Source: Eubacterium sp. AB3007 (GTDB taxonomy: Bacteria > Bacillota > Clostridia > Peptostreptococcales > Anaerovoracaceae). From it: a stretch of DNA of 64,000 nt. The notes under the pieces were generated by a model that ran no database searches, had not been told where the DNA came from, and saw only the letters and a list, made by a program, of their open reading frames with translations. Shown piece by piece: positions 1 through 64,000 of this stretch (positions are counted from its first letter, which is position 1; each line of letters starts with the position of its first letter). The position numbers were made by a program, and so were the translations under genes. Location: contig NZ_JIAD01000001.1 in the NCBI RefSeq assembly GCF_000688015.1, positions 1,178,001-1,242,000 on the forward strand, in the 5' to 3' direction.

Positions 1-543
1 ACGCATCTGCTTGGTCATGACTTCCTCAATCTCCGAAGGAGGCTGAATGTTCTTCAGTTCCACGCGGGTGACCGTCAGCCCCCAGGGATCTGTGGCATCG
101 TCCAGTATAGTCTTCATCTGAGCGTTGATCTGGTCACGGGAGGTCAGTGTCTGATCCAACTCCAGCTCACCGATGATATTACGCAGCGTGGTGGCGGACA
201 GGTTCTGCAGACCACGAATGGGATCCTCCACCCCGTAGGTGTACAGTTTTGGATCGAACACCTTGGCAAAGATGACCGCATCGATATCCATAGATACATT
301 GTCCTTGGTGATCACAGGCTGAGGTGGAAAGTCCAGTACCTGCTCCTTCAGCGAGATCTTCCGGGAAACCCTCTGCAAGACAGGAATCTTGAAGTGCAGC
401 CCCGCCTCCCAGGTGGAGTAGTACTTCCCAAGGAATTCCGTGATGTAGGTGTGTGCCTGTGGCACGATGCGCACGCAGCTAACCAGCAGCAATACCACGA
501 TGATCAGCAAGATCAATTTGATGATAGCTCCAAAATATAACAT
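1..543 (-). CDS. SPFH/band-7 (stomatin/prohibitin-like) membrane protein, 3' end cut by window
   Basis: The first 181 codons are visible; the stop lies outside the window. Residues about 5-23 form one hydrophobic N-terminal membrane anchor. The SPFH domain follows, with the typical pattern of a conserved beta region (VPQAHTYITEFLGKY), the DGVxFxKV-like strand (DIDAVIFAKVFDP), and LRNIIGELELDQTLTSRD, which is highly characteristic of stomatin-type proteins. Members scaffold membrane microdomains and often modulate proteases. ATG at 543 is preceded by AAGGAGG about 7 nt upstream. The gene starts 46 nt after the acyl-CoA synthetase stop, so the two are probably co-transcribed. No NfeD-type partner is visible here; it would lie outside the window if present. 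Confidence 0.9.
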   Translation of the reverse strand, partial: MLYFGAIIKLILLIIVVLLLVSCVRIVPQAHTYITEFLGKYYSTWEAGLHFKIPVLQRVSRKISLKEQVLDFPPQPVITKDNVSMDIDAVIFAKVFDPKLYTYGVEDPIRGLQNLSATTLRNIIGELELDQTLTSRDQINAQMKTILDDATDPWGLTVTRVELKNIQPPSEIEEVMTKQMR

Positions 544-589
544 ATAAAACCTCCTTAGAATCTATTGCGAAAGCCCTCTTTGGGGGCAA

Positions 590-2434
590 TCATGCCAGTC
601 CCTTCGACGCCATTTCCTCCTCGATCTGGCGGATCTCGTCGTGGCGTCTTGTCTTCTGTGTGGTGGTCTTGATGGTGGGCTGCTCCGAGAGGAACCAGTG
701 TTTCACCATCTTGTATGCAGGCAACTCTCGGTTGATCTCCTCCATATCCTGGTCCAGCCGCTGCGAGAGTTCCTCCAGGGAGCATCCGTGCTCCCTCATA
801 TACTCTCCATCGACGACGACCTTCGCCCAGAGCACCAGATCGTTGGCTTTGTGCCGGGTGAACAGCATACTTTCCGATACGTAGGGGAGCATGTTCAGCA
901 CATTCTCGATCTCCTCAGGAAATACGTTCTTCCCGTTCTTCATGACGATCACGTTCTTCTTGCGGCCACAGATGAACACGTATCCGTCGCTGTCGATACG
1001 AGCCAGGTCGCCGGTATGGAACCAGTCGCCCTCCATGACCTCTGCCGTGGCTTCCGGATCGTTGTAGTAACCCAGCATCACATTCTCTCCCCGGACCACC
1101 AGTTCTCCAACCCCGTGCTCATCCGGATCATCGATCCTCGCCTCCACGTTAGGCATGAGTTTTCCTGTGCTCCCGGGACGCAGGTAGCGATATGTCTCGC
1201 TGGCAATGGTAGGCGAGGTCTCCGTCAGACCGTAACCCTGCACCGTCAGGATCCCGAACTCGTTGAGTCCCTTCTGCACCTCTGGATCCAGCGCCGCTGC
1301 TCCATTGATGAAGAACCGCATTCGGCCGCCCATCTGGTCGATGATGCTCCTGAAAAGTCTCTTCCGCAGGTTGATATGCACTCGATCTGCTGCCGCACAA
1401 AGCCTTCTGGCGACCGCCACCTTCCGCTGGGCGCCCTGCTTCTCGATGGCCTTGTTGATTTTCTTGTACATGTTCTCCAGTAGCAGAGGCACACTCATGA
1501 TCACCGACACCCCGTACTCCTGCATATTCTTTGCGATATACTTCAGTCCATCGCAGAAGCAGTTGGTCAGCCCCTGGGACAGGAAGGTCAACAATCCCGA
1601 GAACCCATAGATGTGATGAAGTGGTAGGATCATCATGTTGATGTCCTCCGGGAAGAAGAGTTCCTCGCAGTTCATGCCGAAGTTGCAGCTCATCAGGTTC
1701 CTGTGGGAAAGCATGACCGCCTTGGACTGGGATGTGGTACCCGAAGTGAACAGCAGGAAGGACATGGCATCCGGATCGATCTCTGCGTCCAGGTAATCCC
1801 GTGCTCCCGCCTCCACCAGCGCTCTGCCTTCTTCCAGCAACGCCTCCTCAGTCACAAAGCCTTCCTCGAGCGCCGGGAGCATCTCCTCGCCGGCGAATGG
1901 ATCCATCAATACATATAACCGTATGTTTGTCTCTCCGGACTCAGCGATCTCCCTCACCAGTCCCTCGTGCTTCTTGTCGTAAAACAGGCACCGAAGGTCC
2001 GCCCTGTTGATGCAACTGATCAGTTCCTCCTTCTGGAGCATCTTGTCCAAAGGCACCGTAACACCAACGCCGCAAGCCACCGTCACGTAGGACAGCACCC
2101 AGCGATAGCTGTTCTCTCCGATCACACCGGTCTTCTGCCCTGCCATACCACGTGCAGTCAGGGCACTGCCGAGCCAGCCCATCTGCGCAAACAGATCGGC
2201 ATATGTAGTGGTCACATACATAGCGCCATCGGCGGGCGCGGCGACACAGGACGCTGCCGCGCCCGCATCCTTCCTGCTCTCCTCAGGAATCCTCGCCAGA
2301 GCTTTCCCCTTCAGTTTGGTAATGAAGGCAATACGATCGCTGTAAGCCTCCGCACACCACCTGAGCATCTCCCGCAGATCACGGTGCAGAAAAAAACGCT
2401 TCTCCAGGTGGTAATCCTTCTTATATCCGTTCAT
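590..2434 (-). CDS. AMP-forming long-chain acyl-CoA synthetase-like ligase
   Basis: 614 residues, usual length for long-chain fatty acyl-CoA ligases of the ANL superfamily, which adenylate a carboxylate and transfer it to CoA. The AMP-binding P-loop-like motif TSGTTSQSKAV is at about residues 230-240, the GYGLTETSP motif follows in the middle, HTGDLARID marks the hinge region, and GKNVFPEEIE carries the C-terminal catalytic lysine. ATG at 2434 follows AAGGAGAGGG. Residues about 52-72 hold an Ala-rich insertion before the first conserved block. The substrate cannot be set from the sequence. It is followed closely by the SPFH gene. A second, different ligase lies at 56482-58128. Confidence 0.9.
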   Translation of the reverse strand: MNGYKKDYHLEKRFFLHRDLREMLRWCAEAYSDRIAFITKLKGKALARIPEESRKDAGAAASCVAAPADGAMYVTTTYADLFAQMGWLGSALTARGMAGQKTGVIGENSYRWVLSYVTVACGVGVTVPLDKMLQKEELISCINRADLRCLFYDKKHEGLVREIAESGETNIRLYVLMDPFAGEEMLPALEEGFVTEEALLEEGRALVEAGARDYLDAEIDPDAMSFLLFTSGTTSQSKAVMLSHRNLMSCNFGMNCEELFFPEDINMMILPLHHIYGFSGLLTFLSQGLTNCFCDGLKYIAKNMQEYGVSVIMSVPLLLENMYKKINKAIEKQGAQRKVAVARRLCAAADRVHINLRKRLFRSIIDQMGGRMRFFINGAAALDPEVQKGLNEFGILTVQGYGLTETSPTIASETYRYLRPGSTGKLMPNVEARIDDPDEHGVGELVVRGENVMLGYYNDPEATAEVMEGDWFHTGDLARIDSDGYVFICGRKKNVIVMKNGKNVFPEEIENVLNMLPYVSESMLFTRHKANDLVLWAKVVVDGEYMREHGCSLEELSQRLDQDMEEINRELPAYKMVKHWFLSEQPTIKTTTQKTRRHDEIRQIEEEMASKGLA

Positions 2435-2511
2435 TCTGTAGTCTACCCTCTCCTTAGTATGCTTCTGTTGACCATTATATCATATTTCGCCGTGTTCTGC
2501 TACTCTACCAA

Positions 2512-2541
2512 AAGAGGCCGGCGTCAATGCGCCGGCCTCTT
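2512..2541 (-). terminator. Intrinsic terminator of the thiolase gene
   Basis: A perfect 12-bp GC-rich stem (AAGAGGCCGGCG with its complement) and a 6-nt loop lie 30 nt after the thiolase stop. On the minus strand the stem is followed by TTTT. Confidence 0.85.
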
Positions 2542-2570
2542 CCAAAAGTCTTATTCAGTTGTGAAAAGTA

Positions 2571-3758
2571 CTAGCACTTCTCAACGATGACAGCAGTTCC
2601 CATTCCGCCGCCGATGCACAGAGTAGCCAGACCCTTCTTGGCGTCTTCTCTCTTCAGCATCTCGTAGATCAAGGTGACGAGAATTCTGCAGCCGGAAGCT
2701 CCGATCGGGTGTCCCAGAGCGATAGCTCCACCGTTGACGTTCAGCTTCTCAGGATCGAATCCCAGCTCCTTGCCAACTGCCAGAGACTGTGCTGCGAATG
2801 CCTCATTAGCCTCATACAGGTCCAGATCAGCGATGGTCAGGTCAGCCTTCTCCAGAGCCTTCTGAGTTGCCGGTACAGGACCAACGCCCATGATGGAAGG
2901 ATCAACACCGCCAGAAGCATAGCTTACGATCTTCACCAGCGGCTTCAGGCCGAGTTCCTCAGCCTTCTCTGCGGACATTACGACCACTGCAGCGCCAGAA
3001 TCATTGATTCCGGAAGCGTTCGCTGCTGTGACAACACCGCCGTCCTTCTTGAATGCCGGCTTCAGCTTAGCCATCTTCTCCATGGTGGATCCAAACTTAG
3101 GATGCTCATCAGTATCGAAGATGATGGGATCACCCTTTCTCTGAGGGACCTCGACAGGAACGATCTCATCCTTGAACTTACCGCCCTTGATAGCTGCTTC
3201 TGCCTTCTGCTGGGATGCCAGAGCAAACTCGTCCAGTTCTTCTCTGGTCAGGCCCCACTGCTCAGCTACGTTCTCAGCGGTGATTCCCATGTGGTAGTTA
3301 TTGAATACATCCCACAGACCGTCGTTAACCATCATATCAACAGCCGGAGTATTGAACATTCTGGCTCCCCATCTAGCCTTGGGCAGCGCATAGGATGTAG
3401 CGGACATATTCTCAGCACCACCGGCAACGATGATATCAGCGTCGCCCGCCTTGATGATCTGTGCTGCCAGTTCAACTGCTCTCAGACCGGAACCGCAGAC
3501 CTTGTTAATAGTCATGGCAGGTACTTCTACCGGAAGACCAGCATCCAGAGACATCTGTCTTGCCACGTTCTGACCAAGTCCACCCTGGAGAACATCACCC
3601 ATGATGACCTCGTCTACCTGCTCAGGCTTGACGCCTGCTCTGTTCAGGGCTTCCTTGATAACGACTGCACCCAGCTTGCGAGCCGGTACGTCCTTCAGAG
3701 CTCCACCGAAAGTTCCGATAGCTGTTCTAGCAGCACCTACGATTACTACGTCTTTCAT
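2571..3758 (-). CDS. thlA: Acetyl-CoA acetyltransferase (thiolase)
   Basis: 395 residues, full length. It condenses two acetyl-CoA to acetoacetyl-CoA, or the reverse, in butyrate/ketone or fatty acid metabolism. The acyl-accepting cysteine is Cys88 in [12 protein letters not shown]. The catalytic His is in GHPIGASG near residue 350, and the second Cys is in CIGGGMGTA near residue 382. The gene is monocistronic, with its own promoter (3835-3863) and terminator (2512-2541). ATG at 3758 has AAGGAGG upstream. No other beta-oxidation or butyrate gene adjoins it, apart from acyl-CoA ligases. Confidence 0.95.
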
Positions 3759-3783
3759 TTTATGTGTACCTCCTTATTAGTAA

Positions 3784-3797
3784 TTGCCAATCGGCAA
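3784..3797. promoter_or_regulatory. Small palindrome in the thlA leader, possible operator
   Basis: TTGCCAATCGGCAA has 5-bp inverted arms with a 4-nt centre and lies between the predicted start of transcription and the ribosome binding site. It does not match the Rex consensus often found near clostridial thlA. The role is a guess. Confidence 0.3.
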
Positions 3798-3834
3798 AAT
3801 AAGTGACAGTAATTGTGAAATTTATGTCAGTTTC

Positions 3835-3863
3835 ATTCTACTACACGCCTGACTAAAAATCAA
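3835..3863 (-). promoter_or_regulatory. Promoter of thlA
   Basis: On the minus strand TTGATT, 17 nt, TAGAAT. It predicts a start near 3828 and a leader of about 70 nt. Confidence 0.65.
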
Positions 3864-3880
3864 CCTAATTGTAGCATCAA

Positions 3881-4666
3881 TTATGTTCTTAATTTTAAAC
3901 CAAATGCTTCCACCGTCTCCATCTTATCAAACTGAGTGTAGTCGCAGTGCATGGGGGTGATGGTCACATAGCCGGCGCCCAGCGCCGCCATATCGAGTCG
4001 CAGGCTTTCATCCTCTTCAGGAGCCGGGTATCCTTCCAACTCGTACCCGCCTCCTGGCTGCTCCACAAAACCGTCCGAGTAATAACGCCCACCCAGTGCG
4101 CAGGTTCGGATCCCCTTGATCTCGGCCCTGGGGATGTAGGGCACGTTGATATTCAGAATGGTATCCGGTCCGATCTTCTCCATGGCCATATCGATTACAT
4201 CCACCGCCAGTTCGCATGCGACAGTGAAGTCCGTGGCTTTGTGCGAGTCCAGCGACAAAGCGATGCTCCGCACTCCGCTGAGTGCACCTTCCATGGCTGC
4301 TCCCACTGTGCCAGAGTACAAGGTGTCGCAACCCAGGTTGCTACCCAGGTTGACACCGCTGTAGATCAGATCGAACGATATCCCCCTCTCTCCAAAAAAT
4401 TGCAGACCGACCTTGGTGCAGTCGGTAGGAGTTCCGGTCACCATCAGCGCCCCCTCTGCGCCGGGATACACCGCTTCGTTAATGTAGATGCGGTCCGTCA
4501 GGGTCAGGGACTGACTGGCGCCACTTCTCTGGGTATCCGGCGCACATACATATACGCTGGCCACCTTGCTCAAAGCCTGGGTCAACTGACGCAATCCTTC
4601 GGAATGAATACCGTCGTCGTTCACCACCAGCACATTCAGCCGGCGGCTGTTTCTGTCTACTCCCAT
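3881..4666 (-). CDS. surE: 5'/3'-nucleotidase SurE
   Basis: 261 residues, normal for SurE, a metal-dependent nucleoside monophosphate phosphatase linked to stationary-phase survival. The metal-binding NDDG motif is at about residues 16-19, and SGVNLGSNLG plus LYSGTVGAAMEG in the middle are family signatures. The start overlaps the end of the Sir2 gene by 10 nt, so they form one operon. An AAAGGTG sequence precedes ATG at 4666. No terminator is obvious downstream. Confidence 0.95.
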   Translation of the reverse strand: MGVDRNSRRLNVLVVNDDGIHSEGLRQLTQALSKVASVYVCAPDTQRSGASQSLTLTDRIYINEAVYPGAEGALMVTGTPTDCTKVGLQFFGERGISFDLIYSGVNLGSNLGCDTLYSGTVGAAMEGALSGVRSIALSLDSHKATDFTVACELAVDVIDMAMEKIGPDTILNINVPYIPRAEIKGIRTCALGGRYYSDGFVEQPGGGYELEGYPAPEEDESLRLDMAALGAGYVTITPMHCDYTQFDKMETVEAFGLKLRT

Positions 4667-5382
4667 GCCATCACCTTTCCGATGGAGTCGTTGATCACCA
4701 GATCAGCCCGGTTATCGTACGCTGTCGCATCCTTGTTGATCAGAACCAGGTGGTTGCCGTGGAAATAGTTGATCAGCCCTGCTGCCGGATAGACCACCAG
4801 GGAAGTTCCCCCGATGATCAGCGTATCTGCCTCGGAGATGGCCCGTACCGCACCGTTCACGCATGCATCATCCAGCGCCTCCTCGTAGAGGACCACGTCT
4901 GGTTTGATGGTACCTCCGCAGTTGCAAACAGGCACACCATCCTTGCAGTTTGCCTCATCCATGATGTAGTCCAGATCGTAAGCCTTGCCACACCTCTCAC
5001 AGTAGTTGCGGAGCACGCTTCCGTGAAGCTCATAGACGGCCTTGGAGCCGGCCTTCTGATGAAGTCCATCGATGTTCTGCGTCACCACTGCCTTCAGTTT
5101 ACCCATATCCTCCAGTCTGGCCAAGGTCTTGTGAGCCTCATTGGGCTGTGCTTCCCGGTGAATGAGATTTTCTTTATAATACTGGAAGAAAAGTTTGGTG
5201 TTCCGTGTGTAGAACGAATGGGACAACATGGTCTCCGGGGAATACCCGTACACCTGCTGTGCATGGTACAGTCCTTTTTCTGAACGGAAGTCAGGAATCC
5301 CGCTCTCTGTGGACACGCCCGCGCCGCCAAAGAACACGATATTCTCACTAGTCTCGATGATTTCTTTCAGTCTTGCATCCAT
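4657..5382 (-). CDS. cobB: NAD-dependent protein deacylase, Sir2 family
   Basis: 241 residues from ATG 5382. This start is chosen because GGAGGAGGAAATCATT stands right before it; an in-frame GTG at 5400 would overlap that site. NAD-binding GAGVSTESGIPDFR is at about residues 20-34, the QNIDGLH motif follows, the catalytic His is in ELHGS, and four cysteines (CERC and CNC further on) form the zinc site. It removes acyl groups from lysines and would link acetyl-CoA/acyl-CoA status to protein function. It is first in the operon with surE, transcribed away from the palindromic repeat at 5417-5481. Confidence 0.93.
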   Translation of the reverse strand: MDARLKEIIETSENIVFFGGAGVSTESGIPDFRSEKGLYHAQQVYGYSPETMLSHSFYTRNTKLFFQYYKENLIHREAQPNEAHKTLARLEDMGKLKAVVTQNIDGLHQKAGSKAVYELHGSVLRNYCERCGKAYDLDYIMDEANCKDGVPVCNCGGTIKPDVVLYEEALDDACVNGAVRAISEADTLIIGGTSLVVYPAAGLINYFHGNHLVLINKDATAYDNRADLVINDSIGKVMAWE

Positions 5383-5403
5383 AATGATTTCCTCCTCCAC
5401 TAC

Positions 5404-5412
5404 AGTATACCA
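5404..5412 (-). promoter_or_regulatory. Extended -10 promoter of cobB-surE
   Basis: The minus strand reads TGGTATACT, a TG-n-TATACT extended -10 without a good -35 at 17 nt. The implied leader is only about 15 nt. It lies directly beside the palindromic repeat. Confidence 0.45.
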
Positions 5413-5416
5413 CGGA

Positions 5417-5481
5417 GTGTGTCAAAGGGGACGGTTCTTTTTGACACAATGTGTCAAAAAGAACCGTCCCCTTTGACACAC
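5417..5481. repeat. 65-bp near-perfect palindrome, head-to-head double copy of a dispersed repeat
   Basis: The left 31-32 nt (starting GTGTGTCAAAGGGGACGG) are repeated exactly in inverted orientation with a 1-3 nt centre at 5449. Each arm is itself bounded by GTGTCAAA and TTTGACAC. Single copies of the arm occur at 51463-51494, 53230-53260 and 55594-55625. All four places are intergenic. It resembles REP or small MITE-like repeats that are mobilised in trans; no transposase is in the window. Confidence 0.9.
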
Positions 5482-5501
5482 TTCCGAAGCAGTGGTATAT
5501 T
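5473..5501 (+). promoter_or_regulatory. Promoter of azlCD, -35 box supplied by the repeat
   Basis: TTGACA (5473-5478, the outer end of the palindrome), 17 nt, TATATT (5496-5501), also with a TG at the extended -10 position. Confidence 0.6.
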
Positions 5502-5539
5502 GGAATGCGGAGAATTTGAAAAGGACACAATAATTATCG

Positions 5540-6316
5540 ATGGAAACAAACAAAAAAATCTTTTTGCATGGAATGCATGATGGGATCCCCATCGGGATCG
5601 GATACTTCGCTGTCGCCTTTTCTCTGGGTATTACTGCCAGAGACTGTGGCTTCAACGCTTTCCAGGGATTCCTATCCAGTATCACCACCTATGCATCGGC
5701 GGGCCAGTTCATCGGCTACACACTGTATGCGGCCAACGCCACGCTGCTGCAGCTGGCAATCATGACGGTCATCACCAACGCACGCTATCTGCTGATGGGA
5801 TTCGCCCTGAACCAGCGACTACCCCAGGGGACACCGCTATACAAGCGTATGCTTTGTGGAGTGGCCATCACGGATGAGATCTTTGGGATCACCATCGCAC
5901 GCCCGGGGTACGTCAACCCCTTCTATCCACTGGGCGCGCTGGTAACGGCAGCTCCCATGTGGTCCTGTGGCATCGCCCTTGGGATCACCATGGGAAATCT
6001 TCTTCCGCTACGCCTGGTCAGCGCCCTCAGCGTAGCTCTCTTTGGCATGTTCCTGGCGGTAATCATCCCGCCATCCCGCCGCGATAAGATCGTGGGAATC
6101 TTTGTCGCCATCAGTTTTGGCACCAGTTATGCAGCTACCATCCTTCCCTGGATCCGGGATCTGTCTGCGGGAAATCGAACCATCATCCTTACGGTGGCCA
6201 TATCTGCGATTGCCGCGGTTCTCTTCCCGGCGCGGCACGAAGTGGAAGGCGCGGCGGACACAGCGGACACATCCAACACCACCGCCATTACCAGAGAGGA
6301 GGCCTCCCGTGAGTGA
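5540..6316 (+). CDS. azlC: AzlC-type branched-chain amino acid exporter, large subunit
   Basis: 258 residues, about seven hydrophobic segments, starting with GMHDGIPIGIGYFAVAFSLG, a typical AzlC N-terminus. AzlC and the small partner AzlD form an exporter of branched-chain and related amino acids in the inner membrane. The C-terminal 30 residues are polar and probably cytoplasmic. The azlD start overlaps the azlC end by 8 nt, which implies translational coupling. No Lrp/AzlB regulator is next to it; the promoter appears to use the end of the palindromic repeat. Confidence 0.9.
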   Translation: METNKKIFLHGMHDGIPIGIGYFAVAFSLGITARDCGFNAFQGFLSSITTYASAGQFIGYTLYAANATLLQLAIMTVITNARYLLMGFALNQRLPQGTPLYKRMLCGVAITDEIFGITIARPGYVNPFYPLGALVTAAPMWSCGIALGITMGNLLPLRLVSALSVALFGMFLAVIIPPSRRDKIVGIFVAISFGTSYAATILPWIRDLSAGNRTIILTVAISAIAAVLFPARHEVEGAADTADTSNTTAITREEASRE

Positions 6317-6626
6317 AACGATCTATATTTATATCTACATCGCGGTCATGGCACTGGCCACCTACCTGTGCCGGGTGCTCCCGTTGACGCTGATCCGCCG
6401 GCCAATCGAGAACCGGTTCTTTCAGTCTTTTCTGTACTATGTTCCTTACGTGACATTGGCAGTGATGACCTTTCCCGCCATCATGCAGGCAACACAGTCC
6501 CAGCTGGCAGGCGCTGCCGCCCTGTTGGTTGGCGTTCTGGTGGCCTGGCGCGGTGCCAGTCTCTTCAAGGTAGCTGCCGCCTGCTGCGTCACGGTGTTCC
6601 TGCTGGAGCTGGTGCTCTGCCCATAA
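6309..6626 (+). CDS. azlD: AzlD-type branched-chain amino acid exporter, small subunit
   Basis: 105 residues starting with GTG at 6309, preceded by GAGGAGG 6 nt upstream inside the end of azlC. The protein has three to four membrane segments and the family pattern TYLCRVLPLTLIRRPIENRF near the N-terminus. It is the obligate partner of AzlC. The same frame stays open far upstream, but the overlap, ribosome binding site and family length all point to this GTG. Confidence 0.9.
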   Translation: MSETIYIYIYIAVMALATYLCRVLPLTLIRRPIENRFFQSFLYYVPYVTLAVMTFPAIMQATQSQLAGAAALLVGVLVAWRGASLFKVAAACCVTVFLLELVLCP

Positions 6627-6628
6627 CA

Positions 6629-6660
6629 AGAAACTAGTCCGGCCATCCGGACTAGTTTCT
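6629..6660. terminator. Bidirectional terminator between azlD and the flavin reductase gene
   Basis: A perfect 14-bp stem (AGAAACTAGTCCGG and complement) with a CCAT loop lies between two convergent genes, with T-rich sequence on both sides. Confidence 0.85.
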
Positions 6661-6664
6661 TGGC

Positions 6665-7282
6665 TTATTTCTTCTGATGTTTGGCCTGATAGCGCTCCCG
6701 GTTGATCCGTTTCCTTGTCTTCGGCTTCATGACGGAGTACCCGAACTTGCCCAGGGGTTGTTTCTTCAGACCGAAATACTCACCATGACAATATGCCACC
6801 AGGCCGGCTTTGTCCAGGCGGATCCTCCCTGCCTCATCGAACAAAGCCTGGTCCGCGTGCACCTTCACGATCTCAGCCAGGAACACGTCATGACTGCCGC
6901 ACTCGATGATCTGTTTCACCTTGCACTCCAGATTTACCGGTGACTCCGCCACCAGCGGCGCGGCAACTACTGCCCCCGGCACCTTGGATAGACCGCATAC
7001 CTCGAACTTGTCCAGATCTCTGCCGGAGCGAACGCCGCAGAAATCCGTAGCCTTTGCCAGGTCCTCGGTGACCAGATTGATCACAAACTCGCCGGACTCC
7101 CGGATGATATGGTAGGAGTGGCGCTCTTTTCGCACAGAAATGGACACCATGGGTGGGTCTGAGCAAATGGTGCCGGCCCAGGCGATAGTAATGAGATTCT
7201 CTTCCCTGTCATCTGCACAGGATACCAACACCACAGGGACGGGGTTCAGCATCGCAGACGGTTTCATGATTGTCTTTTCCAC
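6665..7282 (-). CDS. Flavin reductase-like (flavoredoxin family) FMN-binding protein
   Basis: 205 residues. The flavin reductase-like split-barrel fold is indicated by NLITIAWAGTICSDPPMVSISVRKERHSY at the N-terminal third (FMN-binding) and FVINLVTEDLAKATDFCG. The family reduces or binds FMN and often serves as an electron carrier in anaerobes. The last 20 residues are Lys/Arg-rich. GTG at 7282 is preceded by AAAGAGG; an ATG five codons later with GGAAAAG upstream is a possible alternative start. It stands alone between two convergent or divergent neighbours. Confidence 0.85.
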   Translation of the reverse strand: MEKTIMKPSAMLNPVPVVLVSCADDREENLITIAWAGTICSDPPMVSISVRKERHSYHIIRESGEFVINLVTEDLAKATDFCGVRSGRDLDKFEVCGLSKVPGAVVAAPLVAESPVNLECKVKQIIECGSHDVFLAEIVKVHADQALFDEAGRIRLDKAGLVAYCHGEYFGLKKQPLGKFGYSVMKPKTRKRINRERYQAKHQKK

Positions 7283-7437
7283 GTTTCAGCCTCTTTCGTT
7301 TTTTTCCTGAATTCTCTAAAAGAGATTATAGCAACGCCTTTCAAAAACGTCAATTGTTTATCTTTTGTTTATATTTCCTTCATATCCAGTTTATGGAGAG
7401 TTGTTATGATTGAAAAAAACGAAAGGAGAATGACAAC

Positions 7438-8358
7438 ATGAAGAATTTCAGATCACGGATCCTCTCCGTAGACTACGGGAAACGATTCCGGCTCCTGCTG
7501 GCGGCAGGGCTTTGTATCCTGATCATCGGAGGGGGTGCATCGGCAATCCTCTTGCACACAGTGGATGCGAATGCCCTGGGTGGATCGACACAGATCGAAC
7601 AGGAAAACAACGCCGGAAGGCAACCACCGGGAACCGCGCAGCCTTACGGAGGTCACGGACGATTCGGGAATGACGGAAAACAACATCTTCCGGACCAGAA
7701 CAGCACACCGGATACACAGGAAGGCAACGGCGCCTCCCCTGAGAATGGTGCCAACAATGATAACAATACAGGCAATAGTAATAACAGTAGCAAAAGCGGA
7801 AACACTTCCCAGGACGCCAATACTACAGGAGCCATAGCACAGGTCGCCAGTTACCAGCAGACAGCTGGCGGCAACATGGGTAGCATGGGCAACATGGGAG
7901 GCGGATTTGACGGAGTACGCATGGATGGACGCGGCGGTCATCACGGACACTTCCTGTCCATGATCCTTCACAACAATCAGATATCCATCGTCACCAAGAT
8001 CGTCATATTGGCTACCACCATCCTGGGGATCCTCTGGTTACTTGTAGTCTGGTACACCATCGTCTGTTACCTCTATCGCTCCAGTACCTTCTCTCGCATG
8101 AACCGCACCCTTTGGACCATCCTGGGAATATTTGGAGGGCTCCTGGCGCTGCTCGCCTTCTTTATCGCCAGGAGCATCCTGAAGGTCCGTTGTGAAAACT
8201 GCGACGCCTGGCAGGATGCGGAGCAGGCGTACTGCACGGACTGCGGAGCCGCCCTGCAGCAGAATTGCCCTGGTTGCGGAGCCTCTGTCTCACAAAACGC
8301 AGCTTACTGCCCTTCCTGTGGAAAAGAAATGGCGGCAGACAACAGCACGAACCCTTAA
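7438..8358 (+). CDS. Membrane protein with Asn/Gly-rich linker and C-terminal zinc ribbons
   Basis: 306 residues, family not recognised. An N-terminal membrane segment is at about residues 17-40. An Asn/Ser/Gly-rich disordered stretch (about 55-135) and a Gly/Met/His-rich patch follow, then two more membrane segments (about 180-205 and 220-245). The C-terminal 50 residues hold three CxxC pairs and a fourth (CENC, CTDC, CPGC, CPSC), a double zinc-ribbon. Topology puts the linker outside and the ribbons in the cytoplasm if the first segment is a signal anchor. GAAAGGAG precedes ATG. It is flanked by its own terminator. Zinc-ribbon membrane proteins of this type are common in Clostridia with unknown role. 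Confidence 0.75.
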   Translation: MKNFRSRILSVDYGKRFRLLLAAGLCILIIGGGASAILLHTVDANALGGSTQIEQENNAGRQPPGTAQPYGGHGRFGNDGKQHLPDQNSTPDTQEGNGASPENGANNDNNTGNSNNSSKSGNTSQDANTTGAIAQVASYQQTAGGNMGSMGNMGGGFDGVRMDGRGGHHGHFLSMILHNNQISIVTKIVILATTILGILWLLVVWYTIVCYLYRSSTFSRMNRTLWTILGIFGGLLALLAFFIARSILKVRCENCDAWQDAEQAYCTDCGAALQQNCPGCGASVSQNAAYCPSCGKEMAADNSTNP

Positions 8359-8379
8359 CAACTTCTTTCTCACCAAATA

Positions 8380-8411
8380 CACCGCAGAACATCCGGTTTC
8401 TGCGGTGTTTT
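8380..8411 (+). terminator. Intrinsic terminator of the zinc-ribbon membrane protein gene
   Basis: The 10-bp stem CACCGCAGAA/TTCTGCGGTG, with an 8-nt loop, is followed by a run of about nine T. Confidence 0.9.
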
Positions 8412-8609
8412 TTTTATTTCTATTTTTGTGTGCGCAGCAGATCTTTGTACAGATGCATCTGGACTTCACTGTTCCGGTCCGAACGAGATTCTGTGGCAGG
8501 TCTGTGCGGCAAGCTGCTACATATTTAATGAAAGGCAATGCATTGTAGTCCAATACTCCGGCCAGGCGCACAAAGAAAAATGAGACCCCAGAAACCCCAA
8601 AAACGAAAA

Positions 8610-8633
8610 CAGAACCTCCGAATGAAGGTTCTG
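8610..8633 (-). terminator. Terminator of the first nhaC gene
   Basis: The stem CAGAACCT/AGGTTCTG has an 8-nt loop. On the minus strand TTTTCGTTTTTGG follows. Confidence 0.75.
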
Positions 8634-8710
8634 CTTTCGGTACTTGTTATCACGGAAGAGGCGAAAACGCCACTTTCATGCGAAGTTAATTGGCTTCCGC
8701 CAGGCGGAAA

Positions 8711-10213
8711 TTACTTGGCCTCCTCTGCACGGATGCGTTCCAGTGCTTTCATGGCCTTCTCGTGAGCTTCTGCCGGAGCCTCTGCCACATCTCCCTTGAC
8801 CAGCCTGCCGAAGAGGTTGATACGAGTACCGTCTGCATAGAAGATGTTTCTCTTCAGAGCAACGGTGACCAACGCGAAGATCGGATTGATCAGATTCATG
8901 AAGCAGAACGGCAGGTATGCGAAGGTGCTGACACCCAGAATGCTGGAATGGTACGCTCCACAGGAGGACCAGGGAACAAGTGGTGACCACAGTGTGCCGC
9001 CATCCTCCAGTGTTCTGGAGAGCATATTTCTGCCAAGGCCCATCTCGTCATACTTGTCCTTATACATAGCGGACGGGATGATCAGGCCCAGATACTGGTC
9101 GCACATGGTGGTGATGCAGAACATTCCTGTCAGAATGGTCACCAGGACCAGCTGGAATACGTTGTTTACACGGTGGATCAGTCCACCCAGAATCGCCTCC
9201 ACCGCACCGATGGTCTGCAGGATCCCGCCGAAGCCAACGGCAATGATGACCAGGTTGTTGGTCCAGAGCATGCTGTCCATACCGCCCTTGTTCAGCAGTT
9301 TGTCACAGAGCTCATTGCCAGTCTCAGCCTCGTAGCCATAGTGCCACATGGTGATCAGATCGTTCACGCTAGCCCCCTGGAAGACCATGGCGAAAATGCC
9401 GCCGATGAAGGCCAGAAGCAGGATGCCAGGCAGTGCCGGAACCTTCAGGATCGCTACCACAAAGATGGCGATGAAGGGGATCAGCAGCACAGGGCTCATA
9501 TACTGATAGTGATCTGTAATTGCCGCAGACAGTGAGTTAGCCACCTCAGGATCATAGTTGGAAGAACCCTTCAGCGACAGGATCGCAAAGAGAAGGATGG
9601 CGATAGCCAGGCTCGGCAGTGTCGTCGTCATCATGGCACGCACATGGTCAAACAGACCAGTCTGCGATGCACCTGCAGCCAGGTTGGTGGAGTCGGACAG
9701 TGGGGACAGTTTGTCTCCTGTACACGCTCCAGACAGGATCATGCCGGCAACCAGCGCCGGGTTCAATCCCATGGTCTGACCGATAGACATGAATGCGATG
9801 CCCAGAGTAGCGGTTACTGTCCAGGCAGATCCAAGTGCGATACCTACGATAGAACAAAGTATGCATGCCAGGGGCAGAAAGAAGCCCGGATTGATGCACT
9901 TCAGTCCATAGAATACCACGGCAGGGATGCTTCCGCACCACTCGAAAGAACCGATCAGGCACCCTACACAAAGGATGATGATGATAGCCTCCAGAGACTG
10001 ATTGACGGCGGCCAGACCGCCTGCCAGCATTTCCTTGTAGGTGTGACCACTGATCCTTCCGACGATCATTGCCACGACACACGCAATCAGCACAGGGATG
10101 TGTGGATCCTGGCCCCAGTCCAGCACGTAGTTGGTGATCATGATCACCAGAAGAACTACGATCGGGAGCAGGGCAAGGACAGGATGAGGAAGACGAGATG
10201 TCTTGTTTTCCAT
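8711..10213 (-). CDS. nhaC: Na+/H+ antiporter, NhaC family
   Basis: 500 residues from ATG 10213, chosen because AGGAGG lies 8 nt upstream; the frame is open further but without a start signal. There are about 12 hydrophobic segments. Conserved NhaC blocks are visible: GSAWTVTATLG, a GDKLSPLSDSTNLA motif that is diagnostic for the family, and LVPWSSCGAYHSSILGV near the end. Members exchange sodium for protons or carry organic acids (malate/lactate, in the MleN group) in exchange with sodium; the substrate here is not certain. The gene has its own promoter and terminator. A second paralogue is at 23423-25054. Confidence 0.9.
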   Translation of the reverse strand: MENKTSRLPHPVLALLPIVVLLVIMITNYVLDWGQDPHIPVLIACVVAMIVGRISGHTYKEMLAGGLAAVNQSLEAIIIILCVGCLIGSFEWCGSIPAVVFYGLKCINPGFFLPLACILCSIVGIALGSAWTVTATLGIAFMSIGQTMGLNPALVAGMILSGACTGDKLSPLSDSTNLAAGASQTGLFDHVRAMMTTTLPSLAIAILLFAILSLKGSSNYDPEVANSLSAAITDHYQYMSPVLLIPFIAIFVVAILKVPALPGILLLAFIGGIFAMVFQGASVNDLITMWHYGYEAETGNELCDKLLNKGGMDSMLWTNNLVIIAVGFGGILQTIGAVEAILGGLIHRVNNVFQLVLVTILTGMFCITTMCDQYLGLIIPSAMYKDKYDEMGLGRNMLSRTLEDGGTLWSPLVPWSSCGAYHSSILGVSTFAYLPFCFMNLINPIFALVTVALKRNIFYADGTRINLFGRLVKGDVAEAPAEAHEKAMKALERIRAEEAK

Positions 10214-10281
10214 TGCTGTAAACCTCCTAAACCTTTCATAAAACAAATTCTCATAATAGAAAGCAATTACGAACGGTTCAA

Positions 10282-10310
10282 ATTCTAACTCATTCCTCAC
10301 CAATTGTCAA
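10282..10310 (-). promoter_or_regulatory. Promoter of the first nhaC gene
   Basis: On the minus strand TTGACA, 17 nt, TAGAAT, about 70 nt before the ATG. Confidence 0.75.
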
Positions 10311-10358
10311 TGCATTATCAAAAAAATTGCAATTATTTTTGCTCTATTTCGCCAAATT

Positions 10359-10378
10359 ATTTGCACTCTGATGCAAAT
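10359..10378. promoter_or_regulatory. Inverted repeat upstream of the nhaC promoter
   Basis: ATTTGCA, 6 nt, TGCAAAT. It lies 49 nt upstream of the -35 box and right at the end of the next gene. It could be an operator or chance AT-rich symmetry. Confidence 0.3.
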
Positions 10379-10846
10379 TCAGTCCATCATGTCTTCCACC
10401 CGAATATTGGGGTTCATCCGGAGAGCCAGTTCCTTGACGGCTCTGGCATCTGCATGATTGAGAACCACGATCCTGTGAACTGTATCACGGCCGATATGAA
10501 CGGCCAGATTGGGAGCCGCCTGCTTGTAGTCCACCAGCACATGGGTGATTTCCTCCCAGGACCAGGCGTTTTCCATATGCCAGCCCGGCATCAGGTAGCG
10601 GATCTCCACCCCCTCCTCCGTGACCGCCATGTCCTTGAACATCAGAGAAGCCAGGAACACGGCTACACCGAGAATAATAATATAGTACTGGTGATTTCGG
10701 ATGGCAACGTAGCACAGGAAAAGTCCAGCCAACATACCCAGAATGCGCAACCACGCTTCTTTCTCTTTCTGGAGACCGATATACTCCGCCTCTCCTTCCA
10801 CGAGATAACGGATCCCCTTCCCGGTTTTCCAACGTTGTATCCACAT
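10379..10846 (-). CDS. Small membrane protein of unknown function
   Basis: 155 residues, family not recognised. Two hydrophobic segments occupy about residues 33-70 (LGMLAGLFLCYVAI and IILGVAVFLASLMF). A soluble C-terminal half (about 75-150) has an alternating strand pattern resembling PH-like/bPH domains (VEIRYLMPGWHMENAWSWEEITHV). ATG at 10846 follows GAGGTGAG. It is a single gene between nhaC and rpsT. Confidence 0.65.
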   Translation of the reverse strand: MWIQRWKTGKGIRYLVEGEAEYIGLQKEKEAWLRILGMLAGLFLCYVAIRNHQYYIIILGVAVFLASLMFKDMAVTEEGVEIRYLMPGWHMENAWSWEEITHVLVDYKQAAPNLAVHIGRDTVHRIVVLNHADARAVKELALRMNPNIRVEDMMD

Positions 10847-11007
10847 AACAAATGACTCACCTCAGCACTTTATCGACTCTAATAAAAATATAACATATAA
10901 TATATTTCATATCAACAAAATTGGGTTAATAACCATTAACTTTTTTATATAAACCATTATAATACCCCCGAGCGATCTTTTTCCACAAAGCATCAGGCAA
11001 AAACCAC

Positions 11008-11036
11008 TTGCAATCTCCCCTTTCCTGTTGTATACT
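11008..11036 (+). promoter_or_regulatory. Promoter of rpsT
   Basis: TTGCAA, 17 nt, TATACT. The predicted start is near 11043, giving a leader of about 45 nt that includes the inverted repeat TTAGC/GCTAA. Confidence 0.75.
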
Positions 11037-11086
11037 TAACGTTAGCGAATTTATAGCTAAATTGATAGAAGTGGGGTGAAATTTAC

Positions 11087-11359
11087 ATGGCAAACATTAA
11101 ATCCGCAAAGAAAAGAATCAAGGTAATCGACCGCAAGACAGCACAGAACAGAAGAATCAAGAACAACATCAAGCTGGCTCTGAAGGCTTTTGATCAGGCT
11201 GTTGTTGAGGGCGACATGGAAGCTGCCGCTGAGAAGAGAACTGCTGCTGAGAAGACCCTGAAGAAGGCTGCCAGCAAGCACACCATCTCCAAGCAGTCTG
11301 CTAACCACAAGGTCTCCCAGATCACCAAGAGATTCAACGCAGCCAAGGCTGCAAAATAA
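11087..11359 (+). CDS. rpsT: 30S ribosomal protein S20
   Basis: 90 residues, rich in Lys and Ala, with the S20 pattern ANIKSAKKRIKVIDRKTAQNR at the start and TISKQSANHKVSQITKRFNAA at the end. It binds 16S rRNA in the small subunit. Its base usage is typical of a highly expressed gene (CTG, AAG, AAC). GTGGGGTG precedes ATG by about 9 nt. It is monocistronic, with a clear promoter and terminator. Confidence 0.98.
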   Translation: MANIKSAKKRIKVIDRKTAQNRRIKNNIKLALKAFDQAVVEGDMEAAAEKRTAAEKTLKKAASKHTISKQSANHKVSQITKRFNAAKAAK

Positions 11360-11413
11360 GTCTCACCCGTCCCCACATATGTACACGCTAAGTACATACC
11401 AATGAGCAAACAG

Positions 11414-11441
11414 AAACCCGCGGAGTGTCTCCCGCGGGTTT
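11414..11441. terminator. Terminator between rpsT and trmO, probably bidirectional
   Basis: The 10-bp stem AAACCCGCGG/CCGCGGGTTT, with an 8-nt loop, lies between convergent genes with T residues on both strands. Confidence 0.85.
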
Positions 11442-11448
11442 TCCATTT

Positions 11449-12117
11449 CTATTCTACACTCTCCACTGTCAGCAGATCGCCCGCCACCCGAAACCGGATG
11501 TTGTGTTCCGCATAGCGCATCCCGTATACACGTTCCGGATCCTCCTGGTAACCAGGTCTTGGGTCCTGGGACAAAGCCTCCAGCAGCGGCAACCGTTTCT
11601 TTTCCGGCAACTTTTCCAACAGTGCCGCAGGGAAATCCACCTCCAGCGCGTGCTGCTTTGTGCGCTCCGTAAAACTGCCCGTCGCCTCCGGATGTGAGTC
11701 TGCATAGGGCACATAAGGCTTGATGTCGTAGATGGGTGTGCCGTCCATCAGGTCGGCTCCCCGCACCCAGATCACCGGCCCCGGTTCTACCTTCTCAATG
11801 CGCACGCAGGAAAGCCCGATGGGGTTGGGGCGGAACGGAGAGCGGGTGGCGAATACTCCCACGTGCCTGTTACCCCCAAGCCGGGGCGGCCGCACGGTCG
11901 GCGACCAGTGCTTGCCCACGTTTTCGGAAAACTGCCAGATGATCCAAAGGTGAGAGAACTCCGCTAGCCCCCGCACCGCGTCCTCGCTCCGGAATTCCGG
12001 TTCAAACACGATCCGAGCCAGCCCATTCGTCAGTCCCGCCTGCCGAGGGATCCCGAACTTCTCACCGTAGTCACTCTCGATATGGGCGATGATCTTCATT
12101 TCCGGTGAATCGTACAT
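11449..12117 (-). CDS. trmO: tRNA (N6-threonylcarbamoyladenosine37-N6)-methyltransferase TrmO (TsaA family)
   Basis: 222 residues. The TsaA beta-barrel signature is present: GIPRQAGL near the N-terminus, SHLWIIWQF, then RPPRLGG and GVFATRSPFRPNPIGLS. The enzyme uses SAM to methylate t6A37 in tRNA-Thr. A C-terminal region (about 150-222) with DPRPGYQED completes the family length. AAGGAGAAA precedes ATG at 12117. It is the last gene in the minus-strand group with yvcK, 11 nt downstream of it. Confidence 0.9.
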   Translation of the reverse strand: MYDSPEMKIIAHIESDYGEKFGIPRQAGLTNGLARIVFEPEFRSEDAVRGLAEFSHLWIIWQFSENVGKHWSPTVRPPRLGGNRHVGVFATRSPFRPNPIGLSCVRIEKVEPGPVIWVRGADLMDGTPIYDIKPYVPYADSHPEATGSFTERTKQHALEVDFPAALLEKLPEKKRLPLLEALSQDPRPGYQEDPERVYGMRYAEHNIRFRVAGDLLTVESVE

Positions 12118-12128
12118 ATTATTTCTCC

Positions 12129-13079
12129 TTACTCCAACACCTTCATGATATATGAGAACACCAGGTAGCCCGTCTTCACTGCGTGGTGGCGGACTTTGTC
12201 CTCCTCATCCAGCTGGAACACATCACCGGAGATCACCCGACATCCCATCTCTTCTACCTTGTCCCGGTCGATGACCAGCATATTCTTGCCCTCGGTGTCC
12301 AGATACCGCTTCACCACGAAAGGATCCACCGGAGAATCGTTGGCGATACATACATCCACCTTACGATAACGCAGGAAACGATTCAGCACCCGAATGTGGC
12401 GGGACAGCCTGGGGTCATCCGTCTCCCCCGGCTGTGTCACCAGGTTCGCCACATACATCACCGGGGCCTTGCTGTCCCTGATCGCCTCCACCACATCATC
12501 CGAAAGCAGATGGGGAATGATGCTGGTGTACAGACTGCCTGGCGGGAGGATGATCAGATCCGCGGATCGTATCTTCTCCGTGATCTCCGTGCGTACCGTG
12601 ATGTCGTGATCGTAAGTGAGCCGGTGGATCTTCTTGACGTTCTCCGAAACTTCCATTTCTCCATAGAACTCTCTGTCTCCGCCTACGCCAACCAGTTCCA
12701 CCTTCTCTTCGGTCAGAGGATAGATGGTCCCGCGCACCCCCAGCAATCTGCTCAGGTACTGGGTCGCTTCCGTCAGATCTCCCTGAAGGTCAATCAGCGC
12801 CGCCAAGAGGATGTTGCGAATCGGATGGTTCTCCAACGATCCATGAGAAAACCGGTAGCCCAGCAGGTCCACCATATCCTTGTCCGCATTGGCCATGGCC
12901 ATGATCACCTTGCCTACATCTCCTACCGCCGGAATGTTTAGTTCTTCTTTCAGCGCTCCCGTACTGCTGCCGTTGTCGCTGACTGTAATGATCGCGGTCA
13001 CATCCACCGGAAACTCTTTCAGCCCGCGCAGCAGACTCGAGATCCCGGTGCCACCGCCGAGAACGACTACATTCTTCAT
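12129..13079 (-). CDS. yvcK: YvcK/CofD-like gluconeogenesis factor
   Basis: 316 residues, normal length. The N-terminus VVVLGGGTGISSLLRGLK is the nucleotide-sugar-binding loop of the YvcK family, followed by VSDNGSSTG and AVGDVGKVIMAMA. YvcK binds UDP-GlcNAc and helps direct carbon to cell wall precursors, affecting growth on gluconeogenic substrates. The usual neighbours rapZ and whiA are not here; instead it follows an SseB-like gene by 13 nt and precedes trmO. AGGTGAGG is the ribosome binding site. Confidence 0.93.
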   Translation of the reverse strand: MKNVVVLGGGTGISSLLRGLKEFPVDVTAIITVSDNGSSTGALKEELNIPAVGDVGKVIMAMANADKDMVDLLGYRFSHGSLENHPIRNILLAALIDLQGDLTEATQYLSRLLGVRGTIYPLTEEKVELVGVGGDREFYGEMEVSENVKKIHRLTYDHDITVRTEITEKIRSADLIILPPGSLYTSIIPHLLSDDVVEAIRDSKAPVMYVANLVTQPGETDDPRLSRHIRVLNRFLRYRKVDVCIANDSPVDPFVVKRYLDTEGKNMLVIDRDKVEEMGCRVISGDVFQLDEEDKVRHHAVKTGYLVFSYIMKVLE

Positions 13080-13092
13080 ATATACCTCACCT

Positions 13093-14265
13093 TCAACTCA
13101 GCTTGTCGCTGGCGGGTTTCTGCTGAAGCGTCGCCGACAAGGCAACATCCAGCCCATGGCGCACGGCCTCAAACAGGTCCTTCGCGATGATCATAGACTC
13201 CGTGAACGGATTGATCACGACCCCCACCAGATCCTCCTGATGATGCTCTACCATATCCAGTACTTCCAGGAAAGGTTTCTCCACCTTGGAATACCGGTCT
13301 CCATATGAGCCCATGTCCTCCGGGGAGACGAAGACCGGAAGAAACAAGGATCCATCCTCATGCTTTAGGATATCCGGAACCAACTCGATTTCCCCCTCAC
13401 TGGACATGATGTACTCGTTCAGTTTCTCTACATCCTCTCCGTACTCATCCAGAAGTGCCTCTAGCTTCGCCTGCTCCTCCTGGCTGAGGACCGTGTTACA
13501 CGGCAGCCACACATCCCTCTCCCGAAGTGCTTCGATGACTCGGTTGATCCCCTCATAGGTCTTATCGTGCTCAAAATCCGCCAGCGCCCTTCGCAACGGA
13601 TCTGCCTCGTCTGCACGCCTCTTCACGATGGTCTCCGGACGGTCAAAGTCCGCGCAACAGATGATCTTCTCATCCTCCAGCTTCTGCACATAGAAAGTGA
13701 TTACATCCCCTGCCTCTACACCAAAATCATGCTTCGGTCTTCCCAACAACCTGCCGGTCAGATTGTGTTCCTCCCGGTTCAGATCCTCGATCCGCACCCA
13801 GCATACCTCTGGCTCCATGTCATCCTTTATCATGTAGATCCTCAGGTCATCCACATAGATCTGATCCCGCAGATGATCCAGAAATTCCATGTTCCGAGAG
13901 CGCCTCACTCCCTCTGACACGGGAAGGAACCGCGCCTGGGCAATCTTTTCTGCGTACTCCGGATGTGCGCCTGCATCCTCATCATCAAAGATGTAGATCT
14001 CCTGTTCGTCCACCATCGCCGCGCCCACCGTGGACCGTTTCCCAGGGTGTGGAGGATAGACAGCCATCCCCTCCTCCGTCATCCTGGCAGCCGCCATCAC
14101 TTCCAAAAACAGGCCCGACTCGTGGTCTACGTATCCGTAACAGACCGCATGGTCTGCCTCTTCCGCGCCCGGAAACTCTTTCAGTGCCTCTGTAAGGGCT
14201 TCGTTCAGTGAAAGGACCACCAGTCTCTCGTAGATCGCCCTCCATCCAGCTTCCTTAAGATTCAT
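13093..14265 (-). CDS. SseB-domain-containing protein of unknown function
   Basis: 390 soluble, acidic residues with no signal or membrane segment. The C-terminal 120 residues (SLFLPVFVSPEDM, then VEKPFLEVLDMV and LVGVVINPFTESMII) match the SseB N-terminal-domain family. The first 240 residues hold an alpha/beta region I do not recognise, with a beta block RIYMIKDDMEPEVCWVRIED. The start ATG overlaps the glf stop (ATGA), so the gene is translationally coupled to glf. AAGGAGAA is upstream. No function can be stated. Confidence 0.75.
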   Translation of the reverse strand: MNLKEAGWRAIYERLVVLSLNEALTEALKEFPGAEEADHAVCYGYVDHESGLFLEVMAAARMTEEGMAVYPPHPGKRSTVGAAMVDEQEIYIFDDEDAGAHPEYAEKIAQARFLPVSEGVRRSRNMEFLDHLRDQIYVDDLRIYMIKDDMEPEVCWVRIEDLNREEHNLTGRLLGRPKHDFGVEAGDVITFYVQKLEDEKIICCADFDRPETIVKRRADEADPLRRALADFEHDKTYEGINRVIEALRERDVWLPCNTVLSQEEQAKLEALLDEYGEDVEKLNEYIMSSEGEIELVPDILKHEDGSLFLPVFVSPEDMGSYGDRYSKVEKPFLEVLDMVEHHQEDLVGVVINPFTESMIIAKDLFEAVRHGLDVALSATLQQKPASDKLS

Positions 14266-15362
14266 TTCAATTCTCCTTCTGCGTCAGCCAGTGCCGCTGC
14301 GATCACTGCATCCATATCGTAATAACGGTAGCGCCCCAGGCGTCCTCCAAAGAGAACGTGACGTTCCGCCTGCGCCAGTTTCTCATACTCCTGGCACAAA
14401 GCCATATTCGCCTGATCATTGACGGGATAATACGGTTCCCCGCCAGGCTGCCATTCCTCCGGGTATTCCCAGCTCACAACCGTCTTCGCCTGATTCCCGA
14501 AGGCGAAGTGCTTATGTTCAATGATCCTGGTCCAAGGCGTCTCACTGTCGGTGTAATTCACCACCGCGTTTCCCTGGAAATTCTCCATATCCAGTACCTT
14601 GGTCTCAAACCGTACCGACCTATAGGCGAGAGGCCCCAGAGTGTACCCAAAATACGCATCCAGTGGCCCAGTGTAGACGATTCGGTCCGCAAGCGCGTCC
14701 AAGGAGAGTTTCTCCTTCAGGTAATCACAGTTCAGGCGTACCTCAACCCCCTGCAGCAGCTGCTCCACCAGATGGGTGTATCCTTCCTCTGGGATTCCCT
14801 GGAACAAAGCATTGAAGTAATTGTTGTCATAGGTAAGTCGTACCGGCAGACGACGGATAATGAATGCCGGCAGCTGGTCACAAGGCCGTCCCCACTGCTT
14901 CTGCGTATAGCCGCGAACAAGTTTCTCATAAATGTCCGTCCCTACCAGTGAGATAGCCTGCTCTTCCAGGTTCCGGGGTTCTGTTATTCCCGCTGCTTCT
15001 CGCTGACGCCGGATCTCTTCCGCCGCCTCCTGTGGAGTCACCACACCCCACATCTTGTTGAAGGTATACATGTTGAAGGGGAGGGAGTAGATCTCTCCCC
15101 TGAAGTTCGCTACCGGTGCATTGGTGAATCGGTTGAAACGCGCAAAGCGGTTCACATACTCCCAGACCTTCCTATCGTTGGTATGGAATATGTGCGCTCC
15201 GTACCTGTGGACCTGGATTCCCTCCACATCCTCCGTATACACGTTGCCACCGATGTGGGAACGCTTCTCCACTACCAGCACTGTCTTTCCGGCGTCGGTC
15301 ATCTGTCTGGCGAATACCGCCCCGTACAGTCCGCATCCGACGATCAGATAGTCGTATTTCAT
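14262..15362 (-). CDS. glf: UDP-galactopyranose mutase
   Basis: 366 residues, full length. FAD-binding YLIVGCGLYGAVFARQM opens the protein; HRYGAHIFHTNDRKVWEYVN and LPFNMYTFNKMWG are diagnostic blocks. It interconverts UDP-galactopyranose and UDP-galactofuranose for surface polysaccharides. Its neighbours across the divergent promoter region are a PAP2 phosphatase and a glycosyltransferase, which suits a role in surface glycan synthesis. Its promoter is at 15396-15424. Confidence 0.96.
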   Translation of the reverse strand: MKYDYLIVGCGLYGAVFARQMTDAGKTVLVVEKRSHIGGNVYTEDVEGIQVHRYGAHIFHTNDRKVWEYVNRFARFNRFTNAPVANFRGEIYSLPFNMYTFNKMWGVVTPQEAAEEIRRQREAAGITEPRNLEEQAISLVGTDIYEKLVRGYTQKQWGRPCDQLPAFIIRRLPVRLTYDNNYFNALFQGIPEEGYTHLVEQLLQGVEVRLNCDYLKEKLSLDALADRIVYTGPLDAYFGYTLGPLAYRSVRFETKVLDMENFQGNAVVNYTDSETPWTRIIEHKHFAFGNQAKTVVSWEYPEEWQPGGEPYYPVNDQANMALCQEYEKLAQAERHVLFGGRLGRYRYYDMDAVIAAALADAEGELK

Positions 15363-15395
15363 GATATAATCTCCTACTTTCTTTGAATCATTTCT

Positions 15396-15424
15396 ATTCT
15401 ATCAGAAAACCATCCACTTGTGAA
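15396..15424 (-). promoter_or_regulatory. Promoter of glf
   Basis: On the minus strand TTCACA, 17 nt, TAGAAT. Confidence 0.6.
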
Positions 15425-15449
15425 GATTCGGTGAACCATCTTGGATATA

Positions 15450-15478
15450 TTGACATTCTATCAAAAAAAGGTTATAGT
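15450..15478 (+). promoter_or_regulatory. Promoter of the PAP2 gene
   Basis: TTGACA, 17 nt, TATAGT. The predicted start is near 15485, giving a leader of about 25 nt. Confidence 0.75.
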
Positions 15479-15509
15479 AAAGAATGGACTTGTATAAGAA
15501 AGGAACTCT

Positions 15510-16181
15510 ATGGAAACGCATAGCATACTCAACAAACTCATATCACTTGCGAAGAAATACCCTCTTCTGGTACCTGTCGCTTACGCACTGTTCTATTTCC
15601 CGTGCTTTATGATCCTGGAGAAGGTTCCGGCTCTGTCCGGGTATTACACCGTTCAGTTCTGGCCGGATGAGATCATGCCCTTCATTCCGGAGTTCGTGAT
15701 TCCCTATCTGAGCTGGTTTCTCCTGGTGCCTCTGGCAGTATTATTCTTCCTGCTTACAGAGAAAGACAGGTACTTCGAGCTTTGCTTCCTGCTCTTTACA
15801 GGCATGACAGTATGTCTGTTCATCTATACCGTCTTCCCGACACAGGTTGCACTCCGTCAACCACTGATCACAGAGGGCTTTTGCACGGATCTGATCCGAA
15901 TGATCCGGGAGACAGACACTTCCACCAACGTGCTTCCATCCATCCATGTAGCGAACACGGTGGCTGTAATGCTGGTAGCAAGTCGCTCCCGCGCACTGCG
16001 CGGCTGGATGAAACACGCAGTCAACATCTGGGGGATCATGATCTGTCTGTCCACCATGTTCATCGACCAACATTCTATCGCGGATGTGCTTTGTGGCTGC
16101 GGACTGGCGTTCTTCCTTCTGTGGGTGAAAGACCAGATTACAGAAACCTATCTGGAACACCTGCACGCAGTTGAACATTGA
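15510..16181 (+). CDS. PAP2-superfamily membrane phosphatase
   Basis: 223 residues with five to six membrane segments. Two of the three PAP2 catalytic motifs are visible: LPSIHVANT (about residue 140) and STMFIDQHSIADVLCG (about 180-195). The first motif (K-x6-RP) is poorly kept; only LRQP is seen near residue 115. Members dephosphorylate phosphatidate, undecaprenyl-PP or inositol lipids. Placement beside glf and a GT2 enzyme suggests lipid-carrier recycling or surface lipid modification, but this is inference. AAAGGAA precedes ATG at 15510. Confidence 0.8.
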   Translation: METHSILNKLISLAKKYPLLVPVAYALFYFPCFMILEKVPALSGYYTVQFWPDEIMPFIPEFVIPYLSWFLLVPLAVLFFLLTEKDRYFELCFLLFTGMTVCLFIYTVFPTQVALRQPLITEGFCTDLIRMIRETDTSTNVLPSIHVANTVAVMLVASRSRALRGWMKHAVNIWGIMICLSTMFIDQHSIADVLCGCGLAFFLLWVKDQITETYLEHLHAVEH

Positions 16182-16187
16182 TTATTT

Positions 16188-16226
16188 AGCCGGACGTCTG
16201 TTTTGTGCGTCTGGCTTTTGTTTTTG
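16188..16226 (+). terminator. Probable terminator or attenuator between PAP2 and glycosyltransferase genes
   Basis: A 9-bp stem with one mismatch (AGCCGGACG/CGTCTGGCT) and an 11-nt loop is followed by TTTGTTTTTG. The next ribosome binding site starts right after it, so read-through may set glycosyltransferase levels. Confidence 0.6.
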
Positions 16227-16242
16227 AGGAGAAGGGAAAGAA

Positions 16243-17298
16243 ATGAAACTAATGACACTGGCTGTGCCATGCTACAACTCAGAAGAGTACATGGACAAGT
16301 GCCTCGACACACTTCTCACCGGCGGAGAGGATGTGGAGATCATCATCATCGACGATGGTTCCACCGACCGCACCGGGGAGATCGCAGATTCCTACGCAGA
16401 GAAATACCCTGACATCGTTCGTGTGATCCACCAGCCAAATGGCGGTCACGGCGAGGGCGTCAACCAGGGACTTCGCCATGCCACCGGCCTCTACTACAAG
16501 GTGGTCGATTCGGACGATTGGCTGGGAGAGAAATCTCTGCAAAGGATCCTGGTGGCACTGAAGGTGTTCGAAAAACGTGGCACTCTGCCGGATCTCCTGG
16601 TAGCGAACTATGTTTACGAGCATGTAGAGGACGGAACCAGCTACTCCGTAAACTACAAGAACGTCTTCCCTGTGGAGAAACTCTTTGGGTGGGAGGATGT
16701 GGGCAGGTTCCGCCAGTCCCAGTACCTGTTGATGCACTCAGCTATCTATCGGACCGACATCCTGCGCAAGAGCAGAATGGAGTTGCCTAAGCACACCTTC
16801 TATGTGGACAACATCTTTGTCTTTCAGCCACTCCCCTTCGTAGAGCGACTCTACTACATGGACGAGGATCTCTACCACTATTATATCGGACGAGAGGATC
16901 AGAGTGTCAACGAGAAGGTAATGATCGGCCGGATCGATCAGCAGATTCGAGTCACCAGCATGATGCGCGATTTTCTGGCAAGGTACACCGATCCAGAGTG
17001 CGCAGGTGACGAAGCCTGCGGGACAGCCCCCCTGCCCAAGCGACTGCATCGCTACATGTTGCATTACCTGAGCATGATGTACACCATCTGCACCACTCTG
17101 CTTCTGCGAGACGGCAGCCAGGATGCCATGGCCAAGGAATCTGCCATCTGGCAGGATCTGGCGACGCTGTATCCAAGGCTTGACCGTGAGATCCGCTCCA
17201 CCGCGCTGGGCCGCGCACTGAGCCTGCCCTTGCCGGGAAGGCGCCGTCTCATCGTTGCCGGATACCGCCTCGCCCGCAGGATCGTGAAATTCAACTGA
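16243..17298 (+). CDS. Glycosyltransferase, family 2
   Basis: 351 residues. The GT-A fold nucleotide-sugar site is clear: VPCYNSEEYMDKCL at the N-terminus, IIDDGSTDRTGEI at about residues 35-48, NGGHGEGVNQGL, and the metal-binding DSDDW near residue 90. The C-terminal half is predicted soluble, with no membrane span. The acceptor is unknown. GAGGAGAAGGG is a strong ribosome binding site. It lies between the PAP2 gene and a secreted Ig-like protein on the same strand, 22 nt before the latter. Confidence 0.9.
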   Translation: MKLMTLAVPCYNSEEYMDKCLDTLLTGGEDVEIIIIDDGSTDRTGEIADSYAEKYPDIVRVIHQPNGGHGEGVNQGLRHATGLYYKVVDSDDWLGEKSLQRILVALKVFEKRGTLPDLLVANYVYEHVEDGTSYSVNYKNVFPVEKLFGWEDVGRFRQSQYLLMHSAIYRTDILRKSRMELPKHTFYVDNIFVFQPLPFVERLYYMDEDLYHYYIGREDQSVNEKVMIGRIDQQIRVTSMMRDFLARYTDPECAGDEACGTAPLPKRLHRYMLHYLSMMYTICTTLLLRDGSQDAMAKESAIWQDLATLYPRLDREIRSTALGRALSLPLPGRRRLIVAGYRLARRIVKFN

Positions 17299-17320
17299 TT
17301 GACAAGGAAAGGGGAAAAAC

Positions 17321-18208
17321 ATGAAAAAGGGATTGAGAAAGGGGCTCACCGTACTGATGTCACTGTGTCTGATCGCAGCGTTTCTGCCGATGGCAGGCGG
17401 AGAAGGGACTGCTTATGCAGCCAAATCGACCAAGTCAGTTCACCTGAACAAAACCAGCGTCAGGCTCATCCAGGGGAACAAGCTGAAACTGAAGGTGAAG
17501 GGCCTCCAGAAGAACGCCAAGACCGGAAAGAAACCAAAGATCAAGTGGAAGAGCGCGAATAGCAAGATTGCCTCGGTCAGCAAGAAAGGCAAGGTCAAGG
17601 CCAAGAGCGGCGGTCAGACAGTGATTACCGCAACCATCAAATACTCCAAGAAGAAGCAGACACATCTGACCTGCAAGGTGAACGTGATCCGCCTCACCAG
17701 CCATAACGCATCCAAGGTGTGGAACTATGTGAAGGCGCACGGCAAGTACGAGGATGAGAACGAGGATGGCTACACCTACACCGTGGGCAGCAGTCCTTCC
17801 ATCAGCATCGACTCGGCACTGGGAAGCAGCTATCTGGAGTTCTACTACGGATCCCGGAAAAAGACTTACCCGGACCTGGACACCGTATACATGGATAGCC
17901 AGCTCATGAACAACCAGTTCAACAACTACGTGTATGTGGAACTGGAACTTGGCCCCAAACCAAGGGATGTCTACACCCTGTGCGGCAGGATCTACGGCAG
18001 CTACGATGGCGGTGCCAGAGGAATCGTATTCACCACCATCAAGGATCGCCATTGGAAAGACTACAGCGGGTTCTCTCCCACACAGCTGCAGACCTACAAG
18101 ACAGAAGCCGCGAAGTCCGTTGGCCGTGCCTTCCGGCAGTTCAACAGCATCACCAAATCCAAGACCGGCTTTACCATGGCCCAGATCGGATTTACCAGGT
18201 GGAAATAA
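17321..18208 (+). CDS. Secreted protein with bacterial Ig-like (Big_2) domain
   Basis: 295 residues. A signal peptide covers about 1-33 (cleavage near YAA-KS). Residues about 38-125 are a Big_2 domain (LNKTSVRLIQGNKLKLKVKG, KWKSANSKIASVSKKGKVKA, GGQTVITATI). The C-terminal 170 residues, with VEYFYGSRKK-like and YSGFSPTQLQTYKTE stretches, are not recognised. The N-terminal half is very basic. There is no LPXTG, so it is secreted or bound by charge. GGAAAGGGG precedes ATG. It is last in the plus-strand group and followed by a strong terminator. Confidence 0.8.
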   Translation: MKKGLRKGLTVLMSLCLIAAFLPMAGGEGTAYAAKSTKSVHLNKTSVRLIQGNKLKLKVKGLQKNAKTGKKPKIKWKSANSKIASVSKKGKVKAKSGGQTVITATIKYSKKKQTHLTCKVNVIRLTSHNASKVWNYVKAHGKYEDENEDGYTYTVGSSPSISIDSALGSSYLEFYYGSRKKTYPDLDTVYMDSQLMNNQFNNYVYVELELGPKPRDVYTLCGRIYGSYDGGARGIVFTTIKDRHWKDYSGFSPTQLQTYKTEAAKSVGRAFRQFNSITKSKTGFTMAQIGFTRWK

Positions 18209-18249
18209 AAACTCTACGAACAAAAACCGAAGTGCTGTCCCAAACGAAA

Positions 18250-18280
18250 GGGACCATCTCCAAAATGTGGAGATGGTCCC
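18250..18280. terminator. Bidirectional terminator, Ig-like gene and EF-G-like gene
   Basis: A perfect 13-bp stem (GGGACCATCTCCA and complement) with a 5-nt loop lies between convergent genes. Confidence 0.85.
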
Positions 18281-18299
18281 TTCTGCATAGTCTGATTGC

Positions 18300-20255
18300 T
18301 TATTTCTCTTCCTCTGCGTGAGCAGCGATGATCTTGTCGGCCATCTGCTTAGGCACTTCCTGATATCTCTCAAAGTGCATCTCGAAACGACCTCTACCCT
18401 GTGTCATGGAACGCAGGCCCAGCGCGTAGTCGAACAGTTCTGCCTGCGGCGCCTCTGCCATCAGCTTCTGCTCACCGTTGGCCTGTGGCTCCATACCCAG
18501 GATGCTGCCGCGCCGCTTGTTCATATCACCCATGACAGCGCCCATGTAGTCATCCGGTACATAGATGTCCATATGCATGATGGGCTCCAACAGGCACGGA
18601 TTCGCCTCAACGATTCCCTTCTTGAAAGCCAGGCTTGCTGCCAGCTTGAAGGATACTTCGTTGGAGTCTACCTCGTGATAGGATCCATCGTAGAGGACGG
18701 CCTTAATGTTGACGCACTTGCAGCCAGCCAGGGGGCCCTTCTCCATGCATTCCAGCAGACCCTTCTCAACAGCCGGTACGTAGTTCTTGGGTACACTTCC
18801 ACCGAACAGTTCCTCGGAGAACTCCAGTCCATCCTCCTGAGACGGAGAGAACCGGATGTGTACATCACCGTACTGCCCGGCACCACCGGATTGTTTCTTG
18901 TGTTTACCCTGTACGTCGGAATTGCCCTTGATGGTCTCTCTGTACGCGATCTTCTGCGGTACGGTGTGCACGTTCACACCGAAACGATCCTTCAGTTTCG
19001 CCATGACGATGTTCAGCTGCATGTCGCCCTGGCCGCCCAGGAGAGTCTGGTGGGTCTCTGCGTTACGCTCTACGGTGAAGGACGGATCCTCTTCCTTCAG
19101 ACGGTTCAGACCTGTACCCATCTTCTCCTCATCGTTCTTGTCATCTGCTTCCACGGCCACATAGTAAGTCGGGGAGGCGAAGTCCACCGGCGGGAACTTG
19201 ATCTGCGAACCCTTGTCGCAGAGAGTATCACCTGTCTCGGTATACTGCAACTTGGCAACGGCACAGATATCTCCAGCAGCGATAGCTCCTACCTCGTTCT
19301 GTTCCTTACCTCTCATGCAGACGACCTTGGCCAGCCTCTCGGTCTTACCGGCTCTGTCGTTGTACATATCCTGGCCATTCTCCAGCTTGCCGGATACGAC
19401 CTTCATGATGCTGATCTTGCCCACGAACGGGTCAGCGATAGTCTTGAATACGAAAGCTGCCGGAGCACCGTCCACGGAGCATTCTCTCTCCACGGTCTCC
19501 CCTGCATCGTCAGTACCCTCATAGGGAGCATGCTGCAGCGGGTTGGGTGTCAGTTCCTGCACCATATCCAGGATCCCGGCTACACTCTGCCCCATCTGGA
19601 ACAAAGTCGTGCACACGGGAACGATGGTCCCTTCAGAGATGCCCTTGACCATACCGGTCTGGATCTCTTCCTTGGTGAACTCCTCACCCTCAAAGAACTT
19701 CTCCATCAGGTCCTCGTCTGCGGAGGCGATGGCTTCCATCAGGTCGTCATCCACGTCCTCCAACGGCAAAGTGATGGGAACCAGCGCATCGCCAAACTTC
19801 TCCTTCAGCTGTCCCAGCGTGGTATCAAAATCGAACTCGTCTCTGTCTCTCTTATTGATCACGACCATGCGCGGCATGTTGTAGCGCTCGCAAGCCTTCC
19901 AGGCCTTCTCGGTACCGACCTGTACGCCGGAGCCGGCATCCACCATGATCACGGCAGCCTCTGCAGCCCTCATTGCCGCGTTAACCTCACCTACATAGTC
20001 GAAGTATCCCGGTGTATCGATGAAGTTGAGCTTGGTGTCCTTCCACTCCACAGGGACGATGGAGGTGTTGATGGAGAATCCCTTCTCCTTCTCCATCTTG
20101 TCATAGTCGGATACGGTGTTTCCATCCTCGACCTTTCCGGCCTTCTTGATCACACCTGTCTCCAGGAGTGCCGCCTCGAGGAATGTGGTCTTGCCGCATC
20201 CGCCATGTCCAAGCAACGCAACGTTTCTGATATTTTCACTTGTATAGCCCTTCAT
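18300..20255 (-). CDS. fusA2: Elongation factor G-like translational GTPase (EF-G2 type)
   Basis: 651 residues, shorter than canonical EF-G (about 690). GTPase motifs: GHGGCGKTT (about 15-23), IDTPGYFDYVGE, and NKRDRDEFDF in place of the strict NKxD pattern. Domains II-V follow, ending in GRGRFEMHFERYQEVP. The G1 loop with GHGGCGKT is typical of the EF-G-like paralogues in Clostridia and Actinobacteria, whose role is not settled; they coexist with a main fusA elsewhere. It has its own promoter (20298-20326) and an AGGGAGG site before ATG. Confidence 0.9.
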   Translation of the reverse strand: MKGYTSENIRNVALLGHGGCGKTTFLEAALLETGVIKKAGKVEDGNTVSDYDKMEKEKGFSINTSIVPVEWKDTKLNFIDTPGYFDYVGEVNAAMRAAEAAVIMVDAGSGVQVGTEKAWKACERYNMPRMVVINKRDRDEFDFDTTLGQLKEKFGDALVPITLPLEDVDDDLMEAIASADEDLMEKFFEGEEFTKEEIQTGMVKGISEGTIVPVCTTLFQMGQSVAGILDMVQELTPNPLQHAPYEGTDDAGETVERECSVDGAPAAFVFKTIADPFVGKISIMKVVSGKLENGQDMYNDRAGKTERLAKVVCMRGKEQNEVGAIAAGDICAVAKLQYTETGDTLCDKGSQIKFPPVDFASPTYYVAVEADDKNDEEKMGTGLNRLKEEDPSFTVERNAETHQTLLGGQGDMQLNIVMAKLKDRFGVNVHTVPQKIAYRETIKGNSDVQGKHKKQSGGAGQYGDVHIRFSPSQEDGLEFSEELFGGSVPKNYVPAVEKGLLECMEKGPLAGCKCVNIKAVLYDGSYHEVDSNEVSFKLAASLAFKKGIVEANPCLLEPIMHMDIYVPDDYMGAVMGDMNKRRGSILGMEPQANGEQKLMAEAPQAELFDYALGLRSMTQGRGRFEMHFERYQEVPKQMADKIIAAHAEEEK

Positions 20256-20297
20256 AAAAAGACCTCCCTTAAAATATAATCGTAAGTCAACATAACC

Positions 20298-20326
20298 ATT
20301 CTAACACAAAAGAATCTGGTGTACAA
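20298..20326 (-). promoter_or_regulatory. Promoter of the EF-G-like gene
   Basis: On the minus strand TTGTAC, 17 nt, TAGAAT. Confidence 0.65.
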
Positions 20327-20354
20327 TGTATTTTTGAATAGTCAGTCAACTCGG

Positions 20355-21674
20355 TCACTTCGCCTCTTTCAACACACAAAATAACGGAAAAAACAGCGAT
20401 ATCGCGTACGTCTCATCATCCTTCACTTCACAACGTCCACCCATACTTCGCATCATAATTTCGATGTTCCGAACACCGATGTGGGTGCTGTCCTCCTCAG
20501 GCTCATGGGTGGTTTTCCTGTTTCGGAATCGAAGGACAGCCTCCTCCCCGGTATTCACCACCTCTATCTCCACCGGTTCTTCAGCATTCGCGTATTTCTG
20601 TATGTTGGAACAGATGTTTTCCATGATGCGACTAATATCGTCCGTATAGACTCTTACGCATTTAGACGCCGGGAGATCCACAAGTGCCCTAACCATGAAA
20701 CCCTGGTCCTCCAGGTTGATGATCACATCAGACAACTGATCCTCAAACGCTTCAGGAAGACTTTGTGTACACAGTTTCCTCGTCTGTCGCATTCCCGCAG
20801 CCAGGAACTGACGAAAGAGATCGTCGGACAAAGTCTTGATCCGGCGCCCCTTCTCCATAGAGGTGTCGATGAATTGCTTCATCTGGACCTCATCGCGGTA
20901 CTTTTCCTTCTGAAGCAGTTCCAGATAGAGAAGCAATGTCGTCAAGGGAGTGCGCAGGTCATGGGCCATCCCGGTCACCAGTTCCTGATTAGCCTGAAGC
21001 AGCCGATCACTGCGGTCTATGTTCTCTTTCAGCGCCAGCCGCATATCATCGATAGCACCAGCCAGGGAGGCGATCTCGTCCTTTCCGCGGATCATGACTC
21101 GATGCTCCAGATCGCCGGACTCCAGGAGCCCCACTTGCTCCTCCAGGTGCTCGATGTCCCTGATCTTCCCGTATACAAAGTATAGGAAGATCAGCAAAAA
21201 CAGGAGGATCGTCAACACGATCTCTACCACAAGAGCAACCGTGAAGTAACGATCCGCGTAATCCCAGTGGAGCTGTAGATCCGCCTGCCGGTCAGAGAAC
21301 TCCAGCTTGTAATGGGGTCGGCTCTCATTGTTGGTGATCTGTTTCCCTTGATAGTCCTCTGAGTCGTAGATCAGTTCCTTCTTCCCAACGTTGCTGATAT
21401 AGACAAAAAGCCCCTTCTGGGACTGCATCCATCGGTTCATTTCCCTCACATCGTGGGAGGAGAGATGATTCTTCGTAATGAACGACTGGAGTTCCTGCGC
21501 CTTGTCTGCCATCTTGTCCTTCCACACGTCCTCATCGGCAAAGTGATGTGCAAGGAGCATGTTTCCTGCCGTATGCAAAAAATAAAAGAAGATCAGCGAT
21601 ATGATCGCGGCGATCACCACGGAAAAGATGGACTCGTTCCGGAGACCCCCTTTAATATAGTTTCGTCTAGCCAA
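20355..21674 (-). CDS. Membrane sensor histidine kinase
   Basis: 439 residues from a TTG start at 21674 with GGGAAAGGG upstream; the start overlaps the response regulator end by 8 nt. Two membrane spans (about 16-36 and 145-168) flank an extracytoplasmic sensor of about 110 residues. A HAMP linker is at about 170-225. His238 in GMAHDLRTPLTT is the phosphorylation site, and NICSNIQKYA (near 350) is the N box. The ATP-lid DxGxG box is replaced by RFRNR, and a THIGVRNIEIMM block stands in for G2, a pattern seen in other clostridial kinases. The signal is unknown. It is last in the LysR-regulator-kinase operon. Confidence 0.9.
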   Translation of the reverse strand: MARRNYIKGGLRNESIFSVVIAAIISLIFFYFLHTAGNMLLAHHFADEDVWKDKMADKAQELQSFITKNHLSSHDVREMNRWMQSQKGLFVYISNVGKKELIYDSEDYQGKQITNNESRPHYKLEFSDRQADLQLHWDYADRYFTVALVVEIVLTILLFLLIFLYFVYGKIRDIEHLEEQVGLLESGDLEHRVMIRGKDEIASLAGAIDDMRLALKENIDRSDRLLQANQELVTGMAHDLRTPLTTLLLYLELLQKEKYRDEVQMKQFIDTSMEKGRRIKTLSDDLFRQFLAAGMRQTRKLCTQSLPEAFEDQLSDVIINLEDQGFMVRALVDLPASKCVRVYTDDISRIMENICSNIQKYANAEEPVEIEVVNTGEEAVLRFRNRKTTHEPEEDSTHIGVRNIEIMMRSMGGRCEVKDDETYAISLFFPLFCVLKEAK

Positions 21675-22368
21675 ATCGATAACCCTTTCCCCAAATGGTT
21701 TTGATCAGTACCGGCTCCTGTGGGTTTTTCTCGATCTTCAGACGCAATTTTCGGATGTGTACCATCACGGTGCTTGCAGAAGAATGGAAGAAAGGCTCTT
21801 CCCACACACTCTCGTAGATGTGTTTGGCCGAGAACACCATCTCCGGATGACTGATCAGGAGCATCAGGATTCTGTATTCGATGTCTGAGAGCATGACCTC
21901 TCCTCCATCGACCCAGACACGGTTGCAGTCTTTTCGCAGGCGTACACCCGCTCTCTCTATGCAGGCATCTTCTGCCGCCACATTCTCAGCATCCTTGCCT
22001 TTGTACACATGAAAACGCCGGATCTGCGCCTTGACCCTTCCCAGTAGCTCTGAGTAGGAGAAGGGCTTGGACAGATAGTCATCGCCCCCCACCATCAAGC
22101 CCAGAAGCTTATCCGACTCCTGATCCTTGGCAGTCAGAAAAAGTACCGGAACGTTGGAACTCTTTCGGATCTCCTCACATGTCCGAATACCGTTCATTCC
22201 CGGCATCATCACATCCAGGATCACCAGATCCAAAGCTTCGTCGATCAAGGAAAGACACTGTTCCCCGCTCTCCGCTTCCAGCACCTCGTAACCCTCGCTC
22301 TCAAGCAGGATCCGAACGCCTTCCCGGATGTCTCCATCATCTTCTGTTACAAGTATTCTGGCTTTCAT
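21667..22368 (-). CDS. OmpR-family response regulator
   Basis: 233 residues. The receiver domain has acidic pocket EDDGD, phospho-acceptor Asp52 in VILDVMMPG, and Lys in FLTAKDQ and YLSKPFSY. The C-terminal winged helix (about 135-233) includes SDIEYRILMLLISHPEMVFS and VHIRKLRLKIEKNPQEP. ATG at 22368 overlaps the LysR stop (ATGA) and has GGGAGGAAG upstream. It is the direct partner of the kinase at 20355. Confidence 0.95.
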   Translation of the reverse strand: MKARILVTEDDGDIREGVRILLESEGYEVLEAESGEQCLSLIDEALDLVILDVMMPGMNGIRTCEEIRKSSNVPVLFLTAKDQESDKLLGLMVGGDDYLSKPFSYSELLGRVKAQIRRFHVYKGKDAENVAAEDACIERAGVRLRKDCNRVWVDGGEVMLSDIEYRILMLLISHPEMVFSAKHIYESVWEEPFFHSSASTVMVHIRKLRLKIEKNPQEPVLIKTIWGKGYRFG

Positions 22369-23234
22369 ACTTCCTCCCGCGGCTTTCCAGGATCCGAGAA
22401 AAGCCCTACCAAATAACGATAGAAATCTGACTTATATGCCTTCTCGTCTTTGGAATCGCCTGTTGTTATATATATAATACGCTTAAGCGCCGGATTGTCA
22501 ATCTCATGTAATTGAACTCCTCTGGAAGGCTCTCCCCAGGATCGAACCGGCCAGAATGCAATTCCCATACCGGCTGCCACAAGATCATTGATGGCCCGTG
22601 GATCCTCACTCTCGTAAGCCACCCGGGGATCAAATCCCCCCTCCATGCACTGCCCCACAGCGAAGCGACCGAATTGAGTGTTTCGCGGCGGCAGAATCAT
22701 ATCTTCGTCCTTCAACTGGTAAAGACTCAATTTCTCTTCCATGTCTCTTCCTGCAGAGACGGCAACCTTGATCCTTTCTGAATACAAAGGCACCGATTTC
22801 CACTTGCCAACAGGAGAAGGCATCAATGAGATCCGATAATCCCAACCCGTCTCTTCCTCGTTCTGCGTAAGACGGAATCTCACATCCTGGTGTTTCTTCC
22901 GGTACGCGCTGATGATACCTACGATCAGAGAATGACATGCCAGTGTATTGAGATGAATGATCTTCGGTTCCTCCTTGCTACGATGCCGGATGGCCTCGGG
23001 AACGTTATCCAGTTTCTCGATCAAAGGAGTCAGTTCTTCGTAGAACTCCTTCCCTGCCTCCGTCAGCTGGATATTCCGTCCCTTTTTCTGGAACAAAGCA
23101 AATCCTACATCCTCTGCCAGATGCTTCATAGCCAGACTTATGGCCGGCTCTGCAATGTGCAGTTCCCTGGCCGCCCTCGTCATACTTTCGTACTTGGCCA
23201 CCTGTAGAAAGTATCTTGCTCTCATGATATCCAT
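22365..23234 (-). CDS. LysR-family transcriptional regulator
   Basis: 289 residues. The N-terminal helix-turn-helix is clear (ARYFLQVAKYESMTRAARELHIAEPAISLAMKHLAEDVG with residues about 5-45 as the reading head). The effector-binding domain follows, with FDPRVAYESEDPRAINDLVAAGMGIAFWP in the usual position. The co-inducer is unknown. It is first in an operon with a response regulator and kinase, an uncommon combination. It lies downstream of the second nhaC gene and that gene's terminator. CTTAAG repeats upstream may be its own binding sites. Confidence 0.9.
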   Translation of the reverse strand: MDIMRARYFLQVAKYESMTRAARELHIAEPAISLAMKHLAEDVGFALFQKKGRNIQLTEAGKEFYEELTPLIEKLDNVPEAIRHRSKEEPKIIHLNTLACHSLIVGIISAYRKKHQDVRFRLTQNEEETGWDYRISLMPSPVGKWKSVPLYSERIKVAVSAGRDMEEKLSLYQLKDEDMILPPRNTQFGRFAVGQCMEGGFDPRVAYESEDPRAINDLVAAGMGIAFWPVRSWGEPSRGVQLHEIDNPALKRIIYITTGDSKDEKAYKSDFYRYLVGLFSDPGKPREEV

Positions 23235-23292
23235 GACATTCCCTTCTCTTTCTCATACTATCATTGATCTCATATACAATTATCCCACTAAA

Positions 23293-23333
23293 ATCTTAAG
23301 ATTAATTAAACATTTCTCTTAAAGATTCTTAAG
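23293..23333. promoter_or_regulatory. Repeated CTTAAG sites upstream of the LysR operon
   Basis: ATCTTAAGAT at 23293-23302 and CTTAAG at 23328-23333, spaced 33 nt (about three helical turns), with CTTAAAG between them. The position between the nhaC terminator and the LysR start suits autoregulation. This is unproven. Confidence 0.35.
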
Positions 23334-23356
23334 TTTCAAACACTCCAAAAAGAAAA

Positions 23357-23384
23357 GTAAGAGACCGCTTTCGCGGTCTCTTAC
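23357..23384 (-). terminator. Terminator of the second nhaC gene
   Basis: A perfect 12-bp stem (GTAAGAGACCGC and complement) with a 4-nt loop. On the minus strand TTTTCTTTTTGG follows. Confidence 0.9.
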
Positions 23385-23422
23385 CACAGGTTTATAAAAT
23401 TTACTCCATGCCAAACGAATTA

Positions 23423-25054
23423 CTATGCATCCAGTTCTCCCAGAGCCTCTTCCTTCTCTCTCTCTCTTTCCTTCAGGATGTGCTCGTATTCCTCGTCGGT
23501 CATCTTCATCATGGTGATTCCTGTGAATCCGTAGAAGATGGATACCAGAGGATTGATGAGGTTCAGAAAGGCGAAGTAACCATACCCGCCTTTGCCCCAT
23601 GTCGGGCAACCCAGGAACTTCTGCATGGTAGCGCCGCAGGTGTTCCATGGTACGAGGGAAGAAGTGATGGTTCCGGCATCTTCCAGACATCTGGACAGGT
23701 TGCGCGGAGCAAGCTTCATATCCTCGTAAGTGGACTTGTACATTCTTCCCGGAAGTACGATAGCCAGGTACTGGTCTCCTGCGATGACGTTCATCAGGAT
23801 GCAGGAGAATATGGTTGCGGTAACCAGTCCGCCGCGGCCCTTGGCCACCTTCAGGAAGGACTGTGCGATCGCGCCCAGCATTCCGGAAGCGTCCATGATG
23901 CCGCCGAAGCACATGGCGCAGAGGATCAGGTTGATGGTCCACATCATGCCGTCCATACCGCCTCTGCCGTCCAGCAGCTGCTCTACGTTGTACTCACCGG
24001 CAATCTCAGGAGGTACGGTAGTCGCTGCCTGCAGGGCTGCAAACTCGTCATTGGACAGATCCATCAGACCGCCCGCATCCGGATTGATGGATGCGATGGC
24101 ATCTGCGTTGGTGGTCTCCCAGTTGGTGAAGGTGTCAGTGTAGGACGGAACCTCATACCCATAGTGCATGATTCCCGGCCACTCTGCCAGAGACACTCCG
24201 TTGAAGATGGAGCCGATGATCAATCCGGCGACGATGCCTGCCGCCAGGCCCGGGATCGCAGGGATCTTCAGGGCGACGATCAGGATGACCAGGATCGGCG
24301 GGATCAGCATGAACAGGTTGATGTTGAAGTTGATCTGGCATGCTGCTCTCATCGGCTCAACGATATTCATGCTGCCGGATCCGTTGACGTTCTTGAATCC
24401 CAGGATCAGGTACAGGATCAGCGCGATGAGCAGAGATGGAGTAACAGTGTAGATCATGTGGCTGATATGGTCGAACAGGGTGGATCCTGCCATAGCAGGA
24501 GCCAGGTTGGTGGTATCCGACAGCGGGGACATCTTGTCACCGAAGTAAGCGCCGGATACGACTGCGCCTGCCGCCATACCGGTCGGGATGCCCAGACCGG
24601 TAGCAACACCGATCAGCGCAACGCCGATGGTGCCTGCGGTGGTCCAGGAAGAACCGGTAGCCAATGCTACGATGCAGCACAGCAGGCAGGCAGCAAACAG
24701 GAAGATGGACGGCTTCAGGATGAGCAGTCCGTAGTAGATCATAGCCGGGACCACACCGGCAGCGACCCAGGCGCCGATCATCAGACCGACTTCTGCCAGG
24801 ATCAGCATAGCCTGCATGGAACGGTTGATGGAGGCCAGCATGCCGGCCTCAAGGAATGACCATTTGTAGCCGTTAGCCGCAGCTACAATTGCAGCGAATG
24901 TCGCTGACGTTAAAAGTGCGATGTGTACTTCGCCATAGTCACAGGCGAATGCATCCCCCAGAAGTTTTCCGAGGATGCCCAGGCAATACATAAGTACGAT
25001 GATGGTTACGAGAAACACCACGTATGCTTGCCATAGAGGTATCTTTTTACCCAT
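23423..25054 (-). CDS. nhaC: Na+/H+ antiporter, NhaC family (second paralogue)
   Basis: 543 residues with about 12 membrane segments. Family blocks: SSWTTAGTIGVALIG, GDKMSPLSDTTNLAPAMAG and LVPWNTCGATMQKFLG. Compared with the paralogue at 8711-10213 it has an insertion of about 40 residues in a loop (about residues 315-360, with DAIASINPDAGG). The acidic C-terminal tail is cytoplasmic. AGGAGG precedes ATG at 25054. The upstream region has a long inverted repeat (25111-25165). The LysR-two-component operon follows on the same strand behind a terminator, so regulation by it is possible. Confidence 0.9.
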   Translation of the reverse strand: MGKKIPLWQAYVVFLVTIIVLMYCLGILGKLLGDAFACDYGEVHIALLTSATFAAIVAAANGYKWSFLEAGMLASINRSMQAMLILAEVGLMIGAWVAAGVVPAMIYYGLLILKPSIFLFAACLLCCIVALATGSSWTTAGTIGVALIGVATGLGIPTGMAAGAVVSGAYFGDKMSPLSDTTNLAPAMAGSTLFDHISHMIYTVTPSLLIALILYLILGFKNVNGSGSMNIVEPMRAACQINFNINLFMLIPPILVILIVALKIPAIPGLAAGIVAGLIIGSIFNGVSLAEWPGIMHYGYEVPSYTDTFTNWETTNADAIASINPDAGGLMDLSNDEFAALQAATTVPPEIAGEYNVEQLLDGRGGMDGMMWTINLILCAMCFGGIMDASGMLGAIAQSFLKVAKGRGGLVTATIFSCILMNVIAGDQYLAIVLPGRMYKSTYEDMKLAPRNLSRCLEDAGTITSSLVPWNTCGATMQKFLGCPTWGKGGYGYFAFLNLINPLVSIFYGFTGITMMKMTDEEYEHILKEREREKEEALGELDA

Positions 25055-25105
25055 AATAAGTCCTCCTAAAAAAATGGCACAAGGTAAACAATAAACCTTA
25101 TCATA

Positions 25106-25165
25106 ATTATAATGCGCGGGTCTACATACCGTCCAATATCCTGTCAGTACAAAGACCCACGCATT
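25106..25165 (-). promoter_or_regulatory. Long inverted repeat over the second nhaC promoter region
   Basis: The arms 25111-25123 and 25153-25165 form a 13-bp stem (one G-U pair as minus-strand RNA) with a 29-nt loop. A TATAAT (25106-25111) with TTGGAC 19 nt upstream overlaps it. It might be an operator for nhaC or a terminator-like structure after scfB, though no U-run follows. Confidence 0.35.
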
Positions 25166-25213
25166 AATAATCTGTATTTATCATTCAGGAAGACCTTCAA
25201 TGTCAACCGAACT

Positions 25214-26587
25214 CTACTCGCTTTTCGCCACCTGCATCATGATGGCGCACTCCATCCGCTTGCGGAAAAGCTCGCATCCATACTCGTAGACACCCCGGAT
25301 AGAGCCGGTTCCGTGGTAAGCGTTGGCAGCGCATCCGCCGGCACAGTATAGCCTGGCCCAGCACTCCCGACACTCCTCCCGTGCGTAGACGTTGCACATC
25401 TTGAAATCCTGCTTTGTGCTCTCGGCCGTGATCCCGTGCCAGATGTCCCCCATGCGGAAGGCCTCCTCCCCCACGAATTGGTGGCAGGGGTAGAGATCCC
25501 CCCAGGGAGTCACCGCGAAATACTCGGTCCCAGAGCCGCAGCCGGAGATCCGCTTGTAGATGCAAGGACCGCCGGTAAGGTCGATCATGTAGTGATAGAA
25601 GGTGATGGGATGACCTTCCTCCTCCCGGCGCAGCATGTCCCTGGCCAGGATCTCGTACTGCTCCTTGATGACGGGCAGATCCTCCTCGGTCAGCGCGTAG
25701 GGCTCTCCCGGGGCACAGACCACCGGCTCCATGGAAAGTTTGTCAAACCCCAGGTCAGCCATGTGGAAAATATCCTCGGTGAAATCCGTGTTGGCGTGGG
25801 TGAAGGTGCCACGTATGTAGTAGTCCTTTTCCCCGCGAGCCGCCACGAATTTCTGGAACTTGGGCACGATCTCGTCGTAGCTCCCCCTGCCGTCCAGGTG
25901 CCTGCGCAGTCTGTCGTGTACTTCCTTGCGGCCGTCCAGGCTCAGCACCACGTTGTGCATCTCCCGGTTGGCAAACTCTATGACCTCGTCGGTGATCCCC
26001 ACCCCGTTGGTGGTCAGGGTGAATCGGAAGTTTTTTCCGGCATCCTTCTCGATGGACCGGGCGTAGCGGACAGTGTCCTTCACCACCTCCCAGTTCATCA
26101 GCGGCTCGCCCCCAAAGAAATCCACCTCCAGGTTATGCCTGTCTCCGGAGTTCTCGACGAGGAAGTCGATGGCTCGCCGGGCGGTCTCTGGGCTCATCAG
26201 GGCCCGCTCTCCGTGGAACTTCCCCTGCCCCGCGAAACAGTACTCGCAGTCCAGGTTACAGGTATGCGCCACGTGCAGGCACAAAGCCTTCACCTCCGTG
26301 TGTCTTTCCTTCAGCACCCCGGCCGATGGCGCGAAGTTATCTTCTGCGAACAGCTTCCCCTGGGCCTTCAGGACCTCGATATCCTCGATGGTCTCGTCGA
26401 TATCTTCTGGCGTAACATCCGGCCGGTGTCCGTAGCGAGCCAGAACCTCTGCCTTGACATCCTCCCTGCTCTTCTGCTCACAAAAAAGGCGGATGATGTC
26501 GTAGGCGACATCATCCACGCTATGTACAGACCCGCTGTTTACATCCAGTACTATGTTGTAGCCGTTCAGCTTATACTGATGTACCAT
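25214..26587 (-). CDS. scfB: SCIFF radical SAM maturase (thioether cross-linking enzyme)
   Basis: 457 residues from ATG 26587, one nucleotide after the SCIFF stop; the frame is open upstream through the peptide gene but in another product, and family length supports this start. The N-terminal 90 residues resemble a peptide-recognition (RRE) domain. The radical SAM cluster motif CNLDCEYC is near residue 110, followed by FFGGEPLMNW. The C-terminal SPASM/twitch region has CGSGTEYFAVTPWGDLYPCHQF and CRECWARLYCAGGCAAN for auxiliary [4Fe-4S] clusters. It forms Cys-to-Thr-type thioether bonds in the adjacent peptide, by family knowledge. Export or protease genes are not beside it. Confidence 0.95.
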   Translation of the reverse strand: MVHQYKLNGYNIVLDVNSGSVHSVDDVAYDIIRLFCEQKSREDVKAEVLARYGHRPDVTPEDIDETIEDIEVLKAQGKLFAEDNFAPSAGVLKERHTEVKALCLHVAHTCNLDCEYCFAGQGKFHGERALMSPETARRAIDFLVENSGDRHNLEVDFFGGEPLMNWEVVKDTVRYARSIEKDAGKNFRFTLTTNGVGITDEVIEFANREMHNVVLSLDGRKEVHDRLRRHLDGRGSYDEIVPKFQKFVAARGEKDYYIRGTFTHANTDFTEDIFHMADLGFDKLSMEPVVCAPGEPYALTEEDLPVIKEQYEILARDMLRREEEGHPITFYHYMIDLTGGPCIYKRISGCGSGTEYFAVTPWGDLYPCHQFVGEEAFRMGDIWHGITAESTKQDFKMCNVYAREECRECWARLYCAGGCAANAYHGTGSIRGVYEYGCELFRKRMECAIMMQVAKSE

Positions 26588-26588
26588 G

Positions 26589-26732
26589 TTACTCGGCCTT
26601 CTCGCAGTTCTGGTTGGCAACGCCGCAGGATGTCTTGCAGGCAGACTGGCAGGAAGTCTGGCACTCGCCGCATCCACCGTTCTTGGCACTGTCCTTCAGG
26701 TTTCTGGTCTCGATAGTCTTAATTCTTTTCAT
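26589..26732 (-). CDS. scfA: SCIFF peptide precursor (six cysteines in forty-five residues)
   Basis: 47 residues. Cys at 21, 24, 28, 32, 36 and 43; the segment GGCGECQTSCQSACKTSC is the family hallmark, preceded by a basic leader MKRIKTIETRNLKDSAK. GAAAGGAAAG precedes ATG at 26732. It is followed after one nucleotide by its radical SAM maturase. SCIFF peptides are near universal in Clostridia; the mature product and its purpose are unknown. The gene lies 154 nt after asnS, with a structured segment between. Confidence 0.95.
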   Translation of the reverse strand: MKRIKTIETRNLKDSAKNGGCGECQTSCQSACKTSCGVANQNCEKAE

Positions 26733-26777
26733 GGTAATACTTTCCTTTCTACTTTTTGATTCACTTAAATTAGAAGC

Positions 26778-26886
26778 GCGGTAGGCCGTTTCCGATCACA
26801 CTTCGCCTCCGGCTCGTGTTCTCGGACGTCCCTCGCGGAGGACCTACCATCGATTCTGCCTTCGCCTTTGGCTCGGCACAATCGGA
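26778..26886 (-). ncRNA. Structured RNA-like segment between asnS and scfA
   Basis: Two imperfect direct repeats of about 36 nt (26792-26826 and 26850-26886) share the core CTTCGCC, two variable bases, GGCTCG. Each can fold into a hairpin closed by TCCGA/TCGGA or CGATT/AATCG with GCC/GGC inside. GGTAGG (26780-26785) and CCTACC (26842-26847) can enclose the first hairpin. Transcription from asnS would pass through it into scfA. No known riboswitch or T-box motif is recognised. Base changes between the copies mostly fall in loops. Confidence 0.4.
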
Positions 26887-28287
26887 TTAGAACTCTGCGG
26901 TCTTGGGCGTTCTCGGGAACGGGAGTACGTCGCGGATGTTGCTCACACCGGTGATGTACATGATGATGCGCTCGAATCCCAAACCATAGCCCGCGTGCTT
27001 GACACCGCCGTACTTCCGCAGTTCCAGATACCACCAGTAGTCGGCAGGATCCATGCCCAGCTCCTTGATCCGCTCTTCCAGCACATCCAGACGCTCCTCT
27101 CTCTGGGAGCCGCCGATGATCTCGCCCACGCCGGGCACCAGCATGTCGCAGGCCGCCACGGTCTTACCGTCGTCGTTCAACCGCATATAGAAGGCCTTGA
27201 TGTCCTTCGGATAATCGGTGACAAAGATCGGCTTCTTGAATACCTTCTCCGTCAGATAGCGCTCATGCTCCGTCTGCAGGTCGATGCCCCACTCCACCGG
27301 ATACTGGAACTTCTCTCCGCAGTTTTGCAGGATCTCTACCGCCTTGGTGTAGGTTACCCGCTCGAAATCCGAGTTGGCCACGTGATTCAATCGATCCATC
27401 AGCCCCTTGTCCACGAACTTGTTGAAGAATTCCATTTCTTCTGGCGCATTCTCCAGCACGTAGTTGATGATATACTTCACCATATCCTCTGCCACCTGCA
27501 TATCGTCCGTCAGATCCGCGAAAGCGATCTCCGGCTCGATCATCCAGAACTCAGAGGCGTGACGAGCTGTGTTGGAGTTCTCCGCGCGGAAGGTCGGTCC
27601 AAAGGTATAGATGTTCCGGAAAGCCATGGCGAAGATCTCTCCCTCCAGCTGGCCGCTGACGGTAAGATTACACTCCTTGCCAAAGAAGTCCTTGCTGTAG
27701 TCGATTGCACCACCTTCTGTCCTGGGAAGTTCCTCCAGAGGCAACGTAGTCACCTGGAACATCTCTCCGGCGCCCTCCGCGTCACTTCCGGTGATGATCG
27801 GTGTATGCACGTACACAAAGCCTCTCTCCTGGAAGAACTGGTGGATGGCATAGGCTACCAGGGAACGCACCCGGAACACGGCCTGAAACAGGTTCGCTCT
27901 TGGCCGCAGATGAGCGATCTCCCGGAGGTACTCCATGGTATGACGCTTGTTCTGCAGCGGGTAATCCGGTGTGGACTCCGCCTCGATCACCACTTCGGTG
28001 GCCTTGATCTCGAAAGGCTGCTTGGCCTGCGGGGTCTTCACCAGGGTGCCCTTCACCAATACACCGGAGGAAAGATGCGCCTTAGCGATTTCCTCGTAGT
28101 TGGACAGTTTCTCCGATTCGCACACGATCTGTACAGGGCTGAAGAAGGATCCATCGCTGATGGCCAGAAAGCCAAAAGCGTTGGAGCTGCGGTTCTGGCG
28201 GATCCAGCCCCGCACAGTCACTTCTTTGCCGTCATAGGCATCTGTGTTGCGATACAGTTCTCGTAGTTCGATGTCTTTGATTTCCAT
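26887..28287 (-). CDS. asnS: Asparaginyl-tRNA synthetase
   Basis: 466 residues, full length class IIb enzyme. The N-terminal OB-fold anticodon domain ([24 protein letters not shown]) is followed by the catalytic core: motif 2 near [21 protein letters not shown] and motif 3 [15 protein letters not shown] near the C-terminus. It charges tRNA-Asn directly. It follows glnS by 20 nt. No T-box is seen in the short gap. Possible co-transcription with scfAB runs through the structured segment downstream. Confidence 0.96.
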
Positions 28288-28307
28288 TCCTGTTGTTCGT
28301 TCCTTTC

Positions 28308-29954
28308 CTATTTCTTAGGCTTGAAAGAGCTCTTCAGTCCCACGATCAGATTGAAGACCTTCTCCTCGTCGGTAGTCAGTTTCTCATCGGCAATGTAGTA
28401 ACCGTGACGGAAGAACTGGAACCGTTCGCCTGGCTTTGCCTCCGCCAGAGAAGGCTCTCCATAGCAGATCTTCTCCTCTACGGAGTTCTCGTTGAAGATC
28501 TCTTCTCCTTCCTCATTTTCCTTATACAGGTAGTCATAGTTACGGACTCGTATCTTCACCGCGGTCTTTGCGTCCACGAAGTGTATGGTGCCCTTCACCT
28601 TCCGGCCCTCGAACCCACTTCCGGATCTGGTCGCAGGATCGTAGGTGCAGTGAAGCTCCTTGATGGTGCCATCCTCGTTCTTGATGACCTCCTCGCACTT
28701 GATGAAATAGGCGCCCTTTACCCGGACCTCATTCCCCGGGAAGAGACGGAAGTATTTCTTGACGGGGACCTCCATGAAATCCGCACCATCGATGTAAATC
28801 TCTCTGGAGAAGGGGATCTCACGATTCCCCATTTCCGGCACGTTCCGATTGTTCTCCATCTCCACCATCTCGGACTTGTCCTCCGGGTAGTTGGTGATGA
28901 TGACCTTGATGGGATCCTCCACCACGTTGCGGGCCTGGACCTTGTCCTGCAGGTCATCCCGGACGCAGTGTTCCAGCATGGCCACATCGATGGTGCTGTT
29001 GCCCTTGGCAACACCGATCTCCTCGCAGAAGTTGCGGATAGATTCCGGAGTGTATCCCCGGCGGCGCAGCCCTGCAATCGTCGGCATACGCGGATCATCC
29101 CAGCCCTCCACCATGCCATCGTCCACCAGGCCTTTCAACAGGCGCTTGCTCATGACGGTGTTGGTCAGGTTCAGCCGGGCAAACTCGATCTGCTTGGGTG
29201 GGTTGGGCCAGAAGCCAACGTTCTGAAGCACCCAGTCGTAAAGCGGCCGGTGATCCTCAAACTCCAGTGTACAGATGGAGTGTGTGATCCCCTCTATGGC
29301 ATCCTCGATGGGGTGTGCAAAATCGTACATCGGATAGATGCACCACTTATCTCCTGTATTATGATGCTCCGTATGGGCGATGCGGTAGATGATAGGGTCT
29401 CTCATGTTGATGTTGGGAGAGGCCATGTCGATCCTGGCCCGCAGGGTACGCTCTCCGTCGGCGAATTCGCCGGCGCGCATCCGCTCGAACAAAGCCAGCG
29501 CCTCCTCGGGGCTCTGGTTCCGGTTGGGGCTTTCCTTGCCCGGCTCCTTCAGGGTACCTCTGTATTCCCTCATCTGTTCCGGGGAGAGGTCATCCACATA
29601 GGCCAGGCCCTTCCGGATCAGTTCCACAGCAGCCTCGTACATGGTATCGAAATAGTCCGATGCCCAGAGGCGCTTCTCCCACTGGAAGCCTAGCCAGCGT
29701 ACATCCTCCTCGATGGAATCCACGTACTCCACGTCTTCCTTGACGGGGTTGGTGTCGTCATATCGGAGGTTGGTCTTGCCACCGTACTTCTGCGCGGTGG
29801 TGAAGTTCAGGCAGATAGACTTGGCGTGACCGATATGGAGGTAGCCGTTCGGTTCCGGCGGGAAACGGGTGTACACCTTGCCGCCGTACAGGCCGGACGC
29901 ATTGTCCTCATCGATGATGTTGTGAATAAAGTTGTTTGACTTGTTCTCGCTCAT
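28308..29954 (-). CDS. glnS: Glutaminyl-tRNA synthetase
   Basis: 548 residues from ATG 29954, which has AAAGGAACC upstream. Class I motifs: [16 protein letters not shown] (HIGH box at about residues 36-39) and VMSKRLLKG (KMSKS-type). The C-terminal beta-barrel anticodon domains are present. GlnRS is patchy in Firmicutes, most of which make Gln-tRNA through GatCAB, so this gene marks a lineage that acquired it. It sits between an LCP gene (34 nt upstream) and asnS. Confidence 0.95.
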
Positions 29955-29988
29955 AAGGTTCCTTTCTCTGTTGCTGTCAGCGTATCCT

Positions 29989-31347
29989 CTAGCTGATACC
30001 GGTCTCATTGACGATCTGCTTACTGATCTTGCGTACTGTCTTGCTCGGTTTATAATCTTCCTGGGCGAACGCCTTCTTATGGAGTTTCTTCACATTGCTG
30101 TTCAGGGTAGTGGGCACCGCATACCAGACACCTCCCACGATCCCGCCGTAGTAGGACTTGGGCCATGCGATGCCTTTCTTCATGTCCATGCCGCGCATTT
30201 TCAGCATCAACGTGGACAACTGCATCCGACTCATGTTGGTCCGGATCTGCGGCATGACCGTCTCTGCCAGCTCATCGGCCTTCCATGGCTGGGTGACGGC
30301 TTTCTTCATGACGCCCTCCACGACCTTCTTGTAACGCTTGGCACGGCCTGTATCTCCGCCGGAATTCTTACGGATTCGGCAGTAGGTAGTGGCCTGTACG
30401 CCGTCCAACGTCTGGACACCAGCGTGTTTTACCTTGTGGAATTTCTTGCCTACGTTCTTTCCGGTCTCCTTGCCGTAATGGTTCAGGTCCTTCAGTTCCT
30501 TCTTCTTGACATCCACCTCGATGCCGCCTAGGGTATCCACTGTGTCCGCCACGGCCTTCCAGTTGAACACTACGTATTCCTGGATGTTCAGATCCAGGTT
30601 TCGGTTCAGAGCCCGGGTGGTGTCCATGCCTCCGCCGAAGGCGTGGGCATGGGTAACTTTGTCGAGAGTAAGTTCCCCATCAGAGCCCTCGATCTTCAGG
30701 TAGGAGTCGCGCATCACAGAAATGAGCCGGGACTCCTTGGTCTTTTTGTTGATGCTGAGCACCAGAATGGCGTCCGTTCGGCTGCCCTCATAGCCCTCTC
30801 CCTTACGTGCATCTGATCCCAGGATGGCAATGTTGCGGTATCCGCTGAGACTATCTGCAACTCCCGCGTCAATGGCAAAGTTCTTGTCATCGGTATCCAC
30901 GCGATCCAGATGGGAAGTGATCTTCCAGAAATTGTATCCGGCAAAAACCAGAAGGGCAATCACGAGTACGCCAATAAGCGCCAGCACCCTCTTCAGGCGT
31001 TTGCCTCTGGGCTGTCGCTTTCTGGGAGCACGGGCTGTCCGCACTGCTTTCGGGGCGGCTTTTCGTCCAGTGGCCACCTCTCTGACGTTTGGCAGTGCAT
31101 TCCTGCTGTGCTTGCCGTGTTTTCCGTGCTTTCCTACTCTTGATGACATATAGTCATCATAGGTGAAACTCTGGTTCGGCTTGTGGGCCGGTCTGGGCTC
31201 TTCCTTCTGTTTCTGTCCGGATTGCCTGGCCGCCCTGGCCTGCCGCTCGTATTCCTCAGCGGCCTTGGCATACGCAGGATCTTCCAGCTTACGGATCAGA
31301 TCCTTGCTGTAATGCGCATGTTCAAAATCTACTGTCTTCTTATTCAT
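29989..31347 (-). CDS. LytR-CpsA-Psr (LCP) family cell-wall glycopolymer ligase
   Basis: 452 residues. The first 120 residues are a basic, disordered cytoplasmic region ([26 protein letters not shown]). One membrane segment (about 122-142) follows, then the LCP domain outside the cell: [32 protein letters not shown] and [14 protein letters not shown] [23 protein letters not shown]. Family members attach polyprenyl-linked teichoic acids or capsules to peptidoglycan. It is first in the run LCP-glnS-asnS-scfAB. The predicted promoter leaves almost no leader before this ATG. Confidence 0.9.
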
Positions 31348-31356
31348 AACCTATAT

Positions 31357-31385
31357 ATTCTACCATCTGCAGAGGATAATTGCAA
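31357..31385 (-). promoter_or_regulatory. Promoter of the LCP gene, very close to the start codon
   Basis: On the minus strand TTGCAA, 17 nt, TAGAAT; only 9 nt separate the -10 box from the ATG, so the mRNA would be leaderless or have 2-4 leader bases. Confidence 0.6.
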
Positions 31386-31404
31386 CGTCTGCGTTCTAAA
31401 AAAA

Positions 31405-31421
31405 CCCGGCATAAAGCCGGG
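31405..31421 (-). terminator. Terminator of the ferritin gene
   Basis: The stem CCCGGC/GCCGGG with a 5-nt loop is followed on the minus strand by a run of seven T. Confidence 0.85.
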
Positions 31422-31443
31422 GGATTGTTTTGGCGGACGGGAA

Positions 31444-31959
31444 TCAGTCCAGTGTCAGGGATGGTGCCGAGTAGGTTCTTCCGGCCAGTTCCTGATCCAG
31501 CATGTACAGGCCCTTTCCATCGGTGCCGAACAGTTCCATCTTCTTGATAAGAGTGCTGGCGTTGTCCTCTTCCTCTACCTGCTCCTTGACGAACCAGTCC
31601 AGGAACTGCATGGTCTTGAAATCCTTCACATCATAAGCTGCCGCATAGATGTTGTTGATCAGACCGGTAACATACTGTTCGTGCTCATAGGCCTTCTGCA
31701 GGGGATCCATCAGGGTCTTCAGCTCTGCCTCCGGCTTGTCGATGGCCAGAAGCTCGATGCTCTCTCCGCACATCTGCAGAAACTTCAGCATCAGCATGGC
31801 GTGATCTCTCTCCTCCTGCGCCTGGATCGTGTACCAGTTGTTGAACCCGCTGAGTCCCTCATCCTCGTAGAAGTTTGCAAACTCCAGATACAGGTACGCA
31901 GAATAGAGTTCCTTGTTGATCTGGGTGTTCAGTAAATCCTTCACGTTCTTATCGAGCAT
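31444..31959 (-). CDS. ftnA: Non-haem ferritin
   Basis: 171 residues. The four-helix bundle is clear, with ferroxidase ligands in NKELYSAYLYLEFANFYEDE (Glu17-type), QAQEERDHAMLML (Glu and His) and KEQVEEEDNASTL (Glu). It forms a 24-mer that oxidises and stores iron. AGGAGGAAAAG precedes ATG. It follows the polysaccharide deacetylase by 18 nt, so both share a transcript. The iron link fits the nearby metal or corrinoid uptake genes only loosely. Confidence 0.95.
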   Translation of the reverse strand: MLDKNVKDLLNTQINKELYSAYLYLEFANFYEDEGLSGFNNWYTIQAQEERDHAMLMLKFLQMCGESIELLAIDKPEAELKTLMDPLQKAYEHEQYVTGLINNIYAAAYDVKDFKTMQFLDWFVKEQVEEEDNASTLIKKMELFGTDGKGLYMLDQELAGRTYSAPSLTLD

Positions 31960-31977
31960 ATCTTTTCCTCCTATATA

Positions 31978-33036
31978 CTATAATAATTCTTTAAAGGTAT
32001 CCAGCGAAATGTCCCCGTTGCTGCGCATCCTGGGCAGCAGCATGGGGTCGTTCCCCGGATAGATCTTTCCGTACTGGGTGGTGAATGCCACGCGGAAGCC
32101 TGCGTCCTTTACGGCCAGCGCGCACTCCTCGGTGTAATCTCCAAAGGGATAGGCTAGCGCATCCGATGTTCCCAGGATGTCCTGGGATTTCTTCAGATCC
32201 GCCACGATCTCATCGTGGCCAAGGGCCGTCATGATGCCGCCGTGTCCAATGAGACCTCCCGGCTTATGCATATCATGGGAGTGAGACTGGAACTCCACAT
32301 GCTGCGGCGGATCATTCTGCAGCAGCTTCTGTATTTTCTTTCCTTTCTTGGACGTGATCACGAAGGATGTAGCGTGCACATCGTACTTCTCAAGCAGGGG
32401 GATCCCGTTCTTCAGGAACCCATCGGTAGCATCATCAAAGGTGAGCACCACGCTCTTCTCCGGCAGGTCGATCTTCCCGTTCAGGTAGCGCTCCACCTCT
32501 TTCCAGGTGGGGAAGTAATACTCTTCCTCTACCAGGAACTGCAGTTCCTCCTCCAGGGTCGCTGTTGAGACCTTGTTCGGCGTGACCTCCACCGTCAGAT
32601 CCTCCGGGTCATATACATCGTGGTACATGATCACAGAAAGCCCTCTGGCCGCCCCTTCCTCGGTCTGTTTGGGAAAGTCGACCTTGACGGTGCGCTCCGC
32701 GTCGGCTGTGTTCCCACGCTTGTCTGCCACATGATAGCGCACAGTGTAGGTGCCCCGCTCCTTCAGATCCGGCACATCCACCTCCACCTGGTCGGTCAGA
32801 TCCTTCCCAAAGGCATCCACCGCTGAATACCCGGGTTCCTTGAACTTCTTCCCCTGACGGACCTTCACGGTGTCCTTGCCCTCCAGTGTCAGTGTGGGCG
32901 GAAGCTTCTCCTTCCGGGCCAGTTCCTCGGCTCTTGCCTTATCATCCATGAACTTCTCCGTGGCGATGTAGGCAGTCAGTGCCAGCGCACTGAGCAAAAC
33001 CAGGATGATCAATACTCTGCCAATAATCCCCTTCAT
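31978..33036 (-). CDS. Membrane-anchored polysaccharide deacetylase with N-terminal Ig-like domain
   Basis: 352 residues from ATG 33036 (GAAAGTGAG upstream); a longer in-frame start lacks a good site. A signal anchor (about 5-26) is followed by a DUF5011-type Ig-like domain (about 45-120: VKVRQGKKFKEPGYSAVDAFG, TYTVRYHVADKRGN). The NodB-type deacetylase domain has VLTFDDATDGF (metal-binding Asp pair), FQSHSHDMH (HxxxH-type) and AYPFGDYTEE. It removes N- or O-acetyl groups from cell-wall or exopolymer glycans outside the membrane. It is upstream of ferritin in one operon. Confidence 0.9.
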   Translation of the reverse strand: MKGIIGRVLIILVLLSALALTAYIATEKFMDDKARAEELARKEKLPPTLTLEGKDTVKVRQGKKFKEPGYSAVDAFGKDLTDQVEVDVPDLKERGTYTVRYHVADKRGNTADAERTVKVDFPKQTEEGAARGLSVIMYHDVYDPEDLTVEVTPNKVSTATLEEELQFLVEEEYYFPTWKEVERYLNGKIDLPEKSVVLTFDDATDGFLKNGIPLLEKYDVHATSFVITSKKGKKIQKLLQNDPPQHVEFQSHSHDMHKPGGLIGHGGIMTALGHDEIVADLKKSQDILGTSDALAYPFGDYTEECALAVKDAGFRVAFTTQYGKIYPGNDPMLLPRMRSNGDISLDTFKELL

Positions 33037-33125
33037 GTCGTGCTCACTTTCTCTGTTCGATACAATACCCATTCTCATTTTACCACAGAAAAGGGGGATA
33101 TGGCAATGATCTCGTTCTACGTAAA

Positions 33126-33158
33126 AGGCTTCCGCCCTGTTCAGAGGATTGGAAGCCT
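33126..33158 (-). terminator. Terminator of the surface-protein/ABC transporter operon
   Basis: The perfect 8-bp stem AGGCTTCC/GGAAGCCT with a 17-nt loop lies just after the ATPase stop; TTTTA follows on the minus strand. Confidence 0.7.
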
Positions 33159-33164
33159 ATCCAG

Positions 33165-34319
33165 TTAAATCTTTTCCAGTTTACCCAGGCTTTGTGCAAG
33201 CTGCAGTAGTTCCTCCACGCGCCGATTGGCGGTGCCGCGGGGAAACTCGGCGTAGATCACCCGGCCACAAAGCCGGATCAGCTCCTTCGCCCGCTCCAGG
33301 GCAGCGTCACTGATCTCTTCGAAGGGTCTCTCCGTGATCACTTCGCGCGCCAGCAGTCTGGCCAACCGGAAATCCACGTCGTTTTCGTACAGGATGCCCG
33401 TCGCAAAGGACCTGTTCTCCTTCTGCAGTTTCCTGTAGACAGGGATCCCCGTACCGCAGGAACTGATGACGAACACGTCCGGTGCGTCCTGCACTGCCGA
33501 TCCCGGTGCCTCTGCCGCGCCATACCCCCAGCCTTTGCCGTTAGGGGCGGGGAGTTCGATGCTGCCGAACAGCGGATCGAAGAACCCGTTGTCGATCTCG
33601 TAAAGATCCCTGATCATGTTTTCTTCAAATATCTCTTCCGGTGAACCGTACCGGTAGATGTGGTCGCCTTTCACACAGATGACCTTGTCTGCGATCTTCT
33701 CCGCCAGGTCAATCTCATGAAGGGACATGATCACGGTGATGCCTTTCTCCTTCGCCATGTTTCGCAGGATGGAGAGGAGTTCCAGCTTGTAGCGGACATC
33801 CAGGAAGGAAGTGGGCTCGTCCAGGATGATGAGTTCCGGATCCTGGCAGATGGCCCTGGCCAGCAAGATGCGCTGACGCTGGCCATCACTGATGGCATTG
33901 AAGTCCCTGGGCCCCAGCTCGGTGGCGTTGACGGCGGCGATGGCCGTATCTACCATGGCTTCATCCTCTGGGCGCAGCACACCCAGACGACCGGTGTAGG
34001 GATAGCGGCCGCTTGCGACGATATCATAGCAGGTCAGAAGTTCCGTTTTCAGGCGCTCTGTGAGCACCACTGCCATCTTCCGGGATAGCTCCGCATACGG
34101 GATACGGTGGATGTCCCGACCTTCCAGACTCACACCGCCGCGGATCTTGGCCAGCTGCCGGGTAATGGTCTTCAGAATGGTAGACTTGCCGGCACCGTTA
34201 GGACCGATCATGGCCACGATCTCGCCCTTTCTGATATCCAAGCAGATATCTCGAATCAGCGCCTGCCCACTGTAACCCACAGACAGGTTATCCAAGGAGA
34301 TATAACTGTTCCTATCCAT
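33165..34319 (-). CDS. ABC transporter ATPase (FecE/BtuD type) with extra C-terminal domain
   Basis: 384 residues, about 120 more than usual. Walker A GPNGAGKST (39-47), signature SDGQRQR (144-150, with Asp in place of the second Gly of LSGGQ), Walker B LIILDEPTS (163-171), and H-loop LHEIDL. Residues about 275-384 form an added alpha/beta domain: VFVISSCGTGIPVYRKLQ, FATGILYENDVDFRLAR and CGRVIYAEFPRGTANRR. Such extensions occur on some clostridial FecE-like ATPases; the function is not known to me, and a substrate-sensing role is a guess. The start overlaps the permease stop (TAATG). Confidence 0.93.
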   Translation of the reverse strand: MDRNSYISLDNLSVGYSGQALIRDICLDIRKGEIVAMIGPNGAGKSTILKTITRQLAKIRGGVSLEGRDIHRIPYAELSRKMAVVLTERLKTELLTCYDIVASGRYPYTGRLGVLRPEDEAMVDTAIAAVNATELGPRDFNAISDGQRQRILLARAICQDPELIILDEPTSFLDVRYKLELLSILRNMAKEKGITVIMSLHEIDLAEKIADKVICVKGDHIYRYGSPEEIFEENMIRDLYEIDNGFFDPLFGSIELPAPNGKGWGYGAAEAPGSAVQDAPDVFVISSCGTGIPVYRKLQKENRSFATGILYENDVDFRLARLLAREVITERPFEEISDAALERAKELIRLCGRVIYAEFPRGTANRRVEELLQLAQSLGKLEKI

Positions 34320-35356
34320 TAGCCGAGCCTCCTTTTGCTGATCATCATGTAGATCACCACGGGGGCACCGAAGATAGCGGTCACCGTGCTGATATTCAGT
34401 TCCTGAGGTGCGAAAGCCAATCTGGCGATCAGGTCACAGATCATGCAGAACACCGCTCCGCCCATCATACAGCCCGGGATCACCACCAGCGGTTTGGAGG
34501 TGCCCATGGCGCCCTTCACCAGGAATGGCGCCGCAATGCCCACGAAGGAGATGGGACCCGCGAAAGCTGTGACACAGCCGGAGAACAGGCTGGACAGCAC
34601 GATCAGGAGCACACGGAACAGGCGGATGTTCACCCCGATGCTCTGGGCATAGGACTCGCCCATCTGGAACGCGCTGATGGGCTTTGACAGGAGCATGGTG
34701 ACCACAAAGCACACACCCACCACGCCCAGGCAGATAAACACATTGCTCCAGGTCATGCCTGAGAACGTTCCCTGATTCCAGTTGTGCAGGTTGGCGATGT
34801 CCGAATCCTCCGCAAAGGTGATCACGAACTCCGTCACGCCGGTACAGATGTAGCCCACCATGATGCCTGCCACCAGAAGTGCTGACATATTGTGGATCCT
34901 ACGGGAGACCGCCAGAATGAACATGGTGGCGATCAGGGATCCAACAAAGGCTGCCACGATCAACGTATAGGAGGAAACATGTTCCATGTTCCGAAGGAAC
35001 ACGATCAAGGTGATGGCAACCACCATCTTGGCACCCGAAGAGATTCCCAGCACAAAAGGCCCCGCAATGGGATTGCGGAAGAAGGTCTGCAGAAGGAACC
35101 CGGACAGTGCCAGCGCCCCTCCCAGGATCCCCGCCGTGATGATCCGTGGCAGGCGAATGGTCCACACGATGTCCATCGTCTTCTCCGATCCGTCACGAAG
35201 GAAGATAGCGCGGGCGATTTCGCCCACGCTAATATGTACGTTTCCAGAATTGATGTTCACCACGGTGATCACCAGAAAGGCCACTGCCATCAGCACGAAC
35301 ACGATGGCGCACCGCAGACGGCGCCGCGCATTCTCCCCATGAAAGCCCTGTTCCAT
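34319..35356 (-). CDS. FecCD/BtuC-type ABC transporter permease
   Basis: 345 residues with nine to ten membrane segments. The family blocks RLPRIITAGILGGALALSG, FRNPIAGPFVLGISSGA and GPISFVGIAAPFLVKGAMG are present, the last containing the ATPase-coupling loop. The family moves ferric siderophores, haem or cobalamin. It starts 3 nt after the lipoprotein gene stop and ends overlapping the ATPase start, so the three are one operon. Cobalamin is favoured as substrate because of the upstream riboswitch and not from this sequence itself. Confidence 0.95.
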   Translation of the reverse strand: MEQGFHGENARRRLRCAIVFVLMAVAFLVITVVNINSGNVHISVGEIARAIFLRDGSEKTMDIVWTIRLPRIITAGILGGALALSGFLLQTFFRNPIAGPFVLGISSGAKMVVAITLIVFLRNMEHVSSYTLIVAAFVGSLIATMFILAVSRRIHNMSALLVAGIMVGYICTGVTEFVITFAEDSDIANLHNWNQGTFSGMTWSNVFICLGVVGVCFVVTMLLSKPISAFQMGESYAQSIGVNIRLFRVLLIVLSSLFSGCVTAFAGPISFVGIAAPFLVKGAMGTSKPLVVIPGCMMGGAVFCMICDLIARLAFAPQELNISTVTAIFGAPVVIYMMISKRRLG

Positions 35357-35359
35357 ACT

Positions 35360-36523
35360 TTACTCCAATCTTGTGATATACTTCAGATCCTTTGGATCGT
35401 CTTCAGCAAACAGCTTGTGGAAATCCATAATCATATCCGCTACCAGGTCCGTCCGTTGGTACATCGCACTCTCAGTGACCCAGCAGTTGTTGTTTTTCAC
35501 GGCCTTCATCTGTTTCATGATGGGATCCTTGCCCAGCAGCGCCTTCATGGATTTCACGCTGCCATCGATGCTCCCGTTGTATACGATGTAGTCCGCGTCC
35601 TTGGCAGTGTCATAGAACTGTTCCATGGACATGTCGATGGAGATTCGACCGTCCTCGTCATCCAGATCCTTGAACACGTACCGCGCTCCCGCGATATCGA
35701 TCATCTTGGGGATGTAGTCTGTGCTCCGTCGGACGACGACTTTGTTATCGGTAGAGATATAGAAGAACGCCACGGTCTTCTCTGTGTTCTTGAAGTCATC
35801 CAGCGCCTTCAGTTCCTCCATCTGGCGGTCAAAGAACGCGTTCGCTTCCTTCTCGTGATCGGTGAGCACGCCGTAGAGCTTGATCCACTCTGCCCGGCCC
35901 ATGGGGTCCGACTCGTAGCTGGCCCGGTCGATCATCACCGGAACGCCCAGGTCCTCGATCATCTCCTGTACTTCTGGGGTATGTTCGATCATGGTGGACT
36001 CCAGCGCCAGATCGCATCCTTCATCCAGAATGGTCTCGTAATCCGGCTGGCTGTACTTGCCTGCGTAGAGGATCTTTCCCTCCTCCATGGCCTTCTTCGG
36101 CTCGTCAAAGGTCCATGCCTCTTTCTTGATGGAGCTCATGCGCACGTGATCCATCGCGTCCATGGAGGCGAACATAGCCATGGACGCTGTAGCCGCCAGG
36201 TAGATTCTGTCGATGGGTTTCTGGAGGACCTTGATATCTTCGTCCAGACCCTCAGGAGCCTCCTTCCCCTCCGGCACCAGCAGGAATCGCTGGTGATCGT
36301 GGATGTCGATCAGATCATACCCGTCCTGATAGCGGTAAACGCTGAACTCCTTCGCCCGTTCCAAGGGCAGTTCTGACTCATAGGTCAGGCCCTCGATCTG
36401 GGGGGCTTTGTTGTCAGAGTCGGCTTTGTTCCCGCCGCCACCGCAGCCCGTGCACAAAGCCATCATCACCATGACCGCAGCCACCACCAGGGCCAGTACC
36501 CGTCCTTTCTTACTTCTCATCAT
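35360..36523 (-). CDS. Substrate-binding lipoprotein of the FecB/BtuF-like class
   Basis: 387 residues. The N-terminal 27 residues form a lipoprotein signal (MALCTGC, lipid on Cys27, with Cys at -3 rather than the usual Leu). The two-lobe Peripla_BP_2 fold is indicated by DLALESTMIEHTPEVQEMIEDLGVPVMI in the first lobe and the linker-following helix AEWIKLYGVLTDHEKEANAFF. It would bind the ligand outside the membrane and pass it to the permease. The start overlaps the 1042-residue surface protein gene by 14 nt. Its N-terminal part is similar to the C-terminal 300 residues of that surface protein. Confidence 0.9.
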   Translation of the reverse strand: MMRSKKGRVLALVVAAVMVMMALCTGCGGGGNKADSDNKAPQIEGLTYESELPLERAKEFSVYRYQDGYDLIDIHDHQRFLLVPEGKEAPEGLDEDIKVLQKPIDRIYLAATASMAMFASMDAMDHVRMSSIKKEAWTFDEPKKAMEEGKILYAGKYSQPDYETILDEGCDLALESTMIEHTPEVQEMIEDLGVPVMIDRASYESDPMGRAEWIKLYGVLTDHEKEANAFFDRQMEELKALDDFKNTEKTVAFFYISTDNKVVVRRSTDYIPKMIDIAGARYVFKDLDDEDGRISIDMSMEQFYDTAKDADYIVYNGSIDGSVKSMKALLGKDPIMKQMKAVKNNNCWVTESAMYQRTDLVADMIMDFHKLFAEDDPKDLKYITRLE

Positions 36524-39500
36524 TGCTCTTACCCTTCAGTTTCTTTTCTTTGTGATCTTTCATGTACTTCTGGAAAACTTTCTTGGCCAGGTCTTCCTCG
36601 CCATAGATGGCGCCATAGACCTTGATCCACTCTGCCTTGGCATAGTTGGACTTCTCCGCATCGGCGCGGTCCACCAGCATGGGGATCGACAGGGCTGCAA
36701 AACGCTTCTGGAGGACAGCCAGATTCTTCGTCTTCTGCTCGGACTCTTTCTTTGCCTCTTCGTTATCGCTGCCGCCCAACAGGCCTTTCTCCTCTGCCTT
36801 GACCTTCTCTGGAAGCACGCTGCCCGGGAGCACGGCCAGCTTGACCTTTTCCTTCACTACTTGGGCATAATCAGGCTTCTGTACATCGCCGGTGACCTTC
36901 ACTTTGCCCTCGTCCAGGGCCTTTCTGGCAGCGTCTTGCAGATCCGCCTCATCCATTCCCAGGAGAGAAACATCGTCCATGTGCTTCAACTGTTCCAACT
37001 CGCTGGCCACCGTGTTGTCGAACACATAGGTGCTCTTCACTGGCTGCTGGATGATGATGCAGTCCTTGTCCAGGCCCGCAGGGATCTCCACGCCCTTTGG
37101 TACCACCAGATAGTTTACCACGTTGTTCTGGTAGAGGTCCGCCGTGATCTCGTTCTGGGATCTGGCGATGGGTTTGCCCTCTTCATCATACTCTATCTTT
37201 TCGCCATTGTCTTGCTCTTTTTTCTGTGCATCGGCTTTCTTTTCTGCCGCTTCCTTCTTTTCTTCCTTATACAGAGCCGTGTCCTTGGCCTGATCCAAAG
37301 AGATCAAGGTGATGCCCTTCTCGTAGCGGAAGATCTTGAAGTATTCCGCCTTCTCCACCACCTTGCCCTTCTTCACCTTCAGCCCTAGCAGGTCCGGAGC
37401 TTTGTCGGAGAGTTTCTTGGTGCTGGTCAAATGACCGTCATCGCCCTTGGCCGCATCGGCGCTGGCACCCGTCGCCCCCTTCTTGTACACAAAGATATTG
37501 TACTTGATCCAATGGGGCTGGGACATGGCAGTGGTCCTGCCGATGATGGTGTTGTTGGCGTTCAGCTTGATCGGAATCGTGAAGGTGGAGTTGCCACCCC
37601 CGCTCTTGGAGAACACCCGGCCGCTGGCCTTCAGAGAGTCGTACTTGCTGCTGCCAAACACGATGGTGGCATAGGCCTTGCCGCCGGTGACGGTGATCTT
37701 GGTGCACTTGATGTACGCCAGGCGGCCTGAGCCACCGCTCCAACTGAAGCGGTCCGGTGCGTAGACACCGTCCTTCAGGCTGGTCTTGTTGTTCACCGCT
37801 GAGGTGCTCTTGCCTCTGTCATCCTTCCACTTGGAGACCTTGTCCTTCTTCTTGTCGGTCAGTTTGATCTTCCCCTGCTTGCCGGAGGTAGCGTATTTCT
37901 CCTCCTTGGCCTTGGGCTTGGTGGGCGCCACCGTGGTGCCGTCCTTCACCTTCACTGCCCCGGCGCTGTAGAAGATGATCCACTTGCCCGCCCGCCAGGG
38001 GTCGGTTCCCGGGTTACCATCCGTCTCATACTTCTTGGAATGAGGCGTAATTGCCAGTTTCTTATCCAATGCAGACACCGGAACCGTAAAGGTATAGTAC
38101 CCATTGACGATCTTCGCCTTGCTCCAGTTCTTGATCCCTGCCTTTTTGGCCTGAGCCGGGGTACCCATATATACATAGTCATATCCGTCACCATTCAGCG
38201 TGATGGTGGCTGTCATCTTGTTGCCCTTCTTGACCAGGATCACCTGCACTGGATCCTTCTCCTTTGGATACAGGTTGAACATGACCCGGTCTGTAGTCGC
38301 CTTCACCTTCCAGGTACCGTCAGAGAGCTTGGAGGTGGTAGTTGGTGTCGGGTCCGTTGGCTTTGTGGGAGTCGTCTGCCCGCCCGGCTCACCGGAGTTT
38401 CCGCCCGGCTCACCGGAATCACCGCTCAAAACATCCACCGCATAGCCTTCCGGCACGGTAGTCTCGTCACTGATCTTCTCCGGATTATCGGACAAAGCAA
38501 TGTGATACGTATACTGCACCCAGTGGGGCACAGTCATAGCAGTGGTGCGGCAGGCAGCCGGCATATCTTTGTTCAGAGTCACCGGCACATAGGCGTTCTG
38601 GCCGATAAACCGGTACACACCTGCCTTCCCCTGATCCTTCGAAGGATCGTAGAGGGTCTTGTCTTCTTCGTTGGTGCCTGCTGTCCCCATGTAAATGTGG
38701 CTCATCTTGTTGCTGGAAGCCTTGAACAAGGCCGTTACCTTGCCATTCTCGATGATGACCCGGTCACAGTTGACGGTGGCCTTTCCGGTCCCACCTTTGA
38801 AAGTAAAACTGTCCACCTTGTAGGTGCCCTTCAGTTCTGTGGACACCTGTGTTTCCTCTGAGTAATCCGTGGGGATCGTGGTGTCATCGCTGAGCTTCTG
38901 CGCGTCCTCTGCCAGAGTAATCTTGTACTTGTAATTTATCCAGTGGGGCTCGCTCATGGCGGTGGTACGCGCAGCGATATCCCCCTCCTCCTCCAGGACC
39001 ACCGGTACGTAAGTAACCTGATCGATGATCCGGTAGACATCTTTCCCCATCTTGCCGCTGGCAGGATCGAAGAGAGAAGTGTCCTCGTTCCCTTCGGGTA
39101 CTGTTCCCAAATAGGCGTGGGTCATCTTCTCACTGCTGGCCCGGAAAATGGCGGTGGCCTTGCCATCCTTCAGGATGACCTGGTCACAGGTCAGTTTCGC
39201 CTTGCCGGTGCCGCCGGAAAAGCTGAAGGTGGACGGTTTGTAGGTGCCGTCTGTAAGGGCCTTTGGACTCTTCTTTAATTTCTTTATAGAAGACTTCTCC
39301 TTGGCAGTCTTCTGCTCAGCAACCTGCTCCTGTTCAGCAGAGGACTCCTTCTTACTTGCCTTCTTCTCCGCAACCTTTTCGGATTCCGGCGCCGGAGCTT
39401 CCTGAGGTTCTTCCTGGGGCGGTTCGGGAGTGACCACCGGCTCCTCTGCCGGAGCCTCCTCCTGGACCTTCTCCTCTTCGGCTTCTGGTTTCTCCTTCTC

Positions 39501-39638
39501 GACCTGAGTTTCTGTCTGGGCCTTCTTCTGGACCGGCTCCTCCGTCCCATCCTCCGCAAAGCCCATGGCAGCAGTGGACATCACCATCATCAGGATCAGT
39601 CCTATGGAAATCAGTTTTTTGATCGTTTTCTCCTTCAA
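36510..39638 (-). CDS. Large secreted surface protein: repeated ligand-binding-like domains plus partial substrate-binding-protein module
   Basis: 1042 residues, TTG start at 39638 with AAGGAGAA 6 nt upstream. Signal peptide 1-28, then a Glu/Lys/Pro-rich spacer to 128. Domain A copies at about 129-241, 269-382 and 620-720 share GGTGKA, a following Cys, a KMxH-x-Y-x-GT segment (first two copies) and RTTAMxxPHWxxY. Residues 438-566 are a divergent domain with YDYVYMGTPAQA. Residues about 743-1042 resemble the first part of the adjacent lipoprotein (FKIFRYEKGITLISL, PMLVDRADAEKS, AEWIKVYGAIYGEEDLA) but end right after the linker helix, so the second lobe is missing; an acidic/Lys-rich insertion lies near 788-820. 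There is no LPXTG or membrane anchor. I do not recognise the repeats as NEAT domains. Likely role: capture of cobalamin or related corrinoid at the wall, by inference. Confidence 0.85.
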   Translation of the reverse strand: MKEKTIKKLISIGLILMMVMSTAAMGFAEDGTEEPVQKKAQTETQVEKEKPEAEEEKVQEEAPAEEPVVTPEPPQEEPQEAPAPESEKVAEKKASKKESSAEQEQVAEQKTAKEKSSIKKLKKSPKALTDGTYKPSTFSFSGGTGKAKLTCDQVILKDGKATAIFRASSEKMTHAYLGTVPEGNEDTSLFDPASGKMGKDVYRIIDQVTYVPVVLEEEGDIAARTTAMSEPHWINYKYKITLAEDAQKLSDDTTIPTDYSEETQVSTELKGTYKVDSFTFKGGTGKATVNCDRVIIENGKVTALFKASSNKMSHIYMGTAGTNEEDKTLYDPSKDQGKAGVYRFIGQNAYVPVTLNKDMPAACRTTAMTVPHWVQYTYHIALSDNPEKISDETTVPEGYAVDVLSGDSGEPGGNSGEPGGQTTPTKPTDPTPTTTSKLSDGTWKVKATTDRVMFNLYPKEKDPVQVILVKKGNKMTATITLNGDGYDYVYMGTPAQAKKAGIKNWSKAKIVNGYYTFTVPVSALDKKLAITPHSKKYETDGNPGTDPWRAGKWIIFYSAGAVKVKDGTTVAPTKPKAKEEKYATSGKQGKIKLTDKKKDKVSKWKDDRGKSTSAVNNKTSLKDGVYAPDRFSWSGGSGRLAYIKCTKITVTGGKAYATIVFGSSKYDSLKASGRVFSKSGGGNSTFTIPIKLNANNTIIGRTTAMSQPHWIKYNIFVYKKGATGASADAAKGDDGHLTSTKKLSDKAPDLLGLKVKKGKVVEKAEYFKIFRYEKGITLISLDQAKDTALYKEEKKEAAEKKADAQKKEQDNGEKIEYDEEGKPIARSQNEITADLYQNNVVNYLVVPKGVEIPAGLDKDCIIIQQPVKSTYVFDNTVASELEQLKHMDDVSLLGMDEADLQDAARKALDEGKVKVTGDVQKPDYAQVVKEKVKLAVLPGSVLPEKVKAEEKGLLGGSDNEEAKKESEQKTKNLAVLQKRFAALSIPMLVDRADAEKSNYAKAEWIKVYGAIYGEEDLAKKVFQKYMKDHKEKKLKGKSNDEK

Positions 39639-39663
39639 TTTATTTCTCCTTAAAACTTATGAA

Positions 39664-39692
39664 GGGAAAACCCGCTCTGTGGCGGGTTTCCC
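39664..39692 (-). terminator. Hairpin between the 681- and 1042-residue protein genes, partial terminator
   Basis: The stem GGGAAA(A)CCCGC/GCGGGTTTCCC has a 6-nt loop; TTTT lies within the outer arm on the minus strand. It is 25 nt downstream of one stop and 26 nt upstream of the next start, so it probably lowers rather than abolishes read-through. Confidence 0.55.
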
Positions 39693-39717
39693 ATATAAAA
39701 GATTGTCTGGAGCAATC

Positions 39718-41763
39718 TTATTTCACCTTGACGGTCTTGGTCGTGGCCTTCCCGAAGATATCGGTCTTCTCGACGGTCTTGTAGCCGCGGATGGTCACGA
39801 TATACTTTGTCTTCTTCTTGAGCCCCTTGATGACCTTCTTCTTGGCTTTGACACTAACCTTCAGAGTCTTGACAGGCTTCTTGGTCTTCTGCTCAACGAC
39901 CATGATCTGGTAGCCGGCGAACTTGGTGTTCTTCTTCCATTTAACAGTTATTTTCTTCTTTCCCTTCTTGACCTTTACCTTGGCCAGAGCGATGTTCTTG
40001 ATCTTGTTCTGCTCGGTTTTGATCCTATCGGTTTTGATCCTATTGGCCTTGGCGGTAGCAGCCTGCTTCCCAGTGTTGGAAGTAGTCGAAGGCTTAGTTG
40101 TCTTTTTGACCAGCCCTTTCACTGCGTCATCAATAGCTTTCGCCATCAAATCAACCTCATCCTGCTGTGTCGCGAACTTATCCTTCTTACCTACGGCCTC
40201 TTTCGCCTTTGTTACTGCTGCTACTGTTTCGTCAGTATAAATACTCAGATCTCCAGGAATCTTTGCGATAGCGGCATCCACTGCCGTGTAATCGGCAATA
40301 CTTGGATCGATCACTAATGTACCATTCCCTTCGTCCAATGTTGCGATCCGTTCATACCATGTACCGTTCTTCTTCGATTTCAGAGACAGATAAAACGGCT
40401 CTCCATTCGCCAGCGTCTTCAGAGTTTCAGGCTGCCCAAAGGTCTCCACCCATTTGACGGGGATCGTAAACACATTTCCATCCGCAAGCGCAATCGTCTT
40501 CTCAGCCGCATTTGCCTCTGCAAACGTTCCGACAAACGCCTCGCTGTAAGACTCACTTCCCATCTCGAGAACAAGATCAGCCTTGTAGTTATTAGAATTT
40601 GGCCCCCCAACTGTATCCAACTTTGCGGAGTTCACCTTCAGCATCTTGACATTGTTTGTCACTGTGATATCTCTACTGAACTCATAGTCACCTGTAACCA
40701 ATGTACCTGCCGCACGATCAAGCTCCATCTGTCTGGGATAAAACGCTCTTGCCAGAGAGTTCTGCCCCTGCAGATACTTCTGATAGTAGGAATCAGACAC
40801 CGCCACCAGCGGCATATAAGACTCCCCATCTTCCACCGGAATTCTGAATTCCCACTTACCGGCTGCATTCAAATAGCCGTGGATCCACGAGTCATTCCCA
40901 TTATCTTTGCTGCCATCTCCATTGGCTACAGCCTGCTCATAGGTTCCCTTGTACAGTTCATGATAGCCTTTACCGCTAAGAGACATGACCAGGTAAGTCT
41001 TCCCCTCTGTGGTTTCCAGCGATGCTGTCTCGGCTTTGAACATGCCAGTGTTATTAGTGATGGCCAGATTAACAGGTTCTTCGATAGTAGTACTCAACGA
41101 ATACATGATCGGTCTTGGCATACTCGAGGAGACTCCGCCGAAGTAGGTCACACCGTTCAGGTCCACCGGAATCGGGTAGTTATTATTCGAATCGCGCTCG
41201 ATTGACTTACCACCGACCCACACACTTGGGTATGAAGTCAGTTTGGCTTTCGTTGCCGCACCACTCGTCACATAGATGTTGGCTGTCGCCTGACCGTTCT
41301 CCACGGTGACGCTCTCAACCCACCAGTTTCTTGTGCGGCTCGAATCACTCTTACCCTTGTCGGACTGGGAACTGACGGCCGGCTCAGATGTTGTCGTGTA
41401 GGTACCATCTGTCAATACGGTGTTCGTATCGATCTCATATGAGCGCACTGCCCACAAAGCGGCCTCCAGAACGCGGCCGTAGGACTGACCGTCTCCGGAT
41501 GGATGGTTGAATGTTTTGTCGATCGTCGCCTGATCCTCTGCTGAAAGAGCCTCATAGTCGGTCTGAATAGCTTCGACCTTTTCGCGATCCTCAGCTTTGA
41601 AATCACGCGGATCGTTGGACAATTCCCCAATCGCTGCTGTAACGCTTTCCAGAGTCGGGCTACTCGTCCCTTCCCCATCCGCAAACGCAGCCACGCTGCT
41701 GAATGCAAACACCACACACACTGACAGCAACAGCGTCAGTATCTGTTTCAACTTACTATTCAT
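39718..41763 (-). CDS. Secreted surface protein under cobalamin riboswitch control
   Basis: 681 residues. Signal peptide 1-29. Residues about 33-110 form a FIVAR-like helical region. Three beta domains follow, each opening with a DGTY- or TGDYEF-like strand; the first (about 118-235) ends in SSSMPRPIMYSLSTTI, aligned with the RTTAM-PHW-Y motif of the other surface proteins but without the His. The second and third have HELYKGTYEQAVANGDG and SEAFVGTFAEANAAE. A second helical region (about 510-575) and a very Lys-rich fibronectin III-like end (GYQIMVVEQKTKKP, ATTKTVKVK) complete it. There is no sortase signal. AGGAGGAAG precedes ATG. It is first after the minus-strand riboswitch. Confidence 0.85.
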   Translation of the reverse strand: MNSKLKQILTLLLSVCVVFAFSSVAAFADGEGTSSPTLESVTAAIGELSNDPRDFKAEDREKVEAIQTDYEALSAEDQATIDKTFNHPSGDGQSYGRVLEAALWAVRSYEIDTNTVLTDGTYTTTSEPAVSSQSDKGKSDSSRTRNWWVESVTVENGQATANIYVTSGAATKAKLTSYPSVWVGGKSIERDSNNNYPIPVDLNGVTYFGGVSSSMPRPIMYSLSTTIEEPVNLAITNNTGMFKAETASLETTEGKTYLVMSLSGKGYHELYKGTYEQAVANGDGSKDNGNDSWIHGYLNAAGKWEFRIPVEDGESYMPLVAVSDSYYQKYLQGQNSLARAFYPRQMELDRAAGTLVTGDYEFSRDITVTNNVKMLKVNSAKLDTVGGPNSNNYKADLVLEMGSESYSEAFVGTFAEANAAEKTIALADGNVFTIPVKWVETFGQPETLKTLANGEPFYLSLKSKKNGTWYERIATLDEGNGTLVIDPSIADYTAVDAAIAKIPGDLSIYTDETVAAVTKAKEAVGKKDKFATQQDEVDLMAKAIDDAVKGLVKKTTKPSTTSNTGKQAATAKANRIKTDRIKTEQNKIKNIALAKVKVKKGKKKITVKWKKNTKFAGYQIMVVEQKTKKPVKTLKVSVKAKKKVIKGLKKKTKYIVTIRGYKTVEKTDIFGKATTKTVKVK

Positions 41764-41857
41764 ACTTCCTCCTTCTCATGACACAATGTTTTGTGAAATA
41801 ACCACGCGCATCGCTGACCGCCCGCATCTTCGGTACGCAGGGCCCAAAAACCAGCAC

Positions 41858-41886
41858 GACCTCCTCCACAAACCATGGAGAAGGTC
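41858..41886 (-). terminator. Expression-platform hairpin of the minus-strand cobalamin riboswitch
   Basis: On the minus strand an 11-bp stem (GACCTTCTCCA/TGGAGGAGGTC, one G-U pair) has a 7-nt loop; a five-T run follows 7 nt later. It lies about 95 nt before the ATG, fitting transcription control. A nearby hairpin at 41912-41930 (GAACTTCC region) could take part in the alternative fold. Confidence 0.6.
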
Positions 41887-41939
41887 TACACATAACAAAA
41901 GAAATATTGACGAACCTTCTTCGGAAGTTCATGGCATCA

Positions 41940-42140
41940 ATCTCAGATTCGGCAGGTTTCCTGACTCTGGTTCCTCGCAACAGTACGTCTTCTCAGGACT
42001 TGCGCCGTTGCAGGCTGTTTCCCAATGACATCGTGTACCGAAACTCCCCATTACAGTGACCGGATCGTCCAGGACTTGCACCTGATTCCCTATTATCCCA
42101 CGGCCGCGCAGGCCGGGGCACCGAACTGGCTTCGTATTCA
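41940..42140 (-). ncRNA. Cobalamin riboswitch upstream of the 681-residue surface protein
   Basis: The minus strand carries the conserved cobalamin aptamer elements in order: GGTGCC (near 42118-42123), GGGATAATAGGGAATC with AGGTGCAAGTCCTG (around 42070-42100), CCGGTCACTGTAATGGGGAG (around 42042-42062), and the B12 box AGTCAGGAAACCTGCC (41951-41966). Bound adenosylcobalamin or a related cobamide normally turns such genes off. Confidence 0.95.
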
Positions 42141-42156
42141 GTTTTACGCTTCTAAT

Positions 42157-42184
42157 ATTCTACCATAAATCTGCCGCCTGTCAA
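42157..42184 (-). promoter_or_regulatory. Promoter of the minus-strand cobalamin-controlled transcript
   Basis: On the minus strand TTGACA, 16 nt, TAGAAT. The predicted start near 42150 is just upstream of the aptamer. Confidence 0.75.
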
Positions 42185-42204
42185 TGAGGAATCTACCGCG
42201 GGAT

Positions 42205-42300
42205 GCGGGCCTGAGGAGAAAGGACCCGAATAGCGACAGGAATGTCGCGTGGGGAAACTCTCAGGTGAACAGAGTATTGATTTCGATACTACCCGCACCC
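42205..42300 (+). other. Structured element between the two divergent promoters, weakly glycine-riboswitch-like
   Basis: The plus strand reads CCTGAGGAGAAAGG, then a small hairpin GCGAC/GTCGC, then AAACTCTCAGGTGAACAGAG, close to the conserved 3' part of glycine aptamers. CCTGAG pairs with CTCAGG, and TGCGGG with CCCGCA outside. The usual first stem partner of CAGAG is missing, and no glycine gene follows. It lies outside both predicted transcripts. Confidence 0.3.
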
Positions 42301-42338
42301 CTTCCCTGTGCAGTCATCTTCCAAAGACAGGTTCTGTG

Positions 42339-42368
42339 TTGACAGTTACCCCATTACCGCAGTATAAT
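42339..42368 (+). promoter_or_regulatory. Promoter of the plus-strand cobalamin-controlled transcript
   Basis: TTGACA, 18 nt, TATAAT, both consensus hexamers. The predicted start is near 42375. Confidence 0.85.
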
Positions 42369-42379
42369 TACGGGTGGAA

Positions 42380-42582
42380 TAGTACGCTTTGCAGTGCCCT
42401 GCGGTAATAGCGGGGATAATAGGGAATCGGGTGGAAATCCCGAGCGATCCGGTCACTGTGAGGGGAGATGCGTACAGCGATCGCCATTGGACGGCTACGT
42501 CAGGTGAATCAGTCGATTCGCCCGCCTCCGCCCGAGAAGGAGCTGTACACGATGGATCCCTGAGCCAGGAAACCTGCTGCAT
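42380..42582 (+). ncRNA. Cobalamin riboswitch upstream of the 1316-residue surface protein
   Basis: Conserved elements in order: GCAGTGCC (42391-42398), GGGATAATAGGGAATCGG with GTGGAAATCCCGAGC, CCGGTCACTGTGAGGGGAG (about 42449-42467), and the B12 box GAGCCAGGAAACCTGC (42562-42577). The closing stem can pair GCAG near 42391 with CTGC at 42577-42580. Confidence 0.95.
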
Positions 42583-42627
42583 TGTAAGTTGGAGAAACGC
42601 TTCCGGAGAAAGCTGTCCAATCACACC

Positions 42628-42692
42628 ATGCAGTGGGGTCTGCATTTTTGATGTGTTTATGAACTGTCTTCTCGCAGGAGGAGGCAGTTTTT
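42628..42692 (+). terminator. Two tandem intrinsic terminators in the riboswitch expression platform
   Basis: First: ATGCAG (42628-42633), loop, CTGCAT (42640-42645), then TTTTT. Second: AACTGTCTTCT (42662-42672), 6-nt loop, AGGAGGCAGTT (42679-42689), then TTTTT overlap to 42692. The first left arm can instead pair with CTGCAT at 42577-42582, which is part of the aptamer closing stem, a classic anti-terminator exchange. Confidence 0.75.
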
Positions 42693-42781
42693 CTTGTTGT
42701 GGAGAAGGCAATGCCGGCAGAGTTCCCCAGAAGCGTACAAGTCATTTCATCATAAGGATTACAATGAAAGGAAAAGAATCT

Positions 42782-45700
42782 ATGAAAACACACTTGAAAA
42801 AGGTGATGGCGCTTCTGCTATCTGCAGCGGTGGCTTTGTCCATGATGAGCGTTCCTGCATTTGCGGACGAAAACCCCACGGGCACAGGCAGCGCGACTCT
42901 GGCAGACGGAACCTATACCATCGACGCGGATCATTATGCGTTCGATGGCGGCACCGGCAAGGCCAGGCTGACCTGCACCAGCGTCACCATCAAGGACGGG
43001 CAGGCTACAGGTGAGTTCACAGCCAGCAGCGCAAACATGTCACACGTTCATATCGGAACCGTTTCCGCAGAGAGCGAGGAGCTCTCCATATATGATCCGG
43101 ATACGGACCAGATGGGCGCAGACACTTTTAAGATTGAGAACAAGAAGGTCACCCTGCCTGTAAAACTGAACGAGAAAACAGCGATCAGCGCCAGAACAAC
43201 GGCGATGTCTCAACCGCACTGGATCAATTACACCTACATGATCACCATCGATCCTTCCCAGAAACCGGATGAACCTGGCCAGGGTGGTTCCGACCAGCCA
43301 GCAGACCCCACAGATCCCACCGGCCCCACAGATCCGACAAACCCCACGGATCCTTCCCAGCCAGAAGAGATCACTGACGGGACCTACACCGCAACCGGAT
43401 TCAAGACAGATGTGACGACCGATGCCAGCGGCATGATCGTGGTATCGAAGGCTACTGTTGTCATCAAGGATGGAAAGGCCACCGCCATCGTCACCATGAA
43501 GGGAACCGGCGCCGATCGCTTCTATGTTTCCGACACCGCCACCAAGGACACCATCATCGCTGAGGCCGTGGAAGAAGAAAAGAAAGAAGTCGGCGGCAAG
43601 GAAAGCAATCTGTTGGGTGGGCTGATTCTGCCGGAGAGCAACGCTTACACCTTCTGGCCCGTGCCCATCACTCTGGGAGAGCCGAAGGTTTACGCTGCCC
43701 GTTCCGCCAGCCACTTTGCCAAGCAGGACAAGACCCCGGACAAGTATTACTACGTCCACGACTTCCAGATCGACAAGGAAAACCTGAAGCGCGTCAGCGA
43801 CAGCACAGAGATCATGACACCGCAGCAGGATGCTCAGCGCTACATGGACCAGTACTTCTCTAACGGGACCATCAGCAGCGACCATGCGGATGCCATCAAG
43901 GGCAAGGGAACCAATGTCACAGTGCCTTACTATGATACTACCGGGACCGAGATAAAAAGTTTTATCTTCAAGCGTAGTAACAAGTTCCGGGCGGGCTGGT
44001 TCATCGACAGCAGCATCCTGAAGACGACTTATTTCTCCAGCACCAACCTGAAGAAGATCCGTTATCCGGAAGGCAAAAACGGCACGGTCACCTTCAGCCC
44101 GAAAGCAGCCTACAGAGATAGCGGCATGGACTTCACGGCCACGCTAAAACTCTACCCCGCCGACACTGGCTACGATCAGTACGATGGAAACGGTGTGTAC
44201 TATGACAAGGAGCCTCTGGCGGAGCGCACCTTCCACATCACCGTCCAGGACAAGCCCGTCATCGACTTTGATGTGACGGTGGATGTAACCGACATGAAGA
44301 CCAAAGAGGCGATCGATGGCGCCACCATCAAGGTGGTGGACGAGGCAGACAATACCGAGATCACCCCGAATGCCGATGGTACCTTCAAACTCAATTCCCT
44401 GAAGAAATATACTATCTCCGTCTCCAAGGAAGGCTTTGTGGCACAGGGAGGCGCCGCCGAGGCGACAAAGACCGGCTACTCACCGGCCAAAGAGGAGCAC
44501 GTGGTGCTCTCTCTCCTCAAGGAAGCAGACAGCATGCACACTGTGAAGTTCCACGTGAAGGATCAGCTGGGCGAGGATGTACCCGAGCCTGTGATCACTG
44601 TCACCAGAAGCGGAGAGACCGTGGCACCAGAAGCAGACGGAAGCTACCGCCTGTACGATGGGATCCAGTACAACTGCGCCGTGTCCAAGGACGGTTACCA
44701 GGAGAGCCAATACAACTATCTCAAGCCCACCGAGGATGTTGTTCAGGAGATCACCATCAAGAAGTATCTGGATAGTCACACCATCACGCTCAAGGTATAC
44801 GATGAGGACACCTCTGAGGAACTGAAAGATGTGGTCAGATCCATCACCGTAGAGGACAAGGAGATCCCGGCAAATGAAGACGGGTCCTTCACTGTCCCTG
44901 GCGGCAAACAGCTCCACTGCCTGCTGACGATGGAGGGATATCAGTCCAAAGAAGTCTATCTGACGCCCAACGATTTCGAGCCCACTGTGGACTATACCTT
45001 CTCTCTGAAGATCAACTTCCGCAACCAGTTGAAGAAGGAAATCGAGAAGGCGAAGGCCCAGCTGGCGGATATCACCGAGGGCGATGCGCCGCTGGAGTAT
45101 CCCTCCGGCACAAAGTCTGCCTTCCAGGAGGCCATTGCCGCAGCAGAAACCGCACTGAACAAGGAAGAGGGTACCGAGGACTCTTTCCAGGAGGCGCTGT
45201 CTGTACTGAAGAAGGCAGAGACCAAAGCTGCAAACGCCCAGCTGCCGGACGAAGCTGACGTACTCGTGCAGGTGAATCAGACTGCCGGTGAGCCGGGACA
45301 GCTCATGGAACTTCATGTCAAGGGCGACACTGCCAAGTCTCACAAGTATGCCAAACCAAGTTCTCACAAGAAGATGGTCACCATCCTGGATGTATTGGTG
45401 GCCGTCCACGAAGAGATGTATGGAGAAAACTTTGACAAGAAGCCGCTGGATTACCTGGAGCAGTATGACTTTGGCATGTACGTGGTCACCAGGATCTTCG
45501 GCAAAGACACCAACCAGACCTCCTACCGACTGAACAACAGTTACGTTGACCACATGGGCTACCAGAAGACGGACGTCCACAGCGGTGACCTGGTCACTAT
45601 CAAGATCGACAAGAGCTACAGCGATCAATATCTGTATTTCGATAAAATCAGGGAGGAAGCACCTGCCGAAAGCCACGATGTCGTACTTCACACCGGCGAT

Positions 45701-46732
45701 CCCAAACAGCCGGCACAGGCCACCGGATTCCAGGTAACACTGGCAAACGAGAATGGCCATGAGGTCAGCGCTGTCTCCGATGAGAATGGCGTACTGCACT
45801 TCACTTTCCCGGAAGACGGCACCTATACGGTCAAGTCTGTCAGCAAGGAAGACCTGAAGGATCCGATCACCGTACCTTTCCTACAGGTGAAGGCTATCTT
45901 CCAGCAGCTGGCCGCTGCCAAAGAAAAGGCGCAGCAGGAGGCCGCGGATCTGGTCGATCTTTCGGACTACCGACAGGCTCAGCAGCAGAGGATCTGCGAC
46001 CTGCAGAAGCAGGCCCGGGAGGCCATCCAGAATGCCACCAGCCTGGAAGCCATCGACAAGGCCATGGACGAACTGCACACAAGCGTAGCCGAGCAGAAGA
46101 CGGATCGTCAGCTTCTGACTGAGGAACTAGCTGCCGCTGAGAAGGCCCTGCAGGAAGCACTGAACAAGAACAAGGACGCCGCTTCTCAGTTGGCCGACAG
46201 GGAAGCTGCACTGAATTCGCTGCGCAGCGATCTGAAATACGCAGCCCTCTCCAAACTGAAAGCCAAGGCGTTCAACGGAAAGACACAGGTGCAGAAGCTT
46301 GTCATCACCATGAACGGCAAGAGACTCACGGCCGGAAAGGACTATGCGATCGCCTATGCATCCAACAAGAACATCGGCACCGCAACCGTGATCATCACCG
46401 GCAAGGGTAGCTACCGAGGCACACTGCGCGCCAACTTTGCCATCAATCCTGCAGCCTGCAAGATCACCAAGGCAAAGGCACGCAAAAAGACCATCAAACT
46501 CAAGTGGAAGAAGCCAAAATCAAAGTTGACCGGCTACCAGATCATGTACACCAAGAGCGGCAACTTCAAGGATGCGAAGACACTGACAGTGAAATCTGCC
46601 AAAAAGAAGTCCGCCAAACTCAAGAAGCTGACTCGCAAGAAAACATATCGAATCAAGATGAGAGCTTACACGGTCGTCAACGGGAAGACTTACTACTCCA
46701 AGTGGTCGAAGAAAACCGTGAAAACCAAATAA
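42782..46732 (+). CDS. Very large secreted multidomain protein under cobalamin riboswitch control, with DUF4430-like domain
   Basis: 1316 residues from ATG 42782 (AAAGGAAAAG upstream, after the riboswitch; the frame is open through the leader but starts there cannot be right). Signal peptide 1-28. Residues about 40-157 are a copy of the shared repeat domain with Cys65, NMSH (85-88) and RTTAMSQPHWINY (139-150). A Pro/Asp/Thr linker follows; about 197-340 is a variant domain with a His at the end. About 495-745 hold three PEGA/carboxypeptidase-regulatory-like repeats. About 745-820 is FIVAR-like. About 825-957 resembles DUF4430, the transcobalamin C-terminal-like domain (YRLNNSYVDHMGYQ, HSGDLVTIKI). 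A helical stretch (1037-1155), an Ig-like domain and a Lys-rich fibronectin III-like end follow. There is no LPXTG. Probable corrinoid-binding surface protein. Confidence 0.88.
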   Translation: MKTHLKKVMALLLSAAVALSMMSVPAFADENPTGTGSATLADGTYTIDADHYAFDGGTGKARLTCTSVTIKDGQATGEFTASSANMSHVHIGTVSAESEELSIYDPDTDQMGADTFKIENKKVTLPVKLNEKTAISARTTAMSQPHWINYTYMITIDPSQKPDEPGQGGSDQPADPTDPTGPTDPTNPTDPSQPEEITDGTYTATGFKTDVTTDASGMIVVSKATVVIKDGKATAIVTMKGTGADRFYVSDTATKDTIIAEAVEEEKKEVGGKESNLLGGLILPESNAYTFWPVPITLGEPKVYAARSASHFAKQDKTPDKYYYVHDFQIDKENLKRVSDSTEIMTPQQDAQRYMDQYFSNGTISSDHADAIKGKGTNVTVPYYDTTGTEIKSFIFKRSNKFRAGWFIDSSILKTTYFSSTNLKKIRYPEGKNGTVTFSPKAAYRDSGMDFTATLKLYPADTGYDQYDGNGVYYDKEPLAERTFHITVQDKPVIDFDVTVDVTDMKTKEAIDGATIKVVDEADNTEITPNADGTFKLNSLKKYTISVSKEGFVAQGGAAEATKTGYSPAKEEHVVLSLLKEADSMHTVKFHVKDQLGEDVPEPVITVTRSGETVAPEADGSYRLYDGIQYNCAVSKDGYQESQYNYLKPTEDVVQEITIKKYLDSHTITLKVYDEDTSEELKDVVRSITVEDKEIPANEDGSFTVPGGKQLHCLLTMEGYQSKEVYLTPNDFEPTVDYTFSLKINFRNQLKKEIEKAKAQLADITEGDAPLEYPSGTKSAFQEAIAAAETALNKEEGTEDSFQEALSVLKKAETKAANAQLPDEADVLVQVNQTAGEPGQLMELHVKGDTAKSHKYAKPSSHKKMVTILDVLVAVHEEMYGENFDKKPLDYLEQYDFGMYVVTRIFGKDTNQTSYRLNNSYVDHMGYQKTDVHSGDLVTIKIDKSYSDQYLYFDKIREEAPAESHDVVLHTGDPKQPAQATGFQVTLANENGHEVSAVSDENGVLHFTFPEDGTYTVKSVSKEDLKDPITVPFLQVKAIFQQLAAAKEKAQQEAADLVDLSDYRQAQQQRICDLQKQAREAIQNATSLEAIDKAMDELHTSVAEQKTDRQLLTEELAAAEKALQEALNKNKDAASQLADREAALNSLRSDLKYAALSKLKAKAFNGKTQVQKLVITMNGKRLTAGKDYAIAYASNKNIGTATVIITGKGSYRGTLRANFAINPAACKITKAKARKKTIKLKWKKPKSKLTGYQIMYTKSGNFKDAKTLTVKSAKKKSAKLKKLTRKKTYRIKMRAYTVVNGKTYYSKWSKKTVKTK

Positions 46733-46745
46733 ACCGATGCTAAGG

Positions 46746-46780
46746 CAGGAAAACCACCCTTCTCTCGGGTGGTTTTCCTG
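46746..46780. terminator. Terminator after the 1316-residue protein gene
   Basis: A perfect 14-bp stem (CAGGAAAACCACCC and complement) with a 7-nt loop, the T-run being inside the outer arm; usable from both sides between convergent genes. Confidence 0.85.
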
Positions 46781-46827
46781 TCGTTTGATGTAGTTCCATC
46801 TTTGAGGGATTTCGGAACTCGATCCCC

Positions 46828-47280
46828 CTATGCCAGTCCCAAGGCCCCCGCACAGAACGCAGCGATGATAAGCACATAGTCTGTGTAACTGATCTGCTGT
46901 GGTTCGGCGGGCGAGAGCACGGCCTTGAAGACGCCGTTGATACCGAAGCGCTGGTCCCGCACCATGTGGAACAAAGCCTTCTGCGCGGCGTCATCCAACG
47001 GCTCGCCGGCAGCCGCGCAGGCTTCCTGCACGGCTTTCTCTGCGTCCAGATAGGCTCCTGTCTGGTTGCGGGTGGTGTAGATGCTGAAGAAGGAATGGGA
47101 GCTGACTTTGGTGCCGTCCTCCAGCTGAAACTGGTAATTGTGATAGTAGCGTGAGTTGTTGAAGCGGTGTGTGCGGGCGTACTCCTGGCCCATCTCCCAC
47201 GCCTTTCTGGCAAACTGTTCACTCTCCCCTTCTGCTGCGAACACGCCCTTTACCTGCCTTGTGATCTCACTGATGTCCAT
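46828..47280 (-). CDS. Small protein with C-terminal membrane anchor, unknown function
   Basis: 150 residues, not recognised. The soluble N-terminal 125 residues include RFNNSRYYHNYQFQLEDGTKVSSHSFF, with alternating aromatic residues, and an acidic helix LDAEKAVQEACAAAGEP. The last 18 residues (DYVLIIAAFCAGALGLA) form a tail anchor. ATG at 47280 overlaps the end of the acetyltransferase gene by 14 nt, and GAGGAGGAGAAGG lies right upstream. It is last in the group from DUF2207 to here. Confidence 0.7.
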   Translation of the reverse strand: MDISEITRQVKGVFAAEGESEQFARKAWEMGQEYARTHRFNNSRYYHNYQFQLEDGTKVSSHSFFSIYTTRNQTGAYLDAEKAVQEACAAAGEPLDDAAQKALFHMVRDQRFGINGVFKAVLSPAEPQQISYTDYVLIIAAFCAGALGLA

Positions 47281-47836
47281 CCTTCTCCTCCTCGATTGCC
47301 TTTTCCAGCAGCACCAGGTCTACACCCGGAATGCCGTTAAATGTGGTGGATACGATACCGGCCTCCCAGTACCCATACTTCCGGTAGATCGCCCGCGCGG
47401 TCTCGTTGCGGGCATTGGTGTCGATGCGCAGGCAGCGGCAGCCATGGACTCTGGCATAGTCTTCGTAATACTCCAGAAACGCACGTCCCAATCCCCGATG
47501 CTGGACCGCCGGATCGATGACCAGCGTATGCATGACCATGACCTCATCGTCCCTTGCCGGATAGCGCCAGTTGGCCTGATCGTACACATCCACCTGCAGC
47601 TGGTTGATGAAGGCCGCACCAACGATCCGGGAGCAGATCTCCCCTGTGGAACCCGTCTCGTCGATTTCCATGACAAACAAGTCTCCACGCGCCAGCGCCT
47701 CTTCTGCAGTTGCCCGGACAGGGTATATTCCCCGGATCCAACCAATGGTCTGTCCACCAGCCTCTTCCAGATCGTGGATGTGGTCATACAATTCTTCTAT
47801 TCCATCCAGATCTTGTGCTCTCGCAGGTCTGATCAT
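47267..47836 (-). CDS. GNAT-family N-acetyltransferase
   Basis: 189 residues. The acetyl-CoA-binding motif A is HTLVIDPAVQHRGLGRAFLEYYEDYA (Q/RxxGxG/A as QHRGLG), followed by RIDTNARNETARAIYRKYGYWEAG typical of motif B. The acceptor substrate is unknown. GAGAGGAGCGG precedes ATG at 47836. It lies 54 nt after the cardiolipin synthase gene and overlaps the small tail-anchored protein gene. Confidence 0.9.
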   Translation of the reverse strand: MIRPARAQDLDGIEELYDHIHDLEEAGGQTIGWIRGIYPVRATAEEALARGDLFVMEIDETGSTGEICSRIVGAAFINQLQVDVYDQANWRYPARDDEVMVMHTLVIDPAVQHRGLGRAFLEYYEDYARVHGCRCLRIDTNARNETARAIYRKYGYWEAGIVSTTFNGIPGVDLVLLEKAIEEEKDGHQ

Positions 47837-47890
47837 TTCCCCGCTCCTCTCATCAGACGTAACGCACCTGACTGCATTGCGCCCGGTCTA

Positions 47891-49474
47891 CTACATCAGC
47901 GGCGCAACGAATTTCATCAGCTTTCCCATGACTTTGTAGTACAACCTCTCCTCGTGTAAGGTCTCTGGCGTGACCTGACGGCATCTGGACATAGTATCCT
48001 GAAAATCCGCCTCGATCTCAGTGATGCAGTCCGTCTTATACAGGTAGGTCGCACACTCAAAGTGGTGGTACAGACTCCGGTAGTCGAAGTTGATGGTGCC
48101 CACCACAGCCTTCTCGTCATCGCATACGCATACCTTGGCATGGACAAAGCCCGGTGTATACTCGTAGATCTTTACGCCGGAGCGAAGCAGCGATTTGTAA
48201 TGACTCTTGGCCAGAGCATATGCCATCTTCTTGTCCGGGATGCCGGGCAAGATCAGGCTCACATCGATTCCTCTCTCCGCCGCAAACTTCAGTGCAGTCT
48301 CCAGTTCTCCATCCAGGATCAGGTATGGCGTCATGATGTGGACGTAGGTGCCGGCCCTGTTCAGTATATCCATGTAGACGGCCTCGCCTACCTTGTCATC
48401 GTCCAGCGGGCAGTCGCAATAGGGAATCACGTAGCCGCCGGGGCGCGATGCTCCGGCAGGCAGGGCTTTGTGCGAGAGCCAGGGTTCGTATTCAGAAGTC
48501 TTCTCGGTGACGTTCCACATCTGCAGGAACATCAGGGTGAAACTCTGGACCGCCGGCCCCTTCAGCATCACCGCCGTGTCCTTCCAGTGCCCAAAGCGTT
48601 CGATATGGTTGATATATTCATCCGCCAGATTGACCCCGCCGGTAAAGCCTACCTTGCCGTCGATGACCAGGATCTTTCGGTGGTCACGGTAGTTGTAGTG
48701 AGAAGAGATGATCGGCCGGATGGGCGAAAAGCTCTTGGCCTTGATGCCCTTGGACGCCAGCAGTTTCGGATAATTATGGGGCAGTGTGGACATCTCACAC
48801 ATGCCGTCATACATCACCCGGACCTCTACGCCGGCCGCTGCCTTCTCCACCAGGATCTTCAGGATCTCGCCCCACATATAGCCTTCTTCGATGATAAAAT
48901 ATTCCAGAAATATGTATTCCTCCGCCTTGGCCAGTTCCTCCAGCATGGCCTGAAACTTCGCCTCCCCAGAGGGAAAGAAACGGGCATCGGTGCCGTCAAA
49001 GGCGGGGAAACAACCACTTCGGTTCAGGTAACTGACCAGATCGTCCACGTCACCGCCATCCGCAAGCAAAGCCTTCCTGACCGCCGGATCCTGTGGGAGC
49101 GCGTGGCGGGTCTCTTCGATAGTATGTTCGACCCTTCGCTTGATCGCTCTCTGTCCCGTGTTTGCCTGGGTGAAAAGCAGAAACGCAGATCCCGCCACCG
49201 GAACCAGCACCATGATGAACATCCAGGTGGTTTTCGCCGAGTAGTCCATGGAATTGCTGAAGAGGTAGATCATCATGGTGATGGCAAACAACCTCTCAAA
49301 CAGGATGAAATGGGGCAGATAGTTGTACAACCAGACAAAGAACACGCCAAACACCGCAAGCTGTAACACAAGCAATGCGGCGATCAGCAGGAACCGGCTG
49401 AAGATCAACGCCAGTATGCCCTTTCTCTTTGGTTTGGCAAGTCTGAAAATATCCTGAATACTCTTCTCTGACAT
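47891..49474 (-). CDS. cls: Cardiolipin synthase
   Basis: 527 residues. Two N-terminal membrane segments (about 18-42 and 60-95) precede two phospholipase D-type HKD motifs: HYNYRDHRKILVIDGKVGFTGG and FVHAKVCVCDDEKAVVGTINFD. It condenses phosphatidylglycerol to cardiolipin in the membrane. The length and the motif GGVNLADEYINH are typical of Firmicute ClsA-like enzymes. AGAGGAGG precedes ATG. It lies between DUF2207 and GNAT genes on one strand. Confidence 0.95.
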   Translation of the reverse strand: MSEKSIQDIFRLAKPKRKGILALIFSRFLLIAALLVLQLAVFGVFFVWLYNYLPHFILFERLFAITMMIYLFSNSMDYSAKTTWMFIMVLVPVAGSAFLLFTQANTGQRAIKRRVEHTIEETRHALPQDPAVRKALLADGGDVDDLVSYLNRSGCFPAFDGTDARFFPSGEAKFQAMLEELAKAEEYIFLEYFIIEEGYMWGEILKILVEKAAAGVEVRVMYDGMCEMSTLPHNYPKLLASKGIKAKSFSPIRPIISSHYNYRDHRKILVIDGKVGFTGGVNLADEYINHIERFGHWKDTAVMLKGPAVQSFTLMFLQMWNVTEKTSEYEPWLSHKALPAGASRPGGYVIPYCDCPLDDDKVGEAVYMDILNRAGTYVHIMTPYLILDGELETALKFAAERGIDVSLILPGIPDKKMAYALAKSHYKSLLRSGVKIYEYTPGFVHAKVCVCDDEKAVVGTINFDYRSLYHHFECATYLYKTDCITEIEADFQDTMSRCRQVTPETLHEERLYYKVMGKLMKFVAPLM

Positions 49475-49529
49475 AATCCTCCTCTTTATCTTTGAAGCGT
49501 TTACTTCCGTCTCTCGTTATCGTCTAATG

Positions 49530-51437
49530 TTACCAGGAGCCTCCTCCACCTCCGCCGGCACCACCGCCGCCGCTGAAACCGCCCCCGCCTCCATCGCTGC
49601 CGGGGGAGCTGGTCATGCTGTTGCTGAAACCGTGCATGGCGCCGCTGAGGTCGTCCGTCATTCGCACGGGATCAAAACCGGACATCGCCCCGTAGTAATA
49701 AGGCGTGCTGTACCATTCGGGCGGCTGCTTGGCCAGGGACGCGAACCGTTTGGCGTATACTGCCGTTACCCCCAAGGCAAAGGCAAAGGCCAGGGTCTTG
49801 TAGTAATACCCCGGATCCTGCTCTGCCAGCATGTCGATCCTATCCTTCTCTGCCACCTGCAGGAACCGCTTGAATCCTCGGATCTTGCCCAGCATGGCGG
49901 CATAGTAGTCGGTCTTCCGTTCACAAAGCCCTCCTACCACGAACAGCAGGAGACAAAGGCCCATGCCCGCCAGAAACAGTGGAATCTGTTTCCCCATCAC
50001 CGAATTGAACAGCAGGGTTCCACCATAGCCTATCAGGATCAGGATGACCCATCCCAGATACCCGAAGGGGTTTTTCCTCCCTCGCATGATCCGCTTGCCG
50101 ATCCCCCAGAATCCGAATATGGGCAACAGGACCTGCAGCGCATCCAAGGCCAGGTAAACGGCGAACTCGTCATCCGTGACAAAGGGGCTGCCGTTGCTGA
50201 TCTTTGCAACGAACCACAACACTGCATACAAGACCACTCCGATGAGTCCCAGAAGGAAGGCATAATTCCCTGCCTTCTCATCATACAGTCTGTCTTTGAA
50301 TGCATCGTTTATCTGGGATTTTATTTCCTCTACCGTCGTATAGAAGCTGTCATCCAGATCTTTCTTTTTTACATAGACGGTTCCATCTTCTCCGGTTTTG
50401 GCATTTTCAAACAGTCCCTCCATGAACGTGTGCTCCAGCGCGTTGTCACCGTCGTAGAGTTTTACCCGTTCGATGCGGTATTGAGTCTTGCGCTTTTTCT
50501 TTGTGGATGATTCCTCCACGATACGCACAAACCCCTTGTCTGCTAATGTCAGGAGCATGGAGGTAATCTGTTCTCCACTGACATCCTCGTTTTCCAGGTA
50601 TGCGATCTCCGGCGCGCTGAGGCCATCCGGTGGGTAGAACTCCTCCGTCTCGACCACGTCTGGGTCCAGACCGTGGCGCCGCCACATCAGAATCCCCCAC
50701 AAAGCGCCCAGAATCATCAGCCCCAGCACGATGTAGAACGGGATGTTGTTTGCTGTGGCCTGTCTGGAGAAATAGCCCTCTGGCAGCACTGCCCGGATGG
50801 TCAGACCATTCAAGACAAATGCGTCGGTGGTACCCTTTACCACCCTATCGCCTTCCGTCTGAAACTCCAGTCGCGTCTGATCCCCTGTCTTGATTCCCAC
50901 CTTGCTCATGTCGATGGTCTGGGGGAATGTAATCCGGTAACTGACCCTGTCGATAGACTGGGCCTCCCATCTGGTGCCGATGATATTATAATACACTTCA
51001 TCAGCGCCGTCCAGATGATCCCCCCGCATGTCAAAGGTATACCGCAACTTGTACCGGGTATCCGTGGCTGCGTACTTGTCTGGATCACCGATCTTGAACA
51101 TGTACGCCTCGTCTCCCTTGATCTTCTTGACGGGCTGACCGGACAGCATCCGAAAATCCCTTACCTTGGCGAAAAAACGGCTCTTCTGCCCGTCTCGGTC
51201 AAGGGTTACCAGATAGGGAATCGTCTTGTAGATTCCATGGCTGTCTGCCGTGAAATGCACATCCAGTGTCTCGATGACATCGTAGGTGTCGTCCTCGTTC
51301 ACGGTCATCTCAACATCGTACTGCTTGATGACGAAGTTGCCCGCCGCACTCACCGGTCTTGCTCCCACCATGCACAAAGCCAGCAACAAAGCTACCAGCA
51401 CAGTCACCTGACTACAGCGCCTCACTATACTCCTCAT
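49530..51437 (-). CDS. DUF2207 membrane protein
   Basis: 635 residues from ATG 51437 with GAGAGGAG upstream; the frame is open further into the intergenic repeat, which is not coding. Signal peptide about 1-30. The extracytoplasmic DUF2207 beta domain (YDVEMTVNEDDTYDVIETLDVHF, ADEVYYNIIGTRWEAQSIDRVSY) is followed by a membrane segment (about 220-238), a cytoplasmic winged-helix-like part (APEIAYLENEDVSGEQITSML), three more spans, and the characteristic C-terminal Gly/Ser tail ending GGGGSW. The function of the family is unknown. Confidence 0.93.
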   Translation of the reverse strand: MRSIVRRCSQVTVLVALLLALCMVGARPVSAAGNFVIKQYDVEMTVNEDDTYDVIETLDVHFTADSHGIYKTIPYLVTLDRDGQKSRFFAKVRDFRMLSGQPVKKIKGDEAYMFKIGDPDKYAATDTRYKLRYTFDMRGDHLDGADEVYYNIIGTRWEAQSIDRVSYRITFPQTIDMSKVGIKTGDQTRLEFQTEGDRVVKGTTDAFVLNGLTIRAVLPEGYFSRQATANNIPFYIVLGLMILGALWGILMWRRHGLDPDVVETEEFYPPDGLSAPEIAYLENEDVSGEQITSMLLTLADKGFVRIVEESSTKKKRKTQYRIERVKLYDGDNALEHTFMEGLFENAKTGEDGTVYVKKKDLDDSFYTTVEEIKSQINDAFKDRLYDEKAGNYAFLLGLIGVVLYAVLWFVAKISNGSPFVTDDEFAVYLALDALQVLLPIFGFWGIGKRIMRGRKNPFGYLGWVILILIGYGGTLLFNSVMGKQIPLFLAGMGLCLLLFVVGGLCERKTDYYAAMLGKIRGFKRFLQVAEKDRIDMLAEQDPGYYYKTLAFAFALGVTAVYAKRFASLAKQPPEWYSTPYYYGAMSGFDPVRMTDDLSGAMHGFSNSMTSSPGSDGGGGGFSGGGGAGGGGGGSW

Positions 51438-51462
51438 GGCAGTCTCCTCTCTCGTGTTAGAA

Positions 51463-51494
51463 TGTGTCAAAAAGAACCGTCCCTTTTGACACAC
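51463..51494. repeat. Dispersed repeat, single copy with partial extra end
   Basis: The same 30-nt unit as the arms of the palindrome at 5417-5481 (TGTGTCAAAAAGAACCGTCC then CTTTTGACACAC, one base shorter in the C-run). A further TTTTGACACA lies at 51496-51505. It is in the leader of the DUF2207 gene. Confidence 0.9.
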
Positions 51495-51505
51495 CTTTTG
51501 ACACA

Positions 51506-51535
51506 ATTATAGCGCAGTATAGCCGATAGAGACAA
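51506..51535 (-). promoter_or_regulatory. Promoter of the DUF2207 gene
   Basis: On the minus strand TTGTCT, 18 nt, TATAAT; the repeat copy falls inside the resulting leader. Confidence 0.6.
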
Positions 51536-51584
51536 CAGGAATCCTGTTTATATTTACAAAGTGACTGTTTTTCATTCGTGCTCC

Positions 51585-51612
51585 TTGCATTCTTACGTCA
51601 GTCTGCTACAAT
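51585..51612 (+). promoter_or_regulatory. Promoter of pgi
   Basis: TTGCAT, 16 nt, TACAAT, about 32 nt before the ATG. Confidence 0.6.
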
Positions 51613-51644
51613 AATATAAGAACACAAGAACGGAGGATTATCCA

Positions 51645-53228
51645 ATGATAGAATGGAAAAATTTAGATACACTGCATAGTTTTCAGAAGCTGCAGGCCCT
51701 GCCCGAGCGGGTCTCCCTGAAGGAGGTACTGGCGGGTGAGGCAGGCGGCCGGCGGGTGAAGGAGTACTGTGTCCCTATGGCCGGCGGCCTGCAGTTCAGT
51801 TATGCGGCACGGCCTGTGAACAGGCCGATACTGAAGGCTTTATCCGCCCTGGCAGAGGAAGCTCAGCTGGCGGAGAAGTTCCGTGAGCTTTATAACGGTG
51901 CCATGATCAACACAGGCGAGAAGCGCCTGGTGCTTCACCACCTGACCCGAGGCCAGCTCGGCGATCCGGTGATGGCAGATGGCGTAGACAAGCGAGAGTT
52001 CTATACCGGGCAGCAGGCGAGGATCGATGCTTTTGCGGAGAAGGTCCATAACGGGAAGATCACCAATGCCGCCGGCGAACCCTTTACCACAGTCTGCCAG
52101 ATCGGCATCGGCGGCAGCGACCTGGGCCCCCGGGCTGTATACATTGCCCTGGAGAACTGGGCCCGGGCAAACGATACACTGAAGATGGAGGCGAAATTCA
52201 TCAGCAATGTGGACCCGGATGACGCAGCTGGCGTGCTGGCTGCAACCGATGTAGCGCACACCCTCTTCATCCTGGTCTCCAAGTCAGGCACCACCCTGGA
52301 GACATTGACCAACGAGGCTTTTGTGAAAGAGGCTTTGTGCAGAGAGGGATTGGATCCATCGAACCACATGATCGCAGTGACCAGTGAGACCTCACCGCTG
52401 GCCGGCAACGAAGGGTACCTGGACGCTTTCTTTATGGATGACTATATCGGCGGGCGCTACTCTTCCACCTCGGCGGTAGGAGGCGCGGTGCTGTCTCTGG
52501 CGTTTGGACCGGAGGTGTTCCACCAGTTCCTGGAGGGGGCTGCAGCGGGCGACCGTCTGGCAGCAAAGGCCGACATGATGAAAAATCCGGCCATGCTGGA
52601 TGCTTTGATCGGCGTCTACGAGCGAAACATTCTGGGTTACCAGGCCACCGCAGTCCTGCCCTACTCGCAGGCGCTTTCCCGGTTCCCGGCCCATCTGCAG
52701 CAGGCAGACATGGAATCCAACGGAAAGTCCGTGAACCGGTTTGGCGAACCAGTGAACTACCCGACGGGACCGGTACTTTTCGGTGAGCCGGGTACCAACG
52801 GGCAGCACTCTTTCTACCAGCTGCTTCACCAGGGGAAAAACATCGTTCCCCTTCAGTTCGTAGGATTCCGTCAGAATCAGGCAGGAGTAGATGTGGACAT
52901 CCAGGGAAGCACCAGTCAGCAGAAACTGAACGCCAACGTTGCGGCTCAGATCGTGGCCTTTGCCTGCGGCAAAGAAGACCAGGATCTTAACAAACAGTTT
53001 GACGGTGAACGCCCCTCCAGCATCATCATCGGGGAGCAGCTCGATCCAACGGCGCTGGGCGCTCTGCTTTCTCACTTTGAGAACAAGATCATGTTCCAGG
53101 GCTTCTGTTGGAACCTGAACAGTTTCGACCAGGAAGGTGTCCAGCTGGGCAAAGTACTGGCCAAGCGCGTCCTGGCCCACGACACGGAGGGCGCCCTGGC
53201 CGCCTACAGCCAGCTGCTCTCGATCTAA
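51645..53228 (+). CDS. pgi: Glucose-6-phosphate isomerase
   Basis: 527 residues, full length. Signatures: GIGGSDLGPRAVYIAL (substrate phosphate site), VSKSGTTLETLTNE, and the family segment FGEPGTNGQHSFYQLLHQG with the catalytic Glu/His region. It interconverts glucose-6-phosphate and fructose-6-phosphate in the cytoplasm. ACGGAGGA precedes ATG. Its stop is immediately followed by a repeat copy at 53230. No other glycolytic gene is nearby. Confidence 0.97.
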   Translation: MIEWKNLDTLHSFQKLQALPERVSLKEVLAGEAGGRRVKEYCVPMAGGLQFSYAARPVNRPILKALSALAEEAQLAEKFRELYNGAMINTGEKRLVLHHLTRGQLGDPVMADGVDKREFYTGQQARIDAFAEKVHNGKITNAAGEPFTTVCQIGIGGSDLGPRAVYIALENWARANDTLKMEAKFISNVDPDDAAGVLAATDVAHTLFILVSKSGTTLETLTNEAFVKEALCREGLDPSNHMIAVTSETSPLAGNEGYLDAFFMDDYIGGRYSSTSAVGGAVLSLAFGPEVFHQFLEGAAAGDRLAAKADMMKNPAMLDALIGVYERNILGYQATAVLPYSQALSRFPAHLQQADMESNGKSVNRFGEPVNYPTGPVLFGEPGTNGQHSFYQLLHQGKNIVPLQFVGFRQNQAGVDVDIQGSTSQQKLNANVAAQIVAFACGKEDQDLNKQFDGERPSSIIIGEQLDPTALGALLSHFENKIMFQGFCWNLNSFDQEGVQLGKVLAKRVLAHDTEGALAAYSQLLSI

Positions 53229-53229
53229 A

Positions 53230-53260
53230 TGTGTCAAAGGGGACGGTTCTTTTTGACACA
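53230..53260. repeat. Dispersed repeat, single copy
   Basis: TGTGTCAAAGGGGACGGTTC followed by TTTTTGACACA, identical to one arm of the palindrome at 5417-5481. It begins 2 nt after the pgi stop and may fold weakly as a hairpin through its GTGTCAAA/TTTGACAC ends. Confidence 0.9.
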
Positions 53261-53307
53261 CTTTCTGGTGCTACTTCGACACCTCGCAAGAAGAGAGGGA
53301 GGATTAG

Positions 53308-54300
53308 ATGAGAAAAACTATCGCGATCGTTATCCTGACAGGGCTGCTGACGTTACTCGTCGGCTGCCCTGTTCTTGCTGTTTACGGATGGACGGATCCT
53401 TCATATGGAGAGACGGACACCTCAGCGGAAGACCTGGCTGAGGGGGAGGTTCGTGCTGCCTGGACACCGGCCAACATCACCAAAGGGAGGGATTTCGAAG
53501 GGAAGCCCTTCAGCGAGACGATTTTCCTCCGCCCGCCTGCGGAGGCTACATCTTTCACCCTCACCATCAACTACGATGATGACGAAGCGTACAGCGAGTC
53601 CTTCTATGAATTGTCTGACCGCTGCAGCATTACTTTCAATTCCGAGGATGCGGACGGTCTCACCGCCCCCTTGCACAAAGCAACCGCTGAGGTGGAGTAC
53701 TTCGACCAGGATGGAGACCCTCTGGACATTGCTCCATCGCCCTGCCAGTGTTGGTGGAGCGAAGAGGATGACCTGACATTTGATGTCGAAATCGATGGCC
53801 TCAGCATCGCTCCTGAGGACGAGGACGAAGATATCGACGAAGACTGGGACGAGGACTGGGATGACTCAGATGATGAGAGCTGGCTTTTCACGCTTATCCC
53901 TGCCGGACTCGTATTGTTCGGTTTGATCAGCAGAATCAAAGGGAAGGATAAGGCCAATGACGATGAGGATGAGGGAAATCCGGAGGACGACGAATGGACA
54001 CCGGATCTTTCGGAGGACGACCTGAAGGCGGAGGCTGTCGTACAGGCCGTCAGGGATAAGGTGAACGAAGCCAAAGAAAAACTGACCGGAGCGCGGACCG
54101 AAACCAAGCCGGAAACCAGGCCGGCAGATAAACCAAAAACAAAACCGGCTGCCCGGATGCCAGCCAACCCGGAAACCCGACCGGCAGACAAACCAAGTTC
54201 CGCTCCCACACTGATGGACCTTCCACCGAATTACACCGAAAATCCATTCGAGTCGGGACTTAGCCGGAAACGGCACAAAGACAACCCGTTTGAAAAGTAA
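53308..54300 (+). CDS. Probable lipoprotein or signal-anchored membrane protein with acidic linker
   Basis: 330 residues, not recognised. The N-terminus has a hydrophobic segment ending LLTLLVGC, a good lipobox with Cys20. A beta-rich outer domain (about 45-165) is followed by an Asp/Glu-rich stretch (about 170-190), one membrane span (WLFTLIPAGLVLFGLI), and a charged cytoplasmic tail. The tail has near-repeats of TKPETRPADKPKTKP type (about 265-300) and ends in two NPFE/NPFEK motifs. GGGAGGA precedes ATG at 53308. It stands alone between pgi and a bidirectional terminator. Confidence 0.7.
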   Translation: MRKTIAIVILTGLLTLLVGCPVLAVYGWTDPSYGETDTSAEDLAEGEVRAAWTPANITKGRDFEGKPFSETIFLRPPAEATSFTLTINYDDDEAYSESFYELSDRCSITFNSEDADGLTAPLHKATAEVEYFDQDGDPLDIAPSPCQCWWSEEDDLTFDVEIDGLSIAPEDEDEDIDEDWDEDWDDSDDESWLFTLIPAGLVLFGLISRIKGKDKANDDEDEGNPEDDEWTPDLSEDDLKAEAVVQAVRDKVNEAKEKLTGARTETKPETRPADKPKTKPAARMPANPETRPADKPSSAPTLMDLPPNYTENPFESGLSRKRHKDNPFEK

Positions 54301-54327
54301 GGTCCAAAGGACTCCACCACCAAAACA

Positions 54328-54345
54328 GGGCGCCCTCCGGCGCCC
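54328..54345. terminator. Bidirectional terminator between the lipoprotein and aspartokinase-like genes
   Basis: The stem GGGCGCC/GGCGCCC with a 4-nt loop has TTTT on the plus side and TTTT on the minus side. Confidence 0.8.
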
Positions 54346-54374
54346 CTTTTCTTCCAGAAAACCCGAATCTCCTC

Positions 54375-55577
54375 CTACAGCTGGAATGCCTCGGCCAGAA
54401 CCACCACGGCTTCGGCTTTGTGCGACGCATCGACAGTGGCAGTGATGGAAATCTCGGAGGTTGTGATGTTATAGTGCGGGATTCCCGCCTCCGCCAGAGT
54501 AGCGAAAACCTTACCGGCCACGCCCACATGCGTCGCCATGCCCACGCCCACCAGAGAGATCATACAGATGTTGTCCTGCTTGACTGTCTCCAGATCCTTG
54601 AACCGGCCGTTCACCGCCAGAGCTTCGTCGATACGCTGGATATCTGGTTTCTCGCAACTGAAGGAGACCACGCAGGAATCCTCCTGATAGGGTTGCTGTG
54701 AGATCACGTTCAGGTTCACCTTCAGGTCGCCCAGAAGTTCGAACAGCTCTGCGATTTCTTCTCCTTGGTTGGAGAGGCCTTTGATGGTGTAGACCACCAC
54801 ATCATCATATGTACTGATGCCGCTGACAGCAGCTTCCTCGACAATCATCTTCTTGTTCACGATATAGGTACCTCCTGTTTTTTCTTCCTGGAACGCCGGT
54901 CCTACGTAGATCGGCACATCTAGCATCTTGCCAAGCTCGATAGCTTCCGCCTCCAGATCGCTTTCGCTGTGCGTCACCAGTTCCATAGCTTCCTCATAGC
55001 TGATCTTTTCAAATATCTTGGGTTCATCCGTAAATTCTGGTTCAACCACGTAGACGGATTTTGTGTCGCCATATAGTTCGCACTCGCACTCCAGCGCGCC
55101 GGCCAGCGCCACTGCCGTTGCCGCCGCTCCGTAACGCCCTTTCCGGTCGCTCATCTCGAATTCGCCGATGCCCTGAAACCCCGCGATCACTGGCAGGGTT
55201 CCTCTGTCCAGCGTCTCCTGCAGATACTTTAGTTTCAGCTCGTGCTTACCGTTCTCCACGTCCACATCGTCCAAAGAATGTCCACGGATGTCGCTGATCA
55301 CCCGCGCAGAGATACCTCTCTGTTCCAACGCCGCCGACATGAGCGCCGCCGTCTGATATTCGCTTGCGGAGAACAAAGCATCCAACTCCGGTTTCTTCAC
55401 GCCGGCCCCGAACTGCTCTGCCCGCTCCATCATCTCTGTGGAGATCTCGTGCATGGCCGCAGTCACCAGTACCAACTGCCCAAGCTGATCACGGTGTGCT
55501 GCAACGTAATCAGCGATCCTTTTCAGATCCTCTATGTTCCTCAGGTACTCACCACCATATTTCTGAACAAGATACAT
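54375..55577 (-). CDS. Aspartokinase homologue with altered catalytic motifs
   Basis: 400 residues with the amino acid kinase fold and two C-terminal ACT domains (about 260-400: VVVYTIKGLSNQGEEIAELFELLG, ISLVGVGMATHVGVAGKVFATLAEAGI). The overall plan is that of LysC. The key motifs differ: KFGGTSV is KYGGEYL (6-12), VVSAMG is VTAAMH (38-43), LLSxGE is LFSASE, and the GRGGSDTTA nucleotide/aspartate loop is GRYGAAATA (147-155). It may therefore be inactive as a kinase and act as an amino acid sensor, or phosphorylate something else. AGGAGG precedes ATG. It follows the class IV aminotransferase, with a repeat copy between. Confidence 0.8.
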   Translation of the reverse strand: MYLVQKYGGEYLRNIEDLKRIADYVAAHRDQLGQLVLVTAAMHEISTEMMERAEQFGAGVKKPELDALFSASEYQTAALMSAALEQRGISARVISDIRGHSLDDVDVENGKHELKLKYLQETLDRGTLPVIAGFQGIGEFEMSDRKGRYGAAATAVALAGALECECELYGDTKSVYVVEPEFTDEPKIFEKISYEEAMELVTHSESDLEAEAIELGKMLDVPIYVGPAFQEEKTGGTYIVNKKMIVEEAAVSGISTYDDVVVYTIKGLSNQGEEIAELFELLGDLKVNLNVISQQPYQEDSCVVSFSCEKPDIQRIDEALAVNGRFKDLETVKQDNICMISLVGVGMATHVGVAGKVFATLAEAGIPHYNITTSEISITATVDASHKAEAVVVLAEAFQL

Positions 55578-55593
55578 GTTTTCCTCCTACTTC

Positions 55594-55625
55594 TGTGTCA
55601 AAAAGAACCGTCCCTTTTGACACAC
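55594..55625. repeat. Dispersed repeat, single copy
   Basis: TGTGTCAAAAAGAACCGTCC followed by CTTTTGACACAC, the same form as the copy at 51463. It sits in the 58-nt gap between the aminotransferase stop and the aspartokinase-like start. Confidence 0.9.
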
Positions 55626-55635
55626 TTTGATACAC

Positions 55636-56463
55636 TCAGCGCAGATCGGCCAGGATCGCTTCGTCGTACAGCGCCATGATCCTGCGCAGAAGTGGATCGT
55701 TGACATCCAATTCCTGATCGCCGATCCAATGGATCGGCAACACCTTAGGAGAGGTCCCGCTGATGAAGGCAGCCTGAAAATCTGGCAGATCCGACACGCT
55801 GATGGTCTCCTCACGGATGGTCAGACCTGCCTCCCTGCAAATAGCCAGGATATGCTGACGGGTCACGCCCAGCAGGACGCCATCCGCAGGGCTGGTCCAG
55901 ACTTCGCCTCCTGTGGAGTTACTTTTCAGGAAGAAGATGTTGGACTTGCTTCCCTCAGTGATCTGGTCTTCTTCGTTCACCAGGATCGCCTCGAACAGAT
56001 CCTTCTCCTCCATCAGTGTATCTGCCGCCTCCCGGAGGGTCTGGTTGATGATCTTGGCGTGGGGATTCTTCCGCTCCATCCGAAGCAGATTTGTGCGGAC
56101 TCCCTCCCGGTACATCTCCTCTGTGGGATACGCCGTATGGGTGAAGAACAGGTACACCGTGCCGCCGTGTTCAAAATCGTTGTAGATCAGCTTGACGTTG
56201 TAATTCTGTACATCGTTCAGTGCAGCCAGGCGAGAGATGTCGGCCGCCAGTTCCTGCTTACTGCAGGGAACCTGCTGGCCAATGCTCTCCACCGTTCCAA
56301 CGAACCGCCGATAGTGGGCGTCAAGGAACAGCGGCTTGCCGTCGATCACCCGGATAACCTCGTAGCAGGAGGGCTGCAACGCCTGGTATTCCGCTTGGAA
56401 ATCCGTCACACTTACTTCCTGTCCATTCTTCAAAAAATATTTCTTCATCGCATGTTCTGCCAT
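55636..56463 (-). CDS. Class IV PLP aminotransferase (branched-chain/D-amino acid transaminase-like)
   Basis: 275 residues from ATG 56463, preceded by GGAGAGG at good spacing (a TTG five codons earlier overlaps that site). The fold is suggested by the N-terminal YEVIRVIDGKPLFLDAHYRRF, the PLP lysine in NPHAKIINQ (about residue 140), EAILVNEEDQITEGSKSNIFF and LPDFQAAFISGTSPKVLPI. The family includes IlvE, D-alanine transaminase and 4-amino-4-deoxychorismate lyase; the last cannot be excluded. It is 18 nt after an acyl-CoA ligase gene and followed by the aspartokinase-like gene, an arrangement suggesting amino acid metabolism. Confidence 0.88.
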   Translation of the reverse strand: MAEHAMKKYFLKNGQEVSVTDFQAEYQALQPSCYEVIRVIDGKPLFLDAHYRRFVGTVESIGQQVPCSKQELAADISRLAALNDVQNYNVKLIYNDFEHGGTVYLFFTHTAYPTEEMYREGVRTNLLRMERKNPHAKIINQTLREAADTLMEEKDLFEAILVNEEDQITEGSKSNIFFLKSNSTGGEVWTSPADGVLLGVTRQHILAICREAGLTIREETISVSDLPDFQAAFISGTSPKVLPIHWIGDQELDVNDPLLRRIMALYDEAILADLR

Positions 56464-56481
56464 ATCTATCCTCTCCAATGA

Positions 56482-58128
56482 TTATTTCTTCAGCATCTCG
56501 TTCTCCGCAGCGACCAGGTAAGAAGCACCGTACATCTCACGCAGTTTCGGCTTCTCGATCTTGCCGGTAGCGTTGCGCGGCACGTCTGCAAAGATGATGG
56601 TAACCGGACGCTTGTAGCGCGGCAGTTTCTTGCAGAAGGCTCTTACCTCCTCTTCGGAAGTGGTCATGCCTTCCTTTACTTCTATGATGGCGGCGGAAAT
56701 CTCTCCCAGACGTTTGTCAGGCAGGCCGATGACAGCCACGTCCTTCACAGGCTCGAACCCGTGGAGGAAGTCCTCGATCTGTACTGGGTAGATGTTCTCG
56801 CCGCCGGAGATGATCACGTCCTTCTTCCGGTCGACCAGATAATAGAAGCCGTCCTTGTCTTCCATAGCCATGTCGCCAGTGTACAGCCAGCCATCCTCGT
56901 CCAGCACCTCTGCAGTAGCCTGCGGGTCCTTGTAGTACTCGATCATGACCGAGGGCCCCTTGACTGCCAGTTCACCCACAGCCCCCTGCTTCTGCTCCTG
57001 CCGGTTCTGATCGACCACCTTGACCTCCCAGCCGTAGCCCGGAACACCGATGGCTCCCACCTTGTTGATGTTCTCGATCCCCAGATGGACACATCCAGGT
57101 CCCAAGGATTCGGACAGACCGTAGTTGGTGTCATAGTCGTGGTCAGGGAAGTATTTCTTCCAGCGGCGGATCATGGACGGCGGTACCGGCTGTGCACCGA
57201 TGTGCATCAGTCTCCACTGGTCGAGTTTGAAATCGTTCAGGTCGAGATCGCCTCTGTCCAGGGCATCCAGGATATCCTGCGCCCAGGGCACCAGCAACCA
57301 TACGATGGAGCACTGCTCCTCGGAGACGGCGTGGAGAATGTACTCCGGCTTGGTCCCCTTCAGCAGGATCGCCTTGCCGCCAGAGATCAGGCTGCCAAAC
57401 CAGTGCATCTTGGCCCCGGTATGGTAGAGAGGCGGGATGCACAGGAACACATCGTCCCGGGTCTGCCCATGATGGGCACGCTCCACCTCACAGGAGTGCA
57501 TGAGGGCCTTGTGCTTATGGAGGATCGCCTTGGGAAATCCCGTGGTCCCTGAGGAGAAGTAGATGGCGGCGATGTCGTCGTCGCTGACCACCACGTCCGG
57601 TTTTGTGCTCGGGTAGTTGGAGGACTGGAAGATCAGATTCTCCGCAAACACCGGACAGGACTGACCAAAGAACAGCAGCAGGCGCCCCGGCGCGATGGAG
57701 GGTACGATCTCCTCCACACGACCGATGAACTCCGGTCCGAACACCAGCACCTTCACATCCGCCAGTTCCACGCAATACTCGATCTCATCGGCGGAATAAC
57801 GGAAGTTCAGGGGTACGGCGATGGCGCCTGCCTTCAGGATACCAAAATAGATGGGCAGCCAGGACAGGCAGTTCATCAGCAGGATCCCTACCTTCTCCCC
57901 GCGTTTGACACCGCGGGCGCGCAGGTAATTAGCCACCCGGTTGGCCTTCTCATCGAAGATCCTCCAGGTGATCTCTTCTCTATACTTGTCGGTTCTGGTG
58001 GGCTGGATCAGTTCATACTCTCTCCAGGTGGTGAGCTGGGGAAGGTCCAGCCCCGGGTTCAGTTCCACCAGGGCCACATCGTTCGGCCATTCGATGGCAT
58101 TTCTCTCAAGATAATATGTAATTGGCAT
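56482..58128 (-). CDS. AMP-forming acyl-CoA synthetase
   Basis: 548 residues from ATG 58128; an ATG two codons earlier would be too close to the GGAGGG site. ANL motifs: IYFSSGTTGFPKAIL (about 185-200), YGLSESLGPG, DGWLYTGDMAMEDKDGFYYLVDRKKD and the C-terminal catalytic Lys in ATGKIEKPKL. The N-terminus resembles medium-chain or CaiC-type ligases. The acid substrate is unknown. It is first in a group with the aminotransferase. It is only distantly like the ligase at 590-2434. Confidence 0.92.
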   Translation of the reverse strand: MPITYYLERNAIEWPNDVALVELNPGLDLPQLTTWREYELIQPTRTDKYREEITWRIFDEKANRVANYLRARGVKRGEKVGILLMNCLSWLPIYFGILKAGAIAVPLNFRYSADEIEYCVELADVKVLVFGPEFIGRVEEIVPSIAPGRLLLFFGQSCPVFAENLIFQSSNYPSTKPDVVVSDDDIAAIYFSSGTTGFPKAILHKHKALMHSCEVERAHHGQTRDDVFLCIPPLYHTGAKMHWFGSLISGGKAILLKGTKPEYILHAVSEEQCSIVWLLVPWAQDILDALDRGDLDLNDFKLDQWRLMHIGAQPVPPSMIRRWKKYFPDHDYDTNYGLSESLGPGCVHLGIENINKVGAIGVPGYGWEVKVVDQNRQEQKQGAVGELAVKGPSVMIEYYKDPQATAEVLDEDGWLYTGDMAMEDKDGFYYLVDRKKDVIISGGENIYPVQIEDFLHGFEPVKDVAVIGLPDKRLGEISAAIIEVKEGMTTSEEEVRAFCKKLPRYKRPVTIIFADVPRNATGKIEKPKLREMYGASYLVAAENEMLKK

Positions 58129-58287
58129 AAACATCCCTCCTGTTTGGACTTCTTATATACCCTACATATTAACATATTCTGGCGAGGAAATAAAGTATCA
58201 GAAAACTCATATTATTATAATAATTCACATTACTGATTCAACTGGCTGGCATAAGATTTCCTTATGTCTGCGATGAATAAATGTCGC

Positions 58288-58316
58288 TTTACAAAGCCTT
58301 CACAAAAGAGCATAAT
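58288..58316 (+). promoter_or_regulatory. Promoter of the 27-residue peptide gene
   Basis: TTTACA, 17 nt, CATAAT; the predicted start is near 58323, about 43 nt before the ATG. Confidence 0.6.
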
Positions 58317-58365
58317 ACGGTTGGAAAACAGATAGTTCCGAGTATTTTAACAGGAGGTAATACCA

Positions 58366-58449
58366 ATGGCTTACGGTATCGTGGCTTCTATGGCAGGAAT
58401 TGCGTTGCTGACCATAGGCATCTACAATCTGTCTGATACAGATCACTAG
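58366..58449 (+). CDS. Small 27-residue single-span membrane peptide
   Basis: Sequence begins MAYGIVASMAGIALLTIG and ends NLSDTDH: one hydrophobic helix with a short polar, acidic tail. AGGAGGT lies 7 nt before ATG, a promoter is at 58288-58316, and a strong terminator at 58459-58480 follows the stop by 9 nt, so it is a complete stand-alone gene. I do not recognise a family. Possible roles are a small regulatory membrane peptide or a subunit of a membrane complex. No hydrophobic type I toxin-antitoxin antisense RNA is evident. Confidence 0.7.
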   Translation: MAYGIVASMAGIALLTIGIYNLSDTDH

Positions 58450-58458
58450 TCAACCATC

Positions 58459-58480
58459 CCCGCGTTCTGAGGAACGCGGG
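58459..58480 (+). terminator. Terminator of the 27-residue peptide gene
   Basis: The perfect 9-bp stem CCCGCGTTC/GAACGCGGG with a TGAG loop is followed by TTTTCTTTTT. Confidence 0.93.
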
Positions 58481-58568
58481 TTTTCTTTTTCTCCTGTCGC
58501 AGAGCCTTCACTTCCCGCCCCACAGTTCCTCGATCTGTGCTATACTACCCACAGAAGGAGGTTCTGTC

Positions 58569-58892
58569 ATGTCTGACATCATGATCCCAAACACATCTGT
58601 TCCGGCGCCCGCCCGCCAGGAACTTACAATCACCCTCACTGATGCCGCCAAGGACGAGTTCCGCCGACTCGCCGCAAAGGGCCTGTACCCGAGGCTGGTC
58701 CTTTCCAAGGCTGGCTGCTGCGGCTACAGGTTTCTCCTCTACGCCGACAAACAAAAAAGCGCCGACACGCTGGAGCATGTCGACGGCTTTGCGATCATCA
58801 TCGATTCGCAGATCAGGGAGTTCAGCGACCATTTGGTCATCGACTACGGCCGGAACGGCCTGTTTCGCGACTTCTCAGTGAAGGTGCGCTAG
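58569..58892 (+). CDS. HesB/IscA-like iron-sulfur protein
   Basis: 107 residues. After a Ser/Pro-rich lead, ITLTDAAKDEFRRLAAKG, then RLVLSKAGCCGYRFLLY and HVDGFAIIIDSQIREFSDHLVIDYG follow the HesB/IscA layout. A Cys pair is at the first ligand position (about 49-50), but the C-terminal CxC of IscA is replaced by a non-Cys end (GLFRDFSVKVR). It is therefore a HesB-like variant as found in Clostridia and may not carry clusters. AAGGAGG precedes ATG, and an extended -10 (TGCTATACT) lies about 30 nt upstream. Confidence 0.75.
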   Translation: MSDIMIPNTSVPAPARQELTITLTDAAKDEFRRLAAKGLYPRLVLSKAGCCGYRFLLYADKQKSADTLEHVDGFAIIIDSQIREFSDHLVIDYGRNGLFRDFSVKVR

Positions 58893-58912
58893 GAAGTGCT
58901 TCTCCTCGCCCT

Positions 58913-59845
58913 CTACATCCGCGCCTCCATCCAGTCCCGCAGGTCCTCGTAGATCTCCTGGCGATTAAGCTCGTTCAGAATCTCGTGGCGACAGCCTTCG
59001 TAGAGGCGACAGGTCAGATCCTGCCGATCCACCTTCCGTAGCATTCCTTCCACCCGTCTGACCCCCTTGCCGAAGGATCCCACCGGATCCCGGTCTCCGG
59101 ACACCAGCAGCAGCGGCAGTGACCCGGGGATAGCATCGGCGTTCTTTTGGTGACTGTCGAACAGCACCGTCCGAAACAGAGCCAGGTATCCTCCCAACGT
59201 GAACAGATACCGACAGGCCGGGTCACTCAGGTTCTTCTTCACCATCTCCACATCCCGGGACAGCCAGCTGTTGGACGGATCCTCTCCGTTCATGTCGAAA
59301 TCCCTGTACTCCTTGCCGAAGGTCATGCCCGTCACCAGACGACTCCTGTGATGCCAGCCTGTCCCTTTCGCCATGGCGTGACACAGCGCGATCCCGCTTC
59401 TGGCCGCCATCCCCGGCACAAAGCCGGTTCCCATGAGAATGGCCCCGGAGAGACCCTCCCCATAATCCGCCAGATACCTGCGGAGCACGTAGGAACCCAT
59501 GCTATGCCCTAACATGAAAAAGGGCAGATCCGGATACTTCTCCTGCACCAGAAGTCGATGGCGATGCAGATCCTCCACCATGATCACATCCCCGTTCTTT
59601 GGCGGGAGAAACCCCCAGTCCGCGGCAGTCTCCACCGATCTCCCATGGCCGATGTGGTCGTGTCCTATCACCAGAAATCCCATCGTTGTCAGGTAGTTCG
59701 CAAACTCCCCGTACCTCTCAATATGCTCGATCATTCCGTGAGCGATCTGAAGGATCGCCCGGATGCTCCCATTCTCCGGCATCCATCTAACAGCGTGGAT
59801 GACGGTGCTCCCGTCTGTGGATGGGAAGGTATATGCCTCTCTCAT
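58913..59845 (-). CDS. Alpha/beta hydrolase, lysophospholipase/monoacylglycerol lipase type
   Basis: 310 residues from ATG 59845 (AGGAG upstream). The catalytic triad is suggested by Ser115 in LGHSMGSYV, an Asp in SGDRDPVG, and His in GCRHEILNE near residue 290. IAHGMIEHIERYGEFANYL and GHDHIGHGRS are typical of the Hydrolase_4 group that cleaves acyl glycerols. There is no signal peptide, so it is cytoplasmic. Its start overlaps the stop of the DUF815 ATPase gene (TAATG), which implies coupled translation. Confidence 0.9.
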   Translation of the reverse strand: MREAYTFPSTDGSTVIHAVRWMPENGSIRAILQIAHGMIEHIERYGEFANYLTTMGFLVIGHDHIGHGRSVETAADWGFLPPKNGDVIMVEDLHRHRLLVQEKYPDLPFFMLGHSMGSYVLRRYLADYGEGLSGAILMGTGFVPGMAARSGIALCHAMAKGTGWHHRSRLVTGMTFGKEYRDFDMNGEDPSNSWLSRDVEMVKKNLSDPACRYLFTLGGYLALFRTVLFDSHQKNADAIPGSLPLLLVSGDRDPVGSFGKGVRRVEGMLRKVDRQDLTCRLYEGCRHEILNELNRQEIYEDLRDWMEARM

Positions 59846-61167
59846 TACAAGCTCCTGTCTTCTGCATAGGTTACACCGGCCAGGTAATTGATGAACTGCT
59901 GTGCCGTACGGCCGGAGTAACCTCCGTGACGCAGCTCCCATGCCCGTGCCTGCTTGATCAATTCTTCCTCTGGCATCTGGATCTGAGGGTATCTGGCCGC
60001 CAGTTCCCGGACGATCGTATCATACTCCTGTGGTGTAGGGGAGAAAAACCCGATGGAAAGTCCAAACCGATTTGCCAGAGACAGCTTCTCCTGCACAGTA
60101 TCGTTGCGATGAAGATCGTCATCCGACTCGTCACGCTTGTCACGGAAGGTCTCCCGGATCAGGTGACGACGATTGGAGGTAGCATAAATCAGCACATTCT
60201 CCGGGTAGGGCTCGATCCCACCCTCGATCACCGCCTTCAGATATTTGTATTCTATCTCGAACTCCTCAAAGGAAAGGTCGTCCATGTAGAGGATAAAACG
60301 GTAGTTTCGGTTCTTGATCTCGTTGATCACCGCGGACAGATCCCGGAACTGGTGCTTGTAGACCTCGATCATCCGCAGTCCGTCCTCGTAGTACTGGTTT
60401 AGGATCGCCTTGACACTGGTGGATTTCCCTGTGCCCGCATCCCCGTATAGGAGCACGTTGTTCGCCTTACGGCCTGCCAGAAACGCCTCCGTGTTCTCCA
60501 CCAACCGTTGTTTCTGAATCTCGTATCCCACCAGATCCTCCAGGCGGACATCCGCTGTATTGGTGACCGGAACCAGCAGTTCCCCGTCCGTTGTTTCCGC
60601 GATGCGGAAGGCTTTGTTGAGGCCGAGCTTACCGACCCCGTAGCGCCGGTAGAAATCTGTCACCACATCGTAGAAGGTGACATCGTCTTCCGCAGCCAAC
60701 AACTGCTCCGCCAGCTCCCTCACCTTGGCGCTGACCTCGCGGTTGAAGATTTGTTCGCTCTTCACTACGGCGTGGTAATCTCGGAGCACGGAAAAACAAT
60801 CGATTCCCAGATCCTCCTCCATGGGGCCGAAATCATAATGCACAAGAGTGCGGAAGATGTGGAAGTCGTTCATGACGAATCGGTTCACCGATCCGTCGGG
60901 AGCACCGGTCTTCTCCGCTACCAGAGTAAAAGGCGTGATAGTGTTGGCCAGGAGATAGGCAATGTAGCACGCCCACATATCTCCATCAAACCCGTAGGTA
61001 GTGCCCACATCCAACAGACGGTTCACCTGGTCGTATATCCGGGAGTTCAAAGCCCCTGCATCCTCTATCCCGGCCTTCCAGTCCCTGCAGATCTCTCCCA
61101 TCCGGTGTAGGATGCTGTCCTCTGCGATCTTTCGGTAAACGATGAGTTTGTCGACAAGTTGATTCAT
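59845..61167 (-). CDS. DUF815-family AAA-type ATPase
   Basis: 440 residues. The N-terminal 200 residues are helical and not recognised ([21 protein letters not shown]). The ATPase core has Walker [12 protein letters not shown], Walker [15 protein letters not shown] and the family segment [19 protein letters not shown]. The lid with [18 protein letters not shown] completes it. DUF815 ATPases are soluble and of unknown function. It is coupled to the hydrolase gene. The terminator of the NlpC-like gene lies just upstream. Confidence 0.93.
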
Positions 61168-61184
61168 ATGTTTCTCCTAAAACA

Positions 61185-61211
61185 GAAGCCCGCCGCAACA
61201 GCAGACGGGCC
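61185..61211 (-). terminator. Probable terminator after the NlpC/P60-like gene
   Basis: An imperfect GC-rich hairpin closed by GCCCG and CGGGC; on the minus strand TTCTGTTTTA follows. Confidence 0.5.
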
Positions 61212-61217
61212 GATAGA

Positions 61218-62360
61218 TTACATTTCCTTGAAAAGATCCGCCAGTACCTGGTCAGCACTCATATTCCTGTACCCTTCCGGGTCAGATAACACGGTACTGT
61301 ACCACCGGAACCGGTTGTAGTCCTGATTGTAAGATTTGGCGAATACCAGTGTTGTACTGGGATAGCGGCTGTACCAGGAGGGGTAGTATTTCTTCATGTA
61401 CTTCGCCGCCAGCCTGGCTGCCTGACTGTTTCGTGCTCCCGTCCGGGAAGCGGTGCCGCTGAGTTTGACCCCCGGCGGCGAGGCGTGGAGCACCACCGTA
61501 CTCCCGTCCTTACACTGCCCCAGGGAGATCCAGATATGGTCATCTCCCTCCATGATGTCACCTGGGATATGGTCTTTCACCCGGGTGCGCCTGGTCCAGG
61601 CCCCCAGTCCCATTCTGGCATAGCGCTGCCCTTCCACATCTGCCAGGTAAACATATCCTGGTCTGTTATTCCGTGTCTGCATTACATTGTAGACCGTCCA
61701 TCCCACAAACCCGGAACAGTCCAGACCCTTGTTGATCTTATAGCGGTGCAGCATGTAGTTGTACCATCTGGATTGTTTTTTCGCATAGGCCCGCCAGGTC
61801 TTGTAAAGGCCCGTTCTGCGGGTGGTCTTGCCGCTGCCGGTATCTGCTTTGTTCCAGCCGCCGCCCCAGATGTACATGGTGTGTCCGAGAGGCATGATGG
61901 CCCCTCTCAGGTAGTTCTTCAGCGTAGACTTCCCTGCCGCAGGCGTCGTGGTATAGGCGGTACGGCTCAACTTGCTCAGCGCGGTTTTCTTCACCATGGT
62001 CACTTGCTTCTTGCCGTTCACCACCCTGGTCTGTTTGACGGACTTGATCTTGTAGCCCCGTACCACATAGCGACAGGTGACACCCTTGGTCTTCACTGGC
62101 CGCACTACCTTCAGGCTCTTGGTGGTGGCGACTCTGGCATACTTGCTGCCGCTGATCGACTCGTACACATAGTACCCCTGCGCGCCCTTCAGTTTCTCCC
62201 AGCTCACTGCGATCTCGCTTCCCACCGCTGTCGCCATAGCCCCGCATGGTTTGGTCTTCTCAAACGGCTTGGATGCGGCCAGACTGCTCTCCGGCAGAAA
62301 GACGGCGACCATAGCGGCGGTCAGGAGAAGGCACAAAGCCTTCCTCGCTGCGTATCTCAT
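61218..62360 (-). CDS. Secreted NlpC/P60-like hydrolase with fibronectin III-like domain
   Basis: 380 residues. Signal peptide 1-29. A fibronectin III-like domain at about 38-140 (AVSWEKLKGAQGYYVYESIS) resembles the C-terminal modules of the 39718 and 42782 proteins. The catalytic region has Cys in GLDCSGFVGW (about 215), His in DDHIWISLG and a further His in VLHASPPG. Such enzymes cut peptide bonds in peptidoglycan stems. It follows the DUF937 gene by 24 nt. GAAAGGGG precedes ATG. Confidence 0.85.
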   Translation of the reverse strand: MRYAARKALCLLLTAAMVAVFLPESSLAASKPFEKTKPCGAMATAVGSEIAVSWEKLKGAQGYYVYESISGSKYARVATTKSLKVVRPVKTKGVTCRYVVRGYKIKSVKQTRVVNGKKQVTMVKKTALSKLSRTAYTTTPAAGKSTLKNYLRGAIMPLGHTMYIWGGGWNKADTGSGKTTRRTGLYKTWRAYAKKQSRWYNYMLHRYKINKGLDCSGFVGWTVYNVMQTRNNRPGYVYLADVEGQRYARMGLGAWTRRTRVKDHIPGDIMEGDDHIWISLGQCKDGSTVVLHASPPGVKLSGTASRTGARNSQAARLAAKYMKKYYPSWYSRYPSTTLVFAKSYNQDYNRFRWYSTVLSDPEGYRNMSADQVLADLFKEM

Positions 62361-62384
62361 CCCTGTTCCCCTTTCTGTATTCGG

Positions 62385-63026
62385 TTACTTCATCATCGAC
62401 AGCAGTGTCCCCAGTAGCTGCATGCCGTTGTTGCTGTTGTTCGTGTGGGCCGGCTGGCTGCCACCCAACAGATTCCCCAGAAGACCGCCCAACAGATTGC
62501 CGCCCTGATGCGATGTCTGGTGTGAACTCTGGGTCCCGCCAAACAACGCCATCACATCCGACAGATCCAGCCCATCGGACAGGTCGAAACCGCTCCCCTG
62601 CTGGTGCTGCTGGTGACTGGCGGTAGAGGTGGCATTGGAGAGGCCGCTCATCAGCAGTGGTGCCAGGCAGATCAGAACCTTCATGACCTGATCCATGGAC
62701 AGCCCTGTGTTCTGGGAAAGCTGCTGTGCTTTCTTCTGGCTGTTCTTGCCCAACATATGCCCTACGATCTTCCGACCGTCCTCCTCGTCCAACTCCGCCA
62801 CCTGACTGGCAACGGACTTCTTGGTCTTGTGATCGCCCAGTGCGTTCAACAGAGACTCCGCGCCTTCTTTGGAAGATGCGTTCTCCGTCATGGATCCCAG
62901 CATCATGGGCACCGCCTCTCCCATGAGTTTGGTAAGATCCTTACCCTTCACACCGGTCTTGCTCTCGATCGACTTCAGTGACTCCTCGCTGGTCATCGCT
63001 CCCAGCATCATGCTCAGTATATCCAT
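62385..63026 (-). CDS. DUF937 protein
   Basis: 213 residues. The DUF937 helical domain is at about 1-125 (GVKGKDLTKLMGEAVPMMLGSM, EEDGRKIVGHMLGKNSQKKAQQLSQNTGLSMDQVMKVLICLAPLLMSGL in pieces). A Gln/His/Ser-rich linker and a Gly/Leu-rich tail (GGNLLGGLLGNLLGGS) follow. The function is unknown; bacterial members include YidB-like proteins. GGGAGAG precedes ATG, with an extended -10 (TGATATAAT) upstream at 63057-63065. It forms an operon with the NlpC/P60-like gene. Confidence 0.88.
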   Translation of the reverse strand: MDILSMMLGAMTSEESLKSIESKTGVKGKDLTKLMGEAVPMMLGSMTENASSKEGAESLLNALGDHKTKKSVASQVAELDEEDGRKIVGHMLGKNSQKKAQQLSQNTGLSMDQVMKVLICLAPLLMSGLSNATSTASHQQHQQGSGFDLSDGLDLSDVMALFGGTQSSHQTSHQGGNLLGGLLGNLLGGSQPAHTNNSNNGMQLLGTLLSMMK

Positions 63027-63056
63027 TGTGATCTCTCCCTTCCAAGTGATGCTTTT

Positions 63057-63065
63057 ATTATATCA
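63057..63065 (-). promoter_or_regulatory. Extended -10 promoter of the DUF937 operon
   Basis: The minus strand reads TGATATAAT, with a weak TTTCTT 17 nt upstream of the -10. Confidence 0.5.
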
Positions 63066-63091
63066 CGAATCCATCAGGAAAGAAACGGTGA

Positions 63092-63120
63092 TTGCTTTTC
63101 CTACGGGCACAATGTATAAT
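63092..63120 (+). promoter_or_regulatory. Promoter of the last, partial gene
   Basis: TTGCTT, 17 nt, TATAAT, about 47 nt before the ATG; divergent from the DUF937 promoter. Confidence 0.65.
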
Positions 63121-63167
63121 AATAATATCATTACCATTATTAAAAGAAAGTGAGACAGGAGTCGAAA

Positions 63168-64000
63168 ATGTCCGAAAAGAAAAAACACACCATCGTCAAC
63201 ACCAAGGGCGAGGACATCACCCAGGCGCACGATGCTGCCAAGAAGAAGGCAGAGAAAGAAGCCGCAGATCTGGCGGCCCACCCCGAGAAGAAGAAAGTCC
63301 AGGCTAAACCCGTCGGTAACGCGAAATCAAACAGGATCGGAGCCATCGTCCTCTGGGTCATAGCCATCCTGTTCGAGATCCTGGCGGTCATGGTGATGTT
63401 CGGGAAGATCTCTCTCCCGTTCATGTCCTCCACCGTCCAGCTGGTGGTCTTCCTGATCCTGGATCTGATCCTTGTGATCATCGGAAACACCTTCTGGAAG
63501 AAGGCCAACCACATCGATCCAGCTTCAGAAGCGAACCCAACCAAATTCTGGCTCTGGAACAACCTGGGCATGATCGTGTCCGTAGTGGCCTTCCTGCCTT
63601 TTATCGTCCTCTGTCTGACCCAGAAGGACATGGACAAGAAAACCAAGGTCATCGCCACAGTTGCCGCCATCATCTGCCTGCTCATCGCCGGCGTCAGCGG
63701 CATCGATTTCAACCCCATCTCCAGTGAGCAGCTCCAGCAGGCGGAGGCCGCCCTGGGCAACACTCAGGTCTACTGGACCAAGTTCGGCAAGGTCTACCAC
63801 ACCCATGATGATTGCGGCTCTCTGAACCAGAGCGACGTGCTGACCCAGGGCACCGTCAAGGAGGCGGTAGCTGCCAATCGGACCAGGCTGTGCTTCTACT
63901 GCGCCAAGAGAGACAACATCCAGAACGTGGCGACGGATAACGGGAATCAGACTCTGGCGGAAGCGGAGAACGGAGATACTGCAGAGCCAGAGACGGCCAA
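63168..64000 (+). CDS. Membrane protein with putative metal-binding C-terminal motif, 3' end cut by window
   Basis: The first 277 codons are visible, with no stop. A charged Lys/Ala-rich cytoplasmic N-terminus (1-55) precedes four membrane segments (about 58-80, 88-110, 127-150 and 163-183). The C-terminal soluble part has VYHTHDDCGSL followed 30 residues later by LCFYCAKRD; an H-x4-C and CxxC arrangement of this kind is usually a metal-binding or Ada-like fold. An acidic tail follows. AGGAG precedes ATG at 63168. Family not recognised; it may be a general clostridial membrane protein. Confidence 0.75.
   Translation, partial: MSEKKKHTIVNTKGEDITQAHDAAKKKAEKEAADLAAHPEKKKVQAKPVGNAKSNRIGAIVLWVIAILFEILAVMVMFGKISLPFMSSTVQLVVFLILDLILVIIGNTFWKKANHIDPASEANPTKFWLWNNLGMIVSVVAFLPFIVLCLTQKDMDKKTKVIATVAAIICLLIAGVSGIDFNPISSEQLQQAEAALGNTQVYWTKFGKVYHTHDDCGSLNQSDVLTQGTVKEAVAANRTRLCFYCAKRDNIQNVATDNGNQTLAEAENGDTAEPETA

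Follow-up and report, generated by a model that had tools for sequence, protein, structure and literature searches.

NEAT domains are known carriers of haem, and the YxxxY haem-iron motif of haem-binding NEATs sits in their penultimate strands. Gram-positive bacteria with an Isd haem relay combine NEAT proteins with IsdE and a FecCD-type permease. Surface capture of vitamin B12 exists in Bacteroidota. The class II chelatase of Desulfovibrio is presumably periplasmic. The excerpt of PMC13402209 treats the Isd relay with its NEAT proteins and presents FetB of Porphyromonas gingivalis as a surface porphyrin chelatase; according to the excerpts of PMC6460266 and PMC12583661, BtuS and HmuS are CobN-like proteins of Bacteroides. 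In the open-licence PMC literature, we found neither a link of NEAT domains to cobalamin riboswitches nor one between a NEAT domain and a cobalt chelatase, and the excerpts retrieved from it for NEAT domains and corrinoids held nothing relevant.

We analysed a 64,000-nt stretch of the genome of Eubacterium sp. AB3007 (the window), in which two divergent riboswitch-led gene sets occupy positions 33165..46732. By computation, the locus has cobalamin riboswitches, an importer and proteins that start like secreted ones and contain NEAT folds, a transcobalamin-beta fold and one half of a solute-binding protein, and its homologues are tied genomically to riboswitches, CbiK and corrin-ring genes. It probably encodes a vitamin-B12-responsive surface relay of NEAT-type domains in a Gram-positive gut anaerobe, dedicated to the cobalamin pathway.

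Organization and control of the locus

The features are as follows (bit scores of NEAT-like domains are to a profile of the family).

33165..34319, minus: ABC ATPase of a FecCD-type importer, 384 aa (Pfam ABC_tran, 101.5 bits)
34319..35356, minus: FecCD/BtuC-type permease, 345 aa (Pfam FecCD, 255 bits; best NCBIfam model BtuC, 208 bits, cut-off 334)
35360..36523, minus: solute-binding lipoprotein (SBP), 387 aa, weakly IsdE-like (Pfam Peripla_BP_2, 116 bits)
36510..39638, minus: P0002, 1042 aa, secreted, TTG start; four NEAT-like domains and a C-terminal SBP half
36513..37406, minus: SBP-like tail of P0002, restricted to the N-lobe half (about positions 32-247 of the 392 of the SBP profile)
37461..37838, minus: NEAT-like domain 4 of P0002 (TTAMSQPHWIKY), 123.8 bits
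37944..38381, minus: NEAT-like domain 3 of P0002, divergent, 93.9 bits
38472..38900, minus: NEAT-like domain 2 of P0002, 105.9 bits
38892..39332, minus: NEAT-like domain 1 of P0002, 113.2 bits (piece 38889-39281: AF2 model with pLDDT 93.2, NEAT fold)
39718..41763, minus: P0003, 681 aa, secreted; three NEAT-like domains, all divergent, and an fn3-like C-terminus whose fn3 match falls just short of the Pfam cut-off
40312..40749, minus: NEAT-like domain 3 of P0003, 45.5 bits
40753..41082, minus: NEAT-like domain 2 of P0003, 66.2 bits
41062..41454, minus: NEAT-like domain 1 of P0003, 49.2 bits
41934..42140, minus: cobalamin riboswitch leading P0003, P0002, SBP, FecCD permease and ATPase (RF00174, 96.3 bits, E 9.4e-23)
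42157..42184, minus: promoter-like site directly before this riboswitch (TTGACA-16-TAGAAT, 11/12 sigma-70-type; consensus match only)
42339..42368, plus: promoter-like site directly before the plus-strand riboswitch (TTGACA-18-TATAAT, 12/12 sigma-70-type; consensus match only)
42375..42595, plus: cobalamin riboswitch leading P0001 (RF00174, 92.7 bits, E 9.8e-22)
42661..42690, plus: terminator-like hairpin between the riboswitch and the P0001 ATG (42782), 13 pairs and a T-rich tail (consensus match only)
42782..46732, plus: P0001, 1316 aa, secreted; two NEAT-like, carboxypeptidase-regulatory-like, transcobalamin-beta-like and fn3 domains
42848..43270, plus: NEAT-like domain 1 of P0001, 118.5 bits
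43322..43798, plus: NEAT-like domain 2 of P0001, divergent, 53.3 bits
45239..45736, plus: transcobalamin-beta-like (DUF4430-like) domain of P0001

An earlier note made from the sequence had proposed two divergent cobalamin riboswitches, three large secreted proteins and a minus-strand run continuing into a lipoprotein, a FecCD permease and an ATPase, and all of this holds. Both riboswitches lie directly upstream of their gene sets and exceed the RF00174 gathering score of 31.5; the genome has nine above this cut-off in total. Cobalamin would switch both gene sets off. The region contains two promoter-like and two terminator-like sites, against shuffle means of 1.2 and 1.4, respectively. The reading frames and Pfam matches of the minus-strand run agree with the proposal, and P0001, P0002 and P0003 have the stated lengths and start with signal-peptide-like segments, as judged by eye. 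None of the three has a C-terminal LPXTG motif, which counts against the proposed relay; wall anchoring by this route was rejected, the only such strings being chance internal ones in P0001 and P0002, with none in P0003.

A lipobox was recognized by eye in the SBP. The IsdE model matches all 12 of its aligned homologues (best 1e-9), and the window SBP itself reaches 16.2 of the 298.65 bits needed. Its PDB matches include Lmo2184 (1.3e-7) and IsdE (0.0028), and BtuF is absent among the solved relatives listed; the NCBIfam BtuF model matches neither the window SBP nor its 12 aligned relatives. By sequence, the SBP is a weak relative of IsdE-type proteins and of further binding proteins for iron complexes. 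The best NCBIfam model for the ATPase is 'corrinoid ABC transporter ATPase' (201.8 bits, below the cut-off of 537). The importer is not a BtuFCD equivalog by these models, though its function may be alike, and the BtuC/BtuD-type models are the best of weak matches for permease and ATPase; like the absence of BtuF among the listed solved relatives of the SBP, this counts against the proposed relay.

The tail of P0002 resembles the neighbouring SBP (BLASTP E 2e-19, 27% identity over 192 aligned columns). We rejected a reading of this tail as a degenerate duplicate of the SBP gene, given this low identity and the recurrence of the SBP-half tail in P0002-type proteins of relatives. A NEAT-SBP fusion was also found at L084:11617-13332.

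NEAT-like and transcobalamin-beta-like domains

The window contains nine NEAT-like copies: two in P0001, four in P0002 and three in P0003. A profile was built from 94 copies drawn from 161 non-redundant ones. Its seven best matches in the PDB are all NEATs (E from 2.6e-5 for the best to 0.41 for the seventh), and of these 94 copies 29 are hit by the Pfam NEAT model at E<=1, the lowest value being 5.9e-7. Sequence similarity to the NEAT superfamily is therefore present at the level of this profile, and the AF2 model of P0002 domain 1 has the immunoglobulin-like NEAT fold. The modelled copy itself has no Pfam NEAT match, and no NEAT above the Pfam cut-off was found in the AB3007 genome.

By string matching, without placement on a structure, 61 of 198 copies contain HW[IVLYF]x[YH], 24 have YxxxY near the end and 113 have neither, the first count being inflated because the genome scan selected for TAMxxPHW. 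In one branch of copies, HWxxY appears to lie about where haem NEATs have YxxxY. We dropped a general contrast between YxxxY in haem NEATs and HWxxY in module copies: 15 aligned NEAT copies of this class mostly lack YxxxY there, and HWxxY occurs in only 61/198 module copies.

For the transcobalamin-beta-like domain of P0001, the decisive result came from a fold search, which identified the transcobalamin/DUF4430 beta-domain fold. The piece has no Pfam match of its own; an iterative profile ties it to DUF4430, which matches 4 of its 14 aligned relatives at E<=1 (best 6.5e-20). By sequence, the region has no significant match in the PDB, the best (0.11) being a quinoprotein oxidase.

Genomic associations and exported CbiK proteins

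The earlier note had raised co-occurrence of the repeat domain with cobalamin riboswitches across genomes, and this is extensive. Among 76 repeat genes from 36 genomes, 60 have a riboswitch within 10 kb (3.5 expected), and at 53 a riboswitch lies upstream in the gene's own orientation within that distance (0.9 expected); in the control, one of 15 stretches around NEATs above the Pfam cut-off has one. No riboswitch was found within 10 kb of the other 16 repeat genes, and two homologous loci (L029 and L042) have none in 9-10 kb of upstream DNA; both observations count against the proposed relay.

CbiD is present in 35/36 genomes with the module versus 4/23 relatives (Fisher p 1e-10, the species not being independent). 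The module thus tracks B12 producers rather than salvagers. Four genomes (G037, G048, G052 and G062) have CbiD without the NEAT-like domain, which counts against the proposed relay. G041, with three cobalamin riboswitches above the cut-off (six at E<=0.001), has neither CbiD nor the NEAT-like domain. CbiM-type cobalt/nickel uptake (CbiM >180 bits) occurs in 16/36 module genomes, for which reason we dropped the idea that the module replaces CbiM under cobalt starvation.

Homologues of the window proteins adjoin CbiK and corrin-ring genes. Outside the window, an exported CbiK accompanies NEAT-like domains elsewhere in the AB3007 genome and in relatives, with NEAT-CbiK fusions in six proteins and CbiK-NEAT adjacency at 24 loci. 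One exported CbiK (L075:5649-6938) scores 237 bits with Pfam CbiK, and the exported partner reaches 182 bits with the NCBIfam CbiK equivalog, below its cut-off of 400. Among 31 CbiK frames with long N-termini, including L129 (with a HemC-like part in front) and L045 (cut by a contig end), GHGxx[HA] is found in 30 and GDHAxx[DE] in all 31. By its profile match and its active-site signatures, the exported protein belongs to the CbiK cobaltochelatases. Its kin among solved structures are FetB and the D. vulgaris chelatase (PDB 9b86, 2xvx). In 11 genomes, 8 of them with CbiM, it is the only chelatase found in a search for CbiK and CbiX; a cytosolic CbiK is also present in the AB3007 genome and at least eight others. 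We rejected a further chelatase of the CbiX type, as CbiX-model matches fall on CbiK frames, including a weak one in G043. The recurring gene order is CbiK - NEAT - SBP - FecCD - ATPase - corrin-ring genes; at the loci with compared positions, a riboswitch precedes CbiK. A putative ABC-2 exporter is encoded beside CbiL, a cytosolic CbiK and a NEATx2-TM protein.

Proposed relay, alternatives and comparison with known systems

We infer the ligand, the order of hand-off and the direction of transport as follows. A shortage of cobalamin would, through the two riboswitches, permit synthesis of P0001, P0003, P0002 and the importer. Outside the cell, a cobalt-bearing tetrapyrrole would be bound by the NEAT-like domains in P0001, P0002 and P0003, together with the transcobalamin-beta-like domain of P0001; P0002 would pass it through its SBP-half tail to the lipoprotein, from which the FecCD permease and the ATPase would pump it inward. 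The cargo would be either a corrinoid scavenged in the gut or an early cobalt intermediate that the exported CbiK produces outside the cell. Of the corrinoid capture and relay proposed in the earlier note, the riboswitch-led surface relay ahead of an ABC importer has good support. Corrinoid as its candidate cargo draws support from the riboswitches, from the transcobalamin-beta-like domain and from the link with synthesis of the corrin ring. The cargo may instead be a cobalt-bearing precursor, because the module follows B12 producers and the partner in relatives is an exported cobaltochelatase. The joining of NEAT-like domains, in relatives, to a cobalt-inserting exported enzyme points to an unusual stage of B12 supply outside the cell.

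If only finished gut corrinoids were caught and relayed to a BtuCD-type importer, the exported CbiK would be a neighbour with no part in the system, or would bind tetrapyrroles without catalysis. This is conceivable, if somewhat doubtful: the riboswitch class, the transcobalamin-beta-like domain and the sub-cut-off BtuC and corrinoid ATPase matches agree with it, but the association with producers, the lack of the NEAT-like domain in G041 and the active-site signatures of exported CbiKs, some of them fused to NEAT-like domains, do not. Conversely, a sirohydrochlorin-type precursor might be exported, loaded with cobalt by the exported CbiK, caught as a complex by the NEAT-like domains and returned by the Isd/Btu-type importer for CbiL...CbiD ring completion; the ring itself would then be a cobalt-scavenging agent and the window locus the return leg. 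We know of no precedent for extracytoplasmic cobalt insertion in B12 synthesis and regard it as unlikely. The 11 genomes with the exported CbiK only, the recurring gene order and the putative exporter argue for it, and the cytosolic CbiKs and the frequency of CbiM-type uptake argue against it.

Both the NEAT fold and the lipoprotein, itself weakly IsdE-like, have their relatives in haem relays, which counts against a dedication to cobalamin. Together with the kinship of CbiK to FetB and the D. vulgaris chelatase, they could indicate an Isd-type relay of haem or iron porphyrin under B12 control, with the exported CbiK acting on haem like FetB. We consider this improbable in view of the cobalamin riboswitches, the corrin-ring operons and the HWxxY branch; in addition, no Fur-box-like site was found in the window with one 19-base consensus at <=3 mismatches, although Fur sites in clostridia may deviate from it. 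Alternatively, the proteins might be large adhesins or matrix proteins whose genes just happen to lie behind riboswitches and beside a transporter; in agreement with this, riboswitch-led proteins encoded by the AB3007 genome contain fn3, carboxypeptidase-regulatory and cadherin-like domains. That reading is very improbable, as the NEAT-like domain is fused to CbiK and to SBP and adjoins CbiD in several species.

In gut anaerobes, one branch of NEAT-like domains is thus linked with cobalamin riboswitches, with genes for the corrin ring and with an exported cobaltochelatase. With a corrinoid as cargo, the relay would be a Gram-positive counterpart, with a transcobalamin-like part, to the surface B12 capture of Bacteroidota; with a cobalt precursor, one stage of B12 synthesis would take place outside the cell. 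Either answer is testable in the relatives Hornefia butyriciproducens and Eubacterium pyruvativorans and bears on which members of gut communities supply B12 and which take it.

The system resembles Isd more closely than the earlier note could tell, given the NEAT fold of the repeats and the weakly IsdE-like lipoprotein. Shared with Isd are NEAT-fold domains in secreted proteins, an SBP lipoprotein, a FecCD permease, a putative hand-off and, at the distant locus L163, a sortase between NEAT genes. Unlike in Isd, cobalamin riboswitches would take the place of iron control, the module has corrin-ring and cobalt-chelatase partners, the NEATs of this genome fall below the Pfam cut-off and an SBP half is fused to P0002. 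With BtuFCD it shares riboswitch control and the best NCBIfam models of permease and ATPase (below cut-offs), but its SBP is not BtuF-like in the searches made, and a surface relay stands in front. The transcobalamin-beta-like domain, a predicted binder, has 11-20% identity to transcobalamin, haptocorrin, intrinsic factor and bacterial DUF4430; unlike in these animal B12 carriers, it stands beside NEAT-like domains in a bacterium. As far as the excerpts on BtuS and HmuS go, the exported CbiK resembles BtuS, by prediction, as a chelatase-like protein outside the cytoplasm tied to tetrapyrrole use, whereas BtuS/HmuS belong to an unrelated chelatase class with a role in haem iron. Like FetB and the Desulfovibrio chelatase, the exported CbiK has a CbiK fold outside the cytoplasm; unlike them, it is mostly preceded by cobalamin riboswitches and either fused to NEAT-like domains or encoded next to them, in places beside corrin-ring genes.

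Organization of the window locus

An earlier note had proposed two divergent gene sets, each led by a cobalamin riboswitch. Both features were borne out: the two riboswitches of the window gave full-length Rfam matches, and the genes, including those of the large secreted proteins P0001, P0002 and P0003, are arranged as claimed:

Minus strand, in order: P0003 (681 aa), P0002 (1042 aa), solute-binding protein (SBP) lipoprotein, FecCD permease, ATPase
Plus strand: P0001 (1316 aa)

Directly 5' of each riboswitch lies a promoter-like site, and on the plus side a terminator-like hairpin precedes the gene; these are consensus matches, found almost as often in shuffled sequences. The NEAT-like repeats of the secreted proteins belong to the NEAT superfamily. 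Pfam named the importer parts over its cut-offs, as it did fn3 and carboxypeptidase-regulatory-like domains in P0001; the fn3 score of P0003 is slightly below the cut-off, and no Pfam family matched P0002 at E≤1. The importer parts do not reach the cut-offs of the BtuFCD equivalogs. A ferritin-like protein (31444-31959, minus strand) is encoded ~1.2 kb downstream of the ATPase, with a polysaccharide-deacetylase-like gene in between (both named by eye).

Association of the repeats with cobalamin riboswitches

The note had also called for a genome search for co-occurrence of the repeat with cobalamin riboswitches. We collected loci by the repeat alone, riboswitches playing no part in the selection. 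The genome scan gave 29 loci and the relatives more, the repeat being present in 14 of 61 genomes, the host's own counted. The host belongs to the same genus as Hornefia butyriciproducens and Eubacterium pyruvativorans; among the relatives are several MAGs with sheep, goat, roe deer or reindeer in their titles. After removal of duplicate genomes, 76 repeat-bearing genes in 36 genomes remained. The search bore out the co-occurrence: a riboswitch over the cut-off lies within 10 kb of 60 of the 76 genes, where 3.5 would be predicted from the number of riboswitches and the genome size; for 53 of the 76, one is found upstream on the same strand within that distance (0.9 expected). Several of the 16 genes without one are on contigs where no riboswitch was found, some of which end close to the repeat gene. 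At two loci (L029 and L042), 9-10 kb upstream were scanned and yielded no cobalamin riboswitch even at relaxed thresholds. Immediately 5' of a NEAT-like gene, a riboswitch scoring 30.8 bits (G043:C7:25170-25305) was tallied as absent, the cut-off being 31.5.

As a control, we searched 291 genomes of the class for Pfam NEAT domains, which matched in 17 at E≤0.001 and in 11 over the cut-off. Among 15 stretches of 3-20 kb around over-cut-off NEATs, representing all 11 genomes (locus G079:C6 omitted), only one, L163, contains cobalamin riboswitches. The comparison with the repeat genes (Fisher p 1.6e-7) serves as a guide only, because genes are compared with stretches, which are different units, and the species are not independent of one another. 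L163 is a distant clostridial locus from another family of the class:

L163:2189-18987: three cobalamin riboswitches and two NEAT proteins over Pfam's cut-off
Components: riboswitch, NEAT, SBP, FecCD, ATPase, CobN (1037 bits)
Further components: short protein without Pfam match, sortase, second NEAT
Chelatase-related: ChlI-like protein (by eye), VWA/Mg-chelatase-type protein
Also in L163: CbiJ, led by a further riboswitch

A second lineage thus couples NEATs, the cobalamin riboswitch and a cobaltochelatase-type enzyme.

Other riboswitch-led gene sets were seen. In the host genome (L073:3269-14715, C1:2047268 onwards), a riboswitch leads 1261-aa cadherin-like/PQQ and 449-aa fn3 proteins, with one transglutaminase-core and one DUF4430 protein further along; this may be another large surface set under B12 control. 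The riboswitch at L074:9185-14345 is followed by a 1069-aa protein, in which a NEAT-like and a DUF4430-like domain each occur once, and then by a 531-aa FMN_bind protein. Two riboswitches at L078:4482-11320 lead secreted proteins of 1528 and 466 aa, each with DUF4430-like regions. Also riboswitch-led is an ABC system of the oligopeptide/nickel type (L077:13367-15136), whose binding protein has 502 aa (named by eye). An acetolactate-synthase-like gene (by eye) ~0.8 kb past a riboswitch (L076:3910-6576) would be an odd target if real.

Genetic ties to CbiK and CbiD

Gene maps revealed a recurring set of neighbours: an exported CbiK cobaltochelatase, a NEAT-like protein, SBP, FecCD and ATPase. 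In 24 loci, a NEAT-like gene is preceded on its own strand, at a distance of up to 400 bases, by a CbiK frame whose N-terminus is long (export is not visible in L045, which the contig end truncates; in L086 it can be seen only in part). Six proteins fuse the two domains (L017, L117, L118, L119, L126, L127), two of them as CbiK-NEAT-CbiK. The importer is followed by the corrin-ring gene CbiD in L036, L038, L044, L045 and L089; in L036 and L038, a CbiK without signal peptide is located behind the importer. L093, L102, L115 and L116 have CbiK, a NEAT-like gene and CbiD, with no importer. A single 780-aa frame without signal peptide joins CbiK and CbiD (L036:14203-16545), and an exported 1595-aa protein (L020:3795-8582) has the CbiK domain twice, together with fn3 and a DUF4430-like region.

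The host genome has one such CbiK/NEAT-like pair with its own riboswitch (L075:5649-6938 and 5151-5648), 160 kb from the window locus; its NEAT-like member is a 165-aa lipoprotein. Another repeat protein in L075 sits between a cytosolic CbiK and a CysG-N-type gene, a cluster that recurs in several relatives, flanked by CbiL and an ABC-2 exporter (named, with its DrrA-like ATPase, in L075 and L085 only). An IS30-like transposase (by eye; L075:17471-18760) is close to this CbiK/haem-precursor cluster. In L079, a repeat protein heads an operon with CbiD, CbiG and a CbiF-like gene (the last by eye).

The repeat-bearing module goes with B12 producers, not salvagers: CbiD is present in 35 of 36 module genomes versus 4 of 23 module-free relatives (Fisher p 1e-10). 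CbiK was likewise found in 35 of the 36, with none in G025; the sole CbiK of G043 is weak and CbiX-like.

Nature of the cargo and comparison with known systems

The sequence evidence points to a relay at the cell surface whose cargo is a cobalt tetrapyrrole of the B12 pathway; this reading combines Isd homology, kinship with an animal B12-carrier domain, control by riboswitches and the link with CbiK and CbiD. Of the corrinoid capture-and-relay system put forward earlier, the surface relay is well supported; its cargo, a finished corrinoid, is one candidate, and a precursor given cobalt outside the cell is another that we rate nearly as likely, both at less than even odds. Haem, the ligand of Isd, is improbable.

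In 11 genomes (G015, G016, G017, G019, G021, G026, G028, G036, G042, G044, G065), the only CbiK/CbiX found starts with a signal peptide or lipobox as read by eye, supported in six by a hydrophobicity scan; among chelatases, the search behind this set covered CbiK and CbiX. CbiM-type transporters (>180 bits) are present in 16 of 36 module genomes, including 8 of these 11, a finding that counts against cobalt starvation alone as the reason for the module.

The literature searched contains no report of NEAT domains joined to cobalamin riboswitches. L163 differs from the module loci in its class of chelatase, CobN rather than CbiK. The putative system would work like both the Isd haem relay and BtuFCD.
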